The notes under the pieces were generated by a model that saw nothing but the letters and a program-made list of their open reading frames with translations, ran no database searches and was not told the origin of the DNA. A program made the translations under genes and the position numbers. A stretch of 64,000 nucleotides of DNA from Hymenobacter sedentarius (GTDB lineage: Bacteria; Bacteroidota; Bacteroidia; Cytophagales; Hymenobacteraceae), in assembly GCF_001507645.1 (NCBI RefSeq), contig NZ_CP013909.1, forward strand, positions 1,612,001 to 1,676,000, read 5' to 3'. Below are positions 1 to 64,000 of the stretch, piece after piece (position 1 is the stretch's first letter; every line of letters starts with the position of its first letter).

Positions 1-1343
1 TTTTCGGGCCCCAGAAAGGTGATGCGGTAAATGTCTTTGGCCCCGAGCCCACCGGGCCGGTCGCTGGAGTAGTAGCCGTGCCGGCCCGAGGCCGAGGTCA
101 CGAAAAACACGTCGTCGTCGGGCGTGTTGATGGGCCAGCCCAGGTTTTCAGGCGTGCTCCACTTGCCGTTTTCAAACACTGATTTGAAAATGTCGTAGCC
201 GCCCATGGAGTTGTGGCCTTCCGACGAGAAGTACATGGTCTTGCCATCGGGGGCCATAAATACGCCCTCTTCGCCGTATGCCGTGTTGATGGCCGAGCCC
301 AGGTTCACCGGCGCGTTGCGGCTTTCCAATTCCACTTTATAGATGTCGGACCCGCCGAGCCCGCCCTCGGCGCGGTCGCTCACGAAGTACAGAAACCGGC
401 CATCGGGCGAGTAGCTGGCCGACGTTTCGTGGCTGCGCGAGTTGATGCGCGAGCCCAGCTGCTTGGGCTTGCCCCAGGCGCTGCCCCCGAGGTTGGCTTC
501 CAGCAAATCGCCGCCGTTGGTGCCCACGTACACGAGCATGCGCTGGCCGTCGGGCGCGAGGCCCACGGTGGCGTTGTGGTCGCCGGTATTCACGGGGGCG
601 CCAAGGTTGGTGGCGCGGCTCCATTTTTTGCCCTGCCAGTTGGCCTGGTAAATGTCTTCGAAGTAGCCGTTGCCCTCGGGGTCGGCTTTGCCGCCGGTGG
701 AGCCGGCCCGGCGCGAAGTGATGAGAATCGTCGATTCGTCGGCCGATACTACCGGCCCGTAGTCCGAATCCGAGGAGTTGAGCTCGGGCCCGGCGTTGTC
801 GATGAACACGCGGGTGGGGCGGGCCATCAGCTGCTGGCCGTTGCGGCACTGCTGGATGTAGCGCTGCAAGTCGTTTGCGGTCAGGGCTTCGGCGCTGCCG
901 TTGCGGGTGTTGCCGCCCACGGGGTGAGCCAGCTGGTATTCGGCAATGGCTTCGCGCCATTTGGCGTTCAGGTGCAGGGCGCGGGCCAGCAGGTAGTGGG
1001 TGCGGGCATCGGCGGTGGCGTCGAGCTTGGCGGCTTTTTGCAGGTAGGGCAGGGCGGCGGTTTTGCTGGTCGAGTGCAGGTAGCAGTCGCCGATTTTCAC
1101 GTTCAGGCCCGCGTTGTTGGGGTTGAACTGCTGGGCCGCCAGGTAGTGTGGCAGGGCTTGGGCGTAGCGGGCGGGGTCGGCGCCGTATTCGGTTTCGCCG
1201 TCCTTCAGCTCGCGCATGGCTTCGCGCAGCCCTTCTTTGTTATCCGAGAAATTGTCCTTTGTAAAGGCCACGCTTTGGGCCACGGCCCGGGAGCCGGTAG
1301 CAGCCAGCACTAGCAGCAGAAACAGGCGGGAGAAGAAAGACAT
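1..1343 (-). CDS. TPR/PD40 beta-propeller envelope protein, 5' part (probable OmpA family)
   Basis: Incomplete: the reading frame is open from an ATG at 1343 to the window edge (about 447 residues), so the C-terminus is missing. The N-terminus MSFFSRLFLLLVLAATG...AVAQ is a signal peptide. Residues about 40-150 hold TPR-like helical repeats around tripeptides such as YLQKAAKL. From about residue 190 come WD40-like (PD40) propeller repeats, with SYSPDGRFLYFVSD and VFMAPDGKTMYFSSEG as clear copies. In Bacteroidota this arrangement is usually followed by a C-terminal OmpA peptidoglycan-binding domain; that part is inference because it lies outside the window. Role is likely cell-envelope structure or gliding/secretion-associated scaffolding in the periplasm. 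The next gene upstream on this strand is separated by a long inverted repeat. Confidence 0.85.
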   Translation of the reverse strand, partial: MSFFSRLFLLLVLAATGSRAVAQSVAFTKDNFSDNKEGLREAMRELKDGETEYGADPARYAQALPHYLAAQQFNPNNAGLNVKIGDCYLHSTSKTAALPYLQKAAKLDATADARTHYLLARALHLNAKWREAIAEYQLAHPVGGNTRNGSAEALTANDLQRYIQQCRNGQQLMARPTRVFIDNAGPELNSSDSDYGPVVSADESTILITSRRAGSTGGKADPEGNGYFEDIYQANWQGKKWSRATNLGAPVNTGDHNATVGLAPDGQRMLVYVGTNGGDLLEANLGGSAWGKPKQLGSRINSRSHETSASYSPDGRFLYFVSDRAEGGLGGSDIYKVELESRNAPVNLGSAINTAYGEEGVFMAPDGKTMYFSSEGHNSMGGYDIFKSVFENGKWSTPENLGWPINTPDDDVFFVTSASGRHGYYSSDRPGGLGAKDIYRITFLGPE

Positions 1344-1366
1344 TATAGTGAATTGCTAAGTAAGAT

Positions 1367-1467
1367 GCCCGTCATGCTGAGCTTGTCGAAGCATCTCTAC
1401 CGCTTCGTTGAGCTAGATTTAATTACTTCCGAGGGAGAGATGCTTCGACAAGCTCAGCATGACGGGC
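1367..1467. repeat. Inverted repeat family A, copy 1
   Basis: Two perfectly complementary 32-base arms (1367-1398 and 1436-1467) with the core GTCATGCTGAGCTTGTCGAA enclose a 37-base centre. The same core recurs at 4418, 6463, 8839 and 10100. It sits between two minus-strand genes and could fold into a very long hairpin in RNA. No transposase is nearby, so it resembles a MITE- or REP-type element. Confidence 0.9.
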
Positions 1468-1491
1468 TAATGAGAACCATCCGACGCAAGC

Positions 1492-2562
1492 CTATTCTGC
1501 GGCTTGGCCTGCGCAGCCGGCGGCGGCCGCATAATTATCCCCCACGGGCAGGCCCAGCTCAGCGGCTTTGCGCCAGTCCTGGCAGGCTTCGTCGGCCTGG
1601 CGCAGCATTTCGCGGGCATGTCCCCGGTTCAGGAAGGCTTCGGCGTAATCGGGTTTCAGCCTGATGGCCTCACTGGCATCGGCTGCGGCCTGGGCATGTT
1701 TCTCCAGCTTGAGCTGAGCAGCCGCCCGGTTGTTCCAGGCAAAGGCGTAGGTGGCATCGAGCTTAATGGCCTGGCTGAAATCGGCGATGGCGCCGGCGTA
1801 GTCTTTGTTTTCGAAGCGGGCGCTGCCGCGGTTACTGAAAGCCAAGGCATTGTCGGCCTTCTTGGCGAGGTAGGCGTCGTAGTCGCGCAGGGCCTGGGGC
1901 AGCTGGCCGGTGCGGCGCTCGGCAGTGGCGCGGTTAAGCAAGGCCGCCAGCAGCTCAGGCTGTAGCGCCAAGGCTTTGGTATAGTCTTGGGTGGCAGCGG
2001 CGTAGTTGTTGAGTTTCTGGTTGGCGCTGCCGCGGTCGTGGTAGGCGTAGGCCAGCTGCGGGTCGGCCTTGATGGCGCCGTCAAAGTCGTCGCGGGCGGC
2101 CTGGTAGTCGCCTTTCTCGAAGCGCAGCACACCGCGGTTGTACCAGGCCGGGGCGTAGTCAGGCTTGGCCTTCAGCGCTTCGGAATAGTCCTGGTCGGCT
2201 TCGTTGAGCTGGTTTTGGGCTTCCCGCACCCGCGCCCGACCGAAGAAGCCGGCGTAGTTGCCCGGCTCCAGTTTAAGTGCCTGGTCGTAGTCGGCCAGGG
2301 CTTGCGGGTAGTCCTTGAGCTCGTAGCGCGTGGCGGCGCGGTTGGTGTACGCGGCCGCAAAATCGGGCTTGGCGGCAATGGCTTGGTCGAAGCTGCGCAG
2401 GGCGGCCGGGTAGCTCTGGGCATTGAAGCTAGCCAGGCCGCTGTTGTACGCCTTTTCGGCCAGCTGCGGGCCGGGGAGGGTACTAGCTCGCACCGAATCG
2501 ACCTGGGCTTGGGCCAAAATTGGGGCGCTCAGTAACAAGAGTAATAGTAGAGCTTTTTGCAT
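1492..2562 (-). CDS. Secreted tetratricopeptide repeat protein
   Basis: A 356-residue protein. The chosen start gives the signal peptide MQKALLLLLLLSAPILAQAQ; a longer frame upstream to 2757 runs through a repeat element and was rejected. The mature part is about eight or nine consecutive TPR units, each with the A-x-x-NRA / Y-x-x-AL-x-D-x-D-x-AL pattern (for example YPQALADYDQALKLEP). TPR arrays are protein-binding scaffolds; the signal peptide places this one in the periplasm or outer membrane. No catalytic domain is visible and the partner is unknown. It lies upstream, on the same strand, of the PD40 protein at the window's left end, with an inverted repeat between them. Confidence 0.88.
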   Translation of the reverse strand: MQKALLLLLLLSAPILAQAQVDSVRASTLPGPQLAEKAYNSGLASFNAQSYPAALRSFDQAIAAKPDFAAAYTNRAATRYELKDYPQALADYDQALKLEPGNYAGFFGRARVREAQNQLNEADQDYSEALKAKPDYAPAWYNRGVLRFEKGDYQAARDDFDGAIKADPQLAYAYHDRGSANQKLNNYAAATQDYTKALALQPELLAALLNRATAERRTGQLPQALRDYDAYLAKKADNALAFSNRGSARFENKDYAGAIADFSQAIKLDATYAFAWNNRAAAQLKLEKHAQAAADASEAIRLKPDYAEAFLNRGHAREMLRQADEACQDWRKAAELGLPVGDNYAAAAGCAGQAAE

Positions 2563-2682
2563 GAAAGCCAGAGGGTAAGTTGAATGCGCAGCGTATTTAG
2601 CGAAGGTATTGGATTTTTTGGTTTCGATGCTAAGGTGATAGTAAAAAAATGAGGTCCTATAGCGCGGAGCCTCCCCGTGGAA

Positions 2683-2840
2683 CCTCACCCCCGGCTCCTC
2701 TCCAAAAGAGAGGGGAGCCGAACGGTAATTGATCGAAAGAAAAAAGGCCCAACTCACTTGAGCTGGGCCTTTTTATTTAAAATTGAGCTAAACCTTGTGC
2801 CGTGGCTCCCCTCTCCGCGGGAGAGGGGCCGGGGGTGAGG
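2683..2840. repeat. Composite inverted repeat family C, copy 1, with nested terminator
   Basis: Arms at 2683-2719 and 2804-2840 are near-perfect inverted copies built on CCTCACCCCCGGCTCCTCTC; each arm also contains its own small hairpin (CCTCTCC...GGAGAGG). An intrinsic terminator sits in the middle. The same layout recurs at 56108-56297. It occupies most of the 324-base gap between the TPR gene and the acetamidase gene. Confidence 0.85.
2741..2774. terminator. Bidirectional intrinsic terminator
   Basis: An A5-GGCCCA stem pairs with TGGGCC-T5 across a short loop, giving U-tracts in both directions. It lies directly downstream of the minus-strand acetamidase gene and inside repeat C. Confidence 0.8.
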
Positions 2841-2886
2841 TCCCCTGAAGGCGAAAGGCTCCCCTGCGCGCTGCAGGACGGGCCTG

Positions 2887-3945
2887 TTACTTCTTCTTTT
2901 CCTTCGATGCCTTCCCAAAAATGCTTTTTGGCATAAGCATGTGCGCCCCACGGGTACCGTCCACTACCTGCGTCACGTCGAGGTCGCCGGCTATGCTGCA
3001 GAGCATGTAAGCCTCGTCGCGGGTCAGGTGCTTCTCAGCAACCAGAACGGCTATCATTTCTCGCACGGCGTCTTTGGCGGCCAGGGTTAGGTCTTCGTTC
3101 AGGCCCATGCTGATGTAGGCCGTGGGCGTTTCGGCGCGGGGCCAGGTTTGGTGGAGGTCTTTGCGCACGATAAACTGCAGCGTGCCGCTGAGCGAAGTTT
3201 CCAGGGCCGTGATGTCGACTTCGCCGTTGCCCTGGCCGGCGTGGCCGTCGCCCACGAAAAACAGCGCGCCGGCCGCGTGCACCGGCAGGTACAGCGTGGT
3301 GCCTGCCACCAGTTCTTTGTTGTCGAGGTTGCCGCCATGAATGCCGGGCGGCGCGCTGTTGATGCGGCCCGAGGCGGCGGGTGGCGCCACGCCCATGCTC
3401 CCAAAAAATGGCCGCAACGGCACGTCGATGCCCGGGGCAAAGTGCGCCACCATCTTCTTCTCATCCAGCGGAATGATTTTCATCTTGGCGTAGCCAAAAT
3501 CCTCCGGGATGAAGCCGCTCTTGGGCCCAAATGCATTGTAGGCGTAAGGAATGGCCAGCTTAACGGACTGAATGCGCACTTCGAGCACGTCACCGGGCTC
3601 GGCGCCCTCCACGAAAATGGGGCCGGTGAGGATGTGGCCGCCCGGCCCTTTGTTGGTCACGTGTTCGGTGATGTCGCGCAGGGCTGGCTCTACTTGGGCC
3701 GGGGGCAGGCCAGCGCCTTCCAGGCGGGCGGGGGTAGAGGTAATGAGGGTGTGCACCTCCACCGATTCGCCGGATTTTATACGCAGCACGGGCGCCGCGG
3801 CGGCATCGTAATAGCCCCAGGCCGCCGTGGCCGGGGTGATGGGCAACTGGTGCGTGGCTTTCTGGGCCTGCGCGCTCAGCGTCAGCCCCATGCTGAGGGC
3901 CAGGCCCCAGGCAGCTCGGCCGACGAATGGTTTGCGTTGTTTCAT
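2887..3945 (-). CDS. Acetamidase/formamidase family protein, secreted
   Basis: A 352-residue protein of the FmdA/AmdA family, which hydrolyses short amides such as formamide or acetamide to the acid and ammonia. The start at 3945 gives a signal peptide (MKQRKPFVGRAAWGLALSM...AQA), pointing to a periplasmic location, unlike many cytoplasmic family members. Family-like stretches include GHILTGPIFVEGAEPGDVLEV near residues 100-120, PPGIHGGNLDNKELVAGTTL, and GDGHAGQGNGEVDITALE, which carries the acidic and histidine metal ligands expected in this fold. A nine-codon upstream extension (to 3972) would bury the signal peptide and was not used. Substrate is not known. It ends into a terminator and faces away from the thiamine operon, so no functional link to that operon is claimed. 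Confidence 0.85.
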   Translation of the reverse strand: MKQRKPFVGRAAWGLALSMGLTLSAQAQKATHQLPITPATAAWGYYDAAAAPVLRIKSGESVEVHTLITSTPARLEGAGLPPAQVEPALRDITEHVTNKGPGGHILTGPIFVEGAEPGDVLEVRIQSVKLAIPYAYNAFGPKSGFIPEDFGYAKMKIIPLDEKKMVAHFAPGIDVPLRPFFGSMGVAPPAASGRINSAPPGIHGGNLDNKELVAGTTLYLPVHAAGALFFVGDGHAGQGNGEVDITALETSLSGTLQFIVRKDLHQTWPRAETPTAYISMGLNEDLTLAAKDAVREMIAVLVAEKHLTRDEAYMLCSIAGDLDVTQVVDGTRGAHMLMPKSIFGKASKEKKK

Positions 3946-4030
3946 ACCGGCAAGTACGCACTGGCCCGGCAATGTTGAGCCAGGAAAATACTGTGGCGGC
4001 GGCCGTGGTGCTTATATGGTAGCCATTGCG

Positions 4031-4038
4031 TAGATTTG
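4031..4038 (+). promoter_or_regulatory. Putative Bacteroidota -7 promoter box of the thi operon
   Basis: TAGATTTG matches the Bacteroidota -7 consensus TAnnTTTG exactly. It lies about eight bases before the first stem of the TPP riboswitch, the expected spacing to a transcription start. The -33 region is weak. Confidence 0.5.
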
Positions 4039-4045
4039 GGTATAA

Positions 4046-4125
4046 ACTTTAGGGGTGTCCGGGCTGGCCGGACTGAGATAATACCCTTTGAACCTGCTCC
4101 GGCTGATACCGGCGAAGGGAAAAGT
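4046..4125 (+). ncRNA. TPP riboswitch (THI element)
   Basis: The conserved blocks are in order: GGGTG, GGACTGAGATAATACCC, GAACCTG, CTGATACCGGCGAAGGGA. The closing stem pairs ACTTT (4046-4050) with AAAGT (4121-4125); GGGT pairs with ACCC as P2, and TCCGG-CCGGA forms P3. Known family: binds thiamine pyrophosphate and switches off thiamine genes. It precedes thiS by 81 bases. GACACCC at 4157-4163 can pair with GGGTGTC inside the aptamer (4053-4059), a possible switching partner. Confidence 0.95.
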
Positions 4126-4206
4126 ATCGGTGCGCAGCGGGCCTGATTGGGCCGGCGACACCCGCTATTGTTTATCGTTCGATTCGTTGCCAACTCATCA
4201 GTTGCC

Positions 4207-4410
4207 ATGGTCTGCTACGTAAACAATTCGCCCCAGGAAACCGCCAACACCCAGACGCTTACGCAGCTGCTCGCCAGCCTGGCCCTGGCCGAGCAGCGCG
4301 GCCTCGCCGTGGCCGTGAACGGCACTGTGGTGCCCCGGGCCGAATGGCCGGCCCACGCCCTGCACGAGCAGGACCGGGTCACCATTATCCGGGCCACGCA
4401 GGGCGGCTAA
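4207..4410 (+). CDS. thiS: Sulfur carrier protein ThiS
   Basis: A 67-residue ubiquitin-like protein ending in ATQGG. The C-terminal Gly-Gly is the site adenylated by ThiF and converted to a thiocarboxylate, which donates sulfur to the thiazole ring made by ThiG. The start MVCYVNN is the only ATG in frame after the riboswitch; an in-frame upstream non-ATG extension would run into the riboswitch leader. First gene of the thiamine operon. The length matches the family (about 65-70). Confidence 0.93.
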   Translation: MVCYVNNSPQETANTQTLTQLLASLALAEQRGLAVAVNGTVVPRAEWPAHALHEQDRVTIIRATQGG

Positions 4411-4417
4411 TGCGTCG

Positions 4418-4529
4418 GTCATCCTGAGCGCAGCGAAGGACCTTATTACGGCTGCAACTTTCAGGATTACTTACTACACTAATTGAGCGGCGCGGACGTG
4501 ATAAGGTCCTTCGCTGCGCTCAGGATGAC
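4418..4529. repeat. Inverted repeat family A, copy 2
   Basis: Perfect 29-base arms at 4418-4446 and 4501-4529 with the variant core GTCATCCTGAGCGCAGCGAA. It fills the gap between thiS and thiC, starting seven bases after the thiS stop codon. Confidence 0.9.
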
Positions 4530-4542
4530 AGCCAATTATTGA

Positions 4543-6444
<1,902 letters not shown>

Positions 6445-6462
6445 GCTTTTCACATAAAGATT

Positions 6463-6567
6463 GAACGGTCATGCTGAGCGCAGTCGAAGCACCTCTACCG
6501 CATCAGTAATCAATGATAGCTCAACGAAGCAGTAGAGATGCTTGGCCTGCGCTCAGCATGACCGTTC
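6463..6567. repeat. Inverted repeat family A, copy 3
   Basis: Arms 6463-6498 and 6532-6567 (36 bases, a few mismatches) begin GAACGGTCATGCTGAGCGCA. Located in the thiC-thiD gap. Confidence 0.88.
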
Positions 6568-6589
6568 TCTGCATAAAATTCCCCACATC

Positions 6590-7354
6590 ATGCCCAACAA
6601 GCGCCCCCTTGCCCTGAGCATTGCCGGCTTCGACCCCAGCGCGGGGGCAGGCTTGCTGGCGGATATTAAAACCCTGGAAACCAACGGGGTGTATGGCTTG
6701 GGCGTATGCACCGCCCTCACGGTGCAAAACGACGTGTCGTTTGAGCGGGTGCATTGGGTGCCGGCCGTCGAAATCCGCGAGCAGATTCGCATTTTGTTGG
6801 CCCGGTTCAAAGTGGATTTCGTGAAAATTGGGCTTGTCGAAAGCCTGCCCCAGCTTCTGGAACTGGTGGGCTGGCTGAAGGTACAAAACCCGCGCCTGCA
6901 ACTGATATGGGACCCCGTGCTCAAGGCCTCCGCGGGCTATGAGTTTCACCGCAAAACCGACCGGGAACTGCTCCAGGCGTTGTGCGTCGAAATGGCCCTC
7001 ATCACCCCCAACCAGCCCGAAATGCTGCGGCTGTGGCCCGACGAAAAAGCCGCCGACGTTGCGGCCCAGGTCGTGAGCGCCTTTTGCCCCGTGCTGCTCA
7101 AGGGCGGGCACCAGGACGGGGCCGTTTCGACCGACGTGCTGTTTGCCAACGGCAAGTGGCACAGCTTCTCGGCGCCGCGCCTGCCGCACGGCGAGAAGCA
7201 CGGCAGCGGCTGCGTACTGTCGGCCGCGGTGCTGGCGCAACTGGCGAAAGGGGAGAAGCTGGTGGAAGCCTGCCGCCTTGGCAAGGACTACACCACGTCG
7301 TTTTTGGCCAGCAACGACACGCTGCTGGGGTACCACAGCAGCCCTAAAAAATAG
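6590..7354 (+). CDS. thiD: Hydroxymethylpyrimidine/phosphomethylpyrimidine kinase ThiD
   Basis: A 254-residue ribokinase-fold enzyme that phosphorylates HMP and HMP-P to HMP-PP. The N-terminal SIAGFDPSAGAGLLADIKT and the C-terminal anion-hole motif GEKHGSGCVLSAAV are diagnostic. The start at MPNKRPLAL was chosen; a 16-codon upstream extension would be encoded by the right arm of the preceding repeat. It is a stand-alone kinase, without a fused ThiE or TenA domain. It acts between thiC and thiE in the pathway, matching gene order. Confidence 0.95.
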   Translation: MPNKRPLALSIAGFDPSAGAGLLADIKTLETNGVYGLGVCTALTVQNDVSFERVHWVPAVEIREQIRILLARFKVDFVKIGLVESLPQLLELVGWLKVQNPRLQLIWDPVLKASAGYEFHRKTDRELLQALCVEMALITPNQPEMLRLWPDEKAADVAAQVVSAFCPVLLKGGHQDGAVSTDVLFANGKWHSFSAPRLPHGEKHGSGCVLSAAVLAQLAKGEKLVEACRLGKDYTTSFLASNDTLLGYHSSPKK

Positions 7355-7408
7355 CGCCGCGCACCCGCCGGGCTACTCAGTGTCCCCGGCACTTTAGCAA
7401 CTGAACCC

Positions 7409-8032
7409 ATGAAAATCAACACGCTGCATTACATCACAACCAACGCGGCGGCGGCCGAACTGGCCTGCCAGGGCGGCGTGCGCTGGGTGCAGCTCCGGGT
7501 GAAAAACCAGCCGCCCGCCATCTGGAAGCAGCTGGCGCTGGACACGCAGGCCGTGTGCCGCCGCTACGGGGCCACGCTGCTCATCAACGACAACCCGCGC
7601 CTGGCCCAGGAAATCGGGGCCGATGGCGTGCACGTGGGCAAGGCCGACATGCCGGCCGCCGAAGCCCGCGAAATGCTGGGCTCAAAATTCATCATCGGCG
7701 GCACGGCCAACACCTTTGCCGACGTGCAGCGCCTGGCCGAAGCCGGCGTGGACTACGTGGGGCTGGGGCCGTTTCGCTTCACGCCCACCAAAGAAAACCT
7801 CAGCCCAATTTTAGGCCTGGACGGCTACACGGAAATCATCCGGCAGTGCCGGGCCGCCGGGCTGGCGGTGCCCATCATCGGCATCGGGGGCATCACGCTG
7901 GCCGACGTGGAAGCGCTGGCCACCACGGGCCTGCACGGAGTGGCGGTGTCGAGCGCCATTGGCAAGGCGAGCAACCCGACTGAAACGGCGGGCTTGTTTA
8001 TCAAGGAGTTATCGGCTGTAAATCCTATTTAA
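7409..8032 (+). CDS. thiE: Thiamine phosphate synthase ThiE
   Basis: A 207-residue TIM-barrel enzyme that joins HMP-PP to thiazole phosphate to make thiamine phosphate. The motifs [25 protein letters not shown] and [15 protein letters not shown] (phosphate/Mg binding) and IGIGGIT are in family order. Length is typical. It is followed after five bases by thiG. A second ThiE/TenI-like gene lies on the opposite strand downstream, but this one has the fuller set of ThiE motifs. Confidence 0.95.
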
Positions 8033-8037
8033 TTATT

Positions 8038-8817
8038 ATGTTAAACAAAGAATTGGTCATCGCTGGCCGCACTTTTAATTCCCGGCTGTTTACCGGAACG
8101 GGCAAATTTAGCTCGTCGGTGCAGATGGAAGAAGCCCTTTTGGCGTCGGGCTCCGAATTAGTGACCGTGGCCCTGAAGCGGGTGGACGTGGCCGACGCCG
8201 AAGACGACATTCTCCGACACCTGGCGCACCCGCAGTTCAGCTTGCTGCCGAATACGTCGGGCGTGCGCACGGCCAAGGAGGCCGTGTTTGCAGCCCAACT
8301 GGCCCGCGAAGCGCTGGAAACCAACTGGCTCAAGCTCGAAATTCACCCCGACCCCAAGTACCTGCTGCCCGACCCCATCGAGACCCTAAAAGCCGCCGAG
8401 GAGCTGGTGAAGCTGGGCTTCGTGGTGCTGCCCTACATCCACGCCGACCCGGTGCTGTGCAAGCGCCTGGAGGAAGTGGGCGTGGCGGCCGTGATGCCCC
8501 TGGGCGCACCCATCGGCTCGAACAAAGGCCTGCTCACGCGCGAATTCCTTGAAATCATTATCGGCCAGAGCAAGGTGCCGGTGGTAGTGGACGCGGGCAT
8601 CGGGGCACCCTCGCACGCGGCGGCAGCCATGGAAATGGGCGCCGATGCCGTGTTGGTGAACACCGCCATTGCGGTGGCAGGCAAGCCAGTGGCCATGGCC
8701 AAGGCGTTTAGAATGGCCGTGGAGGCCGGGCGTATGGCCTATGAGGCGCGGCTGGCCGCGCCGGTAGCGCACGAGGCCGTGGCCAGCTCGCCGCTCACGG
8801 CGTTTTTGGATATGTAG
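8038..8817 (+). CDS. thiG: Thiazole synthase ThiG
   Basis: A 259-residue TIM-barrel enzyme that forms the thiazole phosphate ring from deoxyxylulose phosphate, dehydroglycine and ThiS thiocarboxylate. [20 protein letters not shown] carries the Schiff-base lysine; [18 protein letters not shown] and [24 protein letters not shown] are conserved phosphate-binding stretches. It starts five bases after thiE, so is translationally close. The downstream partner thiH supplies dehydroglycine. Confidence 0.97.
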
Positions 8818-8838
8818 TAGGTGGAAAAGAGTGAATAT

Positions 8839-8947
8839 GAACGGTCATGCTGAGCGCAGCCGAAGCATCTCGCATGGGATAGTAATCCATTCGATTGAGT
8901 TAGTTGAAGCACGCGAGATGCTTCGGCTGCGCTCAGCATGACCGTTC
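8839..8947. repeat. Inverted repeat family A, copy 4
   Basis: Perfect 35-base arms at 8839-8873 and 8913-8947, beginning GAACGGTCATGCTGAGCGCA. Located between thiG and thiH, ending 20 bases before the thiH start codon. Confidence 0.92.
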
Positions 8948-8967
8948 TAGGTTAAAAAATAAGTACC

Positions 8968-10089
8968 ATGAGCTTTCAACCCATTTTTGAAGCCCAGCCC
9001 TGGGACGACGTCAAGGCGAGCATCTACGCCAAGACGGCGGCCGATGTGGAGCGCGCCCTGGCGGCGCCGCGCCGCACGCTGGACGACTTCAAGGCCTTGA
9101 TTTCGCCGGCGGCCGCGCCGTACCTGGAGCAGATGGCTCAACTCAGCCACCAGCTCACGCGCAAGCGCTTCGGCAACACGGTGCAGCTCTACGTGCCCCT
9201 GTACCTTAGCAACGAGTGCCAGAACATCTGCACGTACTGCGGCTTCAGCCTGGATAATAAAATCCGGCGCCGCACGCTCAGCAGCGTGGAAATGCTGCAG
9301 GAAGCGGCCGTGCTCAAGGACTGGGGCTACGACCACGTGCTGCTCGTGACCGGCGAAGCCAACCAAACCGTGGGCGTCGATTACCTGGAAAAGGCTCTGC
9401 GCACGCTGCGGCCGCACTTCGCGCACCTCTCCCTGGAGGTGCAGCCCCTGGACCAGGAAGACTACGAGCGCCTGATTCCCGAGGGCCTGAACACGGTGCT
9501 GGTGTACCAGGAAACCTACCACCGCGACGATTACAAAAAGCACCACCCCAAGGGCAAGAAGTCGAACTTCAACTACCGCCTCGACACGCCCGACCGCTTG
9601 GGCCGCGCCGGCATCCACAAAATGGGGCTGGGCGTGCTCATTGGGCTGGAAGACTGGCGCACCGACTGCTTCTACACGGCCCTGCACCTCGATTACCTCG
9701 AAAAGACCTACTGGCAGACCAAGTACAGTTTGTCGTTTCCGCGGCTGCGGCCGGCCGAAGGGCTGCTGCAGCCCAAGGTGGAGATGAGCGACCGAGAGCT
9801 GGTGCAGCTCATTTGCGCCTACCGCCTGCTGAACGAGGAAGTGGAGCTGTCGATTTCGACCCGCGAAAGCCCCACTTTCCGCGACCACGTGGTAAAGCTG
9901 GGCATCACCAGCATCAGCGCCGGCTCCAAGACCAACCCCGGCGGCTACGTGGTAGCGCCGGAGTCGCTGGAGCAGTTCGAGATATCCGACGAGCGCAGCC
10001 CGGCCGAAATAGCGGCCATGCTGCGCCGACAGGGCTACGAGCCCGTGTGGAAAGACTGGGACGCCACGCTGGTGGGCCTGGCCCGCTAA
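8968..10089 (+). CDS. thiH: 2-iminoacetate synthase ThiH
   Basis: A 373-residue radical-SAM enzyme that cleaves tyrosine to dehydroglycine and p-cresol for thiazole formation. The cluster motif is CQNICTYCGF (CxxxCxxC) near residue 85. The C-terminal SISTRESPTFRDHV and SAGSKTNPGGY are family-typical. Choosing ThiH, not the oxygen-dependent glycine oxidase ThiO, is usual for Bacteroidota. Length matches the family. Confidence 0.96.
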   Translation: MSFQPIFEAQPWDDVKASIYAKTAADVERALAAPRRTLDDFKALISPAAAPYLEQMAQLSHQLTRKRFGNTVQLYVPLYLSNECQNICTYCGFSLDNKIRRRTLSSVEMLQEAAVLKDWGYDHVLLVTGEANQTVGVDYLEKALRTLRPHFAHLSLEVQPLDQEDYERLIPEGLNTVLVYQETYHRDDYKKHHPKGKKSNFNYRLDTPDRLGRAGIHKMGLGVLIGLEDWRTDCFYTALHLDYLEKTYWQTKYSLSFPRLRPAEGLLQPKVEMSDRELVQLICAYRLLNEEVELSISTRESPTFRDHVVKLGITSISAGSKTNPGGYVVAPESLEQFEISDERSPAEIAAMLRRQGYEPVWKDWDATLVGLAR

Positions 10090-10099
10090 AAATCAACAG

Positions 10100-10193
10100 A
10101 ACGTCATGCTGAGCGCAGCCGAAGCATCTCTACCGCAGTAGTAATTATTTACTCTCGTAGTAGAGATGCTTCGGCTACGCTCAGCATGACGTT
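10100..10193. repeat. Inverted repeat family A, copy 5
   Basis: Arms 10100-10133 and 10160-10193 (34 bases, one mismatch) begin AACGTCATGCTGAGCGCAGC. Located between thiH and thiF, ending 14 bases before the thiF start. Confidence 0.9.
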
Positions 10194-10207
10194 TAAATTC
10201 CATATCG

Positions 10208-11311
10208 ATGACCACTGCTGACCTCTCGCTTTCCGCCGCCGAAAACAACCGCTACAGCCGCCACCTGCTGCTGCCCGAAATTGGGCTGGCCGGCCAGCTC
10301 AAGCTGAAAGCAGCCAAGGTGCTGGTGGTGGGCTGCGGCGGCCTGGGCTGCCCGGTGCTGCAGTACCTGGCCGCTGCCGGCGTGGGCACGCTGGGCCTGC
10401 TGGATTTTGATACCGTGGACGACAGCAACCTGCAGCGCCAGGTGCTGTACGCCACCGCCGACGTGGGCCGGTCGAAGGCTGTGGTGGCCGCCGAGAAGCT
10501 GGCTGCGCAAAACCCGTTTATCACACTGCGCACGCACCAGCTGCACCTCTCGGCAGCTAATGCCCTGGCGCTGTTTGCCGACTACGACCTGGTGGTGGAT
10601 TGCTCGGATAATTTCGCCACCCGCTACCTAGTCAGCGATGCCTGCGTCATCCTAGGCAAGCCGCTGGTGTTTGGGGCCATCTTCAAATTCGAGGGCCAGG
10701 TATCGGTCTTCAACTACCAAAACGGCCCCACATACCGCTGCCTTTACCCCGAGCCGCCCGCGCCCGGCGATGCCCCCAGCTGCGCCGAAATCGGGGTGCT
10801 GGGCGTGCTGCCGGGCCTGGTGGGCACCCTGCAGGCCGCCGAGGCCCTGAAGATTATCCTGGAGCTGGGAGAAGTGCTGAGCGGGCGCCTGCTGATGGTG
10901 GACGCCTTGGGCATGCAGTTTCAAACCATTCGTTTCCGGGCGGTGGCGGCCAACCAGCAGCTTACCGCGCTGGCCCCCGACTACGCCGCTTTTTGTGGAG
11001 AAGCCCCGATACAGGTAGCGGCCCGGCGCGCCCCGGAAATCAGCGCCGACGAGCTGAAGGCGTGGCAGCAGAGCGGCCGGCCGCTGCAATTGCTTGATGT
11101 GCGCGAGCCGCACGAGCACGCTCAGCGCAGTATCGGGGGGCAGCTGCTGCCCTTGGGCCAATTGGCCGATAAGCTCACGGAATTAACCCTCGACGCCCCT
11201 GTAGTGGTGCACTGTGCCAGCGGCATTCGCAGTCAGAAAGCAGCTCAACTGCTGCTGGCCCACGGTTTTGCTGAGGTGTATTCACTACGCAACGGACTGG
11301 CCGACTATTGA
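10208..11311 (+). CDS. thiF: ThiF/MoeB-type adenylyltransferase with C-terminal rhodanese domain
   Basis: A 367-residue E1-like enzyme. Residues about 15-240 are the ThiF/MoeB fold: nucleotide-binding GCGGLGCPVLQYLAAAGVG, then DDSNLQRQVLY, and the catalytic-cysteine region APSCAEIGVLGVLPG. The usual two CxxC zinc pairs of MoeB are not complete (only RCLYPEP remains of the first). Residues about 270-367 are a rhodanese domain with the active-site loop CASGIRS. Known role: adenylate the ThiS C-terminus and help deliver sulfur. No other MoeB-like gene is seen beside the molybdopterin genes, so it may also activate MoaD (inference). Last gene of the operon; its 3' end overlaps the opposite-strand gene by 27 bases. 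Confidence 0.92.
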   Translation: MTTADLSLSAAENNRYSRHLLLPEIGLAGQLKLKAAKVLVVGCGGLGCPVLQYLAAAGVGTLGLLDFDTVDDSNLQRQVLYATADVGRSKAVVAAEKLAAQNPFITLRTHQLHLSAANALALFADYDLVVDCSDNFATRYLVSDACVILGKPLVFGAIFKFEGQVSVFNYQNGPTYRCLYPEPPAPGDAPSCAEIGVLGVLPGLVGTLQAAEALKIILELGEVLSGRLLMVDALGMQFQTIRFRAVAANQQLTALAPDYAAFCGEAPIQVAARRAPEISADELKAWQQSGRPLQLLDVREPHEHAQRSIGGQLLPLGQLADKLTELTLDAPVVVHCASGIRSQKAAQLLLAHGFAEVYSLRNGLADY

Positions 11312-11905
11312 TTGCAGGCTGCGAAACGCGGCCACCGGGTCGGGGCTTTGCCACACCGCGCCCAGCACGGCGGCTCCTGCAAAGCCCGCCTGCTGCACGG
11401 CGGCCAGTCGGTGCGCTTCGATGCCGCCCAGGGCCACTACTTGTGGCGCATATGTGGCGCGGTGCGGCAGCTGCCGGAGCACGGCGGCTACCTCCTGTAG
11501 GTCGAAGGCTGCGGCGTACTGTTCCTTGCTCAGGCTGTCGAAAATTGGGCTGAGAAACACGTAGTCGTAGCGGCGCCGGTGCCGGCTGATTTCGGCCAGC
11601 GTGTGGAAAGAGGTGGATAACGTTTGGCCGGCGCGCAACGGCAGGCGCGTGACCCGGGCGGCCCGGGTGGCGGCCGTAAGGTGCACGCCGCCCAGGCCCA
11701 ACTCCGGGACCAGCGCATGGTGCGAGTGCAACACGAGTCGGGAGTGGTATTGGGCTGGGATGCCGGCCACATAGGCCGCCATTTCGGCGTGGCTCCAGCC
11801 TGGCTTGCGCACGTGGAATCGGGCCAAGCCCAGCTCCAGCATCTCGCTCACCAGTGGCACTTCGTCGGCCACCGAGTGGGGCGGCGAGATGAGGATAAGC
11901 TTCAT
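11285..11905 (-). CDS. Thiamine phosphate synthase / TenI-like protein
   Basis: A 206-residue TIM-barrel protein of the ThiE/TenI family. Visible motifs are LARFHVRKPGWSHAEM, GLGGVHLTAATR, DYVFLSPIFDSLSKEQY and PQVVALGGIE. Compared with the ThiE encoded in the operon on the other strand, the MgPP-binding segments are less complete, so it could be a thiazole tautomerase (TenI role) or a salvage enzyme. The start MKLILISPP was selected because longer frames read into the upstream gene. It begins eight bases after the HD-domain gene ends, so both are probably cotranscribed. Convergent and overlapping with thiF. Confidence 0.82.
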   Translation of the reverse strand: MKLILISPPHSVADEVPLVSEMLELGLARFHVRKPGWSHAEMAAYVAGIPAQYHSRLVLHSHHALVPELGLGGVHLTAATRAARVTRLPLRAGQTLSTSFHTLAEISRHRRRYDYVFLSPIFDSLSKEQYAAAFDLQEVAAVLRQLPHRATYAPQVVALGGIEAHRLAAVQQAGFAGAAVLGAVWQSPDPVAAFRSLQSIVGQSVA

Positions 11906-11913
11906 GAATTGCT

Positions 11914-12522
11914 TTACGCGGGTTGAACTGGAGTGGGCCAGTTGGCCAGCAGGGCCCGAATGTGGTGGAGCCGGGCTTGCTTGGGCGCCGCCCGCCGGGC
12001 CACCGCCGTGGCCGTCCAGAAGTGGTGATGGGCCAGAAAGTCGGCCTGGAGCTGAAACCACGCGCGTTCGTCGGCAAGCAGCTGGCGGGCCATCAGCTCG
12101 TGGAACAGGCTGGTGGAAATGGGCTCGAAATCGGGCCGGCCCAGGTAGTCGAGGTCGGCATCGCAGAGAATCTGGGCCAGCAGGCTGTGGGGCTGCTGGG
12201 GGTACTCGGTGGCCATTATCATGGCGCAAATCTGCTCCACCTGCCCGGGGGTGTAGCCGAAGCCTGGCAGGGTGGCCCTGGCCAGCTCGCAGCCCTGCGC
12301 CTCGTGGCCCTTATAAGTATGCAGAAAGCCGGTATCGTGGTAGAGGGAGGCCGTGCGCAGCAGCGCCAGGTCTTCGCCGTCGGTCACGCCCTCGGCGGCG
12401 GCCAGCTCCATGGCCACGGCCGTCACGTCGAGGGTGTGGTGCAGGCCGTGGTAATAGAGCGTTGGCGCGAGGCCGCGCTTCAATTCTTTCAGAATAAAAT
12501 CTTCGGCAGCTTGGGCGTGCAT
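11914..12522 (-). CDS. HD-domain metal-dependent phosphohydrolase
   Basis: A 202-residue protein. The HD signature is clear: YYHGLHHTLDVT near the N-terminus and SLYHDTGFLHTYKGHE about 40 residues on, followed by ICDADLDYLGR which supplies the last metal-binding aspartate. Known for the superfamily: divalent-metal phosphohydrolases acting on nucleotides or cyclic nucleotides. Substrate cannot be read from sequence. The start MHAQAAEDF was preferred over an upstream TTG. Probably in one operon with the TenI-like gene, but no thiamine role is established. Confidence 0.85.
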   Translation of the reverse strand: MHAQAAEDFILKELKRGLAPTLYYHGLHHTLDVTAVAMELAAAEGVTDGEDLALLRTASLYHDTGFLHTYKGHEAQGCELARATLPGFGYTPGQVEQICAMIMATEYPQQPHSLLAQILCDADLDYLGRPDFEPISTSLFHELMARQLLADERAWFQLQADFLAHHHFWTATAVARRAAPKQARLHHIRALLANWPTPVQPA

Positions 12523-13239
12523 GCGAGTGAGACTATGGCCGATGGCTCGGCGCAAGGTAAAGCAAGTGATGAAAAACTGAAATCGGCGAAGCTCCCGGGC
12601 CCCAGAGCCTAAAACGTGCCAATGCAGCTTTAAAACAGCTGCCGGCCGGTGAAAGATTTATTGCTAAAAGTGCGCCGAGGCAATGTGCCAGAGAAGCTAC
12701 CTGCTGGTGCCGACCTCATGGACGGCCCGGGCTTTATCCCGGCAGTAGTGCGCCCGGAAAAGCGCCGTTGGGCTGGCATTCCGGAATCGGGCTAGCCACG
12801 AAGCCCACCTGACTTAAAAGGGCAAATGCTAATACTTTCATACATGTCGAAATCTGAGAAACTACTTACCTTAGCATCCTTATAAGTAAAGGTGTCTTCG
12901 CATTGAAAAATAATGGCGTTCGGTTTGAAACAGGTCGTTTGCTCAAGCTACCGCATTATTCGGCCTAAGCAGTTCCTGTGAAGCGCTGTGTATTGACCAT
13001 ATGAACCGCACCACAGGAACGCTTTCGACGCTACACGCTGAACAATGAGGTTTTTATATTCCCGGCCGGGAATCCTGCGCGTGGCCATATTCACCCTGGG
13101 CTTTTAATAAATTTACTACATTTCTATTCGCGATGATTATTATAAACGGCCGAGTCTTGTCTGCGTTGCCGGGGCTTCTCCCGCAACGCTTGGCCTGCCG
13201 ACGCGTCGCGGTCGTTTACTTTATGCCGCTGCTGTGCCT
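12523..13239. other. 700-base gene-free region upstream of the kinase block
   Basis: No frame resembles a gene. It holds a perfect 16-base palindrome at 13058-13073 (ATTCCCGGCCGGGAAT) and a 9-base inverted repeat GTTCCTGTG/CACAGGAAC at 12972-12980 and 13012-13020. It is the likely site of the divergent promoters for the HD gene and the first sensor kinase; no convincing TAnnTTTG box with a partner was found. Confidence 0.6.
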
Positions 13240-15486
13240 ATGAAATGGATTCTTACAGCACTGGCAGTTTGGGTGATGAGCGGGCCCTTGCTGGCCCAAC
13301 GGCGCTATTGGGACGCGGACTACGATTCGCTGACCCGGGTGCTGGCCGGGCAGCGCGCCGATTCTGCCCGGCTGCGCACGGTGGTGCACCTGCTCGACCT
13401 GCACCCCACCAACCCGCAGGCCCTGCCTTTGCTCGACCAGCTCCTGGCCTTGAACCAGCGGCTGCAGGTGCTGGATGACACCCCTTACCGGCGCCTGCGC
13501 ACGGGCCTCACGCTCTGGAAGCAGGGCAATGCCGCCGCACTGGATTCCATGAAAACCGCCGTGGCGGACTTCGACCGGCTGGGCCGCCCCATTCCCTGGC
13601 TGCTCATCGACCTGGTGACGTTCTACAACCGCTCCAATGCCATGGCGGCGCGCAAGCAGTACTACGACGAGAAGCTGGCCTTCTACCGGCTGCGCGACGC
13701 CCCCGAAAACACGGCCGCCTGCTACCTCTCGCAGGGTGCCTACTACCGGCGCACGGGGGACTACAACCGGGCCATCAACAGCAGCTTGCGCGCGGCCGAC
13801 ATGGCGGAGCAGTTCAGCCGGAAGCTGTACGTGAACGAGCTGCTGGTGACCGGGGCCATCTACGCCGACTGGGGCAATACCGACAAGGCCGTGCAGTACC
13901 TGAGCATGGCGCGCGCCCTGCCCGAATTCCGCCAGGTGCAGGGCCAAAACCGCGTGTTTACCTTCCTGGCGCTGTCGAAGCTCTACCTGCAGGAGCGCCT
14001 GTACGCGGCCGCCCTGCAGGCCTCCAATTCGGCCCTGGCTGCCCGGGTAAGCGACGCCGCCGACCGGGGCTTAACGCAGGCCCACGGGCTGGTGCAAAAA
14101 GCCGCCGTATTGCTGCAAATGAAGCAAGTGGAGCCCGCCGGCCAACTCCTCAGACGGGCCCAGCAACTCGACGATTCGCTGCACCTGGCCATGTCCGACA
14201 AGCCGGGAGAATTCGAACTGGACGCCACCTGGGCCCGGTACTACACCGCCCGGCACGATTTTGCCCGGGCCGAAGCCCATTGGCTGTTGGCGTACCAGAA
14301 AGCCACGGCTGCTAAGCTTGACCGGCTGCGCCCCAAGTACTTGCAGCAGCTGGCCGCGTTTTACGACGCCCGCGGCCGGCCGGCCGAAGCCCAGCGCTAT
14401 TCCCGCGCCTACATCGCCCAGGCCGATACCTTCAACGCGGCGCAGAACAACTTTCACGTCGCGCAGTACGAAAACGAGCGGGTGGAGCAAGCCCAGAATG
14501 CGCAGATAAACGACCTGCGCCAGGCCCAGGCCGTGCAGGCCGTGCGCCTGCGACTGGGCAACTGGCTGCTGCTCGGGGCGCTGCTGGCCATCGTGCTGGT
14601 ATCGGGCCTGGGCGTGTTCATCTACCGGCAGCTGCGCGTGAACCGGCGCACGTTGGCCCAGCTCCGCCAGGCGCAGTCGCAGCTGGTGCAGGCCGAGAAG
14701 ATGGCCTTTCTGGGCGAGCTCACGGCGGGCATCGCCCACGAGCTGCAAAACCCGCTCAACTTCATGAAGAACTTCGCCGAGGTGAGCACCAACTTAGTCG
14801 AAGACATGCACGCGGGCGCGGACGGAGCAGCAAGCAGCGCCGGGCTCGAGGGCGAGATACTGGTGGGGCTGAAGCAGAACCTGCAGCAAATCAGCCAGCA
14901 CGGGCAGCGGGCTTCGGCCATCATCAAGGGCATGCTCGAGCACAGCCGCGCGGGCACCGGGCGGCGCGAGCCCACCGACCTCAACGCCCTGGCCTCGGAG
15001 CAGCTCACGCTGGCTTACCAGGGCATGCGCGCCCTCGACAAGACGTTCCACGCGCACCTGGCCACGGAGCTGGACCCGGGCCTGGACTTGGTGTCCGTGG
15101 TGACCCAGGACCTGGGCCGCGTGCTGCTGAACCTGTGCACCAACGCCCTGTACGCTGTGCGCCAGCGCCAGCAGCAGGAAGCCCTGGCAACCTCGGGGCA
15201 CGCTCCTGAAGCTGCCTACGAGCCCACCGTGGTCGTGAGCACCGCGCGCGGGACCGGGCGGGCGGTGGAAATCCGGGTGAAAGACAACGGCCCGGGCATG
15301 CCGCCGGACGTGCAGCAGCAGGTGTTCCAGCCCTTCTTCACCACCAAGCCCGCGGGCGAGGGCACGGGGTTGGGCCTGTCGCTCAGCTACGACATTGTGA
15401 CCAAGGGCCACGGCGGCACGCTCACGGTGCACAGCCAGGAAGGCCATGGCACCGAGTTTCTCATCCGACTGCCGCTGGGCCGATAG
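13240..15486 (+). CDS. TPR-containing sensor histidine kinase 1
   Basis: A 748-residue protein. The start at 13240 gives the signal peptide [20 protein letters not shown]; a GTG two codons upstream is an alternative. Residues about 60-420 are TPR-like helical repeats, presumably periplasmic. One membrane helix ([20 protein letters not shown]) is followed by a short coiled coil and the dimerisation/phosphorylation box [17 protein letters not shown] (His about residue 500). The ATPase domain has [12 protein letters not shown] (N box), VKDNGPGMP (G1) and [14 protein letters not shown] (G2). No receiver is attached. First of four consecutive paralogous kinases on this strand; their kinase halves are far more similar than their sensor halves. 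Confidence 0.93.
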
Positions 15487-15596
15487 CACGTGTTTGGGGC
15501 CTGGAATGACGACGACGCGGGGAAAAAAAGAAGCATACCCGGCGTATGGCCCGGGCATAGTGTGCGCCTGCCCGTTTGGACGTTTCTTTACGCCGC

Positions 15597-17744
15597 ATGA
15601 GAAGGGTTTTTATTTTATGGCTGCTGGCTTTGCTGGCTCCTGCCGGCTTGCTGGCCCAGGCTCTGGGCGCCGATAGCCTGCGGGGGCTGGTGCAGGCTCA
15701 TCCCCAAGCGGATACCGTTCGGGTTAAGTACCTCAATGCGTTGGCGCTGGCCCTGCGCAACAACGCGGCCGAGGAGTCGGCGGCCTTGTTTCAGGAGTCG
15801 TTGCGCCTCTCCACGCAGCTGGGCTACCCGGCCGGCGCGGCCGAAGCGCAGCTGGGCCTGGGCTTCTACTACCGCCACCGCAGCGAGTACGACTTGGCCC
15901 AAACGTATTCCCAGCAAGCCCGCGAGGCCTTCCGGCAGGTGGGCAACCGCGTGGGCCAGACCCGCAGCCTCTACAACCTGTCCTGCGTTTACTCCGAGCA
16001 GGGCATGTACGCCAAGTCCCTGACGGCAAATTTGGAAGGCTTAAAACTGGCCGAAGCCCAGCACGACCAGAAATGGCTGGCCTTTCTCAACACCCAGCTC
16101 GGCATTACCAGCACCTTTCTGGGAGAGTATGCCCACGCGAAGAACTACCTTATCCACGGCCTGCAGCGGGCCAACGAATCGGGCGACCTTTTGAGCATTG
16201 GCCATGCCTATTCCGGCCTCGGCGACCTATATAAGTTACAGGGGCATTGGGCGCTGGCCCAACGCAACTACGAGCAGGAAGCCAGCATTGCCCAGCGCTT
16301 GGGCGACGAGGCCACCATGGTATTCGAAGACATCAACATCGGCGACATGCAGGAGCGCCAGGGCTACTTCCCGCAGGCTTTTAGCTACGGCTTTCGGGGC
16401 CTGAAACGGGCCCGGCGCATCAAAACGCTGGGGGAGATTCCGCGCGCCCAGCTGCTCCTGGCCCGGGCTTACCTGCACACTGGGCAGCTGGATAGCGCCG
16501 TGGCCTACGGGCGGCAGAGCCTGCAGGCCTCGCAGCGCAGCGGCGCCAAAATCCTGAGCCGCGATGCCAGCGAAATCCTGGCCCAGGCTTCGGCCCGGCA
16601 AGGGCGCTTCGCCGATGCTTACCGCTACGAGCAGCTATTTAGCTCTTATAAGGATGCGCTGAACAGCAGCGATTTGCAGCGGCGGGCATCGGTGCTGGAG
16701 TACCGCGCCGACTTGGCCAAAAAACAGGCGCAAATTGGGCTGCTCACCAAAAACAGCCAGCTCATTCAGGAGCAAAACCGCGAGCAGCGCTTGTTTCTGC
16801 TGGGGGCCTTGATGAGCCTGGGCGCCGTGGGCCTGCTGAGCGCGGTGCTCTGGCGCAACAACCGCCAAAAGCGCCGGGCCTATGCCTTGCTCAAGCGCCA
16901 GCAAGACGAGCTGCGCGCCGCCCAGGGCCAGCTGGTGCAGGCCGAAAAGTGGGCCTTCGTGGGCGAGCTGTCGGCGGGCATTGCCCACGAGCTGCAAAAC
17001 CCGCTCAACTTCATGAAAAACTTCGCCGAGGTGAGCGTGGCCATGCTCTCCGACGAGCCCGCCGCCGGCCACAACGGCCGCCCCGGCCACGCCGACCTGG
17101 AGCAGGAGATAATAGCGGGCCTGAAGCAAAACCTGCTGAAAATCAGCCAGCACGGCCAGCGGGCCTCGTCCATTATCAACGACATGCTGCAGCATGCCCG
17201 CAGCGGCACCGGCCAGCGCCGGCCCACCGACCTCAACCAGCTGGCTGAGGAGTCCTTGATGCTGGCGTACCAGGGCCTGTGCGCCAACGACCCCGCCTTC
17301 TGGGCCGAGCTCGAAAAGGACTTTAACCCGGAGTTGGGCCTGGTATCCGTGGTGCCGCAGGACCTGGGCCGGGCGCTGCTCAACCTGTGCTCCAACGGCT
17401 TGTATGCCGTGCGCCAGCGCCACGCCGCCGCGGGCTCCGGTGCCAGCGCCTACGTGCCGGCCGTCACCATCAGCACCCGCCGCACGGCCAGCCAAGCCGT
17501 GGAAATCCGGGTGCGGGACAATGGCATTGGCATGCCGGAGGAGGTGCGGGAAAAGGTCTTTCAGTCCTTCTTCACCACCAAGCCGCCGGGCGAGGGCACG
17601 GGGTTGGGCTTGTCGCTCAGCTACGACATCGTGACCAAAGGCCACGGCGGCACGCTCACCGTGGAAAGCCAGGAAGGATGCGGCACCGAGTTCCTGATTG
17701 TTTTGCCGGCGGAAAGCGGCCGGACCGACGGCCTGGCCAGCTAA
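15597..17744 (+). CDS. TPR-containing sensor histidine kinase 2
   Basis: A 715-residue protein with the signal peptide [21 protein letters not shown]. Residues about 30-390 are TPR repeats (for example [20 protein letters not shown]), then a membrane helix near [21 protein letters not shown], a coiled coil, and a histidine-kinase core with [17 protein letters not shown] (His about 464), [21 protein letters not shown] and GEGTGLGLS. The autophosphorylated histidine would pass phosphate to a separate receiver. It follows kinase 1 by 110 bases and shares near-identical DNA over the C-terminal ATP-binding region, pointing to tandem duplication. Confidence 0.93.
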
Positions 17745-17937
17745 GAACGGCCGAGGGCGGCGCCTATTATTCGCACGTGGCTATATTTAGCCCAATTCTG
17801 GCTTATTCTTAGCTCAAGTTGCAATAGACCAATAGGTTCTTGCGGTGGTTGGGTGGTAGTTTCGGCTCGCCCTTCTGTTGATTAATATTGTGCTTATCCT
17901 CTCGCACTGAGCCTTCTGCCACTGCTTCTTTTGTGAA

Positions 17938-19332
17938 ATGAAACACTCGCCTGGTTACGGTGAACTTCTGATGCTGGCGCCGCTGGCGGTGCTGATGGTG
18001 CGGGGCCTGCGCCGGTTTCTGGACCTGCCCACCCGGCTGGCCCGCTGGAACAAGCTGCTCGGCTACATATGGGTGCCGGCGGTGGTGTTGTTTGTGGTCG
18101 CCCAGCTTTTTAACATAAGAAGCCCGCTGCTGTCCGACTCCTACTGGCTGTTTGTCCTGCTCGTCACGGGGGCCGTGCTGGTGGCCGTGCGCGACTACCG
18201 GCCGGCGCGCACGCTGCTGCTGGCCCTCGCGCCGTTTCTGCTGCATCACCTGGCGGAGTTCATCGTGTCGGGTTCCGATGGGCAGCTGCCCAAGCGCTAC
18301 GACGACGCCCTGGACACCACCCAGGCCTTTGCCATTATCTGGCTCATTACGTTCGTCATCATTGCCCGCAACCAGAAAAAAACGCTGGAAAAAGAACGCC
18401 TGCAGCGCGAGGAAGAAGAAAAAGCCAAGCGCCTCATCGAGGCCCAAAACGTGGAGCTCGAGCGCCTCGTAACCGAGCGCACCCTGGCCCTCACGCACCA
18501 GGCCGAGGAGTTGCGCTCGGCCCTCACGGAGCTGCGCACCACGCAGGCCCAGCTGGTGCAGTCCGAGAAGATGGCCAGCCTGGGCGAGCTCACCGCGGGC
18601 ATCGCCCACGAGATTCAGAACCCGCTCAACTTCGTCAACAATTTCGCCGACGTGACCGTGGAAATTCTCGGCGAGCTGCGCGAGGAGCAGTGCCGCCCGG
18701 AGCGCGACCCCACGCTGGAGGGCGAGCTGCTCGACGACATCGACCAGAACCTGCAAAAGATTCACCACCACGGGCAGCGGGCGGCCAGCATCGTGAAGGC
18801 CATGCTGGAGCACAGCCGCGCCACCACCGGCGAGCGCCAGCCCACCGACATCAACCAGCTAGCCGATGAGTACCTGCGACTGGCCTACCAGGGCCTGCGG
18901 GCCAAAGACAAAACCTTCAACGCCACCCTCGATACCAATTTTTCGCCCCTGCTGCCCAAGGTCGAAGCCATTGGGCCGGACCTGGGGCGGGTGCTGCTCA
19001 ACTTGTTCAGCAATGCCTTTTATGCCGTGCGCCAGCGCCAGCTGCGGGGCGAAGCCGGCTACGCGCCCACCGTCTCGGTGTGCACCAGCCAGCGGGATGA
19101 GCACGTCGAAATTCGGGTGCGCGACAACGGGCTGGGCATTCCCGAGGCGGTGCGGCAAAAAATCTTCCAGCCGTTCTTCACCACCAAGCCTTCGGGCGAA
19201 GGCACGGGCCTGGGCCTTTCGTTGAGCTACGACATTGTAACCCAGGGCCACAGTGGCACGCTCACGGTGGAAAGCCAGGAAGGAGAGTTCACTGAATTTC
19301 TGATTAGCTTGCCTATTAATCAGGGCGGTTAG
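17938..19332 (+). CDS. Membrane sensor histidine kinase 3 (no TPR domain)
   Basis: A 464-residue protein. The N-terminal 140 residues contain about four hydrophobic helices ([59 protein letters not shown]), with no signal peptide and no TPR repeats, unlike its neighbours. A charged coiled coil ([16 protein letters not shown]) leads into [17 protein letters not shown] (His about 224) and the ATPase domain with [21 protein letters not shown] and GEGTGLGLS. The stimulus is unknown; a membrane-embedded sensor is likely. The 193-base gap before it has no gene. Confidence 0.92.
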
Positions 19333-19613
19333 CTGCCAGCTTTTCTCGGATCCTCCTGGCCGTCCGGGACTGGCCCCAAAGCCGGGAGCTGAGGCGACGA
19401 CATGTTTTTCAGCCCCTGATTATGCCCGTTTTGCCTGCCTGCTGCCAGCACTTCTCCCTCTGTATTCTACCCTGAACATACCGGTCGCCCAATGGGTTTG
19501 GGCTTAGCGACGAGCTTAACCAGCTTGACCAAACCCACGGCGACCCGCTCCGTTGAAGCGAACCGAGCGCCCAAACACCAAGTTTATCGTTTGCTTTCTT
19601 CAGGCTTAGCATA

Positions 19614-21635
19614 TTGAGCATAATCTTTACTCCGATTCCTGGTTTTCGCGTGTTTGGCCGGCTTAGTTGGTTGCTGATTGTGCTGCTGCTGCTCGGGCCG
19701 CTTTCGGTGCGGGCGGCTGCCTCGCCGGCCCAAAGCCTGACAATCGACAGTCTCCGGCGCTTGCTGGCCCAACCGAATCAGGCCGATACCAACCGCGTGA
19801 TGCTGCTCTGCCAGATCAGCGACCAGCTCTGGACCCAGCGCACCGATTCGGCCGCCGTGTACGCCCTCAAGGCCCTCACGCTTGCCCGCCGCATTGGCCA
19901 CCACCGCGGCGAAGGCGAGGCGCTGAACCGGCTGGGCGCGGCCCTGCGCGAGAGCAACCTGGCGCGCGCCCTGGAAGTGTTCCAGCAGTCGCTGCGCATT
20001 GCCAAGGCCACCCACGACCCCGCCCTGGAGGCCCAGAACCTGCGCAGCATCGGCATTATTTACGTGTATTTGCGCGACCAGCGGCAGGGCCTGGCCTACT
20101 ACTTCCGCGCCCTCAAGCTGGGCGAGCAGCTCCACGACGAGCGCCGCGTGGTCATTGAGCTGAGCAACATCGGCCTGGCCTACGACCTGTTCAATCAACT
20201 CGATTCGGCCCGCATCTTTCAGGAGCGGGCCTACGCCCTGGCGCGCCGCCTGGGCACGCCCACCAACTACATTCTGTACGGCCTGGGCAACGTGGCCCGC
20301 AAGCAGGGCCAGCTCAACCAAGCCCGGGCCTTCTACCGCGGCAGCATCGCCGAGTCGAAGGTGGTGCAGCATCTGCGCAGCCTCAATTTTGCCTACGTGG
20401 GCATGGCCACGCTCTACCAGCAGATGGGCCGCACCGATTCGAGCATTTACTACGCCCGCCTCGGCTGCCAAGCCGCCCAGACCAACGGCTTCCTGCGCGG
20501 CGTGCTCAATGCCAGCACCCTGCTCACCCACGACTTCAAAGCCCGTGGCCAAACCGACAGCGCCCTGAAGTACCAGAGCCTGATGCTGGTGATGAAAGAC
20601 ACGCTCTTTGGCCAGGAGAAGGTAATGCGCCTGCAAAGCCTGAACTACCGCGAGCAGCAGCGGGCCCAGGCGGCGGCCGCTAGCCAGGCTTCGCTTAAGG
20701 CCCGCTACCGCACCTACGGGCTGGTGGCTGGCTTGGTGGGGCTGCTGGCGCTGGCGCTGCTGCTGGGCCGCCACGGCCGCCAGCAGCAGCGCGCCAAAGA
20801 AGCGCTGGAGCAGTCCCTGGCTGAGCTGAAAACCGCCCAGGCCCAGCTGGTGCAGCGCGAGAAGATGGCGTTTCTGGGCGAGCTGACGGCGGGCATTGCC
20901 CACGAGCTGCAAAACCCGCTCAACTTTGTGAAGAACTTCGCCGAAGTGAGCACCGACCTCGTGGATGAAATATCCGGCGATCACCGCGACCCCACCCGCA
21001 ATTCGGCGCTGGAACAGGAAATCCTGGCCGGCCTCAAGCAAAACCTTCAGAAAATCAGCCAGCACGGCCAGCGCGCCACGTCCATCATCAAGGGCATGCT
21101 CGAGCATTCGCGCACGGGCACCGGCCAGCGCGAAGCCACCGACCTCAACGCCCTCGTCGACGAAAGCCTGCGCCTGGCCTACCAGGGCCTGCGCACCAAG
21201 GAAAAGGATTTTTCGGCCCGCCTGACCACTTCGTTTGACCCCATGCTGCCCGCCGTGGCCGTGGTGTCGCAGGTCCTGAGCCGGGTTTTGATAAACCTGT
21301 TTACCAACGCTTTTCATGCCCTGCAGGCCCGCCAGCGGCAAACTGCCAGCCCCGATGGCCCCGGCCCCGACAGCTACCAGCCCGAAGTCACGGTGAGCAC
21401 CCTCGCCTTGCCCGGCAAAGTTGAAATCCGCATCCGCGACAACGGCACCGGCATGTCGGAACAGGTGAAGGCCCGGATTTTCCACCCGTTTTTCACCACC
21501 AAGCCCGTGGGCGAAGGCACGGGCCTGGGCCTGTCGCTCAGTCACGATATTGTGACCACGGGCCACGGCGGCACGCTCGCCGTGGAGAGCGAGGAAGGCG
21601 CGGGCACCGAATTTGTGGTTACCCTGCCAGCTTAA
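19614..21635 (+). CDS. TPR-containing sensor histidine kinase 4
   Basis: About 673 residues. The start is uncertain because there is no ATG near the signal-like segment LSWLLIVLLLLGPLSVRAAA; TTG at 19614 or GTG at 19650 are the options. Residues about 45-360 are TPR repeats, followed by the helix LVAGLVGLLALALLLG, a coiled coil, [17 protein letters not shown] (His about 430), INLFTNAFHAL, IRDNGTGMS and GEGTGLGLS. It is followed after 36 bases by a single-domain receiver, its most likely phosphotransfer partner. The 281 bases before it contain no gene. Confidence 0.9.
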   Translation: MSIIFTPIPGFRVFGRLSWLLIVLLLLGPLSVRAAASPAQSLTIDSLRRLLAQPNQADTNRVMLLCQISDQLWTQRTDSAAVYALKALTLARRIGHHRGEGEALNRLGAALRESNLARALEVFQQSLRIAKATHDPALEAQNLRSIGIIYVYLRDQRQGLAYYFRALKLGEQLHDERRVVIELSNIGLAYDLFNQLDSARIFQERAYALARRLGTPTNYILYGLGNVARKQGQLNQARAFYRGSIAESKVVQHLRSLNFAYVGMATLYQQMGRTDSSIYYARLGCQAAQTNGFLRGVLNASTLLTHDFKARGQTDSALKYQSLMLVMKDTLFGQEKVMRLQSLNYREQQRAQAAAASQASLKARYRTYGLVAGLVGLLALALLLGRHGRQQQRAKEALEQSLAELKTAQAQLVQREKMAFLGELTAGIAHELQNPLNFVKNFAEVSTDLVDEISGDHRDPTRNSALEQEILAGLKQNLQKISQHGQRATSIIKGMLEHSRTGTGQREATDLNALVDESLRLAYQGLRTKEKDFSARLTTSFDPMLPAVAVVSQVLSRVLINLFTNAFHALQARQRQTASPDGPGPDSYQPEVTVSTLALPGKVEIRIRDNGTGMSEQVKARIFHPFFTTKPVGEGTGLGLSLSHDIVTTGHGGTLAVESEEGAGTEFVVTLPA

Positions 21636-21671
21636 CTGTTATCCCGACCTACCTTTGGTACAGAAATATCC

Positions 21672-22064
21672 ATGAAAAATCTACCCATGCAAATCCTGGT
21701 CGTTGACGATGAAACCGATGTGCGTGATTTGTTTCTGCAGCGCTTTCGGCGCGAAATCCGCAGCGGCGAGTTTAACTTCAGCTTTGCATTTTCGGGCGAA
21801 GAAGCCATGCAGTTCATGCGGAAGCACCATTCCGAAGTCCTGATTATTCTTTCCGACATCAACATGCCTGGCATGAGCGGGCTGGAGCTGCTGGGCCACG
21901 TAAAGGAGGAATTTGACATGCCCCCCACTACCATGATGATGATTACGGCGTACGGAGATAATGACATCTTTAAACAGGCCATGGAGCTCGGCGCTAACGA
22001 CCTCTTAACCAAGCCAGTGGATTTTGTCGTGCTCAAAGAAAAATTGTTGCAACTGCTACCCTAA
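21672..22064 (+). CDS. Single-domain response regulator (CheY-like)
   Basis: A 130-residue receiver domain with nothing attached. The acidic pocket is Asp12/Asp13 (ILVVDDE), the phosphoacceptor Asp62 (ILSDINMPG), with Thr92 (MITAYGD) and Lys114 (LLTKPVD) completing the active site. Known role: accept phosphate from a histidine kinase and act by protein contact, not DNA binding. Placed immediately after four orphan kinases and before a receiver-cyclase, it could be a shared phosphate carrier or sink (inference). Confidence 0.93.
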   Translation: MKNLPMQILVVDDETDVRDLFLQRFRREIRSGEFNFSFAFSGEEAMQFMRKHHSEVLIILSDINMPGMSGLELLGHVKEEFDMPPTTMMMITAYGDNDIFKQAMELGANDLLTKPVDFVVLKEKLLQLLP

Positions 22065-22172
22065 TTCGGTTGTCGATATTGATTGACCAGTAGCGAACCC
22101 CTGGCGCCCACCCCAAGCGCCTGTGCTGCCGGCCGGCTTCTGATAACTGAATACCGAGTACTACCTACTGAT

Positions 22173-23219
22173 ATGAAGACGAAAATCCTGGTGGTCGACG
22201 ACGAAGCCGACCTCGAACTGCTCATCAAGCAAAAGTTCCGGCGCAAAATCCGTGAGAATGCCTATGAGTTCGTTTTCGCCAACAACGGACAAGAGGCCCT
22301 CGAGCGCATTCTGCAAAACCCGGATACTGACATCATCCTCAGCGACATCAACATGCCCGTGATGGACGGGCTGACCCTGCTCACCCGCACCCACACCGAA
22401 CACCCGACCATGAAAACGGTGATAGTGTCGGCCTACGGCGACCTGGGCAACCTGCGCACCGCCATGAACCGCGGCGCCTTCGACTTTGTGGTAAAGCCCG
22501 TCGATTTCCACGACCTGGAAGTCACTATCGAAAAGACTGCCGACGAGGTGCGCCAGCTGCGCGACACGCTCCGCGCCATCCAGGAAAACAACATCCTTAA
22601 GATGTACGTCGACGAGACGGTGCTCAAGTTCATGACCCGGCCCGACTTTGAAAACCGCCTCATGGCCAGCGAAACCGTGGAAGCCACGGTGGTTTTCCTT
22701 GACATCTGCGGCTTTACGTCGTTGGCCGAGCAGCTCCAGCCGGCCGACGTGGTGACCTTGCTCAACACTTACTTCGACCTTATGGTGAAGGAGGTAATTG
22801 CGCAGGGCGGCTACGTCGACAAGTTTATGGGCGACGCCGTGATGGCCGTATTCCGCGGCGAGCACCACCTGGACCGCGCCATCGACGCGGCCCTGTCGGC
22901 GCGCACCGCCTTGCACCAAAGCGACGCCCCGCTGCCCCCCGGCTTCGAGTACCGCCCCGAGGTGAGCATTGGCGTGAATACCGGCGAAGTGGTGTCCGGC
23001 AACATTGGTTCGGCTTCGCTCAAGCGGCTGGATTACACCATTATCGGCGACGTGGTGAACACCTGCCAGCGCCTGCAGGCCTCCGGCAAGCCCGGCCAGG
23101 TCATCATCAGCGAAGCCGTTTACCTCAAGGTAAAAGAATCCTTCAAGTGCCAGTACGTGAGCGAGGTAAAGTTGAAAAACAAAGCCCAACCCGTGAAAAT
23201 CTACGAAGTAGTGGAGTAG
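22173..23219 (+). CDS. Response regulator with class III adenylate/guanylate cyclase domain
   Basis: A 348-residue protein. Residues 1-125 are a receiver (Asp9/Asp10, phosphoacceptor Asp58 in LSDINMPVMDG, Lys108), then a helical linker, then a class III cyclase catalytic domain from about residue 165. Catalytic features are present: metal-binding Asp177 (VVFLDICGFTSL) and Asp221 (KFMGDAVMAVF), substrate-recognition Lys217 with the DYTIIGDVVN segment, and the downstream Arg of NTCQRLQ. This favours ATP as substrate and an active enzyme. The start MKTKILVVDDE was chosen over a 30-codon upstream extension lacking similarity. It is convergent with a gene encoding a cyclic-nucleotide-binding domain, a likely effector. 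Confidence 0.93.
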   Translation: MKTKILVVDDEADLELLIKQKFRRKIRENAYEFVFANNGQEALERILQNPDTDIILSDINMPVMDGLTLLTRTHTEHPTMKTVIVSAYGDLGNLRTAMNRGAFDFVVKPVDFHDLEVTIEKTADEVRQLRDTLRAIQENNILKMYVDETVLKFMTRPDFENRLMASETVEATVVFLDICGFTSLAEQLQPADVVTLLNTYFDLMVKEVIAQGGYVDKFMGDAVMAVFRGEHHLDRAIDAALSARTALHQSDAPLPPGFEYRPEVSIGVNTGEVVSGNIGSASLKRLDYTIIGDVVNTCQRLQASGKPGQVIISEAVYLKVKESFKCQYVSEVKLKNKAQPVKIYEVVE

Positions 23220-23240
23220 CCACTCCCGCACCATAAACTG

Positions 23241-23275
23241 AAAAACGCCTGATGCGCAAGCATCAGGCGTTTTTT
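23241..23275. terminator. Bidirectional intrinsic terminator
   Basis: AAAAACGCCTGATGC pairs with GCATCAGGCGTTTTT around a GCAA tetraloop, with U-tracts on both strands. It separates the convergent cyclase and translocase-fusion genes. Confidence 0.92.
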
Positions 23276-23336
23276 GTGTTTAAGCCAGGAAACGGGATAG
23301 GTTGAGCTGAAATTCCAGCCGGTACTGCCCGCCGCG

Positions 23337-26300
23337 CTAATGCGCCAGCTCGCGCATTTTCTCGTTTTGCAGCCGGATGCGCTGGCACAGCATGCGCAGG
23401 ATGTTGCGCAGCACCTCGCCGCGCTCTTCCATGAGGTCGTAAAAATCTTCCTGGTCGAGGCGGAAGGCCAGCACCTGGCTGAGCGCTGCCGCCGAGGCCG
23501 AGCGGGGCTCAGCATCGAGCAGGGCCAGCTCGCCGAAGAAGTCGCCGGGCCCGAAGGTGGCCAACTGCTGGTTGCCGTTGAAGATGCCCACCTGGCCGTC
23601 GTGCAGGATGAACAGCGAGGTGCCGATGTCGCCTTTGGCAAAGATTTCCTCGCCTTCGTTGAAGGTTACCTCCTTCATGATGGGCACGATGCTGCTCAGC
23701 ACGTTTTCGGGCGTTTGGGCAAACAGGGCGGTGCTTTTGAGCACCACCACCCGCTCCAGGGCGGAAATGCGGGCTTCGGCGGTGGCAGGAGAGTGGCTCA
23801 TAGCGGTGGAATGGGATGGGGCGGATAATGGCTGGCCGGTGTGGGCCGCAAGGGCTGCCGCGGCCAGCTGCGCACTTTCGGCCAGCAGCTCATTGCGCGA
23901 TTGCAGGTAGGGCTGCAGCAACGCCGGCGCATCGGCTTCGATGGGCTGCCAGTGGCGCAAGGCCAGGCTCAACGTCCAGGAGGAGAAAGCAGTAGGGCCC
24001 TGCCGAAGCAGGAAAACCGGTAAGGGCTCGGCAGGAAGAGCAGTGGGTTCCGGCGCTGATACCGCACCATAGCCAGCCGGCATCAGCCGGGTACGGGCTG
24101 GCTGAGCAGGTGCCGTAAGCGTGGCGAAAAGCCGGGCTTTTTCCGCTACGGGGGTGTCGTCGAGCAGGGCCTGCAGGCCCTGGTAAATGGGCCGCGGAAT
24201 CAGGTTGTCGAGGATTTCCAGAGCGTTGGCCTGCCGCTCGCGGGCGGCGTGGGCCACGTTGCGCTGGGCCGTGGCCACCAAGTCGGCGTCGTAGAGCTGG
24301 GCCAGGATGCCGAACACGCGCTGGTGCAGCTGCGTCAGCTCGTAGTCGACGGTGGCATGCAGGGCGGGGCGTTGGTCGGCCACAAGGCCGCGCAGCAGCT
24401 GGGCCGCCAGAGTGAATTCCTCGCGCAGCAAGTGTTCAAACACGGGTGTCTCGGCGGGCACAGCGGGGGCGTGGCGCAAGGCGCGCAAAGCCACGGCCCG
24501 GCAAAACAGGTTACTGCCCTGGGCCAGCTCAACCAGCGCGGCGCGGCTTGCGGGCCCGGGCAGGCGTTCGAGCACCGTGGCCAGGCGGTGCATGGCGGCC
24601 GCGCCGGGCTTGCGGTGCAATGCCTCCCGCACCAAGGGCACCACGGCGGGGCCCAGCGCCACCAGGCTGTCGGCGGCGGGTTGCCAGCGTAGCTTGTCGC
24701 TCAGCGCCCGCAAGAGGTAGGGCGTGAGCTTGGTGTGGCCCACGGTGCCAATGGCTCTAAGGGCCGTTTCTGCTACCTGGGGCTCGCTGCTGGCCAGGCT
24801 GCTGGCAACAAGCTGGTCTTGTGTATCGAAGGGGAAGAAGCCCAGCAGCGCCAGGGCGGCGTCGCTGGTCGCGGCCGATGGCTGGTGCAATAAGTCGTGC
24901 AGGCTGGTTTGGGCCAGCGGGTTCTGGGGCTCGGCTTCGAGGCTGCCCCGGATGGCACCCTGGCGTGCGGCCATGTCGCTGCCGGTTAGCAGTGCCGCCA
25001 CCAGGGAGGCCGCCGCTTCGGGGGCGGTGGCGGCCAATTGCTGGGCGGCGGCTTCGCGCACGGCGGGGGCGGGGTCGCGCAGCGCCAAGGCGTGCAGGGC
25101 TTCGGCGGGCAAGGGCCGCACTTCGGCAATGGCCAGCACCGCCAGGCGCACCCGTTCGTCGGGGTGCTCGAGAAGGGTGGGCGCGTGGCCGGCGAGGGCG
25201 GCCGGCTGGCGCTGGCGCAGCCAGGCCACGGCATTGAGTACCTCGGTGGGGCGGGGGCTGTGCAGGTGCGCCAGCACCACTTGCAGTGCGGCATCGGGCA
25301 GGGCCAGCTCGGCGGTTTCGGCAAAGCGACGGCTCAGGCCTTCCTTCAGCTCGGCGAGGTAGCTGCGGTAGGTGCGCGCCAAAAACAGCAGGGCCAAGAC
25401 CAGCAGTGCGCCCATCCAGGCAAAGGGCACCCAGCCGTCGAGCAGGCCCGCGTAGCGCAGCCCGAAGAACAGCACGCCCGTCAGGCCCATGCCCAGGGGC
25501 TCATAAAAGCCCTTGGCCAGCGTGTGGGCGGCCAGCCGCTGCGGCGGCGCCAGGGGCTGGAACAACACCAGAAAAACGGGGTCGAACACGGTGCGACGCA
25601 GCACCTCCAGCAACAGGTACAGCCCGCAGAAGTACATCAACAGCCCCGATTCGGTATACGTACCCACCAGCTGCACACCTCCAAACCCGGCCAGCGCCAC
25701 CAGCGCCACCGCCGGCAGCAGCCGCAGCGACCACTGCACGCCGTAGCGCTCCAGGGCCTGCCGGCTCACCAGCAACTTAAAAAACATGGCCGCCAGGTAG
25801 GTCAGCCCCAGTATCCAGCCCACCGAGCGGGTGATGTCTTCCGACTCGTGAAACTTGTGCTTAACGTTGATAAAAAACATGTACTCCACGCCGGTGAGCA
25901 CGGCCGCAATGGCCACCAAACTCAGGCACATGGCCAGCACGAGCTCGCTGCCGCCAAACAGTTGCCGGACGATGTTGCCCGGGGCCCGCTGTACCCGGCG
26001 CATGGGCCGGGCCACGGCTTCCACGTTGTGCGAGCGCAGGGTGGAGCGCAAGGCAAATAGCGCCCCCACGTAGGCCGCAAAGGACACGCCTAGCAGCACC
26101 GGCAGCTGCGCATCGCCATGGATAAGCGCCGCCAGCAAGGCCCCGAGGGCCTTGGCCGGCATGTCGCCCGAGCTAATCACGCTGAACAGCCGCTTGCTTT
26201 GCCGCACGTCGAATACCACCGCCGACACGCCCCAGAACTCCAGGTTGGTGAGCAGGTAGATGACGCGGTAGCCCACCATAATGGCCACGGCCGCCACCAC

Positions 26301-26627
26301 CGAGTGGCCCACAGCCACCAGCGTGCCCATGGCCCCGGTCAGGGCCACCACGGCCAGCAGCACGCGCACGGCCAGCTTCTTGAGCAGGTAGTGGTGCTCG
26401 AAATACGTGTACACCTTGCCCACGGCCATCATGCCCAGCGCGCCGGCGATGTAGCCCAGCGGCAGGCTGTGCTCGGGGTTGTGCTCGAGCAGCAGCACGT
26501 TGGCCGCTACGTACACCAGCACCGAGCCGATGCCAAGAAGAAAATTGTGCAGCAAAAACAGCCCCACCGTACGGGTTTCGCTGGTTTTGATGCCGAACAG
26601 GCGCTGTAGGGAGGTGGCAGAAATCAT
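23337..26627 (-). CDS. Nucleotide-translocase-like membrane protein fused to HEAT repeats and a cNMP-binding domain
   Basis: A 1096-residue three-part protein. Residues about 1-430 contain about ten to twelve membrane helices resembling the ATP/ADP translocase (NTT)/MFS superfamily (for example FLLHNFLLGIGSVLVYVAANVLL and VSAVVFDVRQSKRLFSVISSGD). Residues about 440-850 are alanine-rich HEAT-like repeats (VRLAVLAIAEVRPL, VREAAAQQLAATAPE). The last 145 residues are a cyclic-nucleotide-binding domain with an intact phosphate-binding cassette, FGELALLDAEPRSASAAAL, including the key Arg and Glu. The start MISATSLQRLFG was chosen; further upstream is non-conserved. It may be a membrane protein gated or positioned by cAMP. 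Transport itself is not shown; the NTT lysine-rich substrate residues could not be checked by eye. Confidence 0.85.
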   Translation of the reverse strand: MISATSLQRLFGIKTSETRTVGLFLLHNFLLGIGSVLVYVAANVLLLEHNPEHSLPLGYIAGALGMMAVGKVYTYFEHHYLLKKLAVRVLLAVVALTGAMGTLVAVGHSVVAAVAIMVGYRVIYLLTNLEFWGVSAVVFDVRQSKRLFSVISSGDMPAKALGALLAALIHGDAQLPVLLGVSFAAYVGALFALRSTLRSHNVEAVARPMRRVQRAPGNIVRQLFGGSELVLAMCLSLVAIAAVLTGVEYMFFINVKHKFHESEDITRSVGWILGLTYLAAMFFKLLVSRQALERYGVQWSLRLLPAVALVALAGFGGVQLVGTYTESGLLMYFCGLYLLLEVLRRTVFDPVFLVLFQPLAPPQRLAAHTLAKGFYEPLGMGLTGVLFFGLRYAGLLDGWVPFAWMGALLVLALLFLARTYRSYLAELKEGLSRRFAETAELALPDAALQVVLAHLHSPRPTEVLNAVAWLRQRQPAALAGHAPTLLEHPDERVRLAVLAIAEVRPLPAEALHALALRDPAPAVREAAAQQLAATAPEAAASLVAALLTGSDMAARQGAIRGSLEAEPQNPLAQTSLHDLLHQPSAATSDAALALLGFFPFDTQDQLVASSLASSEPQVAETALRAIGTVGHTKLTPYLLRALSDKLRWQPAADSLVALGPAVVPLVREALHRKPGAAAMHRLATVLERLPGPASRAALVELAQGSNLFCRAVALRALRHAPAVPAETPVFEHLLREEFTLAAQLLRGLVADQRPALHATVDYELTQLHQRVFGILAQLYDADLVATAQRNVAHAARERQANALEILDNLIPRPIYQGLQALLDDTPVAEKARLFATLTAPAQPARTRLMPAGYGAVSAPEPTALPAEPLPVFLLRQGPTAFSSWTLSLALRHWQPIEADAPALLQPYLQSRNELLAESAQLAAAALAAHTGQPLSAPSHSTAMSHSPATAEARISALERVVVLKSTALFAQTPENVLSSIVPIMKEVTFNEGEEIFAKGDIGTSLFILHDGQVGIFNGNQQLATFGPGDFFGELALLDAEPRSASAAALSQVLAFRLDQEDFYDLMEERGEVLRNILRMLCQRIRLQNEKMRELAH

Positions 26628-26787
26628 TGAAAAAATTGGGCTGGCACCACCGGGCGCAGCTGTAGCCAAATATACGGCTTCTGCGTTCCTATGCGGAATT
26701 TCGGGCCTGGGAAGAGAAATTCCAAGCTCTACCGGCGGCCTTCGCCCGTCGGCATGCCTCCTGCGTGCTGGAGTAGCCAGCTCAATA

Positions 26788-26822
26788 AAAGAGGCCCTTG
26801 GCGCAATGCCAAGGGCCTCTTT
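26788..26822. terminator. Intrinsic terminator at the end of the glucan locus
   Basis: AAAGAGGCCCTTGGC pairs with GCCAAGGGCCTCTTT around a five-base loop. It lies 78 bases downstream of the minus-strand GH3 gene. Confidence 0.9.
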
Positions 26823-26899
26823 ATCGTCTTAGTGCCGCCCATGGCCCAGCTCGGAATTAGCCCAGGAAATAGAGCTTTGAGGTTGAGCTAACCAGCCGC

Positions 26900-29350
26900 T
26901 TAGGGGGCGGGCTGCACAGCGGGCCCGGCTGGGTACACCTTGAGGGAGCGGCTGAAGGTGTTGTTGGTTTCCATCCATTCGCTCACGGTTTTGCCGGCGT
27001 CGACCACGGCTCCGAGCGAGAAATTGCCGCTCGCGGTCGGTTTCCAGTTATTGGAGGTGGCGGGCAGCAGGCGGGCCTGGCCGGGCAATAGGGGTTTGCC
27101 CATGCCTTGCAGGCTGGCCACTTTGGCGTTGTTCACGGTGAAGGCTACGTCGACCTTGCTGCTGGTGGGCAGCGGCGCCGTGCCCATATTCTTCACCATG
27201 GCGTAGAACGTAACGGGCTGGCCGGGCTTCGGGAAGCGGGGCACAGTGAACACCTGGGTTATCTTCAAATCGGGCTTGGCTGTAGCTGCTTTGAGGGTAA
27301 AAGCGCCCCCCAGCGGGAGTTTGTCCGACGCGCTGCCCACGCGGAAGCTGTAAGCCCCCGGGTGCACCTGGTAGCCTTTGGCCTGCTCGTTCCAGAAGTA
27401 AAAATCCTCGGCCGAAAGCGTGAAGCTGACCGTTTTCTTCTGTTTAGGCGCCAGGCTGATGCGCTCGAAGCCCTTGAGCTGTTTCTCCGGCATGGTCAGC
27501 TTACTCGATTTGTCGGTGAGGTAGAGCTGTACCACTTCGTCGCCGACCGTGGTGCCGGTGTTTTGCACATCTACGCTGATGGTGACGGGCGCACCGGCCA
27601 GGACCGGGGCGGTCGGCAGCTTCAGGTTGCTGTATTGGAAAGTGGTGTAGCTCAGGCCGGCGCCGAAGGCGAACTCGGGCTTCATGTTCTTCTTGTCGTA
27701 GAGGCGGTAGCCCACGCCGTTGGCGTCGGTGAGGTCGTCGCCCCAAGTGGGCAGCTGGGCGTCGCCAGTGGGCATGGTCACGGGCATGCGGCCGGCGGGG
27801 TTGTAGTCGCCCACCAGCACGTCGGCCAGCGCAGTGCCGGCTTCCTGGCCCGCGTAGAAGGAATAAAGCAGCGCCTTGGTGCGGGGCAGGCTCTCGTGCA
27901 GGGCGCACACGCCGCCGCTTTGCACCACCACCACCATCTTGGGATTGGCGCGGGCCAGGGCGTTGATGAGGGCCTGCTGCTGGCCGGGCAGCGTTACTGA
28001 TTTGTTGGCGCGGTCGTGGCCCGAGTTGTACTCCTCGCCCTCCTGGGTGCTGTCGAGGCCGGCGGCGAAGATGACCACATCGGCCTCCCGGGCCAGCTCG
28101 CGGGCCAGCTTAAAGCCGCTGGTGTCGGCGCTGTTCATGTCGCAGCCTTTGGCAAAGGCGATTTTGGCCACGCCCAGCTTGGTTTCCAGGCCCTGCTTAA
28201 GGCTGACGGAGTAGGGCGGGCTGGTTTCGCTGCTGCCGTAGCAGTTCAGGTTGCCCTTGTCGGCGTTGGGACCGATGAGGGCGATGCGCTTCACCGTGGC
28301 CTTGTTCAGGGGCAAGAGCTGGTCGGTGTTCTTGAGCAGCACGATGGACTCGCGGGCCGCCTGCTGATTGAGCTTGGTGTGGGCTGGGGTGTTGGCGTCG
28401 GCCTTGCTGCCTTTGGGATAAAAGTCGAGCAGGCCCGCCATGATTTTGGTGCGCAGCACGTTGCGCACGGCCGCGTCGATGGCCGTCATGGGCACGGCGC
28501 CGCTGGCCACCAGGCCGGGCAGGTCTTTGGTGTAGTCGTCGCTGCCCATGCACACATCGTTGCCGGCCAGGATGGCCTTCTTCGTGTCGTGCACCGCGTC
28601 CCAGTCCGACACCACGTAGAACGGGAAGCCCCAGCGCTCGCGCAGCACCGTGTTCAGCAGGTAGGGGCTCTCGGCCGCGTGCTCGCCGTTGATGAGGTTG
28701 TAGGCCGACATCACGCTGAGCACGGCGCCTTCCTGTATCACGGTGCGGAAGTTATAGCCGTAGTGCTCCATCACGCCGCGGTCGGTAAACAGCTCGTTGC
28801 GGGTGTGGCGCGTCGACTGTTTGCCTTCAATCATGAAGTGCTTTACGGTGGCTATCACCGGCGTGGTCTGGATGCCCTTGGCCACGTGCGACGTAATCTG
28901 GCCAATCAGGAACGGGTCTTCGCCGCCGCTCTCGGCGCTGCGGCCGCCGCGCGGGTCCTGGGCCAGGTCGATGCACGGGCCCAATTGCTGGTGCTTGCCA
29001 AAGGCCCAGAACTCCTCGCCCATGGCCTGGCCTACTTGCTGGGCCAGGCTGCGGTGCCAGGTCGAAACCATGCCCATGCCGGTGGGCCAGGCAATGGCTT
29101 TCTGGAAGCGCACGCCGTGGGGGCCGTCGTCCATCACAAAGCCCGGGATTTTGAGCCGGTCGTTGGTGGGCGTGGTCATGAAGCTGTTGTTGGTCAGTTG
29201 AGCCAGCTTTTCTTCGGTGCTCATGGCTTTCAGCAGCGAATCGATGCGGGGCTCCAGGCCCAGGCGCTGGGCCTGGGCGGCGGGCTGGGCGCCGGCCACC
29301 AGCAAAGCCCCGAAGGCCAGGCGGCGGAGAAAGGGAAGGGATTGTTTCAT
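26900..29350 (-). CDS. GH3 beta-glucosidase with C-terminal CARDB domain
   Basis: An 816-residue secreted enzyme. The start MKQSLPFLRRLAFGALL gives a signal peptide ending AQA. The GH3 N-terminal barrel holds the nucleophile aspartate in VVSDWDAVHD and KHFMIEGKQSTRHTRNE; the C-terminal alpha/beta sandwich spans about residues 330-540, then a fibronectin-like GH3 domain (GDEVVQLYL). Beyond about residue 700 is an extra immunoglobulin-like CARDB adhesion module (GQPVTFYAMVKNMGTAPLPT; ETNNTFSRSL), not usual in BglX-type enzymes. Likely role: release glucose from short beta-glucans produced by the two GH16 enzymes. Last gene of the glucan utilisation locus. Confidence 0.93.
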   Translation of the reverse strand: MKQSLPFLRRLAFGALLVAGAQPAAQAQRLGLEPRIDSLLKAMSTEEKLAQLTNNSFMTTPTNDRLKIPGFVMDDGPHGVRFQKAIAWPTGMGMVSTWHRSLAQQVGQAMGEEFWAFGKHQQLGPCIDLAQDPRGGRSAESGGEDPFLIGQITSHVAKGIQTTPVIATVKHFMIEGKQSTRHTRNELFTDRGVMEHYGYNFRTVIQEGAVLSVMSAYNLINGEHAAESPYLLNTVLRERWGFPFYVVSDWDAVHDTKKAILAGNDVCMGSDDYTKDLPGLVASGAVPMTAIDAAVRNVLRTKIMAGLLDFYPKGSKADANTPAHTKLNQQAARESIVLLKNTDQLLPLNKATVKRIALIGPNADKGNLNCYGSSETSPPYSVSLKQGLETKLGVAKIAFAKGCDMNSADTSGFKLARELAREADVVIFAAGLDSTQEGEEYNSGHDRANKSVTLPGQQQALINALARANPKMVVVVQSGGVCALHESLPRTKALLYSFYAGQEAGTALADVLVGDYNPAGRMPVTMPTGDAQLPTWGDDLTDANGVGYRLYDKKNMKPEFAFGAGLSYTTFQYSNLKLPTAPVLAGAPVTISVDVQNTGTTVGDEVVQLYLTDKSSKLTMPEKQLKGFERISLAPKQKKTVSFTLSAEDFYFWNEQAKGYQVHPGAYSFRVGSASDKLPLGGAFTLKAATAKPDLKITQVFTVPRFPKPGQPVTFYAMVKNMGTAPLPTSSKVDVAFTVNNAKVASLQGMGKPLLPGQARLLPATSNNWKPTASGNFSLGAVVDAGKTVSEWMETNNTFSRSLKVYPAGPAVQPAP

Positions 29351-29635
29351 AAAGTCGGAAATAGAGGGGAGAAAACTCCGCCGGAGCAAAGCGCAAACAC
29401 GATGGGGCGCCAAAGAAGGAACAGGCCCGGCCCGGGACAAAAGAGGGGTAGCTCCGTGCCTGGCAGGGCCACCTTGGCGGCGCTGCAAATCGGCCCGGGC
29501 GGGCCTGTTCTTTCCCAATGGCGTGGCAGTCCACAGGCTGCCACGCCGGCACCACCCCAAGGAAGTCTCACCAAACCTTCGGCGTGATAGAAGTGAAAAA
29601 TTGAGCTGAATAAGCCAGCGGCCGGACCGGCGGGC
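29351..29635. other. Structured intergenic region between GH16 and GH3 genes
   Basis: 285 bases without a gene. It holds an inverted repeat with 18/17-base arms at 29419-29436 and 29494-29510 (GAACAGGCCCG core) and a separate 10-bp hairpin, GGCGTGGCAG/CTGCCACGCC, at 29520-29547. Neither is followed by a U-tract. Confidence 0.6.
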
Positions 29636-30522
29636 CTAGCGCTTTTTCATTTGGTAGATGCGCACGTAGTCCACCAGCATCTGCTGGGGAAAGGCGGCTT
29701 CATCGATGCCTTTCTGGCCGCCCCACTCGCCGCCCACGGCCACGTTGAGCAGCACGTGAAAGGGCTTGTCCCAGGGCCAGGCCTGCCAGCCGGTGCCTTC
29801 GTTGCGGGCCGCGAAGTAGAGCTGCCCGTCAATTTCGGCCGTGATGGTCTCGGGCGTCCACTCAATGGCGTAGACATGGAAGGCCGTGGTGGCGTCGGGC
29901 ACGAGCGTGACGCCGGTTTTCTGGTTGTTGGTCCGGAAGTAGTAGCTCTTGCAGTGCGTTGAAGCATGAATCACGTTGGGGTCGTAGCCCACGTGCTCCA
30001 TGATGTCGATTTCGCCGTTGTCGGGCCAGCTGTGGTTGCCATAGGTGTTTTCGTCGGGCAGCATCCAGATGGCGGGCCAGGTGCCGCGCCCGCCCGGAAT
30101 GCGGGCCCGCACCTCGAAGCGGCCGTAGGTCTGGCTGCCGCCGCGGCCCTTGCCGCGCGATACCAGCCGGGCCGAGGTGTAGTCATTGCCGGGCTGCAGG
30201 GCTTCCTTGCGGGCCTCAATAACGAGATTGCCGCCCTCGACGCGGGCATTCTCGCGGCGTTTTTGGTGTAGTACTGCAGCTCCTTATTGCCCCAGCCGGT
30301 GCCGCCCACGTCGTAGCTCCACTTGGTGGAGTCGGGCAGGCCGGGGGCGTTAAACTCGTCGCTCCACACCAGCTTCTTGAAGGTGTAGCGGGGCGTTGGG
30401 CTAGTAGGTGCCTTGGCGCCAGCCGGTGGCCCAACGGGGGCAGCAGCACCCAGCAGCACGCTGCTGAATACTGCCACCACCCGGGCCAGCGTGGCTCCGC
30501 CACGGCAGCGCACACCCGCCAT
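29636..30522 (-). pseudogene. GH16 beta-glucanase interrupted by a single-base frameshift
   Basis: Two frames join to one GH16 enzyme. From ATG 30522 the frame encodes a signal-like segment, then FKKLVWSDEFNAPGLPDSTKW and GWGNKELQYYTKN. At the A5 run (T5 at 30260-30264 on the plus strand) it shifts; the other frame continues NARVEGGNLVIEARKEALQP through RFEVRARIPGGRGTWPAIWML, the catalytic GEIDIMEHVGYDP, and ends YVRIYQMKKR. One extra A or C at the run restores an uninterrupted protein of about 295 residues, so the lesion is a one-base deletion, a sequencing error or a slippery site. Homologous to the intact GH16 immediately upstream. Without correction the catalytic half has only an internal start (30112). 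Confidence 0.85.
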
Positions 30523-30562
30523 CTTAAGTTTCCCACCTTCTCTGACTGGCATGCGCACTGGG

Positions 30563-31438
30563 TTATTTGTACTGATAGTACCGAACATAGTCGACCTGCA
30601 TTTGCTGGGGGAAGATGGTGCTGGTATCGGGGTTGCCGTCGAAATCGCCGCCAATGGCCACGTTCAGCACCACAAAAAACGGGTTGTTAAACGGGTTGGG
30701 GCTGGCGCCCCCGGTTCCGAAGGTATAATACTGCTGCCCATCCACGTAAAAGCGGGTTTGATCTTTGCTGCGCACCGCCGAGTACACATGGAAGCCGTCG
30801 GACAGCTCGGCGGGCTGGGTGACGGTGGTGCCCTGCTGGCCGTGTACGCCCTGGGCGTTCTGAAAGTGCATGGTGGTGAGCAGCTCGCGGGGCTTGCTGC
30901 CGCGCAGCTCCATGATATCGATTTCGCCGCACTTGGGCCAGTTGTTCTGGTCAATGTCGGAGCCCAGCATCCAGATGGCGGGCCACACGCCCTTGCCCTT
31001 GGGCACCTGCGCCCGCACATCGATGCGGCCGAACACAAAATCCTTTTTGCTCTTGGTGAGGATGCGGCCCGAGGTGAAGCTGCCCGTGCCGGAACGGATG
31101 GCCTTGATGGTGAGGTTGCCACCGCTCAGAAACACGTTGTCGGTCGAGTTGGTGTAGGTTTCGAGCTCGTTGTTGCCCCAGCCGCCACCGCCCAGGTCGT
31201 ACTTCCATTTGGTGGCGTCGAGGGTGCCCGCGTCGAACTCATCGCTCCACACCAGGTCGGTGTAGTCGGCGTAGCTGCGGGCGTCCTCGTTGGCCACCGG
31301 CGCTGGGGGCGTTGGTGGCGTCACGGGCCCGGGCGTGAAGGTGGTGCCTTTGTCGGTGCAGGCCGGCAGGCTCAGGGCCAGCAGCAGGCCGGCCCCGAGG
31401 AGCTGGGTAGTCAGGGCGCGGAAGGGAAGTAGCCGCAT
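30563..31438 (-). CDS. GH16 family endo-beta-1,3-glucanase (laminarinase), lipoprotein
   Basis: A 291-residue protein with a lipoprotein signal (LLLALSLPACTDKG), so anchored in the outer membrane. The GH16 fold is shown by YTDLVWSDEFDAGTLDATKW, GKGVWPAIWMLG, the catalytic GEIDIMELRG (ExDxxE) and LNVAIGGDFDGNP, ending in DYVRYYQYK. GH16 enzymes of this type cleave internal beta-1,3 or mixed beta-1,3/1,4 glucan bonds. It lies between the PKD lipoprotein and a second, frameshifted GH16 gene in the SusC/D locus, supporting laminarin-type glucan as substrate (inference). Confidence 0.93.
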   Translation of the reverse strand: MRLLPFRALTTQLLGAGLLLALSLPACTDKGTTFTPGPVTPPTPPAPVANEDARSYADYTDLVWSDEFDAGTLDATKWKYDLGGGGWGNNELETYTNSTDNVFLSGGNLTIKAIRSGTGSFTSGRILTKSKKDFVFGRIDVRAQVPKGKGVWPAIWMLGSDIDQNNWPKCGEIDIMELRGSKPRELLTTMHFQNAQGVHGQQGTTVTQPAELSDGFHVYSAVRSKDQTRFYVDGQQYYTFGTGGASPNPFNNPFFVVLNVAIGGDFDGNPDTSTIFPQQMQVDYVRYYQYK

Positions 31439-31475
31439 AATATGAGGTAGGAAGTCAGCTGAAGGGGCCGATGGG

Positions 31476-32285
31476 CTATTTGGCTACCAGCTTCATGTCG
31501 AACACCACGCCGGCGGCCGTGCTGCCGGCCCGCAGCACCATGTTCGTGTTCGTGATGGAAAGGATGCGGTACGTAAAGCCCGGCGCATCCGTCACGCCGA
31601 TGAATGGCGACGGGGTGGCGCTGGCCAGCGTGAGTTGGGCTAAGCCTGCGCCCGTAGCGTTGCCAAACGTGAAGGAAGTAGTCACGTTGCGCGGGGTATC
31701 GCAGCCACCGCCGGCTACAAAGGTCTGGCCCTTGGCGTCGTAGGTGAAGGAATTGGTGGCGCTGAAAGTGTATTCGTCATCGGCCTGGCAGGCGGGCAGG
31801 GCGCCCGCGCTGGGGTTGCCGCCGTAGTAGCTGGTGGGGTCGGCATCGGAGGGGCCCACGGTGATAGGGGCAACCACGGTATTATCAAGCTTCCAGGTTT
31901 TGGAGCTGCCGCCGGTGAGGAGCTGGTTCACGATGGCCGACACCGAGGGCAGCACCAAGTCTTTGGTGGTCGATACGCTGGTGCCGCCACGGTAAGCCGT
32001 AATGAGCTTGGTTTTGAGGGTGCCGCCGCTGCTGTACACGTGGGTGGCGGTTTTGCCGGAGCCCACGGTACCATCGCCGAAGTCCCACTGGTAGAGGAAG
32101 CCATCGGTGTTGGTGGCCGTGAACGTGGCCGTGGTGGTGAGGCCGGTCGTGACCTTGGTCACGGTGAAGTCGGAGGCGGGCACGGCGCCCTCCAGGCTAT
32201 AGTTGTCGACGTCCTTTTTGCAGGAAGCCAACATGAGCGGAGCCATCAAAAGGCCGAGGGCTGCGGCACGTACTATGTTTTTCAT
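31476..32285 (-). CDS. PKD-domain lipoprotein, probable surface glycan-binding protein
   Basis: A 269-residue protein. The start MKNIVRAAALGLLMAPLMLASC gives a lipoprotein signal with Cys as lipidation site. A PKD domain covers about residues 40-115, with the signature YQWDFGDGTVGSG. The C-terminal half includes KTWKLDNTVVAPITVG and EYTFSATNSFTYDAKGQ, as seen in SusE/F-position binding proteins of laminarin loci. No catalytic residues seen. It directly follows susD and precedes GH16, so a role in capturing glucan at the cell surface is likely. Confidence 0.87.
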   Translation of the reverse strand: MKNIVRAAALGLLMAPLMLASCKKDVDNYSLEGAVPASDFTVTKVTTGLTTTATFTATNTDGFLYQWDFGDGTVGSGKTATHVYSSGGTLKTKLITAYRGGTSVSTTKDLVLPSVSAIVNQLLTGGSSKTWKLDNTVVAPITVGPSDADPTSYYGGNPSAGALPACQADDEYTFSATNSFTYDAKGQTFVAGGGCDTPRNVTTSFTFGNATGAGLAQLTLASATPSPFIGVTDAPGFTYRILSITNTNMVLRAGSTAAGVVFDMKLVAK

Positions 32286-32366
32286 GGAATTGAGTCGGGA
32301 ATGAGTGGGGAGCAAAACGGCCCGCCCGCAGGCCCTAACGGGCCGGGCAACGGGCGAGCCGGAGGC

Positions 32367-33860
32367 TTAGTAGCCCGGGTTTTGCTTCAGGTTGGGGTTA
32401 ACGTCGAGCTCGGTTTGGGGCAGGGGCAGCACCACGTTGTTGGGCTTCACGCCTTTGGCTAGCAGCTGGGGCGAGGTCAGTAGCTCACCCGTGCGCTTCA
32501 TGTCGAACCACCGGTCGTTTTCGAACGCCAGCTCGTACTTGCGCTCCCGCCACACGGCCGTTTTAAACGCGGATGCGCTGATTCCGGCCGCAATGTCGTG
32601 CGCGGCCGAAGGCGTGGCGAGGGGCAGGCCAAAGGAGCGGCGGCGCACAATGTTGAGGGCGTCGAGGCCGGCCGGCGTGGGCCCGCTGGCTTCGGCCAGA
32701 ATCAGGTACATCTCGGCCAGGCGCAACACCTTGATGTTGAGGCCGGAGTCCCACACGCGGGTATCGGTTTTGCCAATAAACCACTTCTTGCAGCCGTAGC
32801 CGCTGGGCGAGCCGGGCAGCGAGGCCGGCTGCTTGCGGCCGTCGGGGTACACGTCGCCGGGCTTCCAGATGGTCACGTCGCGGCGCTGGTCGCCGGTCTC
32901 GTAGCCAGCCACGAAGTCGTTTTCGGGAATGTTGAAGCCGTAGCCGCCCTGGGGCACGATGCCCTGGCCGCGGGGGCCAAAGAACTCATTGCCCACAAAG
33001 CCCAGGCCGTCGAAGGTGTATTCGTTGCGGCCCGACACGTACTGCACTTCAAACAGGCTTTCCTTGCCGTTATCGTTGGCAATCTTAAAGATGTCGCCGT
33101 AGTTGGGATACAGGCTGTACTGGCCCGAGTTGATGACCTCACTGGCGCGTTGGGCGGCGCCGCTCATGTTGCCCTGCGTGAGGTACACCTTGGCCAGCAG
33201 GCCGGCGGCGGCCCACTTGGTGGCCCGCCCGATGTCGTCGCCGCTGTAGGTGGCCGGCAGCTTGGTGATGGCGTCGGTCAGGTCGTTTACAATCTGGGTG
33301 TAAACCTGGGCCGCGGGGGTGCGCGCAATGTTCACCTCGGCCGGCGTAAGGGGCGGTACCGTGAGCAGCGGCACGTCGCCGTACACCCGCACCAGGTCGA
33401 AGTAGTACTTGGCCCGCAGAAACTCGGCCTCGCCCAGGCACCGGTTCTTGATGGCCGGGTTGATGTTGGTGATAAGCGGCACCTTCTGCAGCACAATGTT
33501 GGCCCGCCCGATGCCGATGTAGCTGCCGCCCCACAAGCGGTTGATGATGGGGTTGGTGCTCGGGATGTTGAAGTTGTCGAGCTGCTGTTGCTCGATGCCG
33601 TCGCCGCCGCCGCCGCCGCCGGTGTAGGAAATGTCGGAGCCGATGTCGCCGATGCCCCACAGGGCGTAGTTGTACTGACCGCCTTTGGCGAGTTCGCTGT
33701 AGGCCGCCGTTACGGCCTGAATGGCGTCTTGCTCGCTCTTGTAGAAGTTGGCGTCGGTAATCTGGTCGTTGGGCGTTTCTTCGAGGAACTTCTTGCCGCA
33801 GCCGCTGAGCAGGCTCAGGCCCAGCAGGGCGCCACAGGCGCATTTATGAAGGATAGTCAT
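32367..33860 (-). CDS. SusD/RagB family outer-membrane glycan-binding lipoprotein
   Basis: A 497-residue protein with a lipobox (LGLSLLSGCGKKF). The N-terminal region KFLEETPNDQITDANFYKSEQDA and the helical TPR-like core (EAEFLRAKYYFDLVRVYGDVPLLT) are diagnostic of SusD. The C-terminal block with LRLAEMYLILAEA and WRERKYELAFENDRWFDMKRTGE is also typical. SusD forms the lid of the SusC transporter and binds oligosaccharide at the surface. It begins 27 bases after susC ends. Full length for the family. Confidence 0.96.
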   Translation of the reverse strand: MTILHKCACGALLGLSLLSGCGKKFLEETPNDQITDANFYKSEQDAIQAVTAAYSELAKGGQYNYALWGIGDIGSDISYTGGGGGGDGIEQQQLDNFNIPSTNPIINRLWGGSYIGIGRANIVLQKVPLITNINPAIKNRCLGEAEFLRAKYYFDLVRVYGDVPLLTVPPLTPAEVNIARTPAAQVYTQIVNDLTDAITKLPATYSGDDIGRATKWAAAGLLAKVYLTQGNMSGAAQRASEVINSGQYSLYPNYGDIFKIANDNGKESLFEVQYVSGRNEYTFDGLGFVGNEFFGPRGQGIVPQGGYGFNIPENDFVAGYETGDQRRDVTIWKPGDVYPDGRKQPASLPGSPSGYGCKKWFIGKTDTRVWDSGLNIKVLRLAEMYLILAEASGPTPAGLDALNIVRRRSFGLPLATPSAAHDIAAGISASAFKTAVWRERKYELAFENDRWFDMKRTGELLTSPQLLAKGVKPNNVVLPLPQTELDVNPNLKQNPGY

Positions 33861-33887
33861 CGTCTGAAATGAAGGAAAGGGGGAGGA

Positions 33888-36800
33888 TTAAAACCCGATG
33901 TTGAGGCCAGCCAACAGCACGCGCGACTGCGGATATACGCCGCGGTCGACGCCGCTGGGGCTTACCTCCGGGTCGAAACCGGTGTATTTGGTGAAAGTGG
34001 CCAGGTTCTGGGCACTCACGTACACCCGAATCTGCTGGGCGCCCATGCGGCTCATCAGGGCAGTGGGCAGGGTGTAGCCCAGGGTCAGGTTCTTGATACG
34101 CATATAGGAGCCGTCTTCCATGTAGTAGGTGCTCACGCGCAGGTTGTTGTTGGGGTCGCCGGCAATGGCGCGCGGCACCTCGTTGCTGGTGCCCGGGCCG
34201 GTCCAGCGGGCCAGCACGCGGGTGCCGCCGCTGGCATTGCCGTAAAGCGGGGCTTCTTCGAGGTAGCGGTTCAGGTTGTACACCTTGTTGCCCTGCACAC
34301 CCTGCAAAAACACACTCAAATCGAAGCCCATAAAGCTCACGGTGTTGGTCAGGCCGTAGGTGAACTTGGGGTTGGGGCTGCCGATGAAGGTGCGGTCCTT
34401 GGCGTCAATCTTGCCGTCGCCGTTCAGGTCCTTGAAGCGGATGTCGCCAGGGCCGGTGGCCTTGGTGGGGTCGGCATTCACGGTTTGCGTGGCGTGGTTT
34501 TTCACGTCCTCGAGCGTCTGGAACAAGCCGTCGGCCACGTAGCCGTAGAAGGAGCCAAACGCATAGCCCGGCTCGTAGCGCACGATGTTGCCGCTCAGCG
34601 AGCCATGGCCGTTGTAGGGCAGGCCCGCGCCGAGGGATTCCAGCTTGGTGGTGTAGGTCGAGAAATTGAGGGTGGTGTTCCAGTTGAAGCCGCGGGCCGC
34701 GTTGCGGAAGTTGTGCGACGTCACCGAGAGGTCGAGACCGCGGTTGTAAGCCGAAGCGGCGTTGCGGTTTACGCTCTCGTAGGTGCCCGACACCAGCGAC
34801 ACCGGCACGGAGGCAATCAGGTTGGGCGAGTTGCGGTTGTAGATGTCAACGGTGGCCTCCACCCGGTTGTCGAACAGGCCCAGGTCCAGGCCGAGGTTGG
34901 TTTGGTTGTTGGTTTCCCAGCGCAGCTCGCCGTTGGACTGCCGCGTGGGCGCCGCCCCGTTGAAGATGGTGCCGTTGGGCCCGAACGGGTAGGTAATCTG
35001 CGAGTTAATGGAGTAGAGGTAGGCGAAGCGGCCGGCGTTGTTGGGGTTGCCCACTTTGCCGTAGCCCGCGCGCAGCTTCAGGTTGCTCACCACGCGGTTG
35101 TCCTTCATGAAGTTCTCCTCCGAAATGCGCCAGCCCGCCGAAATGCCGGGGAAGAAGCCAAACTGCGAGCCGGGCTGAAAGGCACTCGACCCGTCGTAGC
35201 GGGCAATGGCCGAGAGCAGGTACTTGCCGGCAAACTCGTAGTTGGCGCGGGCAAAATAGCTGGCCAGGTGCGAAGGCACCCCGAGGTAGCCAAAGTTTCC
35301 GAGCTGTGGGTTGATGGGCCCGTTGTTGAGGTTCTGTAGGTCGTTGCTGAGGTAGCCGCTGCGCGAGGCGCCCAGCTCCTGGCTGTTGAATAATTGAGCC
35401 GACTGGCCCAACAGCAGCGTCACCTGGTGCTTTCCGGCGAAAAGGTGGTCGTAGGCGGCGGTGTTCTCAATCAGGTAGCTGTAATTGGTATTGGCCTGCG
35501 AGAAATCGCCCGCCGTGGAGTAGCGGGTGGTGTAGGTCTCGGTGCCTACCTGCAGCTCGGGTATTTTGGGGCCGAAGCTGTTGTTGTTCGTAAAGTTGAA
35601 ATCGATGCCCACGTTGGTGCGGAAGCGCAGCCCCTTTACCGGCTCAAGCTCGGCAAAGAGTGTGGTGAGGGCCCGGTTGCGTACGTACTTGCGGTTGGCG
35701 TACAGGATGTTGGCCAGTGGGTTTTCCTCCACGAAGTTGTCTTGCTGCCCGCGCGGCTCGTAGTAGTAGCCGTCGGGGCGGTACACGGGCACAATCGGAA
35801 TCATGCGAATGAGCTGCTGCACCGTGCCATACTCGCCGTTGTTGGTGGTCACCTGGCGGTCTTCCTGGTGGGTGAGCTGCAGGCTGTTACCGATTTTCAG
35901 GATTTTGTTGACCTGCACGTCTCCGTTAGCCCGCAGCGTAAACCGCTCGAAGTTGGAGCCAATGATGATGCCGTCCTGCTTGAAATAGCTGGCCGACACC
36001 GCGTAGCGGGCCTTGTCGCTGCCGCCGGTAGCGCCCAGCGAATAGTTCTGCATGGCGGCCGTGCGGAAGACCTGGTCTTCCCAGTTGGTGCCTTCGCCCA
36101 GCGCTTTGGGGTCGCGCAGGCGGTCCACCACGATGGGCTGGCCCGCCGCTATGCGGTTTTCGTTGTTGATAACGGCGTATTCTTCGGCGTTTAGCAAGCC
36201 AATTTTGCGCCAGGCCTGCTGCGTGCCCCGGTAGCCATCCACGTTGATGGTAGACCGGCCGGCCTTGCCGCGCTTGGTAGTAATGATAATCACACCGTTG
36301 GCGGCGCGCACGCCGTAGATGGCGGTGGCCGAGGCGTCCTTCAGGATGTCGATGCTCTCGATGTCGTTGGGACTGATTACGTTGAGCTGGTCCTCGCCCG
36401 AGTCGGGCAGCGGAAAGCCGTCCACCACAAACAGCGGGTGGTTGTTGCCCGCCGACGTGATGCCCCGGATGAGGATGGACGTACCGGCCGCCCCGCCGGG
36501 GGCGCCTCCGTTGGAGGTGATGGTGACGCCCGAGGCTTTGCCTTGCAGGGCTTGGGCGGCATCTGCTACGGGCAGAGCGGCAATCTCGGCACCGGCCACC
36601 GATGCCACCGAGCCCGTCACGCTACCGCGCTGCTGGGTGCCGTAGCCGACCACCACTACTTCGTTCAGTTTCTGGGTGTCTTCCTTGAGGGAGATGTTGA
36701 CGGCCCCGCCGTTGGCCGCCGATACCAGCGCCGTTTGGGTGGTGAAGCCGACAAAGCTGAACACCAGCGTGCTGCCCTCGGGTGCGGTCAGGCTAAAAGC

Positions 36801-37037
36801 ACCGTCGGAATTGGTGCTCGTGCCGAGGCTGGTGCCGCGCACCAGCACCGTGACACCGGGCAGGCCAGCCCCATCGGGACCGCTTACGCGGCCCGACACG
36901 GGCACATCGGCCGCCGGCCGCACGTGGGCAACCGGTGCCGCGCCGACCGGCGCAGCGGCTGCCCACGTGGGCAGCGCACAAGCCAGTAGAACTGCGGTGC
37001 AGCGTACCGGCGCAAAAAGGTAAAAGTTTCGCTTCAT
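33888..37037 (-). CDS. SusC/RagA family TonB-linked outer-membrane transporter
   Basis: A 1049-residue protein. A signal peptide (MKRNFYLFAPVRCTAVLLAC...) is followed by a carboxypeptidase-regulatory-like domain (GAGLPGVTVLVRGTSLGT), a TonB plug (LNEVVVVGYGTQQRGSVTGSV, then IDILKDASATAIYGVRAANGV) and a 22-strand barrel ending in Phe (LLAGLNIGF). It imports oligosaccharides using TonB energy, working with the SusD protein downstream. First gene of the locus on this strand. No FecR-binding N-terminal STN domain is visible, so control by an ECF sigma/anti-sigma pair through this protein is unlikely. Confidence 0.97.
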   Translation of the reverse strand: MKRNFYLFAPVRCTAVLLACALPTWAAAAPVGAAPVAHVRPAADVPVSGRVSGPDGAGLPGVTVLVRGTSLGTSTNSDGAFSLTAPEGSTLVFSFVGFTTQTALVSAANGGAVNISLKEDTQKLNEVVVVGYGTQQRGSVTGSVASVAGAEIAALPVADAAQALQGKASGVTITSNGGAPGGAAGTSILIRGITSAGNNHPLFVVDGFPLPDSGEDQLNVISPNDIESIDILKDASATAIYGVRAANGVIIITTKRGKAGRSTINVDGYRGTQQAWRKIGLLNAEEYAVINNENRIAAGQPIVVDRLRDPKALGEGTNWEDQVFRTAAMQNYSLGATGGSDKARYAVSASYFKQDGIIIGSNFERFTLRANGDVQVNKILKIGNSLQLTHQEDRQVTTNNGEYGTVQQLIRMIPIVPVYRPDGYYYEPRGQQDNFVEENPLANILYANRKYVRNRALTTLFAELEPVKGLRFRTNVGIDFNFTNNNSFGPKIPELQVGTETYTTRYSTAGDFSQANTNYSYLIENTAAYDHLFAGKHQVTLLLGQSAQLFNSQELGASRSGYLSNDLQNLNNGPINPQLGNFGYLGVPSHLASYFARANYEFAGKYLLSAIARYDGSSAFQPGSQFGFFPGISAGWRISEENFMKDNRVVSNLKLRAGYGKVGNPNNAGRFAYLYSINSQITYPFGPNGTIFNGAAPTRQSNGELRWETNNQTNLGLDLGLFDNRVEATVDIYNRNSPNLIASVPVSLVSGTYESVNRNAASAYNRGLDLSVTSHNFRNAARGFNWNTTLNFSTYTTKLESLGAGLPYNGHGSLSGNIVRYEPGYAFGSFYGYVADGLFQTLEDVKNHATQTVNADPTKATGPGDIRFKDLNGDGKIDAKDRTFIGSPNPKFTYGLTNTVSFMGFDLSVFLQGVQGNKVYNLNRYLEEAPLYGNASGGTRVLARWTGPGTSNEVPRAIAGDPNNNLRVSTYYMEDGSYMRIKNLTLGYTLPTALMSRMGAQQIRVYVSAQNLATFTKYTGFDPEVSPSGVDRGVYPQSRVLLAGLNIGF

Positions 37038-38074
37038 GGTGGGAGTTGTGAGAGTGATAAGCGAATGGTGGAAGTTTGAAAATCAGAGTAAAAGGCTGGG
37101 GTACGGCCGGCCGCTGGCGGCGCGTAGCTTCAGCAGTAGCGGCCCTGGGCGGCGTAGCCCAGCCGCAAGTGCAGTGCCGGAGCGCTTACCTAATGGTACC
37201 CATACTTATGCTGTGGGGGAATCCAATTGGGCTAACTAAGTAGCCGGGGGCAATGCACTGCCAGTGCCCATCTAAAGTAGAGTGGGTATGTAAGCTTATC
37301 GGACAGGCTGCCACCGGATGGCTGATAGACTCTACCCGTTTAGGTGAACCGTAAATATGAAAATTCCGGACCGTCGCCACAGCTTGAACTGCACCTTGTG
37401 CCGCTAGCTGTTGGCTTGCCGTAGAATTTGTACCCAGGAAATTGAGCTGATTCGACTCCCCATTTTTTCTCTTCCGTGAGTTTTGCACTACCCCCAGCTG
37501 CTTGCGCGGGCTACTAGAAAGAGCCAGTAGGGCGGCCGGCGCTACGGCGGCGCGGTAGGTGGCGGCAGTGGCGAGCGTAGTGGTCCATTGGGCTGTTGCT
37601 ATAGGACCTCGCGCAAAACGCGTCTTATGCTGCCAGGTCAAGCCTTCGCCCGCTACCACAGCCGTGCGGAAAGGAACCGAAGAGAAGCTTGTGAATACGG
37701 TGGGAAATACTCGCATTGGGCAGGTGGGAATGCCCAAATGTAGAGGAGTGTGTTTGGCAAATGCAACTAAGAAAATGCCCTGGCATAGCTGATTTGGCCT
37801 TTTTTCAGCGTTGTACGCTTGCGGGTTATACGCTTGCTGCACACGCAAAATCTCGTCTTTATGCCTAATTCAGGCAATGGTGGCCTTGTGGGGATTTTCG
37901 GGCTTTGGCTAAAAAACAATGAAAAAAAATGCCTCTCAACAAAAAAACATGGCGACAATCATCAACAAATGATCGAACCCTCTAAAAAACCAATAGAATG
38001 CTCGCCAAGGCCAATTGACCAAGCAAGACAGTCTCCCAAACGTTTCCGGAAACTGCGGACTCAAAAAGTGCCGG
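37038..38074. other. 1-kb gene-free region between susC and the 7TM-DISM regulator
   Basis: No open frame shows family-like composition; the longest (220 codons on the minus strand) has erratic composition and no recognisable segment. The part near 37800-38040 is clearly AT-rich compared with the rest of the window. It should contain the susC promoter and any operator for a locus regulator, and lies immediately 3' of the receptor gene. Confidence 0.6.
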
Positions 38075-40120
38075 TTATTCCTGCCCGGTTTCAGCAAATT
38101 CTACTTCGGCGGTCGCATCCAGGAGCACGTGGGTCCAGGGCTCGTTGTCTTCGTAATCGGGCGCGAGGCGCCGGCGCTGCAGGGCGGCCAGCACCTTCTG
38201 GGCAAATGCCCAGCTGGTGGCTTGGCGCAATTCCAGCACCCGCGCCAGCTCGGAGGGCGAGTAGCTGCCTTTGTGGGCGTGCAGCAGGAACACGGCGTAC
38301 AGCGCTTTCACAATGGAGAATTTGCATTTCTGCAATAACGTGCCGGCCGTGGCCGACTCTACGTAGCGGCACCGGGTGCAGCGGCGAGCATGGGGCTCGC
38401 GGGCTTCGCAGCTCTTCTCGTGGCCGCATTTGCGGCAGCGGTACCCGCCGTTGGCCCACTTCAGGTCGGCGAGGTAGCGCAGGCAGGCGCCTTTGTCGGG
38501 GTAAATCTGGCTGAATTCGCCAAAGTCCACTTCCCGCGCTTCGATGCGCGCGGCCTTCTCGGCGTGGAGGTCGCGGCTGAGGTCGCCGTTGAGCTTTTCG
38601 ATGGCCGCCGACTGCAGCGCCAGCAACCCGTTGGCTTCGAGCAGCTCCCGGTTTTGGGTAGCCACGGTTTCGTTTTGGTGGCGCAGCTCCGCCGTGCGTA
38701 GCGCCACCAGCGACTCCAGTTCGGAGTTGAGCTGGTCCTTCAACTCCTGGTTTTCGCGCATCTGCTCCACCAGCCGGTCCTGGGCCTGGTGCTTCTTGCG
38801 GAGCTGCTTCAGCAGTCGGTGCTGGGTTAGAAGGGTGGTATCCATCATGCCCTTGATTTTCTCGCCCAAGGCGTAGCTCAACGTCACGACTTCCAGCACA
38901 AACGCCACGTACAGGCTGTAGACGGTGTAGGCATTGTTGTAAAAATCGATGCCCAGCTTGCGCATGATGAGAAACGTGAGGCTGGTGGCCACCAGGCCCT
39001 GGCCCAGCAGCAGGTAGCGGGCCGGCTGCAGGCCGCTTCGGTAAGCCCGCCAGCCAACGTAGTACAGTAGGCCGTACGGCAGCAGGTACAGCCAGAAGCT
39101 AAGCCCGGAGTGCACCACGGCGGCATCGAGCACCAGCAGGGCCGCACTCCCGCCCACGACCCAGTGCCCGAGCCGGTGCAACGCCGGCAGGCGCGAGGCA
39201 GTATCCAGGAAGCCGCTGGCGTAGGTGGCAAAGGTGAGCAGTAGCAGTACCGGCGCCGCGGCGCCAATAAAGTGGTTCAGCCCGGGCTCGCCGGGCCACA
39301 GGTACTGAAAGCCCAGCCCATCTTCCGACAGGAAGAGCAGCGCGCCGCTCAGCACGTAGAGCACGTAGTAGAGGTAGGTCTTCTCCTTGAGAAATAGGAA
39401 GAGAATGAGGTTGTACAGCACCATGATAAACAGGATGCCGTAGAAGCCGCCCAGCAGCCAGTACTGCACCGACAGCTCCGGAATGAGCCCCGCGCTGCTG
39501 TGGAGCATGGCCCGGAAGCTGGTGCGCGTGTCGGAGCGCAGGCGCAGGTAGTACGTGGCGGTTTGCCCAGGCCGCGGGGGCAGGTCAAAGAGGAAGTTTT
39601 TGTAGGGATGGGGGCGGGTGGCAAAGGGCAGGCTGGCCCCCGTGGCCACGCTGTCGTAGGCCAGGGCCTGGCCTGGTTGGGCTGGGCCGGGCTTGGGGCG
39701 GAAAAAAACGGCCCCGCCAATGTGGGAGTCGTAGAGCTCCAGGTACCAGGCCGCGGTTTCGGCGGGTGCGTGACGCACCGTGAGGCGCAGCCAGTAGGTG
39801 CTACTGGGGTGCTGGCTGTTGGGCGGGTGCCCCGAGCCCCGCAACGCCTGAAACCGGCGGCTCCAGGCCGGCGCCTGTAAGTCGGCGATGGTGAGCCGGC
39901 CGGTGGGGTCTTCCAGCATGCTGTAGTAGTTCTCGTCCAGGTAGAACTCGTTCAGGGCCTGGTTGATGACCAGTGTGTCTTCGGGGGTGGCGGCGGCGCT
40001 GCGACGCGCACCCAGCAAGCTGAGAAGCACCAAGCTCGTGCCCAGCAGTAGCCGCTGTAGTTGGCTCCCAATCCCACCGTTCCGACGCAGGAGCCAGCCC
40101 TGATTGCGTGAATGTTGCAT
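38075..40120 (-). CDS. 7TM-DISM membrane receptor fused to an IS1595-type transposase zinc-ribbon/HTH domain
   Basis: A 681-residue protein. The start MQHSRNQGW gives a signal segment (LLLGTSLVLLSLLG); residues about 50-200 are a periplasmic jelly-roll like 7TMR-DISMED2 (STYWLRLTVRHAPAETAAWYLE split by loops). About 225-435 hold seven membrane helices of the 7TMR-DISM type (GGFYGILFIMVLYNLILFLF). A long coiled coil runs to about 530. The C-terminus, from residue 532, matches the N-terminal part of IS1595-type transposases: YPDKGACLRYLADLKW, zinc ribbon CRKC (562/565) and CTRC (581/584), TAGTLLQ, then helices ELARVLELRQATSWAFAQKVL. No DDE catalytic domain follows. Likely a membrane-tethered DNA-binding sensor (inference). 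It is the gene next to susC. Confidence 0.88.
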   Translation of the reverse strand: MQHSRNQGWLLRRNGGIGSQLQRLLLGTSLVLLSLLGARRSAAATPEDTLVINQALNEFYLDENYYSMLEDPTGRLTIADLQAPAWSRRFQALRGSGHPPNSQHPSSTYWLRLTVRHAPAETAAWYLELYDSHIGGAVFFRPKPGPAQPGQALAYDSVATGASLPFATRPHPYKNFLFDLPPRPGQTATYYLRLRSDTRTSFRAMLHSSAGLIPELSVQYWLLGGFYGILFIMVLYNLILFLFLKEKTYLYYVLYVLSGALLFLSEDGLGFQYLWPGEPGLNHFIGAAAPVLLLLTFATYASGFLDTASRLPALHRLGHWVVGGSAALLVLDAAVVHSGLSFWLYLLPYGLLYYVGWRAYRSGLQPARYLLLGQGLVATSLTFLIMRKLGIDFYNNAYTVYSLYVAFVLEVVTLSYALGEKIKGMMDTTLLTQHRLLKQLRKKHQAQDRLVEQMRENQELKDQLNSELESLVALRTAELRHQNETVATQNRELLEANGLLALQSAAIEKLNGDLSRDLHAEKAARIEAREVDFGEFSQIYPDKGACLRYLADLKWANGGYRCRKCGHEKSCEAREPHARRCTRCRYVESATAGTLLQKCKFSIVKALYAVFLLHAHKGSYSPSELARVLELRQATSWAFAQKVLAALQRRRLAPDYEDNEPWTHVLLDATAEVEFAETGQE

Positions 40121-40137
40121 ACGGCAGGCAAAGTACA

Positions 40138-40171
40138 AAAAGCCCACCGGCTTTGGACCGGTGGGCTTTGG
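40138..40171 (-). terminator. Intrinsic terminator after the DUF5686 gene
   Basis: CAAAGCCCACCGG pairs with CCGGTGGGCTTT on the minus strand, followed by a run of T. It lies between the DUF5686 stop codon and the receptor start codon. Confidence 0.85.
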
Positions 40172-40193
40172 CGCCAGCAAAACCAGGCGCGGC

Positions 40194-42767
40194 CTACAGC
40201 CGGAACTGGGCACTTACCTTGATGCCAAAATTCTGGTGCTCGGGGGTGTTGGGCGTGTTGCGGGCCGGCTCCTCCCGGTAGGTGACGCGGTGCAAGAAGT
40301 CGACCCGGATGAATTTGAAAATGTTCTCGACGCCATAGCCCACTTCCACATAGGGCAGCTTGTCCAGAGTGGGAATGGGCATCAGCTCGTGGCCCGCGCG
40401 GTCTTTGCGGGGCTGCACGGTGTTGGCGGCCGACAGGCTGCCGTAGAGCAGATTGGCCGTGCCCACCAGGCGCCAGTTCAGGGCTCGGATGCCGGGGATG
40501 CTGTTGAGGAACAAGCCTTCGAAGTGCTGGTCGAACCGCACCGACACGGACCGGTCGGTCACGAACTCGAAGTAGTTCATCAGGTTGAAGGCGTTGGCGT
40601 TGTAGAAGGGCGTCTGGTTGCCCAGCGGCGTTTTGAGGATGAGGTAGGGCACCGCATCGGGGATGTAGCTGCCTTCCACGCGGTAGTTCAGGCGGCCCAG
40701 GTGGCCCATCGACACGCTTTGCGTCACGAGCAGGTTAAACTTCTGGTAGCGCCGCGGCGAGCTGTCCTCCAGCAGGTTGCGGAAACCCAGCGTGTAGCGA
40801 AACGTGAGCACGGGCAGGCGCCGGAGCCCCACGGCGCGGCGGCGGTTTTCGCTCTGCACCAGGTTCTCGTCGGGTGCAAAGCGCGATTCCAGCACCAGCT
40901 CCGACAGCGTGAGGTTGCGGGCGATGGGGGCCGTGGGGCCGTGGTCGCCGGTGGAGTAGTAGGCAAAGTCGTGCAGCGGAGTGATGTCCTGGTGGCGCAC
41001 CGTCAGGGTTTCGGTGAAGCCGTGGAAGAGGTCGCGCTGGGCGGTCACGGCGTACAGGTTGCGCAGAATGGGGCGGCCCTGAATGAAGCGCCCCCAGCGC
41101 GAGGCCGCCGCAAACAGGTTGTTGTCGGACTGAAAGTCGTTGTCGAGCAGGGCCACCTGCTCCACGTCGTGGCGGTACTCGGCCCCAAGCACGGTCCAGT
41201 GGCGGCGCTCGGCAATAAAGCTGGTTTTCAGGCCATACTTCAGCCGGTCATCCATCGTGCCGTAGGCCACGTAGCCCTGGGTGAGCCAGTCGCGGCTGAT
41301 GTCGGGCGTGGTGCGGAAGCCGAAGCGCAGCCGGCTGCCCTCGTAGTCGTTGTGGGCGTAGCTGGTGAGAATGGGCCCCAAGTCCCAGCGGCCCACACGC
41401 TTGTAGCCGTTCACAAACAAGTCAATCCAGTCGAGCACGTTGCGCACCGAGGGCAGTTCCTTGGCCGAGTCGAGCACGGCAAACGACTGGCGCTCCGACA
41501 GGCTCAGCGTGTCGGGCCGGTGCTGGTCGAAGTAGCCGCTGCCCGCGGGCTGGCCGGCCAGCAGGCTGCTGGTGGCGTCCTTGTCGGCGGGCTCCATCAA
41601 CGACGACACGATGGGCTGGTCGTAGAAGCCGGGCTCGGTGTGCTCTTGGTTGCGCACGAAGTTGCTGCTCACCGTGGTGAAGCGCACCAGCATGGCCGCC
41701 TGCTTCTCGTAGGGGCGCACGCTCAGCACCAGCTTGGTTCGAATCGGCAGGCCCGGGCCGTCGCCGGGCGAGGTGAGCTCCTGCGAAATGCGCAAGTCGC
41801 TCACGAAGTTGATGTTGGCGTCGGGGCTGGCCACCAGCTCGGCGCGGCGCAGGGCGTAGCCCTCGGCCGTAATCCAGATGGTGCCCTTGAAGGCCAAATC
41901 GTGGGCCCGCTTCGGCGTGACGGCGATTTTGTAGCACCAGTCCTTGCCCACAAACACGGAGTCCTGCAGCTCGTACTCGTAGGTCAGGCGGCCGCCTTCG
42001 GCAATGGGCGAAATGAAGTCCTTGCCCAGCACGTTCTGCCAGTTGGGGTAGAAGTCAAAGTTCTGGAAGTTGGAGCCCAGCATTTGCGAGAGCACCGAGC
42101 CCTCGCGCGGGCCCACGCCCCGCATCTGCTTGTGCAGCAAGTCTTCGCGCCGCCGCACGGGCGAGTACTTCTGGTACACGCGGGAGCCTACCTCGGAGGC
42201 AAAAATGGGCAGCGGTGCATCGGCGTCAGCGGCGGCGGCCGCGCCCTGGCGCACGGCCAGGGCCCGAATGTCTTTGATAACCCGGCGCTTGGCCATCTTG
42301 GCCGGCAGCTCAATCAGGCTGGTTTCAATGCGGTTGTACGAATCGTATTCGGCAGCCTGCAGGGCGTTGCGCTCGTTTTCGTGCTTGTGCTTCTGCACTT
42401 CGCGCAGGATGCGGAAGGCCGGGTTCTCGGGCTGCCGCGACGTGACCACCACCTCGGCGAGGGCCACGCCCCCGGTTTTCATCCGAAACAGTACGGTTTG
42501 CACCGGCTCGCTGCTGAGCTTGCGCCGCTGGGTGGCAAAGCCCATGGCCGAGGCCGCAATGGAATCGGGCGTGCCCATCACCGCCAGCTTGAATTTGCCG
42601 TCGGCGTCGGCGGTGGCACCGGTGCTGGTTTTTGGAATAAATATGGAAGCGAACGGCACTGGCTCACCGTTGGAGGCCTCCACCACTTGTCCGCTAATTA
42701 CTAAACGCTGGGCCGCGGCTGGCAATACGCACAGGCACACCAGGAGCAGCGGAGCAAAAAATCTCAT
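40194..42767 (-). CDS. DUF5686 outer-membrane protein with carboxypeptidase-like regulatory domain
   Basis: An 857-residue protein with the signal peptide MRFFAPLLLVCLCVLPAAAQ. Residues about 20-110 form the carboxypeptidase-regulatory-like beta-sandwich (ISGQVVEASNGEPVPFASI), followed by the DUF5686 region (AFRILREVQKHKHENERNAL, then a long beta-strand-rich part ending in GIKVSAQFRL, a C-terminus fitting an outer-membrane barrel). This domain pair is common in Bacteroidota; function is unknown. The DNA also reads open on the opposite strand for 866 codons, which is a shadow of GC-rich codon bias. No operon partner beyond the terminator at its 3' end. Confidence 0.9.
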   Translation of the reverse strand: MRFFAPLLLVCLCVLPAAAQRLVISGQVVEASNGEPVPFASIFIPKTSTGATADADGKFKLAVMGTPDSIAASAMGFATQRRKLSSEPVQTVLFRMKTGGVALAEVVVTSRQPENPAFRILREVQKHKHENERNALQAAEYDSYNRIETSLIELPAKMAKRRVIKDIRALAVRQGAAAAADADAPLPIFASEVGSRVYQKYSPVRRREDLLHKQMRGVGPREGSVLSQMLGSNFQNFDFYPNWQNVLGKDFISPIAEGGRLTYEYELQDSVFVGKDWCYKIAVTPKRAHDLAFKGTIWITAEGYALRRAELVASPDANINFVSDLRISQELTSPGDGPGLPIRTKLVLSVRPYEKQAAMLVRFTTVSSNFVRNQEHTEPGFYDQPIVSSLMEPADKDATSSLLAGQPAGSGYFDQHRPDTLSLSERQSFAVLDSAKELPSVRNVLDWIDLFVNGYKRVGRWDLGPILTSYAHNDYEGSRLRFGFRTTPDISRDWLTQGYVAYGTMDDRLKYGLKTSFIAERRHWTVLGAEYRHDVEQVALLDNDFQSDNNLFAAASRWGRFIQGRPILRNLYAVTAQRDLFHGFTETLTVRHQDITPLHDFAYYSTGDHGPTAPIARNLTLSELVLESRFAPDENLVQSENRRRAVGLRRLPVLTFRYTLGFRNLLEDSSPRRYQKFNLLVTQSVSMGHLGRLNYRVEGSYIPDAVPYLILKTPLGNQTPFYNANAFNLMNYFEFVTDRSVSVRFDQHFEGLFLNSIPGIRALNWRLVGTANLLYGSLSAANTVQPRKDRAGHELMPIPTLDKLPYVEVGYGVENIFKFIRVDFLHRVTYREEPARNTPNTPEHQNFGIKVSAQFRL

Positions 42768-42955
42768 AGAAAGCAGTAAGTAGCCAAATGCGAAAACCGA
42801 TAGTAGCCCCGCAATTTACGCAAAGGCCGCTTGGGTCCCAACTAGTTCAAAGCCTTAAATCAGTTTTTTAGACGAAGTAGCAAACCCGCCATGCAGAAGG
42901 CCGTCGCAGCCGGGTTAAGGGCGTTTTGCAGCTCAGAAATAAGGAAATAGACGGA

Positions 42956-43306
42956 TTAGACAATTAGGCTGTTCCCAAGCGGTGCCGCCTGGCCGTCCGG
43001 GCTGTTATCGGGTTGGTGCCGCCCCGGGAGGAGCCAGATTTCGGTGCCGGGCGGCAGCGCCGGGCCCTCCGGGCCGAGGTCAAGGAGGAGTCCACGCTCC
43101 GTGGTTTCTCCCCGCGTAATTTCTTCCACGGTGCCGGTGCCCGCCAGGCGCGCGCCCGCGGGCAGCACGGCTTCCACGGCCAGGGCCGTGTGCAGCGGGT
43201 GGGCCGCCAGGTGCGGGGTGGCGGCGTCGGGCAGCGCCAGCAGGCCCAGCCCCGGCAGCGACCAGGTGGCGGCTACCCGCAGCAGAAGGAAGTTGGGAGC
43301 CAGCAT
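42956..43306 (-). CDS. Small hypothetical protein
   Basis: A 116-residue protein I do not recognise. It is rich in Leu, Ala, Pro and Gly, with codon use like its neighbours. A repeated pattern of beta-strand-sized hydrophobic runs (LLLDLGPEGPALPPGTEIWLLPG) suggests a small beta-rich fold. No signal peptide, metal motif or catalytic motif is seen. It starts at ATG 43306, just downstream of a family B repeat, and lies after an M20 peptidase on the same strand. The opposite strand has an overlapping open frame of similar size, so coding is likely but not certain. Confidence 0.55.
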   Translation of the reverse strand: MLAPNFLLLRVAATWSLPGLGLLALPDAATPHLAAHPLHTALAVEAVLPAGARLAGTGTVEEITRGETTERGLLLDLGPEGPALPPGTEIWLLPGRHQPDNSPDGQAAPLGNSLIV

Positions 43307-43344
43307 ACTTCCTGATTAGAAGGTTTCGGAGTGAGTGTACGGCT

Positions 43345-43421
43345 GGGCAGTAGCGCGGACTTTTAGTCCGCGAGTGAGTAGACCTAACGGCCTCACGCAC
43401 TAAAAGTCCGCGCTACTGCCC
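43345..43421. repeat. Inverted repeat family B, copy 1
   Basis: Arms 43345-43378 and 43392-43421 are built on GTAGCGCGGACTTTTAGTCC and its complement; the right arm lacks four bases. Each arm also contains a self-complementary CGCGGACT...AGTCCGCG. It lies between the hypothetical gene and the peptidase gene. Confidence 0.88.
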
Positions 43422-43458
43422 GCAATTTTGCGGCGGCCCGTTGGGTTGCCCCAGGGCG

Positions 43459-44982
43459 CTACTTGAGCAGCATGATAGCGGCCATGGTTTCCAGTCCCTC
43501 CCAGAGGTTGCCGAGGCGGATGTTTTCGTTTTCGGCGTGCTGGTTGTTGTCGTAGTTGGCCACGGGCACCGTGATGGTGTGGGCGTTGAGCTGCTGCTCG
43601 AACACGTACAGCGGAAGGCTGCCGCCCATGGTGGGCAGCACCACCACGGGGCTGGGCGTGGTGGTTTGGACGGCTTTTATCACTTGCTGGGCCATGGGCA
43701 AGTCGAGCGGGGTGCGCTGGGCGTTGTAGCCGGTTTCGGGCTGCACGCGCACCAGCAAGGGGTATTGGGCCCGCTCGGCATCGGTGGGCTCGGCCGCGGT
43801 GACGTGGTAGCCCCGGGCATCGATGTGGCGGATGACTTTCTGCACCTGCCGCTGGGCGTCGTTGCCGGGCACGAGGCGCAAGTCGAGCACGGCCGTGGCC
43901 ACGGTGGGAATGACATTGGCCGCCTGCGCGCCCACGTTGGCGCTCTGCATGCCGTTGATGTTGAGCGAGGGCTGGTTGAGCAGCTCCACCAGCGACTGCC
44001 CCGTGCCGTAGGGGCGCGCAAAGCCCAGCTCCTGCCGGATGGTCTGGTCCAGGTTGGGCACCCGCGCGAGGGCAGCTTTTTCGGCCGGAGTCAGCGGGGT
44101 CACGTCGTCGTAGAAGCCGGCCACGCGCACCCGGCCGGTGCTGTCTTCCATCGACGCCAGCAGGCGCGCCAGCGCCAGGGCCGGGTTGGGCGCCCAGTTG
44201 CCGTAGTGCCCGCTGTGCAGGGGCCGGCGGGGGCCGTACACTTTCAGGCTCATGTTCACGTCGCCGCGCGCCCCAAACACCACCTGCTTGCGGCCCGACT
44301 GGTGCACCGGTCCGTCGCAAATCACCCACAAATCCGACGCCAGCAGTGCCTTGTACCGGCTCAATATTTCGGCCAGGTGCGGCGAGCCGCGCTCTTCCTC
44401 GCCCTCAAAGAAGAACTTGATGTTGACCTTGGGCTTGAGCTTGCTGGCTGCCAGGGCCTGGTAGCCGGCCAGGATGGTCATCACGCCGGCTTTGTCGTCG
44501 GAGGCGCTGCGGGCGTAAAGGCGCCAGTCAGGGCTCACAGGCTGGCCCGGGGCCGGGCGCGGGGTAATCTTTCCGTCGCGGTCGAGGGGCCCAGTGGCGT
44601 AGGTGGGCTGAAACGGGGCTAGGCCCTCGCGCCACTGCGCGGGGTTCACGGGTTGGCCGTCGTAGTGGGCATAGAAAATGATGGTGCGGGTAGCGCCGGG
44701 CGTGCGCACCTCGCCAAACACCACCGGCGGCACGCCCGCGGCGGGCGCCGCCAGCAGCTGGGTTTTGATGCCGCGGCGGCGCATCATGTCCTGGATAAAA
44801 AGGGCCGTGTGGCGTAGGTTGGCCGTATCCGCCGCCACGTTGGGGATGGCCACCAGCTGCTCAAACTCACGGAGCAGTTCCTGCTCGTGCGCCCGCCGAA
44901 ACTGCCGGACTTTTAGCAGCGGGTCGGTGGCCTGGCCCGTACCCAACAGAGCCAGCAAGGCCAGCGCGTATAGCTTTTTCAT
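43459..44982 (-). CDS. M20 family metallopeptidase (dipeptidase-like)
   Basis: A 507-residue zinc peptidase. A signal peptide is likely (MKKLYALALLALLGTGQA). Metal-binding and catalytic motifs of the M20/M25/M40 clan are visible: IIFYAHYDGQPV (His and Asp), SDDKAGV (bridging Asp), KFFFEGEEERGSPHL (catalytic Glu pair), and a C-terminal histidine in the dimer-lid part. The lid domain with MQSANVGAQAANVIP is in the middle. It probably cleaves small peptides in the periplasm; exact specificity is not readable. Confidence 0.92.
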   Translation of the reverse strand: MKKLYALALLALLGTGQATDPLLKVRQFRRAHEQELLREFEQLVAIPNVAADTANLRHTALFIQDMMRRRGIKTQLLAAPAAGVPPVVFGEVRTPGATRTIIFYAHYDGQPVNPAQWREGLAPFQPTYATGPLDRDGKITPRPAPGQPVSPDWRLYARSASDDKAGVMTILAGYQALAASKLKPKVNIKFFFEGEEERGSPHLAEILSRYKALLASDLWVICDGPVHQSGRKQVVFGARGDVNMSLKVYGPRRPLHSGHYGNWAPNPALALARLLASMEDSTGRVRVAGFYDDVTPLTPAEKAALARVPNLDQTIRQELGFARPYGTGQSLVELLNQPSLNINGMQSANVGAQAANVIPTVATAVLDLRLVPGNDAQRQVQKVIRHIDARGYHVTAAEPTDAERAQYPLLVRVQPETGYNAQRTPLDLPMAQQVIKAVQTTTPSPVVVLPTMGGSLPLYVFEQQLNAHTITVPVANYDNNQHAENENIRLGNLWEGLETMAAIMLLK

Positions 44983-45072
44983 GGCAGCAAAGTAATGCGA
45001 CGGCGGGCCGAGTAACCAGCCAAATTTGCGTTGGGCTAAGTTGAGCCATTAAACCTGGTTTGGGCCGATAAA

Positions 45073-45104
45073 AAAAGCAGCCGGCACGGAGCCGGCTGCT
45101 TTTC
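45073..45104. terminator. Bidirectional intrinsic terminator
   Basis: AAAAGCAGCCGGC pairs with GCCGGCTGCTTTT around ACGGA, with T-runs on both strands. It ends the MFS carrier and small-protein unit on the minus strand. Confidence 0.88.
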
Positions 45105-45125
45105 AAAAAACGAATGCGAAGCTGC

Positions 45126-45269
45126 TTATTTAAACAGCGTGAGGGCCTTGATGAAAGTCTGTGACACGCCCCAGAGCAGGGGAGTGCCAACGAACAGCCA
45201 GGCGATGGCCAGCGACAGCCCCGAGCTGGCGTCGTCGGTAGGGGCAGAAGAATTGGGTTGCGGATTCAT
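45126..45269 (-). CDS. 47-residue membrane protein, probable small partner of the MFS carrier
   Basis: A short frame, MNPQPNSSAPTDDASS then GLSLAIAWLFVGTPLLWGVSQ and a basic/hydrophobic tail ending FKALTLFK-like (TFIKALTLFK). One membrane helix covers about residues 18-38. It begins 34 bases downstream of the MFS carrier gene on the same strand and is followed by a terminator. Very small proteins in this position next to OFA-family carriers have been annotated as transporter small subunits, which is the likeliest identity (from general knowledge, not verified). Too short for routine gene finders. Confidence 0.75.
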   Translation of the reverse strand: MNPQPNSSAPTDDASSGLSLAIAWLFVGTPLLWGVSQTFIKALTLFK

Positions 45270-45303
45270 GTCGTCGTTAGGTAAGGAAGTAAAAGACTGG
45301 AGC

Positions 45304-46713
45304 CTAGTGGCCGCCGGCGGCTACCGCTACGGGGCCTTTCTCAAAGTACCGTTGGTTTACCGCCGTCACGGCCAGGTTGGCTAGGAAGCCCACCACCAGC
45401 AGGCCGGCCATGGTGTAGAATACCGACTGGTAGGCCGCCGCGCCGGTGAAGCCTTCGGCCTTGCGGCTTTCGTGCAGGTAGTTGACAATCACCGGCCCGA
45501 GCACGCCGGCCGTGGACCAGGCCGTGAGCAAGCGCCCGTGGATGGCGCCCACCTGGTACTTGCCAAACAAGTCGGACAAATACGCCGGCACTGTGGCAAA
45601 GCCCCCGCCGTACATGCTGATAATCACGCAGGCCGTCGCCACAAATAAGGCCAGCTGGGCATTGTGACCCAGCGTGGGAATGAGGGCGTACAGAATGACC
45701 CCGAGCCCGAAATAAATCATGTACGTAGGCTTGCGGCCCAACTTATCGGAAGCCGACGACCAGAAGAAGCGGCCCAGCAGGTTGAACAAGCTGAGCAGGC
45801 CCACGAAGCCGGCCGCCGCCGCGGCCGTAACGCCCCGGCCCGGGCCCATGGCTTTGTCGGAGAACGTGTCCTGAATCAGCGGCGAGGCCGTTTCGAGCAC
45901 GCCGATGCCGGCGGTCACGTTCATGAGGAGCACCACCCACAGCAGCCAGAACTGCGGCGTTTTGATGGCATTATCGGCCGATACGTTGCCGCTGGTAATC
46001 AGGGCGCTGTGCTCGGCGTTGGGCACGTAGCCCTCGGGAGCCCAGTCGTCGGCCGGCACCCGAATGCTCCAGACGCCGAACTGCATGAAGATAAAGTAAA
46101 TGATGCCCAGCGTGATAAACGTGGGCGCCACGCCCATGGGCGCCGTGTCTTTGAAGTGCGCCATGAGGGCTACCGACAGGGGCGAGGCAATCATGGCGCC
46201 GCCGCCAAAGCCCATGATGGCCATGCCCGTGGCCACGCCCTTGCGGTCGGGAAACCACTTAATGAGCGTGCTCACCGGCGAAATGTAGCCGATGCCCAGC
46301 CCAATGCCGCCCATAAAGCCGTAGCCGAAGTACAGCAGCGCGAGGCTGTGCAGCTTCACGCCCAGGGCGCCCACAAAGAAGCCGCCCGAAAAGCATAGGG
46401 CCGCCGCCATCATGGCCTTGCGCGGGCCCACCCGCTCCAGCCACTTCCCAAAAATGGCCGCCGACAAGCCCAGCAGCACAATGGCAATGGAGAAAATCCA
46501 GCCGATTTGGCCGGGCGTCCAGTCGCCCGGGGCGGGGTGGTCCACGTCGCCGCTCAGCAGGGCCCCTAGCGGTTTCTTGAATACACTAAACGCATACGCC
46601 TGCCCAATGGCCAGGTGAATGGCCAGGGCCGCCGGCGGAATCAGCCAGCGGTTGTAGCCGGGGCCCGCCACGGTGCGGCTGCGGTCGAGCAGAGAAGGGG
46701 AATTGTCGGCCAT
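45304..46713 (-). CDS. OFA-family MFS transporter (oxalate/formate antiporter-like)
   Basis: A 469-residue protein with about twelve membrane helices. The N-terminal RWLIPPAALAIHLAIGQAYAFSVFKKPL and GGIGLGIGYISPVSTLIKWFPDRKG, the conserved loop between helices 4 and 5, place it in the OFA family (OxlT and relatives). These exchange or import small carboxylates; the substrate here is unknown. The C-terminal half includes SDKLGRKPTYMIYFGLG. A small single-helix protein is encoded directly downstream, probably in the same transcript. Confidence 0.9.
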   Translation of the reverse strand: MADNSPSLLDRSRTVAGPGYNRWLIPPAALAIHLAIGQAYAFSVFKKPLGALLSGDVDHPAPGDWTPGQIGWIFSIAIVLLGLSAAIFGKWLERVGPRKAMMAAALCFSGGFFVGALGVKLHSLALLYFGYGFMGGIGLGIGYISPVSTLIKWFPDRKGVATGMAIMGFGGGAMIASPLSVALMAHFKDTAPMGVAPTFITLGIIYFIFMQFGVWSIRVPADDWAPEGYVPNAEHSALITSGNVSADNAIKTPQFWLLWVVLLMNVTAGIGVLETASPLIQDTFSDKAMGPGRGVTAAAAAGFVGLLSLFNLLGRFFWSSASDKLGRKPTYMIYFGLGVILYALIPTLGHNAQLALFVATACVIISMYGGGFATVPAYLSDLFGKYQVGAIHGRLLTAWSTAGVLGPVIVNYLHESRKAEGFTGAAAYQSVFYTMAGLLVVGFLANLAVTAVNQRYFEKGPVAVAAGGH

Positions 46714-47054
46714 GTAAGGTGTGGGAATTGAAGTGAACGAAAAACGGCTGCCCTCGCATCCAATGAATACCGTGGATTGCAGCGAGCGGAAAGGTAACCT
46801 CCTTTTTCCAGATTGATTGTTTAGGCTTCAAAAAACTTGCTAAATAGGTATAGGCGTTTAGGCTCGACCACTACCCGTACCGGGCCTTCGCTTACGGGCC
46901 GGCGTTATTTGGTGCGGCTGAGTTTGCCACCGGTCAGGGAATCGAGGCGCTAGGGCACTGCTAGGCCGTATTGCAGGCACAGCACGCGTCGGGGAGTCCA
47001 TCGGCCTGAGCCTGAGAGCGCAGTACGCCGGCCCACGGGCGTAGAGCCGCTGGC
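46714..47054. other. Gene-free region upstream of the MFS carrier
   Basis: 341 bases with no convincing gene or strong hairpin. It should contain the carrier's promoter; a TACCTTTC sequence on the minus strand resembles a -7 box, but no -33 partner was found at the right distance. Confidence 0.45.
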
Positions 47055-48218
47055 TTACAGCCGCCGCAGCACCACCCGGCGGTTGCGGGGACGTTGGGCA
47101 GGGTCGGCGTTGTCGGCTACGGGTTGGGTGCCGCCGTAACCCACAGGCCGCAGCTGGCCGGCCGCCACGCCGTGGGCCATGAGGTAGCGGCACACGGCTT
47201 CGGCGCGTTGCTGCGAGAGCTGGCGGTTTAGCTCGGCGTTGCCCACGTTGTCGGTATGGCCCTGCACTTCGAGGTACAGGTCCGGGCGGCTGCTCAGCAC
47301 GGAGGCGAGCCCGTCCAGGGCCGTGCGGGCGGCCGACAACAGCCGGGCCTGTCCTTGGTTGAAATAGAGTTCGGGCAAGGTTACGCTTTCGCCCACACTC
47401 AGCCGGGCCAGCTGCGCGGTGCGGCTCGAATCGGGTACTGCCCGAACGGCGGGGGTCGGCATTGGCGCAACTACCCGAAGCTGGGGCGCGGGGGCAAGCT
47501 GCGCTGCCGGCCGGCGAGGCTTCACCCTGATGGGCCTGGCCGCGGGGGCTGGCGGCGTTTGGGGCTGCGCCCTTGCCACCGCGGGCGGCTCGGGCGGCAA
47601 AGTGAGCTGAACCGGCTGGGGTGCCGGGGGCCTGGGGTTGTGGCTAAACAGGTAGCGTTTGGGAATGGGCGCGGGCTTCGGCTTGGAGTCCGTGAGACCC
47701 CATAGGTTGTGCCAGGAGGAGGGCGGCGGTGACGCGTTGGGCAGCTCCCAGGTGATTGAGGCGCGAGTGTCCAGAATGTCCTGAAAGTACTCAACCCAGA
47801 GCCGGTAGGGTTCGCCGCCTTTCAGCTCAACGGCGGTCGTGAAGTAGCTTAGCGGCTGCAGGCGCCACTCGTTAAGAATCAGTCGGTCGTTGAGCCAAAT
47901 GCGCATGCCATCGTCCACGGTTATGTGGAAAACGTAGCGTCCGCTGGCAGGCGGCACCAGCCACCCGGTCCAGCGGACGGAAAAGTACTGGTATTTGGCT
48001 CCGGGAACCGGCGGTTTGAAAGCCCAATCGAAATCTACCGTGGCGTCGCGCTGGCTCAGTACAAATTCCTCGAAGTTGGAGCCATTATAATAGTCGGCTT
48101 TGAGGCCGTCGCCGGTAGGTAGGGCCTGCGCCCACGCCGGGCCGCCCGGCAGGAGCATTACCAGCAACGCCCCAAGCAGTAGCGGCCCCCGGAGCCACCG
48201 GTAATTATCCCAAGCCAT
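47055..48218 (-). CDS. PA14-domain protein with C-terminal OmpA domain
   Basis: A 387-residue protein with a signal peptide (LLLGALLVMLLPGGPAWAQ). Residues about 35-165 are a PA14 beta-barrel (GLKADYYNGSNFEEF; VRWTGWLVPPASGRYVFHITVDDGMRIWLNDRLI), a fold that often binds sugars. A Pro/Ala-rich linker follows. Residues about 270-387 are an OmpA-like peptidoglycan-binding domain (VTLPELYFNQGQARLL; LEVQGHTDNVGNAELNRQLSQQRAEAV; GYGGTQPVADN; RNRRVVLR). This suggests a periplasmic or outer-membrane protein tethering a carbohydrate-binding module to the wall. No partner gene is obvious. Confidence 0.92.
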   Translation of the reverse strand: MAWDNYRWLRGPLLLGALLVMLLPGGPAWAQALPTGDGLKADYYNGSNFEEFVLSQRDATVDFDWAFKPPVPGAKYQYFSVRWTGWLVPPASGRYVFHITVDDGMRIWLNDRLILNEWRLQPLSYFTTAVELKGGEPYRLWVEYFQDILDTRASITWELPNASPPPSSWHNLWGLTDSKPKPAPIPKRYLFSHNPRPPAPQPVQLTLPPEPPAVARAQPQTPPAPAARPIRVKPRRPAAQLAPAPQLRVVAPMPTPAVRAVPDSSRTAQLARLSVGESVTLPELYFNQGQARLLSAARTALDGLASVLSSRPDLYLEVQGHTDNVGNAELNRQLSQQRAEAVCRYLMAHGVAAGQLRPVGYGGTQPVADNADPAQRPRNRRVVLRRL

Positions 48219-48279
48219 GCGCCATCAACGAGAATTGAGCCATGGTAGTATTGACTTTCCTCTTTCAAGGTAACTCGCG

Positions 48280-48720
48280 CTACTTAAACTCTTTGCCGCA
48301 GTGAAAGCAATGGTAGCGCTTGTCGCGCACCGGAAACCGCAGCAGCACCGAGAGCAGTGCCGACCAAAACCCGTAGGTATTGCGCGTGGCCGGGCCATAG
48401 GCCACATCCGAGGAGCCGCAGTGCGGGCAGCGGGGCGTAACAGGGTCGGGGGCGTCGGCGGCGAAGGAGGCTTCGTCGGGGGTGGTGGCCAGCGGTACCG
48501 AAACCGTGCGCAGGATTTCCACGGCGGCCTCGGCATCGCGTTGGCGCACGTGGAGCCGCACGCCGCCCGTAATGGGGCTGTAGAGCGGCATCAGCGACAC
48601 CAGGTGCTCGTTGCTGAGGAAACACGGAATGCCCGCCGCCTCCAGCCGGGTGCGGGCCAGGTTGGCCGCCATCGGCTCGTAATACGACTCGAGAAAGACG
48701 ACGGAATCGGGGGTGGGCAT
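48280..48720 (-). CDS. DUF2007 domain protein with zinc ribbon
   Basis: A 146-residue protein. The N-terminal 70 residues (VVFLESYYEPMAANLARTRLEAAGIPCFLSNEHL, seen in two parts around residue 20) match DUF2007, a small ferredoxin-like putative signal-transducing domain. The C-terminus has CPHCGSSDV and CFHCGKEFK, two CxxC pairs forming a zinc ribbon. Function is unknown; the domain is widespread in Bacteroidota. Likely cytoplasmic. It overlaps no neighbour and follows a lipoprotein gene by 32 bases on the same strand. Confidence 0.85.
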   Translation of the reverse strand: MPTPDSVVFLESYYEPMAANLARTRLEAAGIPCFLSNEHLVSLMPLYSPITGGVRLHVRQRDAEAAVEILRTVSVPLATTPDEASFAADAPDPVTPRCPHCGSSDVAYGPATRNTYGFWSALLSVLLRFPVRDKRYHCFHCGKEFK

Positions 48721-48752
48721 GGCCGGGGAGCAAAAAAAGCGAAAGCCGCAGG

Positions 48753-49295
48753 CTACCGGGCCTGGGCCGCCTGCTTGCTTTCTTCGCTGATGCCTTTGGC
48801 CGTGTGGCCGGCCTGCAGGGTCACGAATTCGGCTTGCCGGGCGCGGATAGGAAGCTCGTAGCGCGCCGGCATGTCCATGCGCACTTGCTTGAGCTGGTCG
48901 TTCAGGCGCTTGTACACGGCGCGGGCGTAGTCCCAGTCGCGTTCGGTCCAGGTGGCGCGCTGGGTGCGCACGGCGGTTATAAACTGGGCGTAGGCGTTGG
49001 GCAGGTCGGCGGGCGTCAGGGCGTTGATTTGGCCCGAATATGGCCCCATCAGCTTGGTTTCCATGGCCAGTTCCTGGCGCGGGTCCAGGGGACGCGAGCG
49101 GCGGGCACGGTTCGAGGCGTCGTAGCGGGCGGTGGCTTTGCCCACATTGGCCACTTTTTGGGCGGCCGTGCGCGCCAGCGTATCAAGTTCGCGGGCGCCT
49201 TTGCGCGCCACGTCCTGTCGCTCGCGCGGCGTCGAGTCGCAGCCGGTGAGCAACATGGCCGTCACCAGCAGGCCCGTAAACACCTTTATTTCCAT
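48753..49295 (-). CDS. Hypothetical lipoprotein
   Basis: A 180-residue protein. The start MEIKVFTGLLVTAMLLTGCDS gives a lipoprotein signal with Cys18-type lipobox (LLTGC); two in-frame ATGs upstream (49322, 49334) would lengthen the n-region and are less likely. The mature part is helical and charged (RERQDVARKGARELDTLARTA; NAYAQFITAVRTQRATWTER). I do not recognise a family. Probably anchored in the outer or inner membrane facing the periplasm. Same strand as the DUF2007 gene, likely cotranscribed. Confidence 0.78.
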   Translation of the reverse strand: MEIKVFTGLLVTAMLLTGCDSTPRERQDVARKGARELDTLARTAAQKVANVGKATARYDASNRARRSRPLDPRQELAMETKLMGPYSGQINALTPADLPNAYAQFITAVRTQRATWTERDWDYARAVYKRLNDQLKQVRMDMPARYELPIRARQAEFVTLQAGHTAKGISEESKQAAQAR

Positions 49296-49459
49296 TCTAA
49301 AACCTTCCATTCTTTGTTTCATAGAGCCGTGCAATAGCGGGGAGTAAAAGCTTCGCTCCGCCTTCTACGGCTAGGCCCGGCGAAAGGTAAGCGCCAAGAA
49401 TCCGCGGCGTGCCCAGCCAGCGGAGCCGCTATGCCGGGCGCCAGGCTGCGAGCGAGGCA

Positions 49460-49942
49460 CTATTGCCCGAGTAGGCCGCCTTCTTCCATTTGTTCGCGCA
49501 GGCTGAGCCGCTGCTCCTGTAGCCCCGGCAGGTGCGGACAAATAACGGCGAGCCGGCTCAATACCTTCAGGGCCCGGCGGTATTCGCCCAGCTGCTGCAA
49601 AATGCTGGCCTTGCCCCACAGGGCCCCAAAATGGCGCGGCTCGCGGCGCAGCGTTTCGGCGATGTCGGCCAGCGAAGCCCGGTATTCGCCTCGTAGGAAA
49701 TAGGCAGTGGCCCGCTTGTTCCACGCTTCGGTGAAGTCCGGGTTGAGCTGAATCAAGTGGGTGAAATGCCGGATGGCCACGGTGTGGTCGCCGGCCTTGA
49801 GGGCCCGCATGCCGGTTTCCAGCTCTTTGTCCAGGGCCGCGTCGCCGGTGGTCAGCCACAGCTGCCAAATTCCATTTTGCAGGGCCTCAATCTCCGCCGG
49901 CACCTTGGCCAGCCGCAAGCAGGCAAACAGGTCATCTAACAT
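49460..49942 (-). CDS. Small tetratricopeptide repeat protein
   Basis: A 160-residue protein without a signal peptide. Three TPR units are visible: MRALKAGDHTVAIRHFTHLIQ, AWNKRATAYFLRGEYRASLAD and ALWGKASILQQLGEYRRALKVL. TPR units mediate protein contacts; no catalytic part is present. Probably cytoplasmic. Its start codon lies two bases from a nested inverted repeat that separates it from metF on the same strand. Confidence 0.85.
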   Translation of the reverse strand: MLDDLFACLRLAKVPAEIEALQNGIWQLWLTTGDAALDKELETGMRALKAGDHTVAIRHFTHLIQLNPDFTEAWNKRATAYFLRGEYRASLADIAETLRREPRHFGALWGKASILQQLGEYRRALKVLSRLAVICPHLPGLQEQRLSLREQMEEGGLLGQ

Positions 49943-49943
49943 G

Positions 49944-50062
49944 TAACGGCTTCATTTATCAGTTAACAAGCAGCCGGCCAATTACTCCGAGCCGGGCGCG
50001 GAGTAATTGGCCAGCCGTACCCCAAAGCATTACGAAGGTTAACTGCTAAATGATAACCGTTA
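49944..50062. repeat. Nested inverted repeat between metF and the TPR gene
   Basis: Outer arms 49944-49967 and 50038-50062 (TAACGG...GTTAAC, imperfect) enclose a perfect 14-base inner stem GGCCAATTACTCCG at 49976-49989 with its complement at 49999-50012. No U-tract follows, so it is not an obvious terminator. It fills the whole gap. Confidence 0.8.
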
Positions 50063-50068
50063 CCTGAC

Positions 50069-51025
50069 TTAAAACAGCTCTTTGGCCACGCGCCGGATGC
50101 TTTCCGACTTGCCCATGGAGTAGTAGTGCAGGCAGGGCACGCCGTGGGCCATGAGCTCGCGGCTTTGGTTGAGGCACCACTCGATGCCCACGGTGCGCAC
50201 GGCGTCGTTGTCGCGGCACTGGCTTACGGCCTCCACCAGCGGCTCGGGCAGGTTGAGGTAGAAGGCGCGGGGCAGCATGGAAAGCTGCGATTTGGTGGTG
50301 AGGGGCTTGAGGCCGGGGATGATGGGCACGTCGATGCCCGCGGCGCGGCAGAGCTTTTCGAAGCGGAAAAACTCCTCGTTGTCGAAGAACATCTGCGTCA
50401 CGATGTAGTCGGCCCCGCGGTCCACCTTGTGGCGCAGGTAGCGGATGTCGGCGTTGTAGTTGGGCGCTTCGAAGTGCTTTTCGGGGTAGCCGGCCGTGCC
50501 GATGCAGAAATCGGTGGCCCACACGTCGTCCTGCTCCTGGTCGAGGTACTCGCCCTTGTTCAGGTTGGCCACCTGCCCGATGAGGTCGCAGGCGTAGGCG
50601 TGGCCGTCGGGCTCGGGCTTGAACACGCCTTCGCTCTTGATGGGGTCGCCGCGCAGGGCCAGGATGGAGTCGATGCCCAGAAAGTGCAGGTCAATCAGCG
50701 CGTTCTCGGTTTCTTCCTTCGTGAAGCCGCCGCAGATGAGGTGGGGCACGGTGTCCACGTCAAAGCGGTTTTTGATGGCCGCGCAAATGCCCACCGTGCC
50801 CGGCCGGCGGCGCACGGTTTTCTTCTCGAGCAGGCCATTCGGGTGCTGGCGGTACACGTACTCCTCGCGGTGGTACGTCACGTCGATGAACGGCGGCTTG
50901 AACTCCATCAGCGGCTCAATATTGGAAAAGAGCGTGTGGATGTTCTCGCCCTTTTTCGGCGGCAACACCTCGAAGGAAAAGAGCGTCTTGCCGTTGGCTT
51001 GGGCCAAGTGGTCGGTAACTTTCAT
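50069..51025 (-). CDS. metF: 5,10-methylenetetrahydrofolate reductase MetF
   Basis: A 318-residue flavoprotein that reduces methylene-THF to methyl-THF, the methyl donor for MetH. Family segments: FSFEVLPPKKGENIHTLF (with the catalytic Glu), DVTYHREEYVYR, ALRGDPIKSEG (FAD binding), DFCIGTAGYPEKH, RGADYIVTQMFFDNEEF and PIIPGLKPLT. Full length. It is the gene after metH on the same strand, 87 bases away, so both probably respond to the SAM riboswitch upstream of metH. Confidence 0.97.
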   Translation of the reverse strand: MKVTDHLAQANGKTLFSFEVLPPKKGENIHTLFSNIEPLMEFKPPFIDVTYHREEYVYRQHPNGLLEKKTVRRRPGTVGICAAIKNRFDVDTVPHLICGGFTKEETENALIDLHFLGIDSILALRGDPIKSEGVFKPEPDGHAYACDLIGQVANLNKGEYLDQEQDDVWATDFCIGTAGYPEKHFEAPNYNADIRYLRHKVDRGADYIVTQMFFDNEEFFRFEKLCRAAGIDVPIIPGLKPLTTKSQLSMLPRAFYLNLPEPLVEAVSQCRDNDAVRTVGIEWCLNQSRELMAHGVPCLHYYSMGKSESIRRVAKELF

Positions 51026-51030
51026 GGATA

Positions 51031-51116
51031 GTAGCGCGGACTTTTAGTCCGCGCATGGGAGAGCGTTAGGTAATTAATTGAGCACCGTTTACTCGCGGAC
51101 TAAAAGTCCGCGCTAC
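51031..51116. repeat. Inverted repeat family B, copy 2
   Basis: Perfect 23-base arms at 51031-51053 and 51094-51116, beginning GTAGCGCGGACTTTTAGTCC. It occupies the metH-metF gap, and the right arm contains the metH stop codon (TAG on the minus strand, 51113-51115). Confidence 0.93.
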
Positions 51117-54100
51117 AACTTCGGCTCGTAGTTCAAATTCGGCATTAACCACCGCTCCAAATCTGCCAGTTCCATGCCTTTGCGCTGGGCTATGTCGGCT
51201 ACCTGGTCCTTGCCAATTTTGCCCAGGCCGAAGTAGCGCGAATCGGGGTGCGCGTAGTACATGCCGCTCACCGAGGAGGCCGGGTACATCGCCAGGTTTT
51301 CGGTGAGGGTGATGCCGGTTTTCTCGCCCGCGTCGAGCAGTTGGAACAGGGTAATTTTCTCGGTGTGGTCGGGGCAGCCGGGGTAGCCGGGCGCCGGGCG
51401 CACGCCGCGGTATTTCTCCTGAATGAGGTCGTCGCCGGTGAGGTGCTCGTCGGGCGCGTAGCCCCAGAACTCGCGGCGTACCCGCTCGTGCAGGCGCTCG
51501 GCAAACGCCTCGGCCAGGCGGTCGGCCAGGGCCTTCACCATGATGCTGGAGTAGTCGTCGTGGTCGGCCGCAAACTGGTCGAGCAGCTTCTCGATGCCGA
51601 TGCCAGCCGTGACGGCAAAGCCGCCCATGTAGTCCTGCCGGCCCGAGGCTTTTGGCGCCAGGAAGTCGGAGAAGGCGATGTTACGGATACCCGGTCCTTT
51701 CTCGCCCTGCTGGCGCAAGGTGAAAAACTCGGTGGCCACCGTGTCGCGGTTGTCGTCGGCGTAGACTTCAATGGTGTCGTAATCCACAGTATTGGCCGGC
51801 CAGAAGCCCAGTACCGCGCGGGCCGTGAGCAGCTTGCCGTCGATGATGCGCTTGAGCATGGCCTGCGCGTCTTCGAAGAGCTTGGTGGCCGCTTCGCCGA
51901 GGTTCTCATCGGTGAGGATGCGCGGGTAGCGGCCCTTCAACTCCCAGGTGTGGAAGAAGGGCGTCCAGTCGATGTATTCGGCCAGTTCGGCCAAGTCGTA
52001 GTCTTCCAGTACTTTCGTGCCCAGGAAGCTGGGTTTGGTGATGCTTGTGGTAGCCCAATCAGACTTAAACCCGTTTTCACGGGCGGCCTCGATGGTCAGG
52101 TAATTCTTGTCGCGCTGGCGGCTGGCGTAGTCGGCGCGCAGGGCGGCGTAGTCGGCAGCTACCGTTTCGGCATAGGCGGCTTCGCCCGAGCCGAGCAGGC
52201 CGGCGGCCACGCCCACGCTGCGCGAGGCATCGTTCACGTGCACCACGGGGCCGCTGTAGGCCGGTGCGATTTTCACGGCCGTGTGTAGGCGCGAGGTGGT
52301 GGCGCCGCCGATGAGCAGGGGCACTTTCATGCCGCGCTTTTGCATGGCCTGAGCCACGTACACCATCTCATCGAGTGAGGGCGTGATGAGGCCGGAGAGC
52401 CCGATAACGTCCACGTTCTGAGCTTGGGCTTCGTCGAGAATCTTCTCCAGCGGCACCATCACGCCGAGGTCCACAATGTCGAAGTTGTTGCAGGCCAATA
52501 CCACGCCCACGATGTTTTTGCCGATGTCGTGCACATCACCCTTCACCGTGGCCATCAGAATTTTGCCGGCGGTCTGGCGGTCCGAGCCCTGCTTGTCGGC
52601 TAGCAAATACGGTTCGAGGTAGGCCACCGCTTTCTTCATCACGCGGGCCGACTTCACGACCTGCGGCAGGAACATTTTGCCGGCGCCGAACAGGTCGCCT
52701 ACTACGTTCATGCCGGCCATCAGCGGGCCTTCAATCACGTCGAGCGGGCGGGCTAGCTCCTGGCGAGCAGCTTCGGTGTCTTCGTCGATGAATTCGGTGA
52801 TGCCCTTCACCAGCGCGTGCGCCAGGCGCTCCTGCACCGGCAGGCTGCGCCAGGCATCGGCTACTACGGCCACTTTGCCTTTTTGCTTCACGGTTTCGGC
52901 AAATTCCAACAGGCGCTCGGTGGCGTCGGGGCGGCGGTTGAGCAGTACATCTTCCACCAGCTCCAGCAGGTCTTTGGGCACTTCGTCGTACACCGCGAGC
53001 TGGTTGGGGTTCACAATGCCCATGTCCAACCCGGCCCGGATGGCGTGGTAGAGGAAAGCCGCGTGCATGGCCTCGCGCACCACGTCGTTGCCGCGGAAGG
53101 AGAAGCTGATGTTCGACACGCCGCCGCTGGTGAGGGCGCCGGGCAGGTTCTGCTTAATCCAGCGCACGGCCTCGATGAAGTCAATGGCGTAGTTGCGGTG
53201 CTCCTCCATGCCAGTGCCGACGATGAGGATGTTGGGGTCGAAAATGATGTCCGTGGCCGGGAAGTCGATGCTCATCAGCAGGTCGTAGCTGCGCTGGCAG
53301 ATTTCCTTGCGGCGCTCCAAGGTGTCGGCTTGGCCGTCCTCGTCGAAGGCCATTACGACCATGGCGGCGCCGTACTGGCGCACGGTGCGGGCCCGCTGCA
53401 AAAACACCTTCGGTCCTTCTTTCAGGGAAATGGAATTGACAATGCTCTTGCCCTGCACGCACTTCAGGCCGGCTTCCAGCACGCTCCATTTCGAGGAGTC
53501 TATCATCACCGGCACCCGCGCAATGTCGGGCTCCGAGGCAATGAGGTGCAGAAAGGTCGTCATGGCCTGCTCCGAGTCGAGCATGCCTTCGTCCATGTTG
53601 ATGTCGAGCACCTGGGCGCCTTCTTCTACTTGCACGCGGGCCACGGCCAGGGCTTCCTCGTAGGCGCCGGTGCGGATGAGGCGGGCGAAGGCGCGGGAGC
53701 CCGTCACGTTGCAGCGCTCGCCCACGTTCACAAACAGGCTTTCGGGCTTGATGGCGAACGGCTCCAGGCCGCTTAGGTGGGTAGCGGGCGGGATTTCGGT
53801 GGGCAGCGGGCGCGGCTTGTACTGCTCGGCCAGCTTGCTCAATTCGGCAATGTGCTGCGGCGTGGTGCCACAACAGCCACCCACCACGGTCACGATGCCG
53901 TCCTTCAGATAATCTTCGACCAGCGCGGCGAATTCCTGGGCTGATTCATCGTAACCGCCAAACGCGTTGGGCAAGCCAGCATTCGGGTAAGCCGAGATGT
54001 GCACGTTGGAAATCCGACTCAATTCCTCCACATACTGCTTGAGCTGGTGCGCCCCAAGGGCGCAGTTCAGGCCCACGCTCAGCAGCGGCAAGTGGCTGAT

Positions 54101-54808
54101 GCTGTTCCAGAAAGCCTCCACCGTCTGGCCCGAGAGCGTGCGGCCCGAAGCGTCGGTGATGGTGCCCGAAATCATGAGCGGAACCTGGCGGCCGCCTTCG
54201 TCGAAGAACTTCTGCACGGCGTATAGGGCCGCCTTGGCGTTCAGCGTGTCAAAAATGGTTTCGATGAGCAGGGTATCGACGCCGCCGTCGACGAGGCCGC
54301 GCACCTGCTCGAGGTAGGCGGTGGCCAATTCGTCGAAGGTCACGGCGCGGAAGCCGGGGCGGTTGACGTCGGGTGAGAGCGAGGCGGTGCGGTTTGTGGG
54401 GCCCACGGCGCCGGCTACGAAGCGCGGCTTGTCGGGCGTGGAGTATTCGTCGGCGGCTTCACGGGCCAGGCGAGCCGATTCGTAGTTGAGCTCATATACC
54501 ACGTGCTCTAGGCCGTAGTCGGCCTGGGCGATGGTGGTGCCGGAGAAGGTATTGGTTTCCACCATGTCGGCCCCGGCCGCGAAGTACTCGGCGTGAATGC
54601 CCTTGATGATGTCCGGCCGGGTCAGGCTCAGCAGGTCGTTGTTGCCGCGCAGCGGCTTGGGGTGGTCGGCAAAGCGGGCGCCGCGAAAGTCCTCCTCGGT
54701 CAGCGGGTGGCGCTGAATCATGGTGCCCATGGCGCCGTCGAGAATCAGCAGGCGCTGGCGGAGCAGTTCGGGAAGGGGAGACGGAGCGGCGAGGGTGGCA
54801 GTGGACAT
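51113..54808 (-). CDS. metH: Cobalamin-dependent methionine synthase MetH
   Basis: A 1231-residue four-module enzyme that methylates homocysteine using methyl-THF through methylcobalamin. N-terminal homocysteine-binding barrel ([31 protein letters not shown] zinc cysteines); pterin-binding barrel ([18 protein letters not shown]); cobalamin module with [13 protein letters not shown] (His ligand); C-terminal SAM-dependent reactivation domain ([32 protein letters not shown]). All modules are full length. It starts 69 bases after a SAM-I riboswitch. Its stop codon lies within a repeat arm. Confidence 0.98.
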
Positions 54809-54876
54809 TTCTTTCGGATTGGAGTACGGGCAGGCAGCGCGTATCCAGAAAGAAACCCGTACGGTTGAGTACGGTT

Positions 54877-55011
54877 CCGGCTGTCATCTTCTTTCACCTA
54901 AAAACGCGGTGAAACGGGAGTTGGCACCTATTCGCGGTAGGTTGCCAAGACGTCATCGGGCCCGGTCCCTCGGTCTTTCTGGATAGCAGCGTAGTGCGAA
55001 GATACAGCCGG
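54877..55011 (-). ncRNA. SAM-I riboswitch (S box) of metH
   Basis: On the minus strand the conserved blocks occur in order: ATCCAGAAAGACCGAGGGA, CCGGGCCCGATGA, TTGGCAACCTACCG, AGGTGCCAACTCCC and GAAAGAAGATGA. The closing P1 helix pairs CCGGCTGTATCTTC (55011-54998) with GAAGATGACAGCCGG (54891-54877). Known class: binds S-adenosylmethionine and represses methionine genes. Downstream lies a CCGTAC/GTACGG hairpin (54874-54857) followed by a U-rich run, a possible terminator. Confidence 0.93.
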
Positions 55012-55095
55012 AAACGGGAAGTGGATAGGAGCACTCCTATAACCTAAGGTGACCCGGTCCAGTTAAGCCGTACACTAACAATACAATTTCTGACC

Positions 55096-56046
55096 ATGGC
55101 AAAACAGATGAAAGCCGCCTTCTTTACCGAATTCGGTGGGGCCGACAAAATTCAAGTGGGCACCCTCGACGTCCCCGCAGTGGGGGAGGGCGAAGTACTA
55201 GTCCGGGTAAAGGCGGCCGGCGTCAACCCCGTCGACTCGGCCATTCGGGCGGGTTACCTGCAGCAAGCCCTGCCGCACGTGTTTCCCATTATTCCGGGCT
55301 GGGACGTGGCCGGGGTGGTGGAAGAGCGCGGCCACAGCGCTCGGCGCTTTGCAGTCGGCGATGAGGTGTATGCTTACGCCCGGCGCCCCACCGTGCAGCA
55401 CGGCACCTTTGCCGAATACATTGTGCTGCCCGAAAGCTATCTGGCGCAGCGGCCCCACAGCCTGAGCTGGGAGCAGGCCGGCGGCATTCCGCTGGCAGGC
55501 CTCACCGCTTATCAGTCCTTATTCGATGCCGGCAACCTGCAAGCGGGCCAGACCGTGCTGATACTTGGCGCCTCGGGCGGCGTGGGCAGCTTCGCCATCC
55601 AGCTGGCCAAGGACAAAGGCGCGACGGTAGTAGCCGTGGCCAGCGAGAAAAACTTCGCCTACATGAAAGAGTTGGGCGCCGATTTCACCGTCGATTACAA
55701 GCAGGGTAACGTGGGCGAAGCTGTGAAAGCCATCGTGCCAGCCGGCGTGGAGCTGATTTACGACTGCATCAGCGGCGAGACGCTCACGCAGAGTTTATCG
55801 GCCCTGAAGGCTGGCGGCACGCTGGTTTCCATCCTGCACAACGGCCAAGGGCTGGACCCCCACATCAACTTCCGTTACGTTTTCGTGGAGCCGAATGCGA
55901 TGCAACTGGAGGCGCTGCAGCAACTAGCCGATGCCGGCAAGCTGAAAGTGCAGGTGAGCAAGACCTTTCCACTAGATGAAACCGCCGAGGCTTTAAATGA
56001 GATTGATTCGCATCATACTACCGGAAAAATCGTCATTGTGCCTTAG
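55096..56046 (+). CDS. Zinc-independent NADP-dependent oxidoreductase (quinone oxidoreductase-like MDR)
   Basis: A 316-residue medium-chain dehydrogenase/reductase. N-terminal GroES-like fold (VRVKAAGVNPVDSAIRAGYL; PGWDVAGVVEE), then the cofactor fold with LILGASGGVGSFAIQLAKDKGA (dinucleotide-binding loop). The zinc-binding cysteines of alcohol dehydrogenases are absent, as expected for quinone or enone reductases. Probable cytoplasmic NADPH-dependent reductase; substrate unknown. ATG at 55096 or 55108 could start. Divergent from metH; a dyad ATAGGAG-CA-CTCCTAT in the gap may be an operator. Confidence 0.9.
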   Translation: MAKQMKAAFFTEFGGADKIQVGTLDVPAVGEGEVLVRVKAAGVNPVDSAIRAGYLQQALPHVFPIIPGWDVAGVVEERGHSARRFAVGDEVYAYARRPTVQHGTFAEYIVLPESYLAQRPHSLSWEQAGGIPLAGLTAYQSLFDAGNLQAGQTVLILGASGGVGSFAIQLAKDKGATVVAVASEKNFAYMKELGADFTVDYKQGNVGEAVKAIVPAGVELIYDCISGETLTQSLSALKAGGTLVSILHNGQGLDPHINFRYVFVEPNAMQLEALQQLADAGKLKVQVSKTFPLDETAEALNEIDSHHTTGKIVIVP

Positions 56047-56107
56047 GTGGGAGTTGCTTGAATATTCCTTTGAAAGGCGGTTGGGTGCCGAGCGGTATGA
56101 GCAGAGG

Positions 56108-56297
56108 AACTTCACCCCTGCCGGGCACGGCCCCGGCCCCTCTCCATAAGAGAGGGGTGCCAAACGTTAATTCATTGAAAAAGCCCCAGCTTAATATTGA
56201 GCTGGGGCTTTTGGTTTTTTATAAGTTGAGCATGAGCCACTGTGGCTCCCCTCTCTATTGGAGAGGGGCCGGGGCCGTGCCCGGCAGGGGTGAGGTT
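56108..56297. repeat. Composite inverted repeat family C, copy 2, with nested terminator
   Basis: Arms of about 54 bases at 56108-56161 and 56244-56297 share the CCTCTCC...GAGAGGGG core with the copy at 2683 but are longer, including TGCCGGGCACGGCCCCGGCC and its complement. A terminator sits at the centre. It fills the gap between two convergent genes; an apparent 100-codon frame across it is not a gene. Confidence 0.87.
56178..56212. terminator. Bidirectional intrinsic terminator
   Basis: AAAAAGCCCCAGC pairs with GCTGGGGCTTTT around a TTAATATTGA-like loop, followed by T-runs. Convergent genes end on both sides (56046 plus, 56372 minus). Confidence 0.85.
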
Positions 56298-56371
56298 CCG
56301 GTCACGCGAGATGCTTCGCTCGGTTCTACTGGCAGGCAACTAAAGTGCGTCATTATTTAGGCGCTCCGGGG

Positions 56372-57595
56372 TTATAAAGCCCACGCGGGCCACACGCTGC
56401 CCGCAGGAAACACAGCCGGCTCCGGCGGCAGCTCCAGAAACGCAGTTGCCCCCAGCAAGCCTGCTAAGTCACCAGAACCACCGACGCGCAGCGGCGTCGC
56501 CAGCCGGCGCCCTTCCGCATCCACCGTCAGGCGCACGGGTACGAAGTGTGCCAACTGGGGCTTGAAGTTGATGTCGACAGTGAGCACGGCAGGCGCGGGC
56601 GTTTCGGCAGTAGCGGCCTGTTCGGAAGCTTCAGCGGGCTGCATGCAGGCGCGCAGCCAGGGCCGCACGTAGCGGCAGGCCGTGAGGAAAGTTGAAACCG
56701 GATTTCCCGGCAGGCCGAACACCACGGGCCCTTCGGCGCGCGCGCCAAACCACATGGGCTTGCCGGGGCGCTGATTTACCTCGTGGAAGATTTCCTTCAC
56801 GCCCAGCTCGCGCAGCAGGCCGGGCAGGTGGTCGGCGCGGCCCTTGCTCACGGCACCGCTCAGCACCACGGCATCGAAGTCTGCGCCGAGGATGTTGGTC
56901 AGGCCCAGGCTTAGCTCCTCCCGGTCGTCGGGAAGGTGAAACAGCGAAACGTCGGCCCCGACTTGGGTGAACAGGGCCTGCAGCGCGTATGCATTGGAAC
57001 GTCGGATTTGGTGCGGCTGGGGCGTTTCGCTGATGCCCACCAGCTCGTCGCCCGTGCTGATGACGGCGAGGCGCGGGGCGCGGGTTACGGCTATTTCGGC
57101 GGCACCTATGGTGGCGGCTACAGCCAGTTCGGCGGGGCCCAGGCGCGTGCCGGGAGCGAGCAATACGTTACCCTGGCGGCGGTCGGCGGCCTGGCCGTGG
57201 ATGTTGACGCCGGGCGCGGGGGGCGGCGGAATCTGGATGGTGGCGCGGTTGTCGGCCAGCAAAATGTCTTCGTAGCGCACCACCACGTCGGTGCCGGGCG
57301 GCAGGACGGCGCCGGTCATTACTTCTACCGCGGCGTGCGGGTTCTGCAGCGGCTGGGGCGGAGCGCCGGCGTACTGCGTGTGCTCAATTTCAAACTCGGT
57401 CTGGCCCGCGGCCCAGGCGGCGTGCGCTACCGCTATGCCGTCCATCGCCACCCGGTTGAAGGGCGGAAAGTCGCGGTCGGCCACCAGGTTTTCGGCCAGG
57501 ATGCGGCCGGCGGCGCGGGGGAGGGGCACGGTTTCGACGGGGAGCGGGTGGGCGGTGGCTAGCACGCGGGCAAAGGCTTCGGCAACGGAGAGCAT
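56372..57595 (-). CDS. moeA: Molybdopterin molybdenumtransferase MoeA
   Basis: A 407-residue protein that inserts molybdate into adenylated molybdopterin. Family motifs: RDFPPFNRVAMDG, GAVLPPGTDVVVRYED, RLAVISTGDELVG, QIRRSNAYALQALF, and GLPGNPVSTFLTA. Length and domain order match MoeA. The start MLSVAEAFARV is used; an upstream extension enters a repeat. Divergent from moaC, with which it shares a 199-base gap holding an inverted repeat. Confidence 0.95.
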   Translation of the reverse strand: MLSVAEAFARVLATAHPLPVETVPLPRAAGRILAENLVADRDFPPFNRVAMDGIAVAHAAWAAGQTEFEIEHTQYAGAPPQPLQNPHAAVEVMTGAVLPPGTDVVVRYEDILLADNRATIQIPPPPAPGVNIHGQAADRRQGNVLLAPGTRLGPAELAVAATIGAAEIAVTRAPRLAVISTGDELVGISETPQPHQIRRSNAYALQALFTQVGADVSLFHLPDDREELSLGLTNILGADFDAVVLSGAVSKGRADHLPGLLRELGVKEIFHEVNQRPGKPMWFGARAEGPVVFGLPGNPVSTFLTACRYVRPWLRACMQPAEASEQAATAETPAPAVLTVDINFKPQLAHFVPVRLTVDAEGRRLATPLRVGGSGDLAGLLGATAFLELPPEPAVFPAGSVWPAWAL

Positions 57596-57611
57596 AAGGC
57601 GCAAGGAAAAT

Positions 57612-57789
57612 GTAGAGACGCATATTTGCGTCTTCGCTGAACATGTAACGGGCAAATGCCCGGCTGCTGTTGCTCTTTTTAGCCAAACAATAAGCGGCAG
57701 GAGTTAGCTATTAGCACTCACTCATCCAGCGACAGTTGCTGTTGTATCAGCTATTTATTCAACGATTAGACGCAAATATGCGTCTCTAC
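57612..57789. repeat. Inverted repeat family D around the moeA-moaC divide
   Basis: Perfect 21-base arms at 57612-57632 and 57769-57789, built on GTAGAGACGCATATTTGCGT and its complement; each arm is itself nearly palindromic (GACGCATATTTGCGTC). The left arm lies 17 bases from the moeA start codon and the right arm ends five bases before the moaC start codon. Confidence 0.9.
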
Positions 57790-57794
57790 GCTCT

Positions 57795-58286
57795 ATGCTA
57801 ACCAAGAATTTCACCCACGTAAACGCCGCCAACCAGCCCACCATGGTCGATGTGGGGGCCAAAGCGCCCACTCGCCGCGTGGCGCGCGCCCGCTGCCGGG
57901 TGGTGCTGGGCGCCGAATTATTGAGCCGGGTGCAGGCCGGCGAAATGCCCTCGCACAAGGGCCCGGTGCTGCACACGGCCATCCTGGCGGGCATCATGGG
58001 GGCCAAGCGCACTTCGGAACTCATCCCGCTGTGCCACCCGCTGGGCCTCGATGATTGCAAGGTCACCATCGAGGCCGATGGCCCCGATGCCCTGCGCGTG
58101 GAGTGCACAGCCGTGGTAACGGGCCGCACCGGCGTGGAGATGGAAGCCCTGACCGGCGCCACCGTAGCGGCCCTCACCATCTACGACATGTGCAAGGCGT
58201 TTTCGCACGACATCACCATCGATAGCGTGCAGCTTGTGGAGAAAACCGGCGGCAAGCGCGACTTCCATCGCGCCGAAAATTTGTAA
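57795..58286 (+). CDS. moaC: Cyclic pyranopterin monophosphate synthase MoaC
   Basis: A 163-residue enzyme that, after MoaA, forms cyclic pyranopterin monophosphate, the first molybdopterin intermediate. Diagnostic segments: MVDVGAKAPTRRVARA, KGPVLHTAILAGIMGAKRT, LIPLCHPLGLDDCKV and MEALTGATVAALTIYDMCKA, with the catalytic Lys in VEKTGGKRDF. Length is normal. It begins only five bases after a repeat arm, so its promoter must lie inside or beyond the repeat. Followed after eight bases by the mobB/mobA-like gene. Confidence 0.96.
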   Translation: MLTKNFTHVNAANQPTMVDVGAKAPTRRVARARCRVVLGAELLSRVQAGEMPSHKGPVLHTAILAGIMGAKRTSELIPLCHPLGLDDCKVTIEADGPDALRVECTAVVTGRTGVEMEALTGATVAALTIYDMCKAFSHDITIDSVQLVEKTGGKRDFHRAENL

Positions 58287-58294
58287 ATTCCACC

Positions 58295-59491
58295 ATGGAT
58301 AGTCATTCAAGCTCAACCGCAAAACGTGCCAAACACGCCGCCCTGGCCCGTCCCGATATGGGCGAATTTGGACGCCACGAGCTGGCCATTCTGGGGGCGC
58401 CCTGCGGCGATATTCAAACGCTGGTAGCTCAACTGCTGCCGCACCTGGCGCCCGCCCTGCGCGTAGCCTACGTGGATGCCGACCACGCCGCTGGCGACAC
58501 GGCCGCTGCGGAAGCGACCTCAGGCACGGCCGCCCGTCCCACTCCCTACGTAGCTGAAAACGGGCTGTCGGCCGAGCTGGTTGATAAAATCACGTATCGC
58601 CAGCTCAACCTGACCCGCGCGCTCGATAGATTTTCACAGCCCGAGCTGCTGGCCCACGAAAGCGTGGTGCTGGTGAACGGCAACCACTTCCGGGCCCGCC
58701 AGCAAGTCGTCATCGTGGACCCGCGCAAGCCGCTGGACAAAAAGCTCGACCGCCTCACCGACGTGCGGCTAATTCTGCTGGCTGACGGCCAGACCGACCT
58801 GCCCGCGGTGTTGGTCGAGCATCTATCCATCGCCCCGCTGCCGCCCGTGCTGCGCCTGGCCGACATGGCTGGCATCGCTGCCTTTATCCGGCAGTGGTAC
58901 CTCGTGGCCGCGCCGGTGCTGCGAGGGCTGGTGCTGGCCGGCGGCCGCAGCGAGCGCATGCAAACCGACAAAGGCAAGCTGCACTACCACGCCCTCGACC
59001 AGCGCCAGCACACGGCGGCGCTGCTCGGCGAGTTTTGCCCCGATGTGCGCGTGTCCGTGCGCCCCGACCAAGCGGCCGACTTGCCCGCCGGGCTCAAGCC
59101 GCTACCCGATACCTTCCTGAACCTGGGCCCGCTGGGCGGGCTGCTGTCGGCGTTCCAGGCCGACCCCAACGCGGCGTGGCTGGTGCTGGCCTGCGACCTG
59201 CCCTTCCTCACCCGCCACACCCTGGAATTTCTGGTGACCCACCGGCAGCCGGCCCGCGCGGCCACGGCCCTGAAAAGCCCCTGGAATGACTTCCCCGAGC
59301 CGCTCGTGACCATCTGGGAGCCGCGCAGCTACGGCCAGCTGCTGCGCTTCCTGAGCCTGGGCTACTCCTGCCCGCGAAAAGCCTTGATTAACTCCGATAT
59401 TGAGCTGCTGGAGCCGCCCGTGCCCGCCGAGCTGCGCAACGTGAACACGCCCGAAGAACGCGCCCAGGCCGAAAAAGAGCTGATTGGGTAA
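58295..59491 (+). CDS. MobA-type molybdopterin guanylyltransferase with degenerate MobB-like N-terminus
   Basis: A 398-residue protein. From about residue 205 it is a MobA-like nucleotidyltransferase with the GTP-binding LVLAGGRSERMQTDKGKL, the LGPLGGLLSAF stretch and ACDLPFLT, which would attach GMP to molybdopterin. The first 200 residues look like a MobB P-loop domain (ELAILGAPCGDIQTLVAQLL; QVVIVDPRKPLDKKLDRL), but the GxxxxGK[ST] motif is broken (GAPCGDIQT, no lysine). The N-terminal part may be structural. It follows moaC closely and is probably cotranscribed. Confidence 0.87.
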   Translation: MDSHSSSTAKRAKHAALARPDMGEFGRHELAILGAPCGDIQTLVAQLLPHLAPALRVAYVDADHAAGDTAAAEATSGTAARPTPYVAENGLSAELVDKITYRQLNLTRALDRFSQPELLAHESVVLVNGNHFRARQQVVIVDPRKPLDKKLDRLTDVRLILLADGQTDLPAVLVEHLSIAPLPPVLRLADMAGIAAFIRQWYLVAAPVLRGLVLAGGRSERMQTDKGKLHYHALDQRQHTAALLGEFCPDVRVSVRPDQAADLPAGLKPLPDTFLNLGPLGGLLSAFQADPNAAWLVLACDLPFLTRHTLEFLVTHRQPARAATALKSPWNDFPEPLVTIWEPRSYGQLLRFLSLGYSCPRKALINSDIELLEPPVPAELRNVNTPEERAQAEKELIG

Positions 59492-59583
59492 CGTTCCAAG
59501 AAGCGGTAGCACTGCGTGGGCTGACTCAAGCCAAGTGTCGGCTTCGCCCAAATTATTGTGAGATTCTAACTCCCTGAAAACCT

Positions 59584-59614
59584 GCCCGGCCATGTTATGG
59601 TCGGGCTTTTTTTT
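59584..59614 (+). terminator. Intrinsic terminator after the mobA-like gene
   Basis: GCCCGGCCAT and ATGGTCGGGC pair around GTT, followed by eight T. Confidence 0.92.
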
Positions 59615-59670
59615 AGCTCAAGGTACATCTGTTGAGGGCAAAAGGTCGTTTATGGCGCAGGTTGGCACAG

Positions 59671-59701
59671 TTTTCGAAGCACGCCTTCCCGAGTATATTT
59701 T
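59671..59701 (+). promoter_or_regulatory. Putative promoter of the outer-membrane barrel gene
   Basis: TTTT (59671-59674), a 19-base spacer, then TATATTTT (59694-59701) resembles the Bacteroidota TTTG-N19-TAnnTTTG promoter, 19 bases before the start codon. Confidence 0.4.
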
Positions 59702-59719
59702 TCACTCTCTATAATCCAC

Positions 59720-60421
59720 ATGAAAAAATCTGCATTTCTAGTCGCTGCCCTGCTTGCTACGGCGGCGGTTTCATCGGCTCAGGCCCAGGACGGTATTCGG
59801 TTGGGATTCCGCGCGGGTGCCAACTATTCCAACCTGGCCGGCAATATTCAAAACGAAAGCACTTACAATAATAAAGTGGGCTTTTTGGGTGGCGTGATGC
59901 TGAACGTGCCCGTGACCAGCGACGGCTTCTTCTCGGTGCAGCCCGAAGTGCTGTACTCGCAGAAGGGCTTCGAAAACAAGCCTACGGAGTATTCCCGCAC
60001 GCTGCCGCTGCTGGGCACGCGCACGGAGAAGCGCGAAGGCAAAGTCAACTACAATTACCTGGACGTACCGGTGCTGCTGAAAATCAACGCCGGCGGCTTT
60101 GTTGCCGAAGCAGGCCCGCAGTACTCGTACCTGCTGAGCTCTAACAACGAAACCCAAACCACTGTCACCGCCAACGGCAAGTCGGAAACCAGCTCCGCGC
60201 AAAACAAGAACGACGTGAGCGGGCTGAACCGCAACGAGCTGGGCTACGTGGCCGGCGTGGGCTACCAGGCCGAGAACGGCCTGAGCCTGAACCTGCGCTA
60301 CAACGGCGCCCTGAGCGACTTTGTGAAGAGCGACAACAGCACCTACTTCAACGGCGACCTCAAAAACGCCCGCCACTCGGCCTTCCAGCTCTCGTTGGGC
60401 TACCTGATTCCGAGCAAGTAA
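59720..60421 (+). CDS. Outer-membrane beta-barrel protein (PorT family type)
   Basis: A 233-residue protein with a signal peptide (MKKSAFLVAALLATAAVSSAQA). The rest is alternating beta-strand sequence such as IRLGFRAGANYSNLAG, FSVQPEVLYSQKGFE, VNYNYLDVPVLLKINAGGFVAEAGPQYSYLL and LSLNLRYNGALSDF, ending in LSLGYLIPSK, as in OMP_b-brl_2/PorT barrels. Predicted outer-membrane location; function unknown. It sits alone between two terminators inside the molybdopterin gene cluster, with no evident link to cofactor synthesis. Confidence 0.92.
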   Translation: MKKSAFLVAALLATAAVSSAQAQDGIRLGFRAGANYSNLAGNIQNESTYNNKVGFLGGVMLNVPVTSDGFFSVQPEVLYSQKGFENKPTEYSRTLPLLGTRTEKREGKVNYNYLDVPVLLKINAGGFVAEAGPQYSYLLSSNNETQTTVTANGKSETSSAQNKNDVSGLNRNELGYVAGVGYQAENGLSLNLRYNGALSDFVKSDNSTYFNGDLKNARHSAFQLSLGYLIPSK

Positions 60422-60429
60422 ACCCCATT

Positions 60430-60558
60430 TGTCATCAGGCAGCATTTGTCCTACTGACAAAGGAAGCATCTTATCCCCGCTGAACAAGTCATCCGATGGT
60501 GATAAAATGCTTGGCTACGCCGACCTTCGGTTCGCTCCACTCAGCATGACAAACGGTT
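60430..60558. repeat. Degenerate inverted repeat, probable family A relic
   Basis: TTTGTCAT near the left end and ATGACAAA near the right end, with GCATCTTAT and ATAAAATGC inside, keep the outline of a family A element (ACTCAGCATGAC is intact on the right), but the arms are interrupted by many changes. Confidence 0.55.
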
Positions 60559-60569
60559 AATGTTTCCAT

Positions 60570-60607
60570 AAAAAAGCCCGGCTTCTCCAGAGAGGCCGGG
60601 CTTTTTT
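60570..60607. terminator. Bidirectional intrinsic terminator
   Basis: AAAAAAGCCCGGC pairs with GCCGGGCTTTTTT around an eleven-base loop. It serves the barrel gene (plus) and moaE (minus). Confidence 0.9.
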
Positions 60608-60624
60608 GTGTGCAAGTAATTAAG

Positions 60625-61047
60625 CTACGGGTGGGCGGCCACCCACTCGGTGCCGTCTTCGTACTCCTCGCGCTTCCAGATGGTCACCACTTGCTTAAGC
60701 GTGTCGATGATGAACTGGCAGGCAGCGAAGCTTTCGGCGCGGTGCGGCGTGGCCACGGCCACCACCACGGCCACGTCGCCGAGTTCTAACGTGCCTTTGC
60801 GGTGCACCACGGCCACTTCTTGCAGCATCGGCCACTTTTCGTAAGCCTGGGCTACCACGTGGCCGAGCTGGGTCAGGGCCATGCTGTCGTAGGACTCGTA
60901 GTGCAGGCGGCGCACCGGGCGCCCGCCCGACTGGTTGCGCACCGTGCCCACGAAGGCGTTCACGGCCCCGGCGGTGTCGGTTTGCACGGCGGCCAGGGCG
61001 GCGGCCACGTCAATGGGCTGGTCGGTAATGGCGAGGTAGGGCGTCAT
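60625..61047 (-). CDS. moaE: Molybdopterin synthase catalytic subunit MoaE
   Basis: A 140-residue protein that, with MoaD, inserts two sulfurs into cyclic pyranopterin monophosphate. Family segments: GAVNAFVGTVRNQSGGRPVRRLHYESYDSMA, seen in two parts, VAVVHRKGTLELGDVAVVV, HRAESFAACQFIIDTLK and VTIWKREEYEDG with the catalytic lysine. Length is typical. It lies directly after moaD on the same strand, separated by a family B repeat. Confidence 0.95.
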   Translation of the reverse strand: MTPYLAITDQPIDVAAALAAVQTDTAGAVNAFVGTVRNQSGGRPVRRLHYESYDSMALTQLGHVVAQAYEKWPMLQEVAVVHRKGTLELGDVAVVVAVATPHRAESFAACQFIIDTLKQVVTIWKREEYEDGTEWVAAHP

Positions 61048-61049
61048 AC

Positions 61050-61132
61050 GTAGCGCGGACTTTTAGTCCGCGAGTGGATGCTATAAAATCGTGCAGAGGG
61101 AATTACCCGCACGGACTAAAAATCCGCGCTAT
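61050..61132. repeat. Inverted repeat family B, copy 3
   Basis: Left arm 61050-61072 begins GTAGCGCGGACTTTTAGTCC; right arm about 61109-61132 has a few changes. It fills the gap between the moaD stop codon and the moaE start codon almost exactly. Confidence 0.88.
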
Positions 61133-61133
61133 A

Positions 61134-61376
61134 TCACCCCCCGGCAACGGGCGGAATTAGGGCAATTTCGTCGACGGTGTGGAGCGGGTGGTCGTTGTCG
61201 GCGTATTCGTGGTTTACGGCCACGGCGCAGCTGCGCAGCTCGCCCAGCGCGGGGTATTGCCGGCGCATTTCTTCCAGCAGTTCGCCCACCGTGGTGGGTG
61301 CCGGCGCCGGCAGCTCAATGACGGACGTGCCCACGATGTCGCGGGTGATGCCGTATAAGGTGACTTTTAAAGACAT
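61134..61376 (-). CDS. moaD: Molybdopterin synthase sulfur carrier subunit MoaD
   Basis: An 80-residue ubiquitin-like protein ending in IPPVAGG, whose terminal Gly-Gly is adenylated and thiocarboxylated. Start MSLKVTLYGITRDIVG; the frame further upstream has no similarity. Other family-like parts are TTVGELLEEMRRQYPAL and VNHEYADNDHPLHTVDEIALI. No moeB gene is adjacent; the ThiF-rhodanese protein at 10208 is a candidate activator. Divergent from moaA. Confidence 0.93.
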   Translation of the reverse strand: MSLKVTLYGITRDIVGTSVIELPAPAPTTVGELLEEMRRQYPALGELRSCAVAVNHEYADNDHPLHTVDEIALIPPVAGG

Positions 61377-61521
61377 ATCTTCGACATAAATTTTCGATAA
61401 TCCCCGGTTACTAGCGGGTGCGGGCCCAACCCGCATGATAGGCCTTGAACACCTTGCGGGTGCCGGGGGTTTAGCGCTTGACGGCCGTCTTACGTACAGC
61501 CGCACAAAATTGGTCATAAAC

Positions 61522-62559
61522 GTGCAGCCTACACTTTCTCTTCCGGCCACTCCCGTGGTTTCTCCCCTCTACGACCAGCACGGCCGGCCGCTGGAATACC
61601 TGCGCTTGGCCGTGACGGACCGCTGCAACCTGCGCTGCTTCTACTGCATGCCCGAAGAAGGCATCAAGTACATGCCCAAGCACGAGCTGCTGAGCTACGA
61701 GGAAATGCTGCGCCTAACCGGCCTGCTGGCCACGCTGGGCGTGCGCAAAGTGCGCCTGACCGGCGGCGAGCCCTTCGTGCGGCGCGACCTGGTGCCCTTC
61801 ATGGAGCGCCTGGCCCAGCTGCCCGGCATCGACGACATCAGCCTGACCACCAACGGCGTGCTCACCGCGCCCCACGTGCCCGCCCTGGCCCGCCTGGGCG
61901 TGAAAGCCGTGAATCTCAGCCTTGATACCCTGGACCGCGCCCGCTTCGCCAGCATCACGCGGCGCGACGAGCTGCCCAAGGTGATGGAAACCTTCTACGC
62001 CCTGCTCGACGCCGGCATCCAGGTGAAAATCAACGCCGTGGTAATGGACGGGCAGAACATCGACGACCTGGTTCCGCTGGCCGACCTCAGCCGCGCCCTG
62101 CCCGTCGACGTGCGTTTCATCGAGGAAATGCCCTTCAACGGCGGCAGCCACGAGGCCGGGCCGGCATCGCTGCCGTGGAACCACGTGCGCATCCGCCAGC
62201 ACCTGGAAGCTCATTTTGGGGAGCTTACGCCGGTTCCCATGCCCGCCGGAGCCACGGCTTCCGACTATTCTATTGCCGGCCACCAGGGCCGCGTGGGCAT
62301 CATTGCGGCGTATTCGCGCACCTTCTGCGGCACCTGCAACCGCCTGCGCCTCACGGCCGAAGGCGGCATCAAAACCTGCCTCTACGACCAGGGCGTGCTC
62401 GACGTGCGCGCCCTGCTGCGCGGCGGCAAAGACGACGAGCAGATTGTGGCCGCCCTGGCCGCCGCCTTCCGCTTCCGGGCCGCCAATGGCTTCGAAGCCG
62501 AGCGCCAGCGGCCGCTGCACCAGCTCAGCTTCGAAAGCATGGCCACTATCGGCGGCTAA
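61522..62559 (+). CDS. moaA: GTP 3',8-cyclase MoaA
   Basis: A radical-SAM enzyme converting GTP to 3',8-cyclo-GTP, the first step to molybdopterin. N-terminal cluster motif CNLRCFYC within LAVTDRCNLRCFYCMPEEG; SAM-binding VRLTGGEPFVRRDLV; C-terminal cluster CGTCNRLRLTAEGGIKTC; and the terminal Gly-Gly (MATIGG) needed for activity. The start is uncertain: GTG at 61522 gives 345 residues, close to the family length, while the only ATG, at 61435, gives 374 with an unconserved extension overlapping the likely moaD promoter region. Confidence 0.95.
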   Translation: MQPTLSLPATPVVSPLYDQHGRPLEYLRLAVTDRCNLRCFYCMPEEGIKYMPKHELLSYEEMLRLTGLLATLGVRKVRLTGGEPFVRRDLVPFMERLAQLPGIDDISLTTNGVLTAPHVPALARLGVKAVNLSLDTLDRARFASITRRDELPKVMETFYALLDAGIQVKINAVVMDGQNIDDLVPLADLSRALPVDVRFIEEMPFNGGSHEAGPASLPWNHVRIRQHLEAHFGELTPVPMPAGATASDYSIAGHQGRVGIIAAYSRTFCGTCNRLRLTAEGGIKTCLYDQGVLDVRALLRGGKDDEQIVAALAAAFRFRAANGFEAERQRPLHQLSFESMATIGG

Positions 62560-62620
62560 GACTTGTGTTGATCTGCTTTCGTAATGGCTTCAGCTCAATT
62601 TGGGCGTTAGCGTCTTGCCA

Positions 62621-63412
62621 ATGAAAGCGGTACTGATGATTGTAGGCATTGGGCTGGTGCTGTATGTGGCGCTGGCCTGCTTGCTTTATTTCAGGCAGGA
62701 AAGCCTGCTGTTCTTCCCCACGCGCCTGCCAGCCGACTACCAGTTTCATTTCCCCGGCAAGTTTGAGGAGCGCTGGGTGACCACCGCCGACGGTACCCGC
62801 CTGCACGGCCTCTTGTTTGGGGCACCCCATTCCAAAGGCCTTATTTTCTACCTGCACGGCAACGGCGGCGCCCTCGATAGCTGGGGCCGCGCCGCCGAAA
62901 CCTACACCCGTCTGCACTACGACGTGTTCATGCTCGACTACCGGGGCTACGGCAAAAGCGGCGGCAAAATCACGAGCCAAGCCCAGCTCTTGGCCGATGT
63001 GGACGTCGCCTACCAGCAAATGCTGACGCATTACCCCGAAAGCCAGACCGTGATTCTGGGCTACTCCGTGGGTACGGGCCCGGCCACGCGGCTGGCCGCG
63101 CGGCATCATCCCAAGCTGTTGATTCTGCAGGCGCCCTACTTCAGTTTGCGCGACTTGGCCAAGCGGCTGTTTCCCTTCGTGCCGGGCTTCCTGGTGCGCT
63201 ACCCGCTGCCCACCAACGAGCTGATTGGGCAAGTGAAGTCGCCCATCGTGCTGTTTCACGGCGACCAGGACGAGGTGATTTACTTCGAGTCGTCGCTCAA
63301 GCTCAAGGCCTTGCTCAAACCGTCGGACAAACTCATTGTGCTGCGCGGCGAAGGCCACAACGGCATCACCGACAATCCGGTGTATCGGCAGGAGCTGGCC
63401 AAGCTGCTGTGA
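62621..63412 (+). CDS. Alpha/beta hydrolase, membrane-anchored
   Basis: A 263-residue protein. An N-terminal membrane helix (MKAVLMIVGIGLVLYVALACLL split by a loop-free run) anchors it. Hydrolase motifs: LHGNGGALDSWG (oxyanion hole), DYRGYGKSGG, nucleophile Ser in GYSVGTGPATRLAA, acid FHGDQDEVI and catalytic His in GEGHNGIT. Related to BEM46/YqkD-type serine hydrolases; the substrate is unknown. ATG at 62621 was chosen over a TTG seven codons upstream. It follows moaA by 61 bases on the same strand. Confidence 0.9.
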   Translation: MKAVLMIVGIGLVLYVALACLLYFRQESLLFFPTRLPADYQFHFPGKFEERWVTTADGTRLHGLLFGAPHSKGLIFYLHGNGGALDSWGRAAETYTRLHYDVFMLDYRGYGKSGGKITSQAQLLADVDVAYQQMLTHYPESQTVILGYSVGTGPATRLAARHHPKLLILQAPYFSLRDLAKRLFPFVPGFLVRYPLPTNELIGQVKSPIVLFHGDQDEVIYFESSLKLKALLKPSDKLIVLRGEGHNGITDNPVYRQELAKLL

Positions 63413-63425
63413 GCTACGCGCTGCA

Positions 63426-63809
63426 TCAGAACATGCCATTTTCGTTCTGGGCTATTTCGGGCACTTCCTGCAGCACGTCCCAGTGCTCCACGATTTTGCC
63501 ATTGGCATCGAACCGAAAAATGTCCATGCCGGCGTAGTCGTGGCCGCCGGGCCAGGTCTGGTGGCAGTGCAATACCACCAAGTCGTTTTCGGCCACGGCG
63601 CGCACCACGCGCATGTGCTTGCCGGGGTACTCGGCCTGCATGCGCAGGAAATACGTGAGGAAGCCCAGCTTGCCATCCTTCACGTGCGGGTTGTGCTGAA
63701 TGTACTCGTCGCCCACGTAGCGCTCCAGCGCCTCGGCCGGCTGGCAGTCGTTGAACATCAGCTCGTAGAAGGCAATGGCGTTCTGCTTGTTGCGGTCCTG
63801 TGGGGTCAT
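63426..63809 (-). CDS. SnoaL-like / nuclear transport factor 2 fold protein
   Basis: A 127-residue protein. The start MTPQDRNKQNAIAFYELMF matches the SnoaL-like polyketide-cyclase family, with ALERYVGDEYIQHNPHVKDG, VVLHCHQTWPGGHDYAGMDIFRF and GKIVEHWDVLQEVP as conserved segments. Such proteins are cone-shaped small-molecule binders or enzymes of mostly unknown substrate. A longer frame to 63866 lacks similarity upstream. It ends 13 bases from the convergent hydrolase gene. Confidence 0.88.
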   Translation of the reverse strand: MTPQDRNKQNAIAFYELMFNDCQPAEALERYVGDEYIQHNPHVKDGKLGFLTYFLRMQAEYPGKHMRVVRAVAENDLVVLHCHQTWPGGHDYAGMDIFRFDANGKIVEHWDVLQEVPEIAQNENGMF

Positions 63810-63962
63810 GGTTTCGGAGCGGGAACGTTTGTTGGAAGTGGGCCACGGCTTTTGCCAAAAAAGCAACTACTGCGCGCCGGCCGGCGTTGGGGGAGCTTGT
63901 AATTTGCTAAAAAATAGTGTGAGAAGGCCCCAGCCCAGCGCTCGGGCCGAGGAGGTATACTT

Positions 63963-64000
63963 ATGATTTCATTGACTACAACGGCCCCGCCCATTTCCCG
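63963..64000 (+). CDS. Possible start of a gene running off the window
   Basis: An ATG at 63963 preceded by GGAGG at a suitable distance opens a frame MISLTTTAPPIS that leaves the window. Only twelve codons are visible, so identity is unknown and the call is tentative. The 153 bases between it and the SnoaL-like gene hold no gene. Confidence 0.3.
   Translation, partial: MISLTTTAPPIS

Follow-up and report, generated by a model that had tools for sequence, protein, structure and literature searches.

A 7TMR-DISM receptor with a transposase-derived zinc ribbon and helix-turn-helix as a probable membrane-tethered regulator of beta-glucan utilisation in Hymenobacter

Within the 64,000-nucleotide stretch of the Hymenobacter sedentarius genome analysed here (the window, to which all coordinates given without a locus name refer), the minus-strand frame from 40120 to 38075 is open and codes for a protein of 681 residues, conserved in Hymenobacter and in other families, in which a 7TMR-DISM receptor is joined to the ribbon and helix-turn-helix (HTH) of an IS1595-type transposase. 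This protein is probably a one-component, membrane-tethered transcription activator of beta-glucan utilisation, with the domesticated DNA-binding domain of a transposase as its output. The first-pass annotation had placed the gene correctly at 38075..40120, to which the strand, then left unstated, can be added as minus.

The features along the chain, all read from the minus strand, begin with a periplasmic sensor, a 7TMR-DISMED2 jelly roll at residues 64–206 (39503..39931; Pfam, 3e-25) that matches the periplasmic sensor domain of RetS (Foldseek, E 1e-6), followed by the seven transmembrane helices of a 7TMR-DISM_7TM domain at residues 220–420 (38861..39463; Pfam, 3e-38; also helices in the model). 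Together with a C-terminal intracellular signalling module, these are the parts that mark a 7TMR-DISM receptor, the identity first proposed for this protein. The membrane domain is linked to the output by a long helix or coiled coil at residues 421–528 (38537..38860), which carries a conserved LKDxxNxELExxVxxRT and is modelled by AlphaFold2 as helices 397–490 and 501–528, with low confidence at 486–515. The output starts with an IS1595-type zinc ribbon in the same frame (residues 544–586; 38363..38491; Pfam PF12760, Zn_ribbon_IS1595, 8.7e-6), the score of which, 26.0 bits against a curated cut-off of 25.4, is barely above threshold. Residues C562, C565, C581, C584, K554, W555, S589, T594 and T635 show little or no variation among 23–38 homologues, and because the four cysteine ligands and the other residues are so conserved the ribbon match is not a chance one.

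The segment after the ribbon, described previously as helical with an IS1595 consensus, does match that consensus and can be specified further as an HTH (residues 603–652; 38165..38314), with three helices in the model and weak fold matches to homeodomain and AsnC-type HTHs. Residues 599–653 match positions 2–57 of the 215 positions of NCBIfam NF033547 for IS1595 transposases at 1.2e-5, a match of 25 bits where the cut-off is 75. The chain then stops after a conserved C-terminal W..LLLD tail (residues 662–668; 38117..38137; from alignments), located where a DDE domain would start, and no DDE catalytic domain was found with Pfam or NCBIfam. The protein thus shares with IS1595 transposases their N-terminal zinc ribbon and lacks their catalytic domain, as had been noted at the outset. 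Histidine kinase, receiver and AraC domains were also absent from the receptor in the Pfam and NCBIfam searches. AlphaFold2 modelling, at pLDDT 84 for the full chain and 85 for the C-terminal module alone, shows the jelly roll, seven helices, long helix, ribbon and three-helix HTH; searches of the PDB with Foldseek and VIA-align gave weak matches to the HTH alone and no close structural match for the whole ribbon-HTH module. By sequence and model, a sensor, a membrane segment and a DNA-binding-type domain are therefore combined in one chain, the arrangement of a membrane-tethered one-component regulator, and the ribbon would be expected to bind zinc and the receptor to dimerise.

The fusion is old and widespread. 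The closest database record is from Hymenobacter sp. BT770 (96% identity), the receptor is present in most of the 61 same-genus genomes, and full-length receptors also occur in several other families of the same order, many of whose members carry several paralogues; carriers include Dyadobacter, Chitinophaga, Pedobacter, Mucilaginibacter and Cyclobacteriaceae. In a maximum-likelihood tree, built from few columns and rooted at the midpoint, all fused modules and one stand-alone module of 137 residues formed a single clade (support 99/94) beside the IS1595-like proteins L089 and L093, and a single domestication of an IS1595-type module is on this basis likely rather than proved. In nearly every pairwise comparison the ribbon-HTH was the most conserved region of the protein, for example at 96 vs 75% and 76 vs 38% for module and sensor. 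The proposal that a domesticated transposase module has become the output of a receptor is thereby borne out as to origin, with DNA binding as its probable function. Frameshifted receptor genes were seen in two Hymenobacter genomes (L051 and L063); the protein of genome G003 has thereby lost its ribbon, and in G005 the shift affects the final residues.

The module also occurs behind other sensors. Two proteins with HTCS-type Reg_prop and Y_Y_Y sensors, L150 (5403–8396) and L151 (5506–8712), end in an IS1595 module, L151 being situated upstream of SusC-SusD, and in a third protein, L048 (236 residues), a short N-terminal hydrophobic segment is joined to the module. A broader reading, which we favour with some reserve, is that a single domestication of the IS1595-type DNA-binding module took place in Bacteroidota, after which 7TMR-DISM receptors, HTCS-type propellers and a single-helix anchor all acquired it as an interchangeable output. 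The result would be a class of glycan regulators, tethered to the membrane and reading AAGCGTAY operators, that has so far gone unrecognised. Conserved stand-alone ribbon-HTH proteins of 154–202 residues that lack DDE domains (L292, L293, L294 and L295) were found in one genus of another family and are possible further domesticated regulators. Another genome (G257) encodes ten diverged IS1595-like proteins of about 300 residues (L278–L287), apparently without the usual catalytic motifs, and several of these share a GCGCTTTAGGCGC-like block upstream.

Downstream of the receptor and on the same strand is an operon of a SusC-type TonB-dependent receptor (33888..37037; Pfam, with a conserved position downstream of the receptor), SusD (32367..33860; Pfam and gene order), a PKD-domain protein (31476..32315; Pfam), a GH16 glucanase (30563..31438; Pfam), a broken GH16 gene and GH3 (26900..29560; Pfam), which by its gene content is a predicted beta-glucan (laminarin-type) locus, with SusC and SusD as the proposed targets. 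A frameshift divides the broken GH16 gene (29636–30560), and the N-terminal half of the gene is in a different frame from a 158-residue open reading frame. A decayed remnant of a further GH3 gene, with approximate limits of 37354..37730 on the minus strand, was detected by tblastn (6.6e-8) and by a 19/19 base match to the GH3 gene of L197. In close relatives an intact GH3 gene stands between the promoter and SusC and starts the operon, whereas Hymenobacter sp. BT770 has the same decay; in the window the promoter thus leads through the remnant to SusC. A terminator-like hairpin of 13 pairs with a T run (40139..40169, minus strand; pattern scan) intervenes between a DUF5686 gene and the receptor, and the DUF5686 neighbour is not kept in most relatives, such that co-transcription of the two genes was rejected. 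Elsewhere in the window, positions 13234–23219 hold four consecutive histidine kinases and, after them, a response regulator whose output is a cyclase, and this cluster is adjoined by a HEAT-repeat protein with a cNMP-binding domain (23337–26669).

The order of these genes is conserved. At 61 of 64 Hymenobacter-type loci, GH3-SusC-SusD or SusC-SusD comes next after the receptor on its own strand; of the three loci that depart from this, two run into a contig edge. The order receptor-(GH3)-SusC-SusD is also kept in Chitinophaga, Dyadobacter, Mucilaginibacter, Pedobacter and Cyclobacteriaceae. Outside Hymenobacter, 17–18 of 30 co-directional neighbours on the downstream side were SusC-like and divergent neighbours included GH9, GH81, GH64, GH18/19 and GH3, while convergent neighbours, which serve as a built-in control, were mostly housekeeping genes. 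SusC occurred within three genes of 20/57 ribbon-bearing as against 0/20 ribbon-less 7TMR-DISM genes (Fisher p 0.001, with same-genus loci not independent of one another). The survey of homologues thus recovered both the same fusion and its co-occurrence with SusC/SusD, a conserved linkage of the kind expected of a SusC/SusD PUL regulator, and the conserved neighbour order argues against transposon mobility.

Alignment of the DNA between receptor and operon revealed several conserved blocks, the clearest being GTGTGnnGYAAGYGTAYA, which lies 77–78 bp upstream of the promoter −33 element at 59 Hymenobacter-type loci. In the window this candidate operator is GTGTGCAGCAAGCGTATAA (37826..37844), accompanied by a second copy of the core, GCAAGCGTACAA (37811..37822, with the core at 37814–37820), and by a Bacteroidota-type promoter of the glucan operon, TTG...TAnnTTTG (37735..37766), which is conserved in relatives; all three are on the minus strand. 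A weaker direct repeat lies about 24 bp beyond the operator in Hymenobacter-type loci. Further conserved elements precede the operator in relatives, namely a T-rich block, TTTTTTTTCGTTGTTTTTTAGCC, and TCCGGTAACGTTTGCG near the receptor stop codon (window ~37900–38060, minus strand). Across the 4.87 Mb of its own genome the operator was the sole match within three mismatches, and the regulon in this genome is therefore local.

In other genera, de novo counting returned AAGCGTAT as the top 8-mer, present in 15/70 loci and 0/135 control regions and enriched in Hymenobacter as well, and AAGCGTAY, the operator core, is found again next to homologous receptors of other families. At these distant loci the core was found before SusC or another co-directional gene in 16/42 cases and before the receptor in 0/33 (p 2e-5), often as two copies about 88–91 bp apart; neither AAGCGTAY nor CGTATCA was present at the other 26 of the 42 co-directional loci (~60%). 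A derivation of the operator from transposon ends was considered and is not supported: L291, an IS1595-like relative with intact-looking catalytic motifs, carries ATTGAATTAGGCAC as a 14/14 terminal repeat, and the core was absent from the 900 bp searched to each side.

Copies of the operator were also found away from the receptor. A search of 59 genomes located 31 exact sites in 22 Hymenobacter genomes and none of a reversed control pattern. Sites were present in 22/31 genomes with the receptor and 0/6 without it (p 0.002), the receptor-less genomes mostly being without this SusC too, so that the co-occurrence partly reflects loss of the whole locus and the comparison is a weak one. Twelve sites distant from the receptor were examined in other Hymenobacter genomes, and ten had a co-directional gene directly downstream (GH16-CBM6 in four cases, GH30 in three, an MFS transporter in one and an unknown family in two), supporting a beta-glucan regulon in which the receptor-linked motif would also mark glucanase genes elsewhere. 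About half of Hymenobacter-type loci have a second site before an upstream GH16-GH5-receptor or GH5-receptor operon, and this placement suggests autoregulation. Such extra operators also scored highly in the control DNA of held-out PWM tests, and most of them stand ahead of GH16/GH5 operons. Taken with the conserved gene order and operator, these copies strengthen the initial suggestion that the adjoining glucan locus is the target.

The probable mechanism would begin with the binding of a glucan-derived oligosaccharide or sugar by the periplasmic jelly roll; the resulting change would travel through the seven-helix bundle and long coiled coil to the cytoplasm, where the zinc ribbon-HTH modules would form a dimer. 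Carbohydrate binding is reported for the DISMED2 domain of NicD (PMC8544897), and signalling helices are known to connect sensors to outputs (PMC1592074). The modules, derived from an IS1595-like transposase, would bind GTGTGnnGYAAGYGTAYA, the half-sites of which would be direct repeats, ahead of the promoter and would stimulate transcription of the SusC-SusD-GH16-GH3 operon. The same effect would extend, in other Hymenobacter species, to GH16 and GH30 genes at other places in the genome and, as autoregulation, to GH16-GH5-receptor operons. We thus infer a sugar ligand and its sensing, binding of the operator by the receptor, and activation rather than repression.

An alternative explanation keeps the receptor as a glucan-linked regulator but assigns the operator to some other transcription factor, with protein contacts or other DNA as the means by which the ribbon-HTH acts. 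The operator and conserved upstream DNA could be the site of any regulator of beta-glucan genes, and the histidine kinases and response regulator at 13–23 kb in the window are a conceivable source of one, yet that response regulator has a cyclase rather than a DNA-binding output, is present in Hymenobacter genomes without operators, and was rejected as the operator binder on these grounds. With the core recurring beside homologous receptors in other families and no further regulator found inside the glucan locus, this explanation appears unlikely. Unlikely too is a mechanism of opposite sign, whereby the module represses the operon when glucan is absent and the ligand releases repression. The sign of regulation cannot be read from sequence, but far-upstream sites are usual for activators and the operator is so placed relative to the −33 element. 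The direct-repeat motifs of Bacteroides HTCS and SusR, moreover, belong to systems that are mostly activating (PMC3878776). There is very little probability that the module binds RNA or another protein instead of DNA, given that its ribbon is joined to an HTH common to DNA transposases and is coupled to a conserved DNA motif. Some zinc ribbons do bind RNA or proteins, and this is the point in favour of such a role. Finally, the idea that a transposon end entered a receptor gene by chance or recently and left it with a non-functional C-terminus, to which the marginal ribbon score might point, is refuted by the widespread, cross-family occurrence of the fusion, its single clade, the conserved ligands, the module being the strongest conservation in the protein, and the absence of a second ribbon above the Pfam cut-off elsewhere in the genome.

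If the proposed activator is correct, a kinase-free class of regulator, with many copies in some genera and a directly testable predicted operator, would be added to glycan-locus regulation in Bacteroidota, for which HTCS, SusR and ECF-sigma/anti-sigma systems make up most of what has been described (PMC3878776, PMC10766802). It would also show clearly how the DNA-binding domain of a bacterial transposase can be taken over as the output of a transmembrane receptor. No description of a transposase-derived 7TMR-DISM output, or of its tie to SusC/SusD, was found in the open-access papers searched, whereas DNA-binding outputs on 7TMR-DISM receptors (the ChiS family, PMC8092284) and direct-repeat PUL regulators (PMC3878776) are already known.

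The 7TMR-DISM receptors NicD, RetS, LadS and RgsP have the same sensor and, where carried, the same seven-helix bundle, but known outputs are kinases, cyclases and others, in contrast to the transposase-type zinc ribbon-HTH of the Hymenobacter receptor; the other 7TMR-DISM protein matched in its own genome is a histidine kinase. Proteins with the ChiS-family DNA-binding domain, some of them on 7TMR-DISM receptors, likewise place a DNA-binding output at the C-terminus of sensory proteins, ChiS itself acting on the chb chitobiose promoter, but they are proteobacterial and their domain is of a different fold (helix-sheet-helix) and origin (PMC8092284). The HTCS and SusR regulators of Bacteroides PULs are alike in glycan sensing, adjacency to SusC/SusD and direct-repeat operators (PMC3878776), but HTCS proteins have kinase, receiver and AraC domains and SusR is of another family, and the Hymenobacter receptor differs from both. 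L150 and L151 combine the two designs, having an HTCS-type Reg_prop/Y_Y_Y sensor but the IS1595 module as output. With the IS1595 family transposases the receptor has the zinc ribbon and HTH in common, without their DDE catalytic domain. ToxR and CadC are similarly single chains that contain a sensor, a membrane anchor and a DNA-binding domain, but with an N-terminal winged-helix domain and a single membrane helix, as opposed to the C-terminal ribbon-HTH and seven helices of the receptor.
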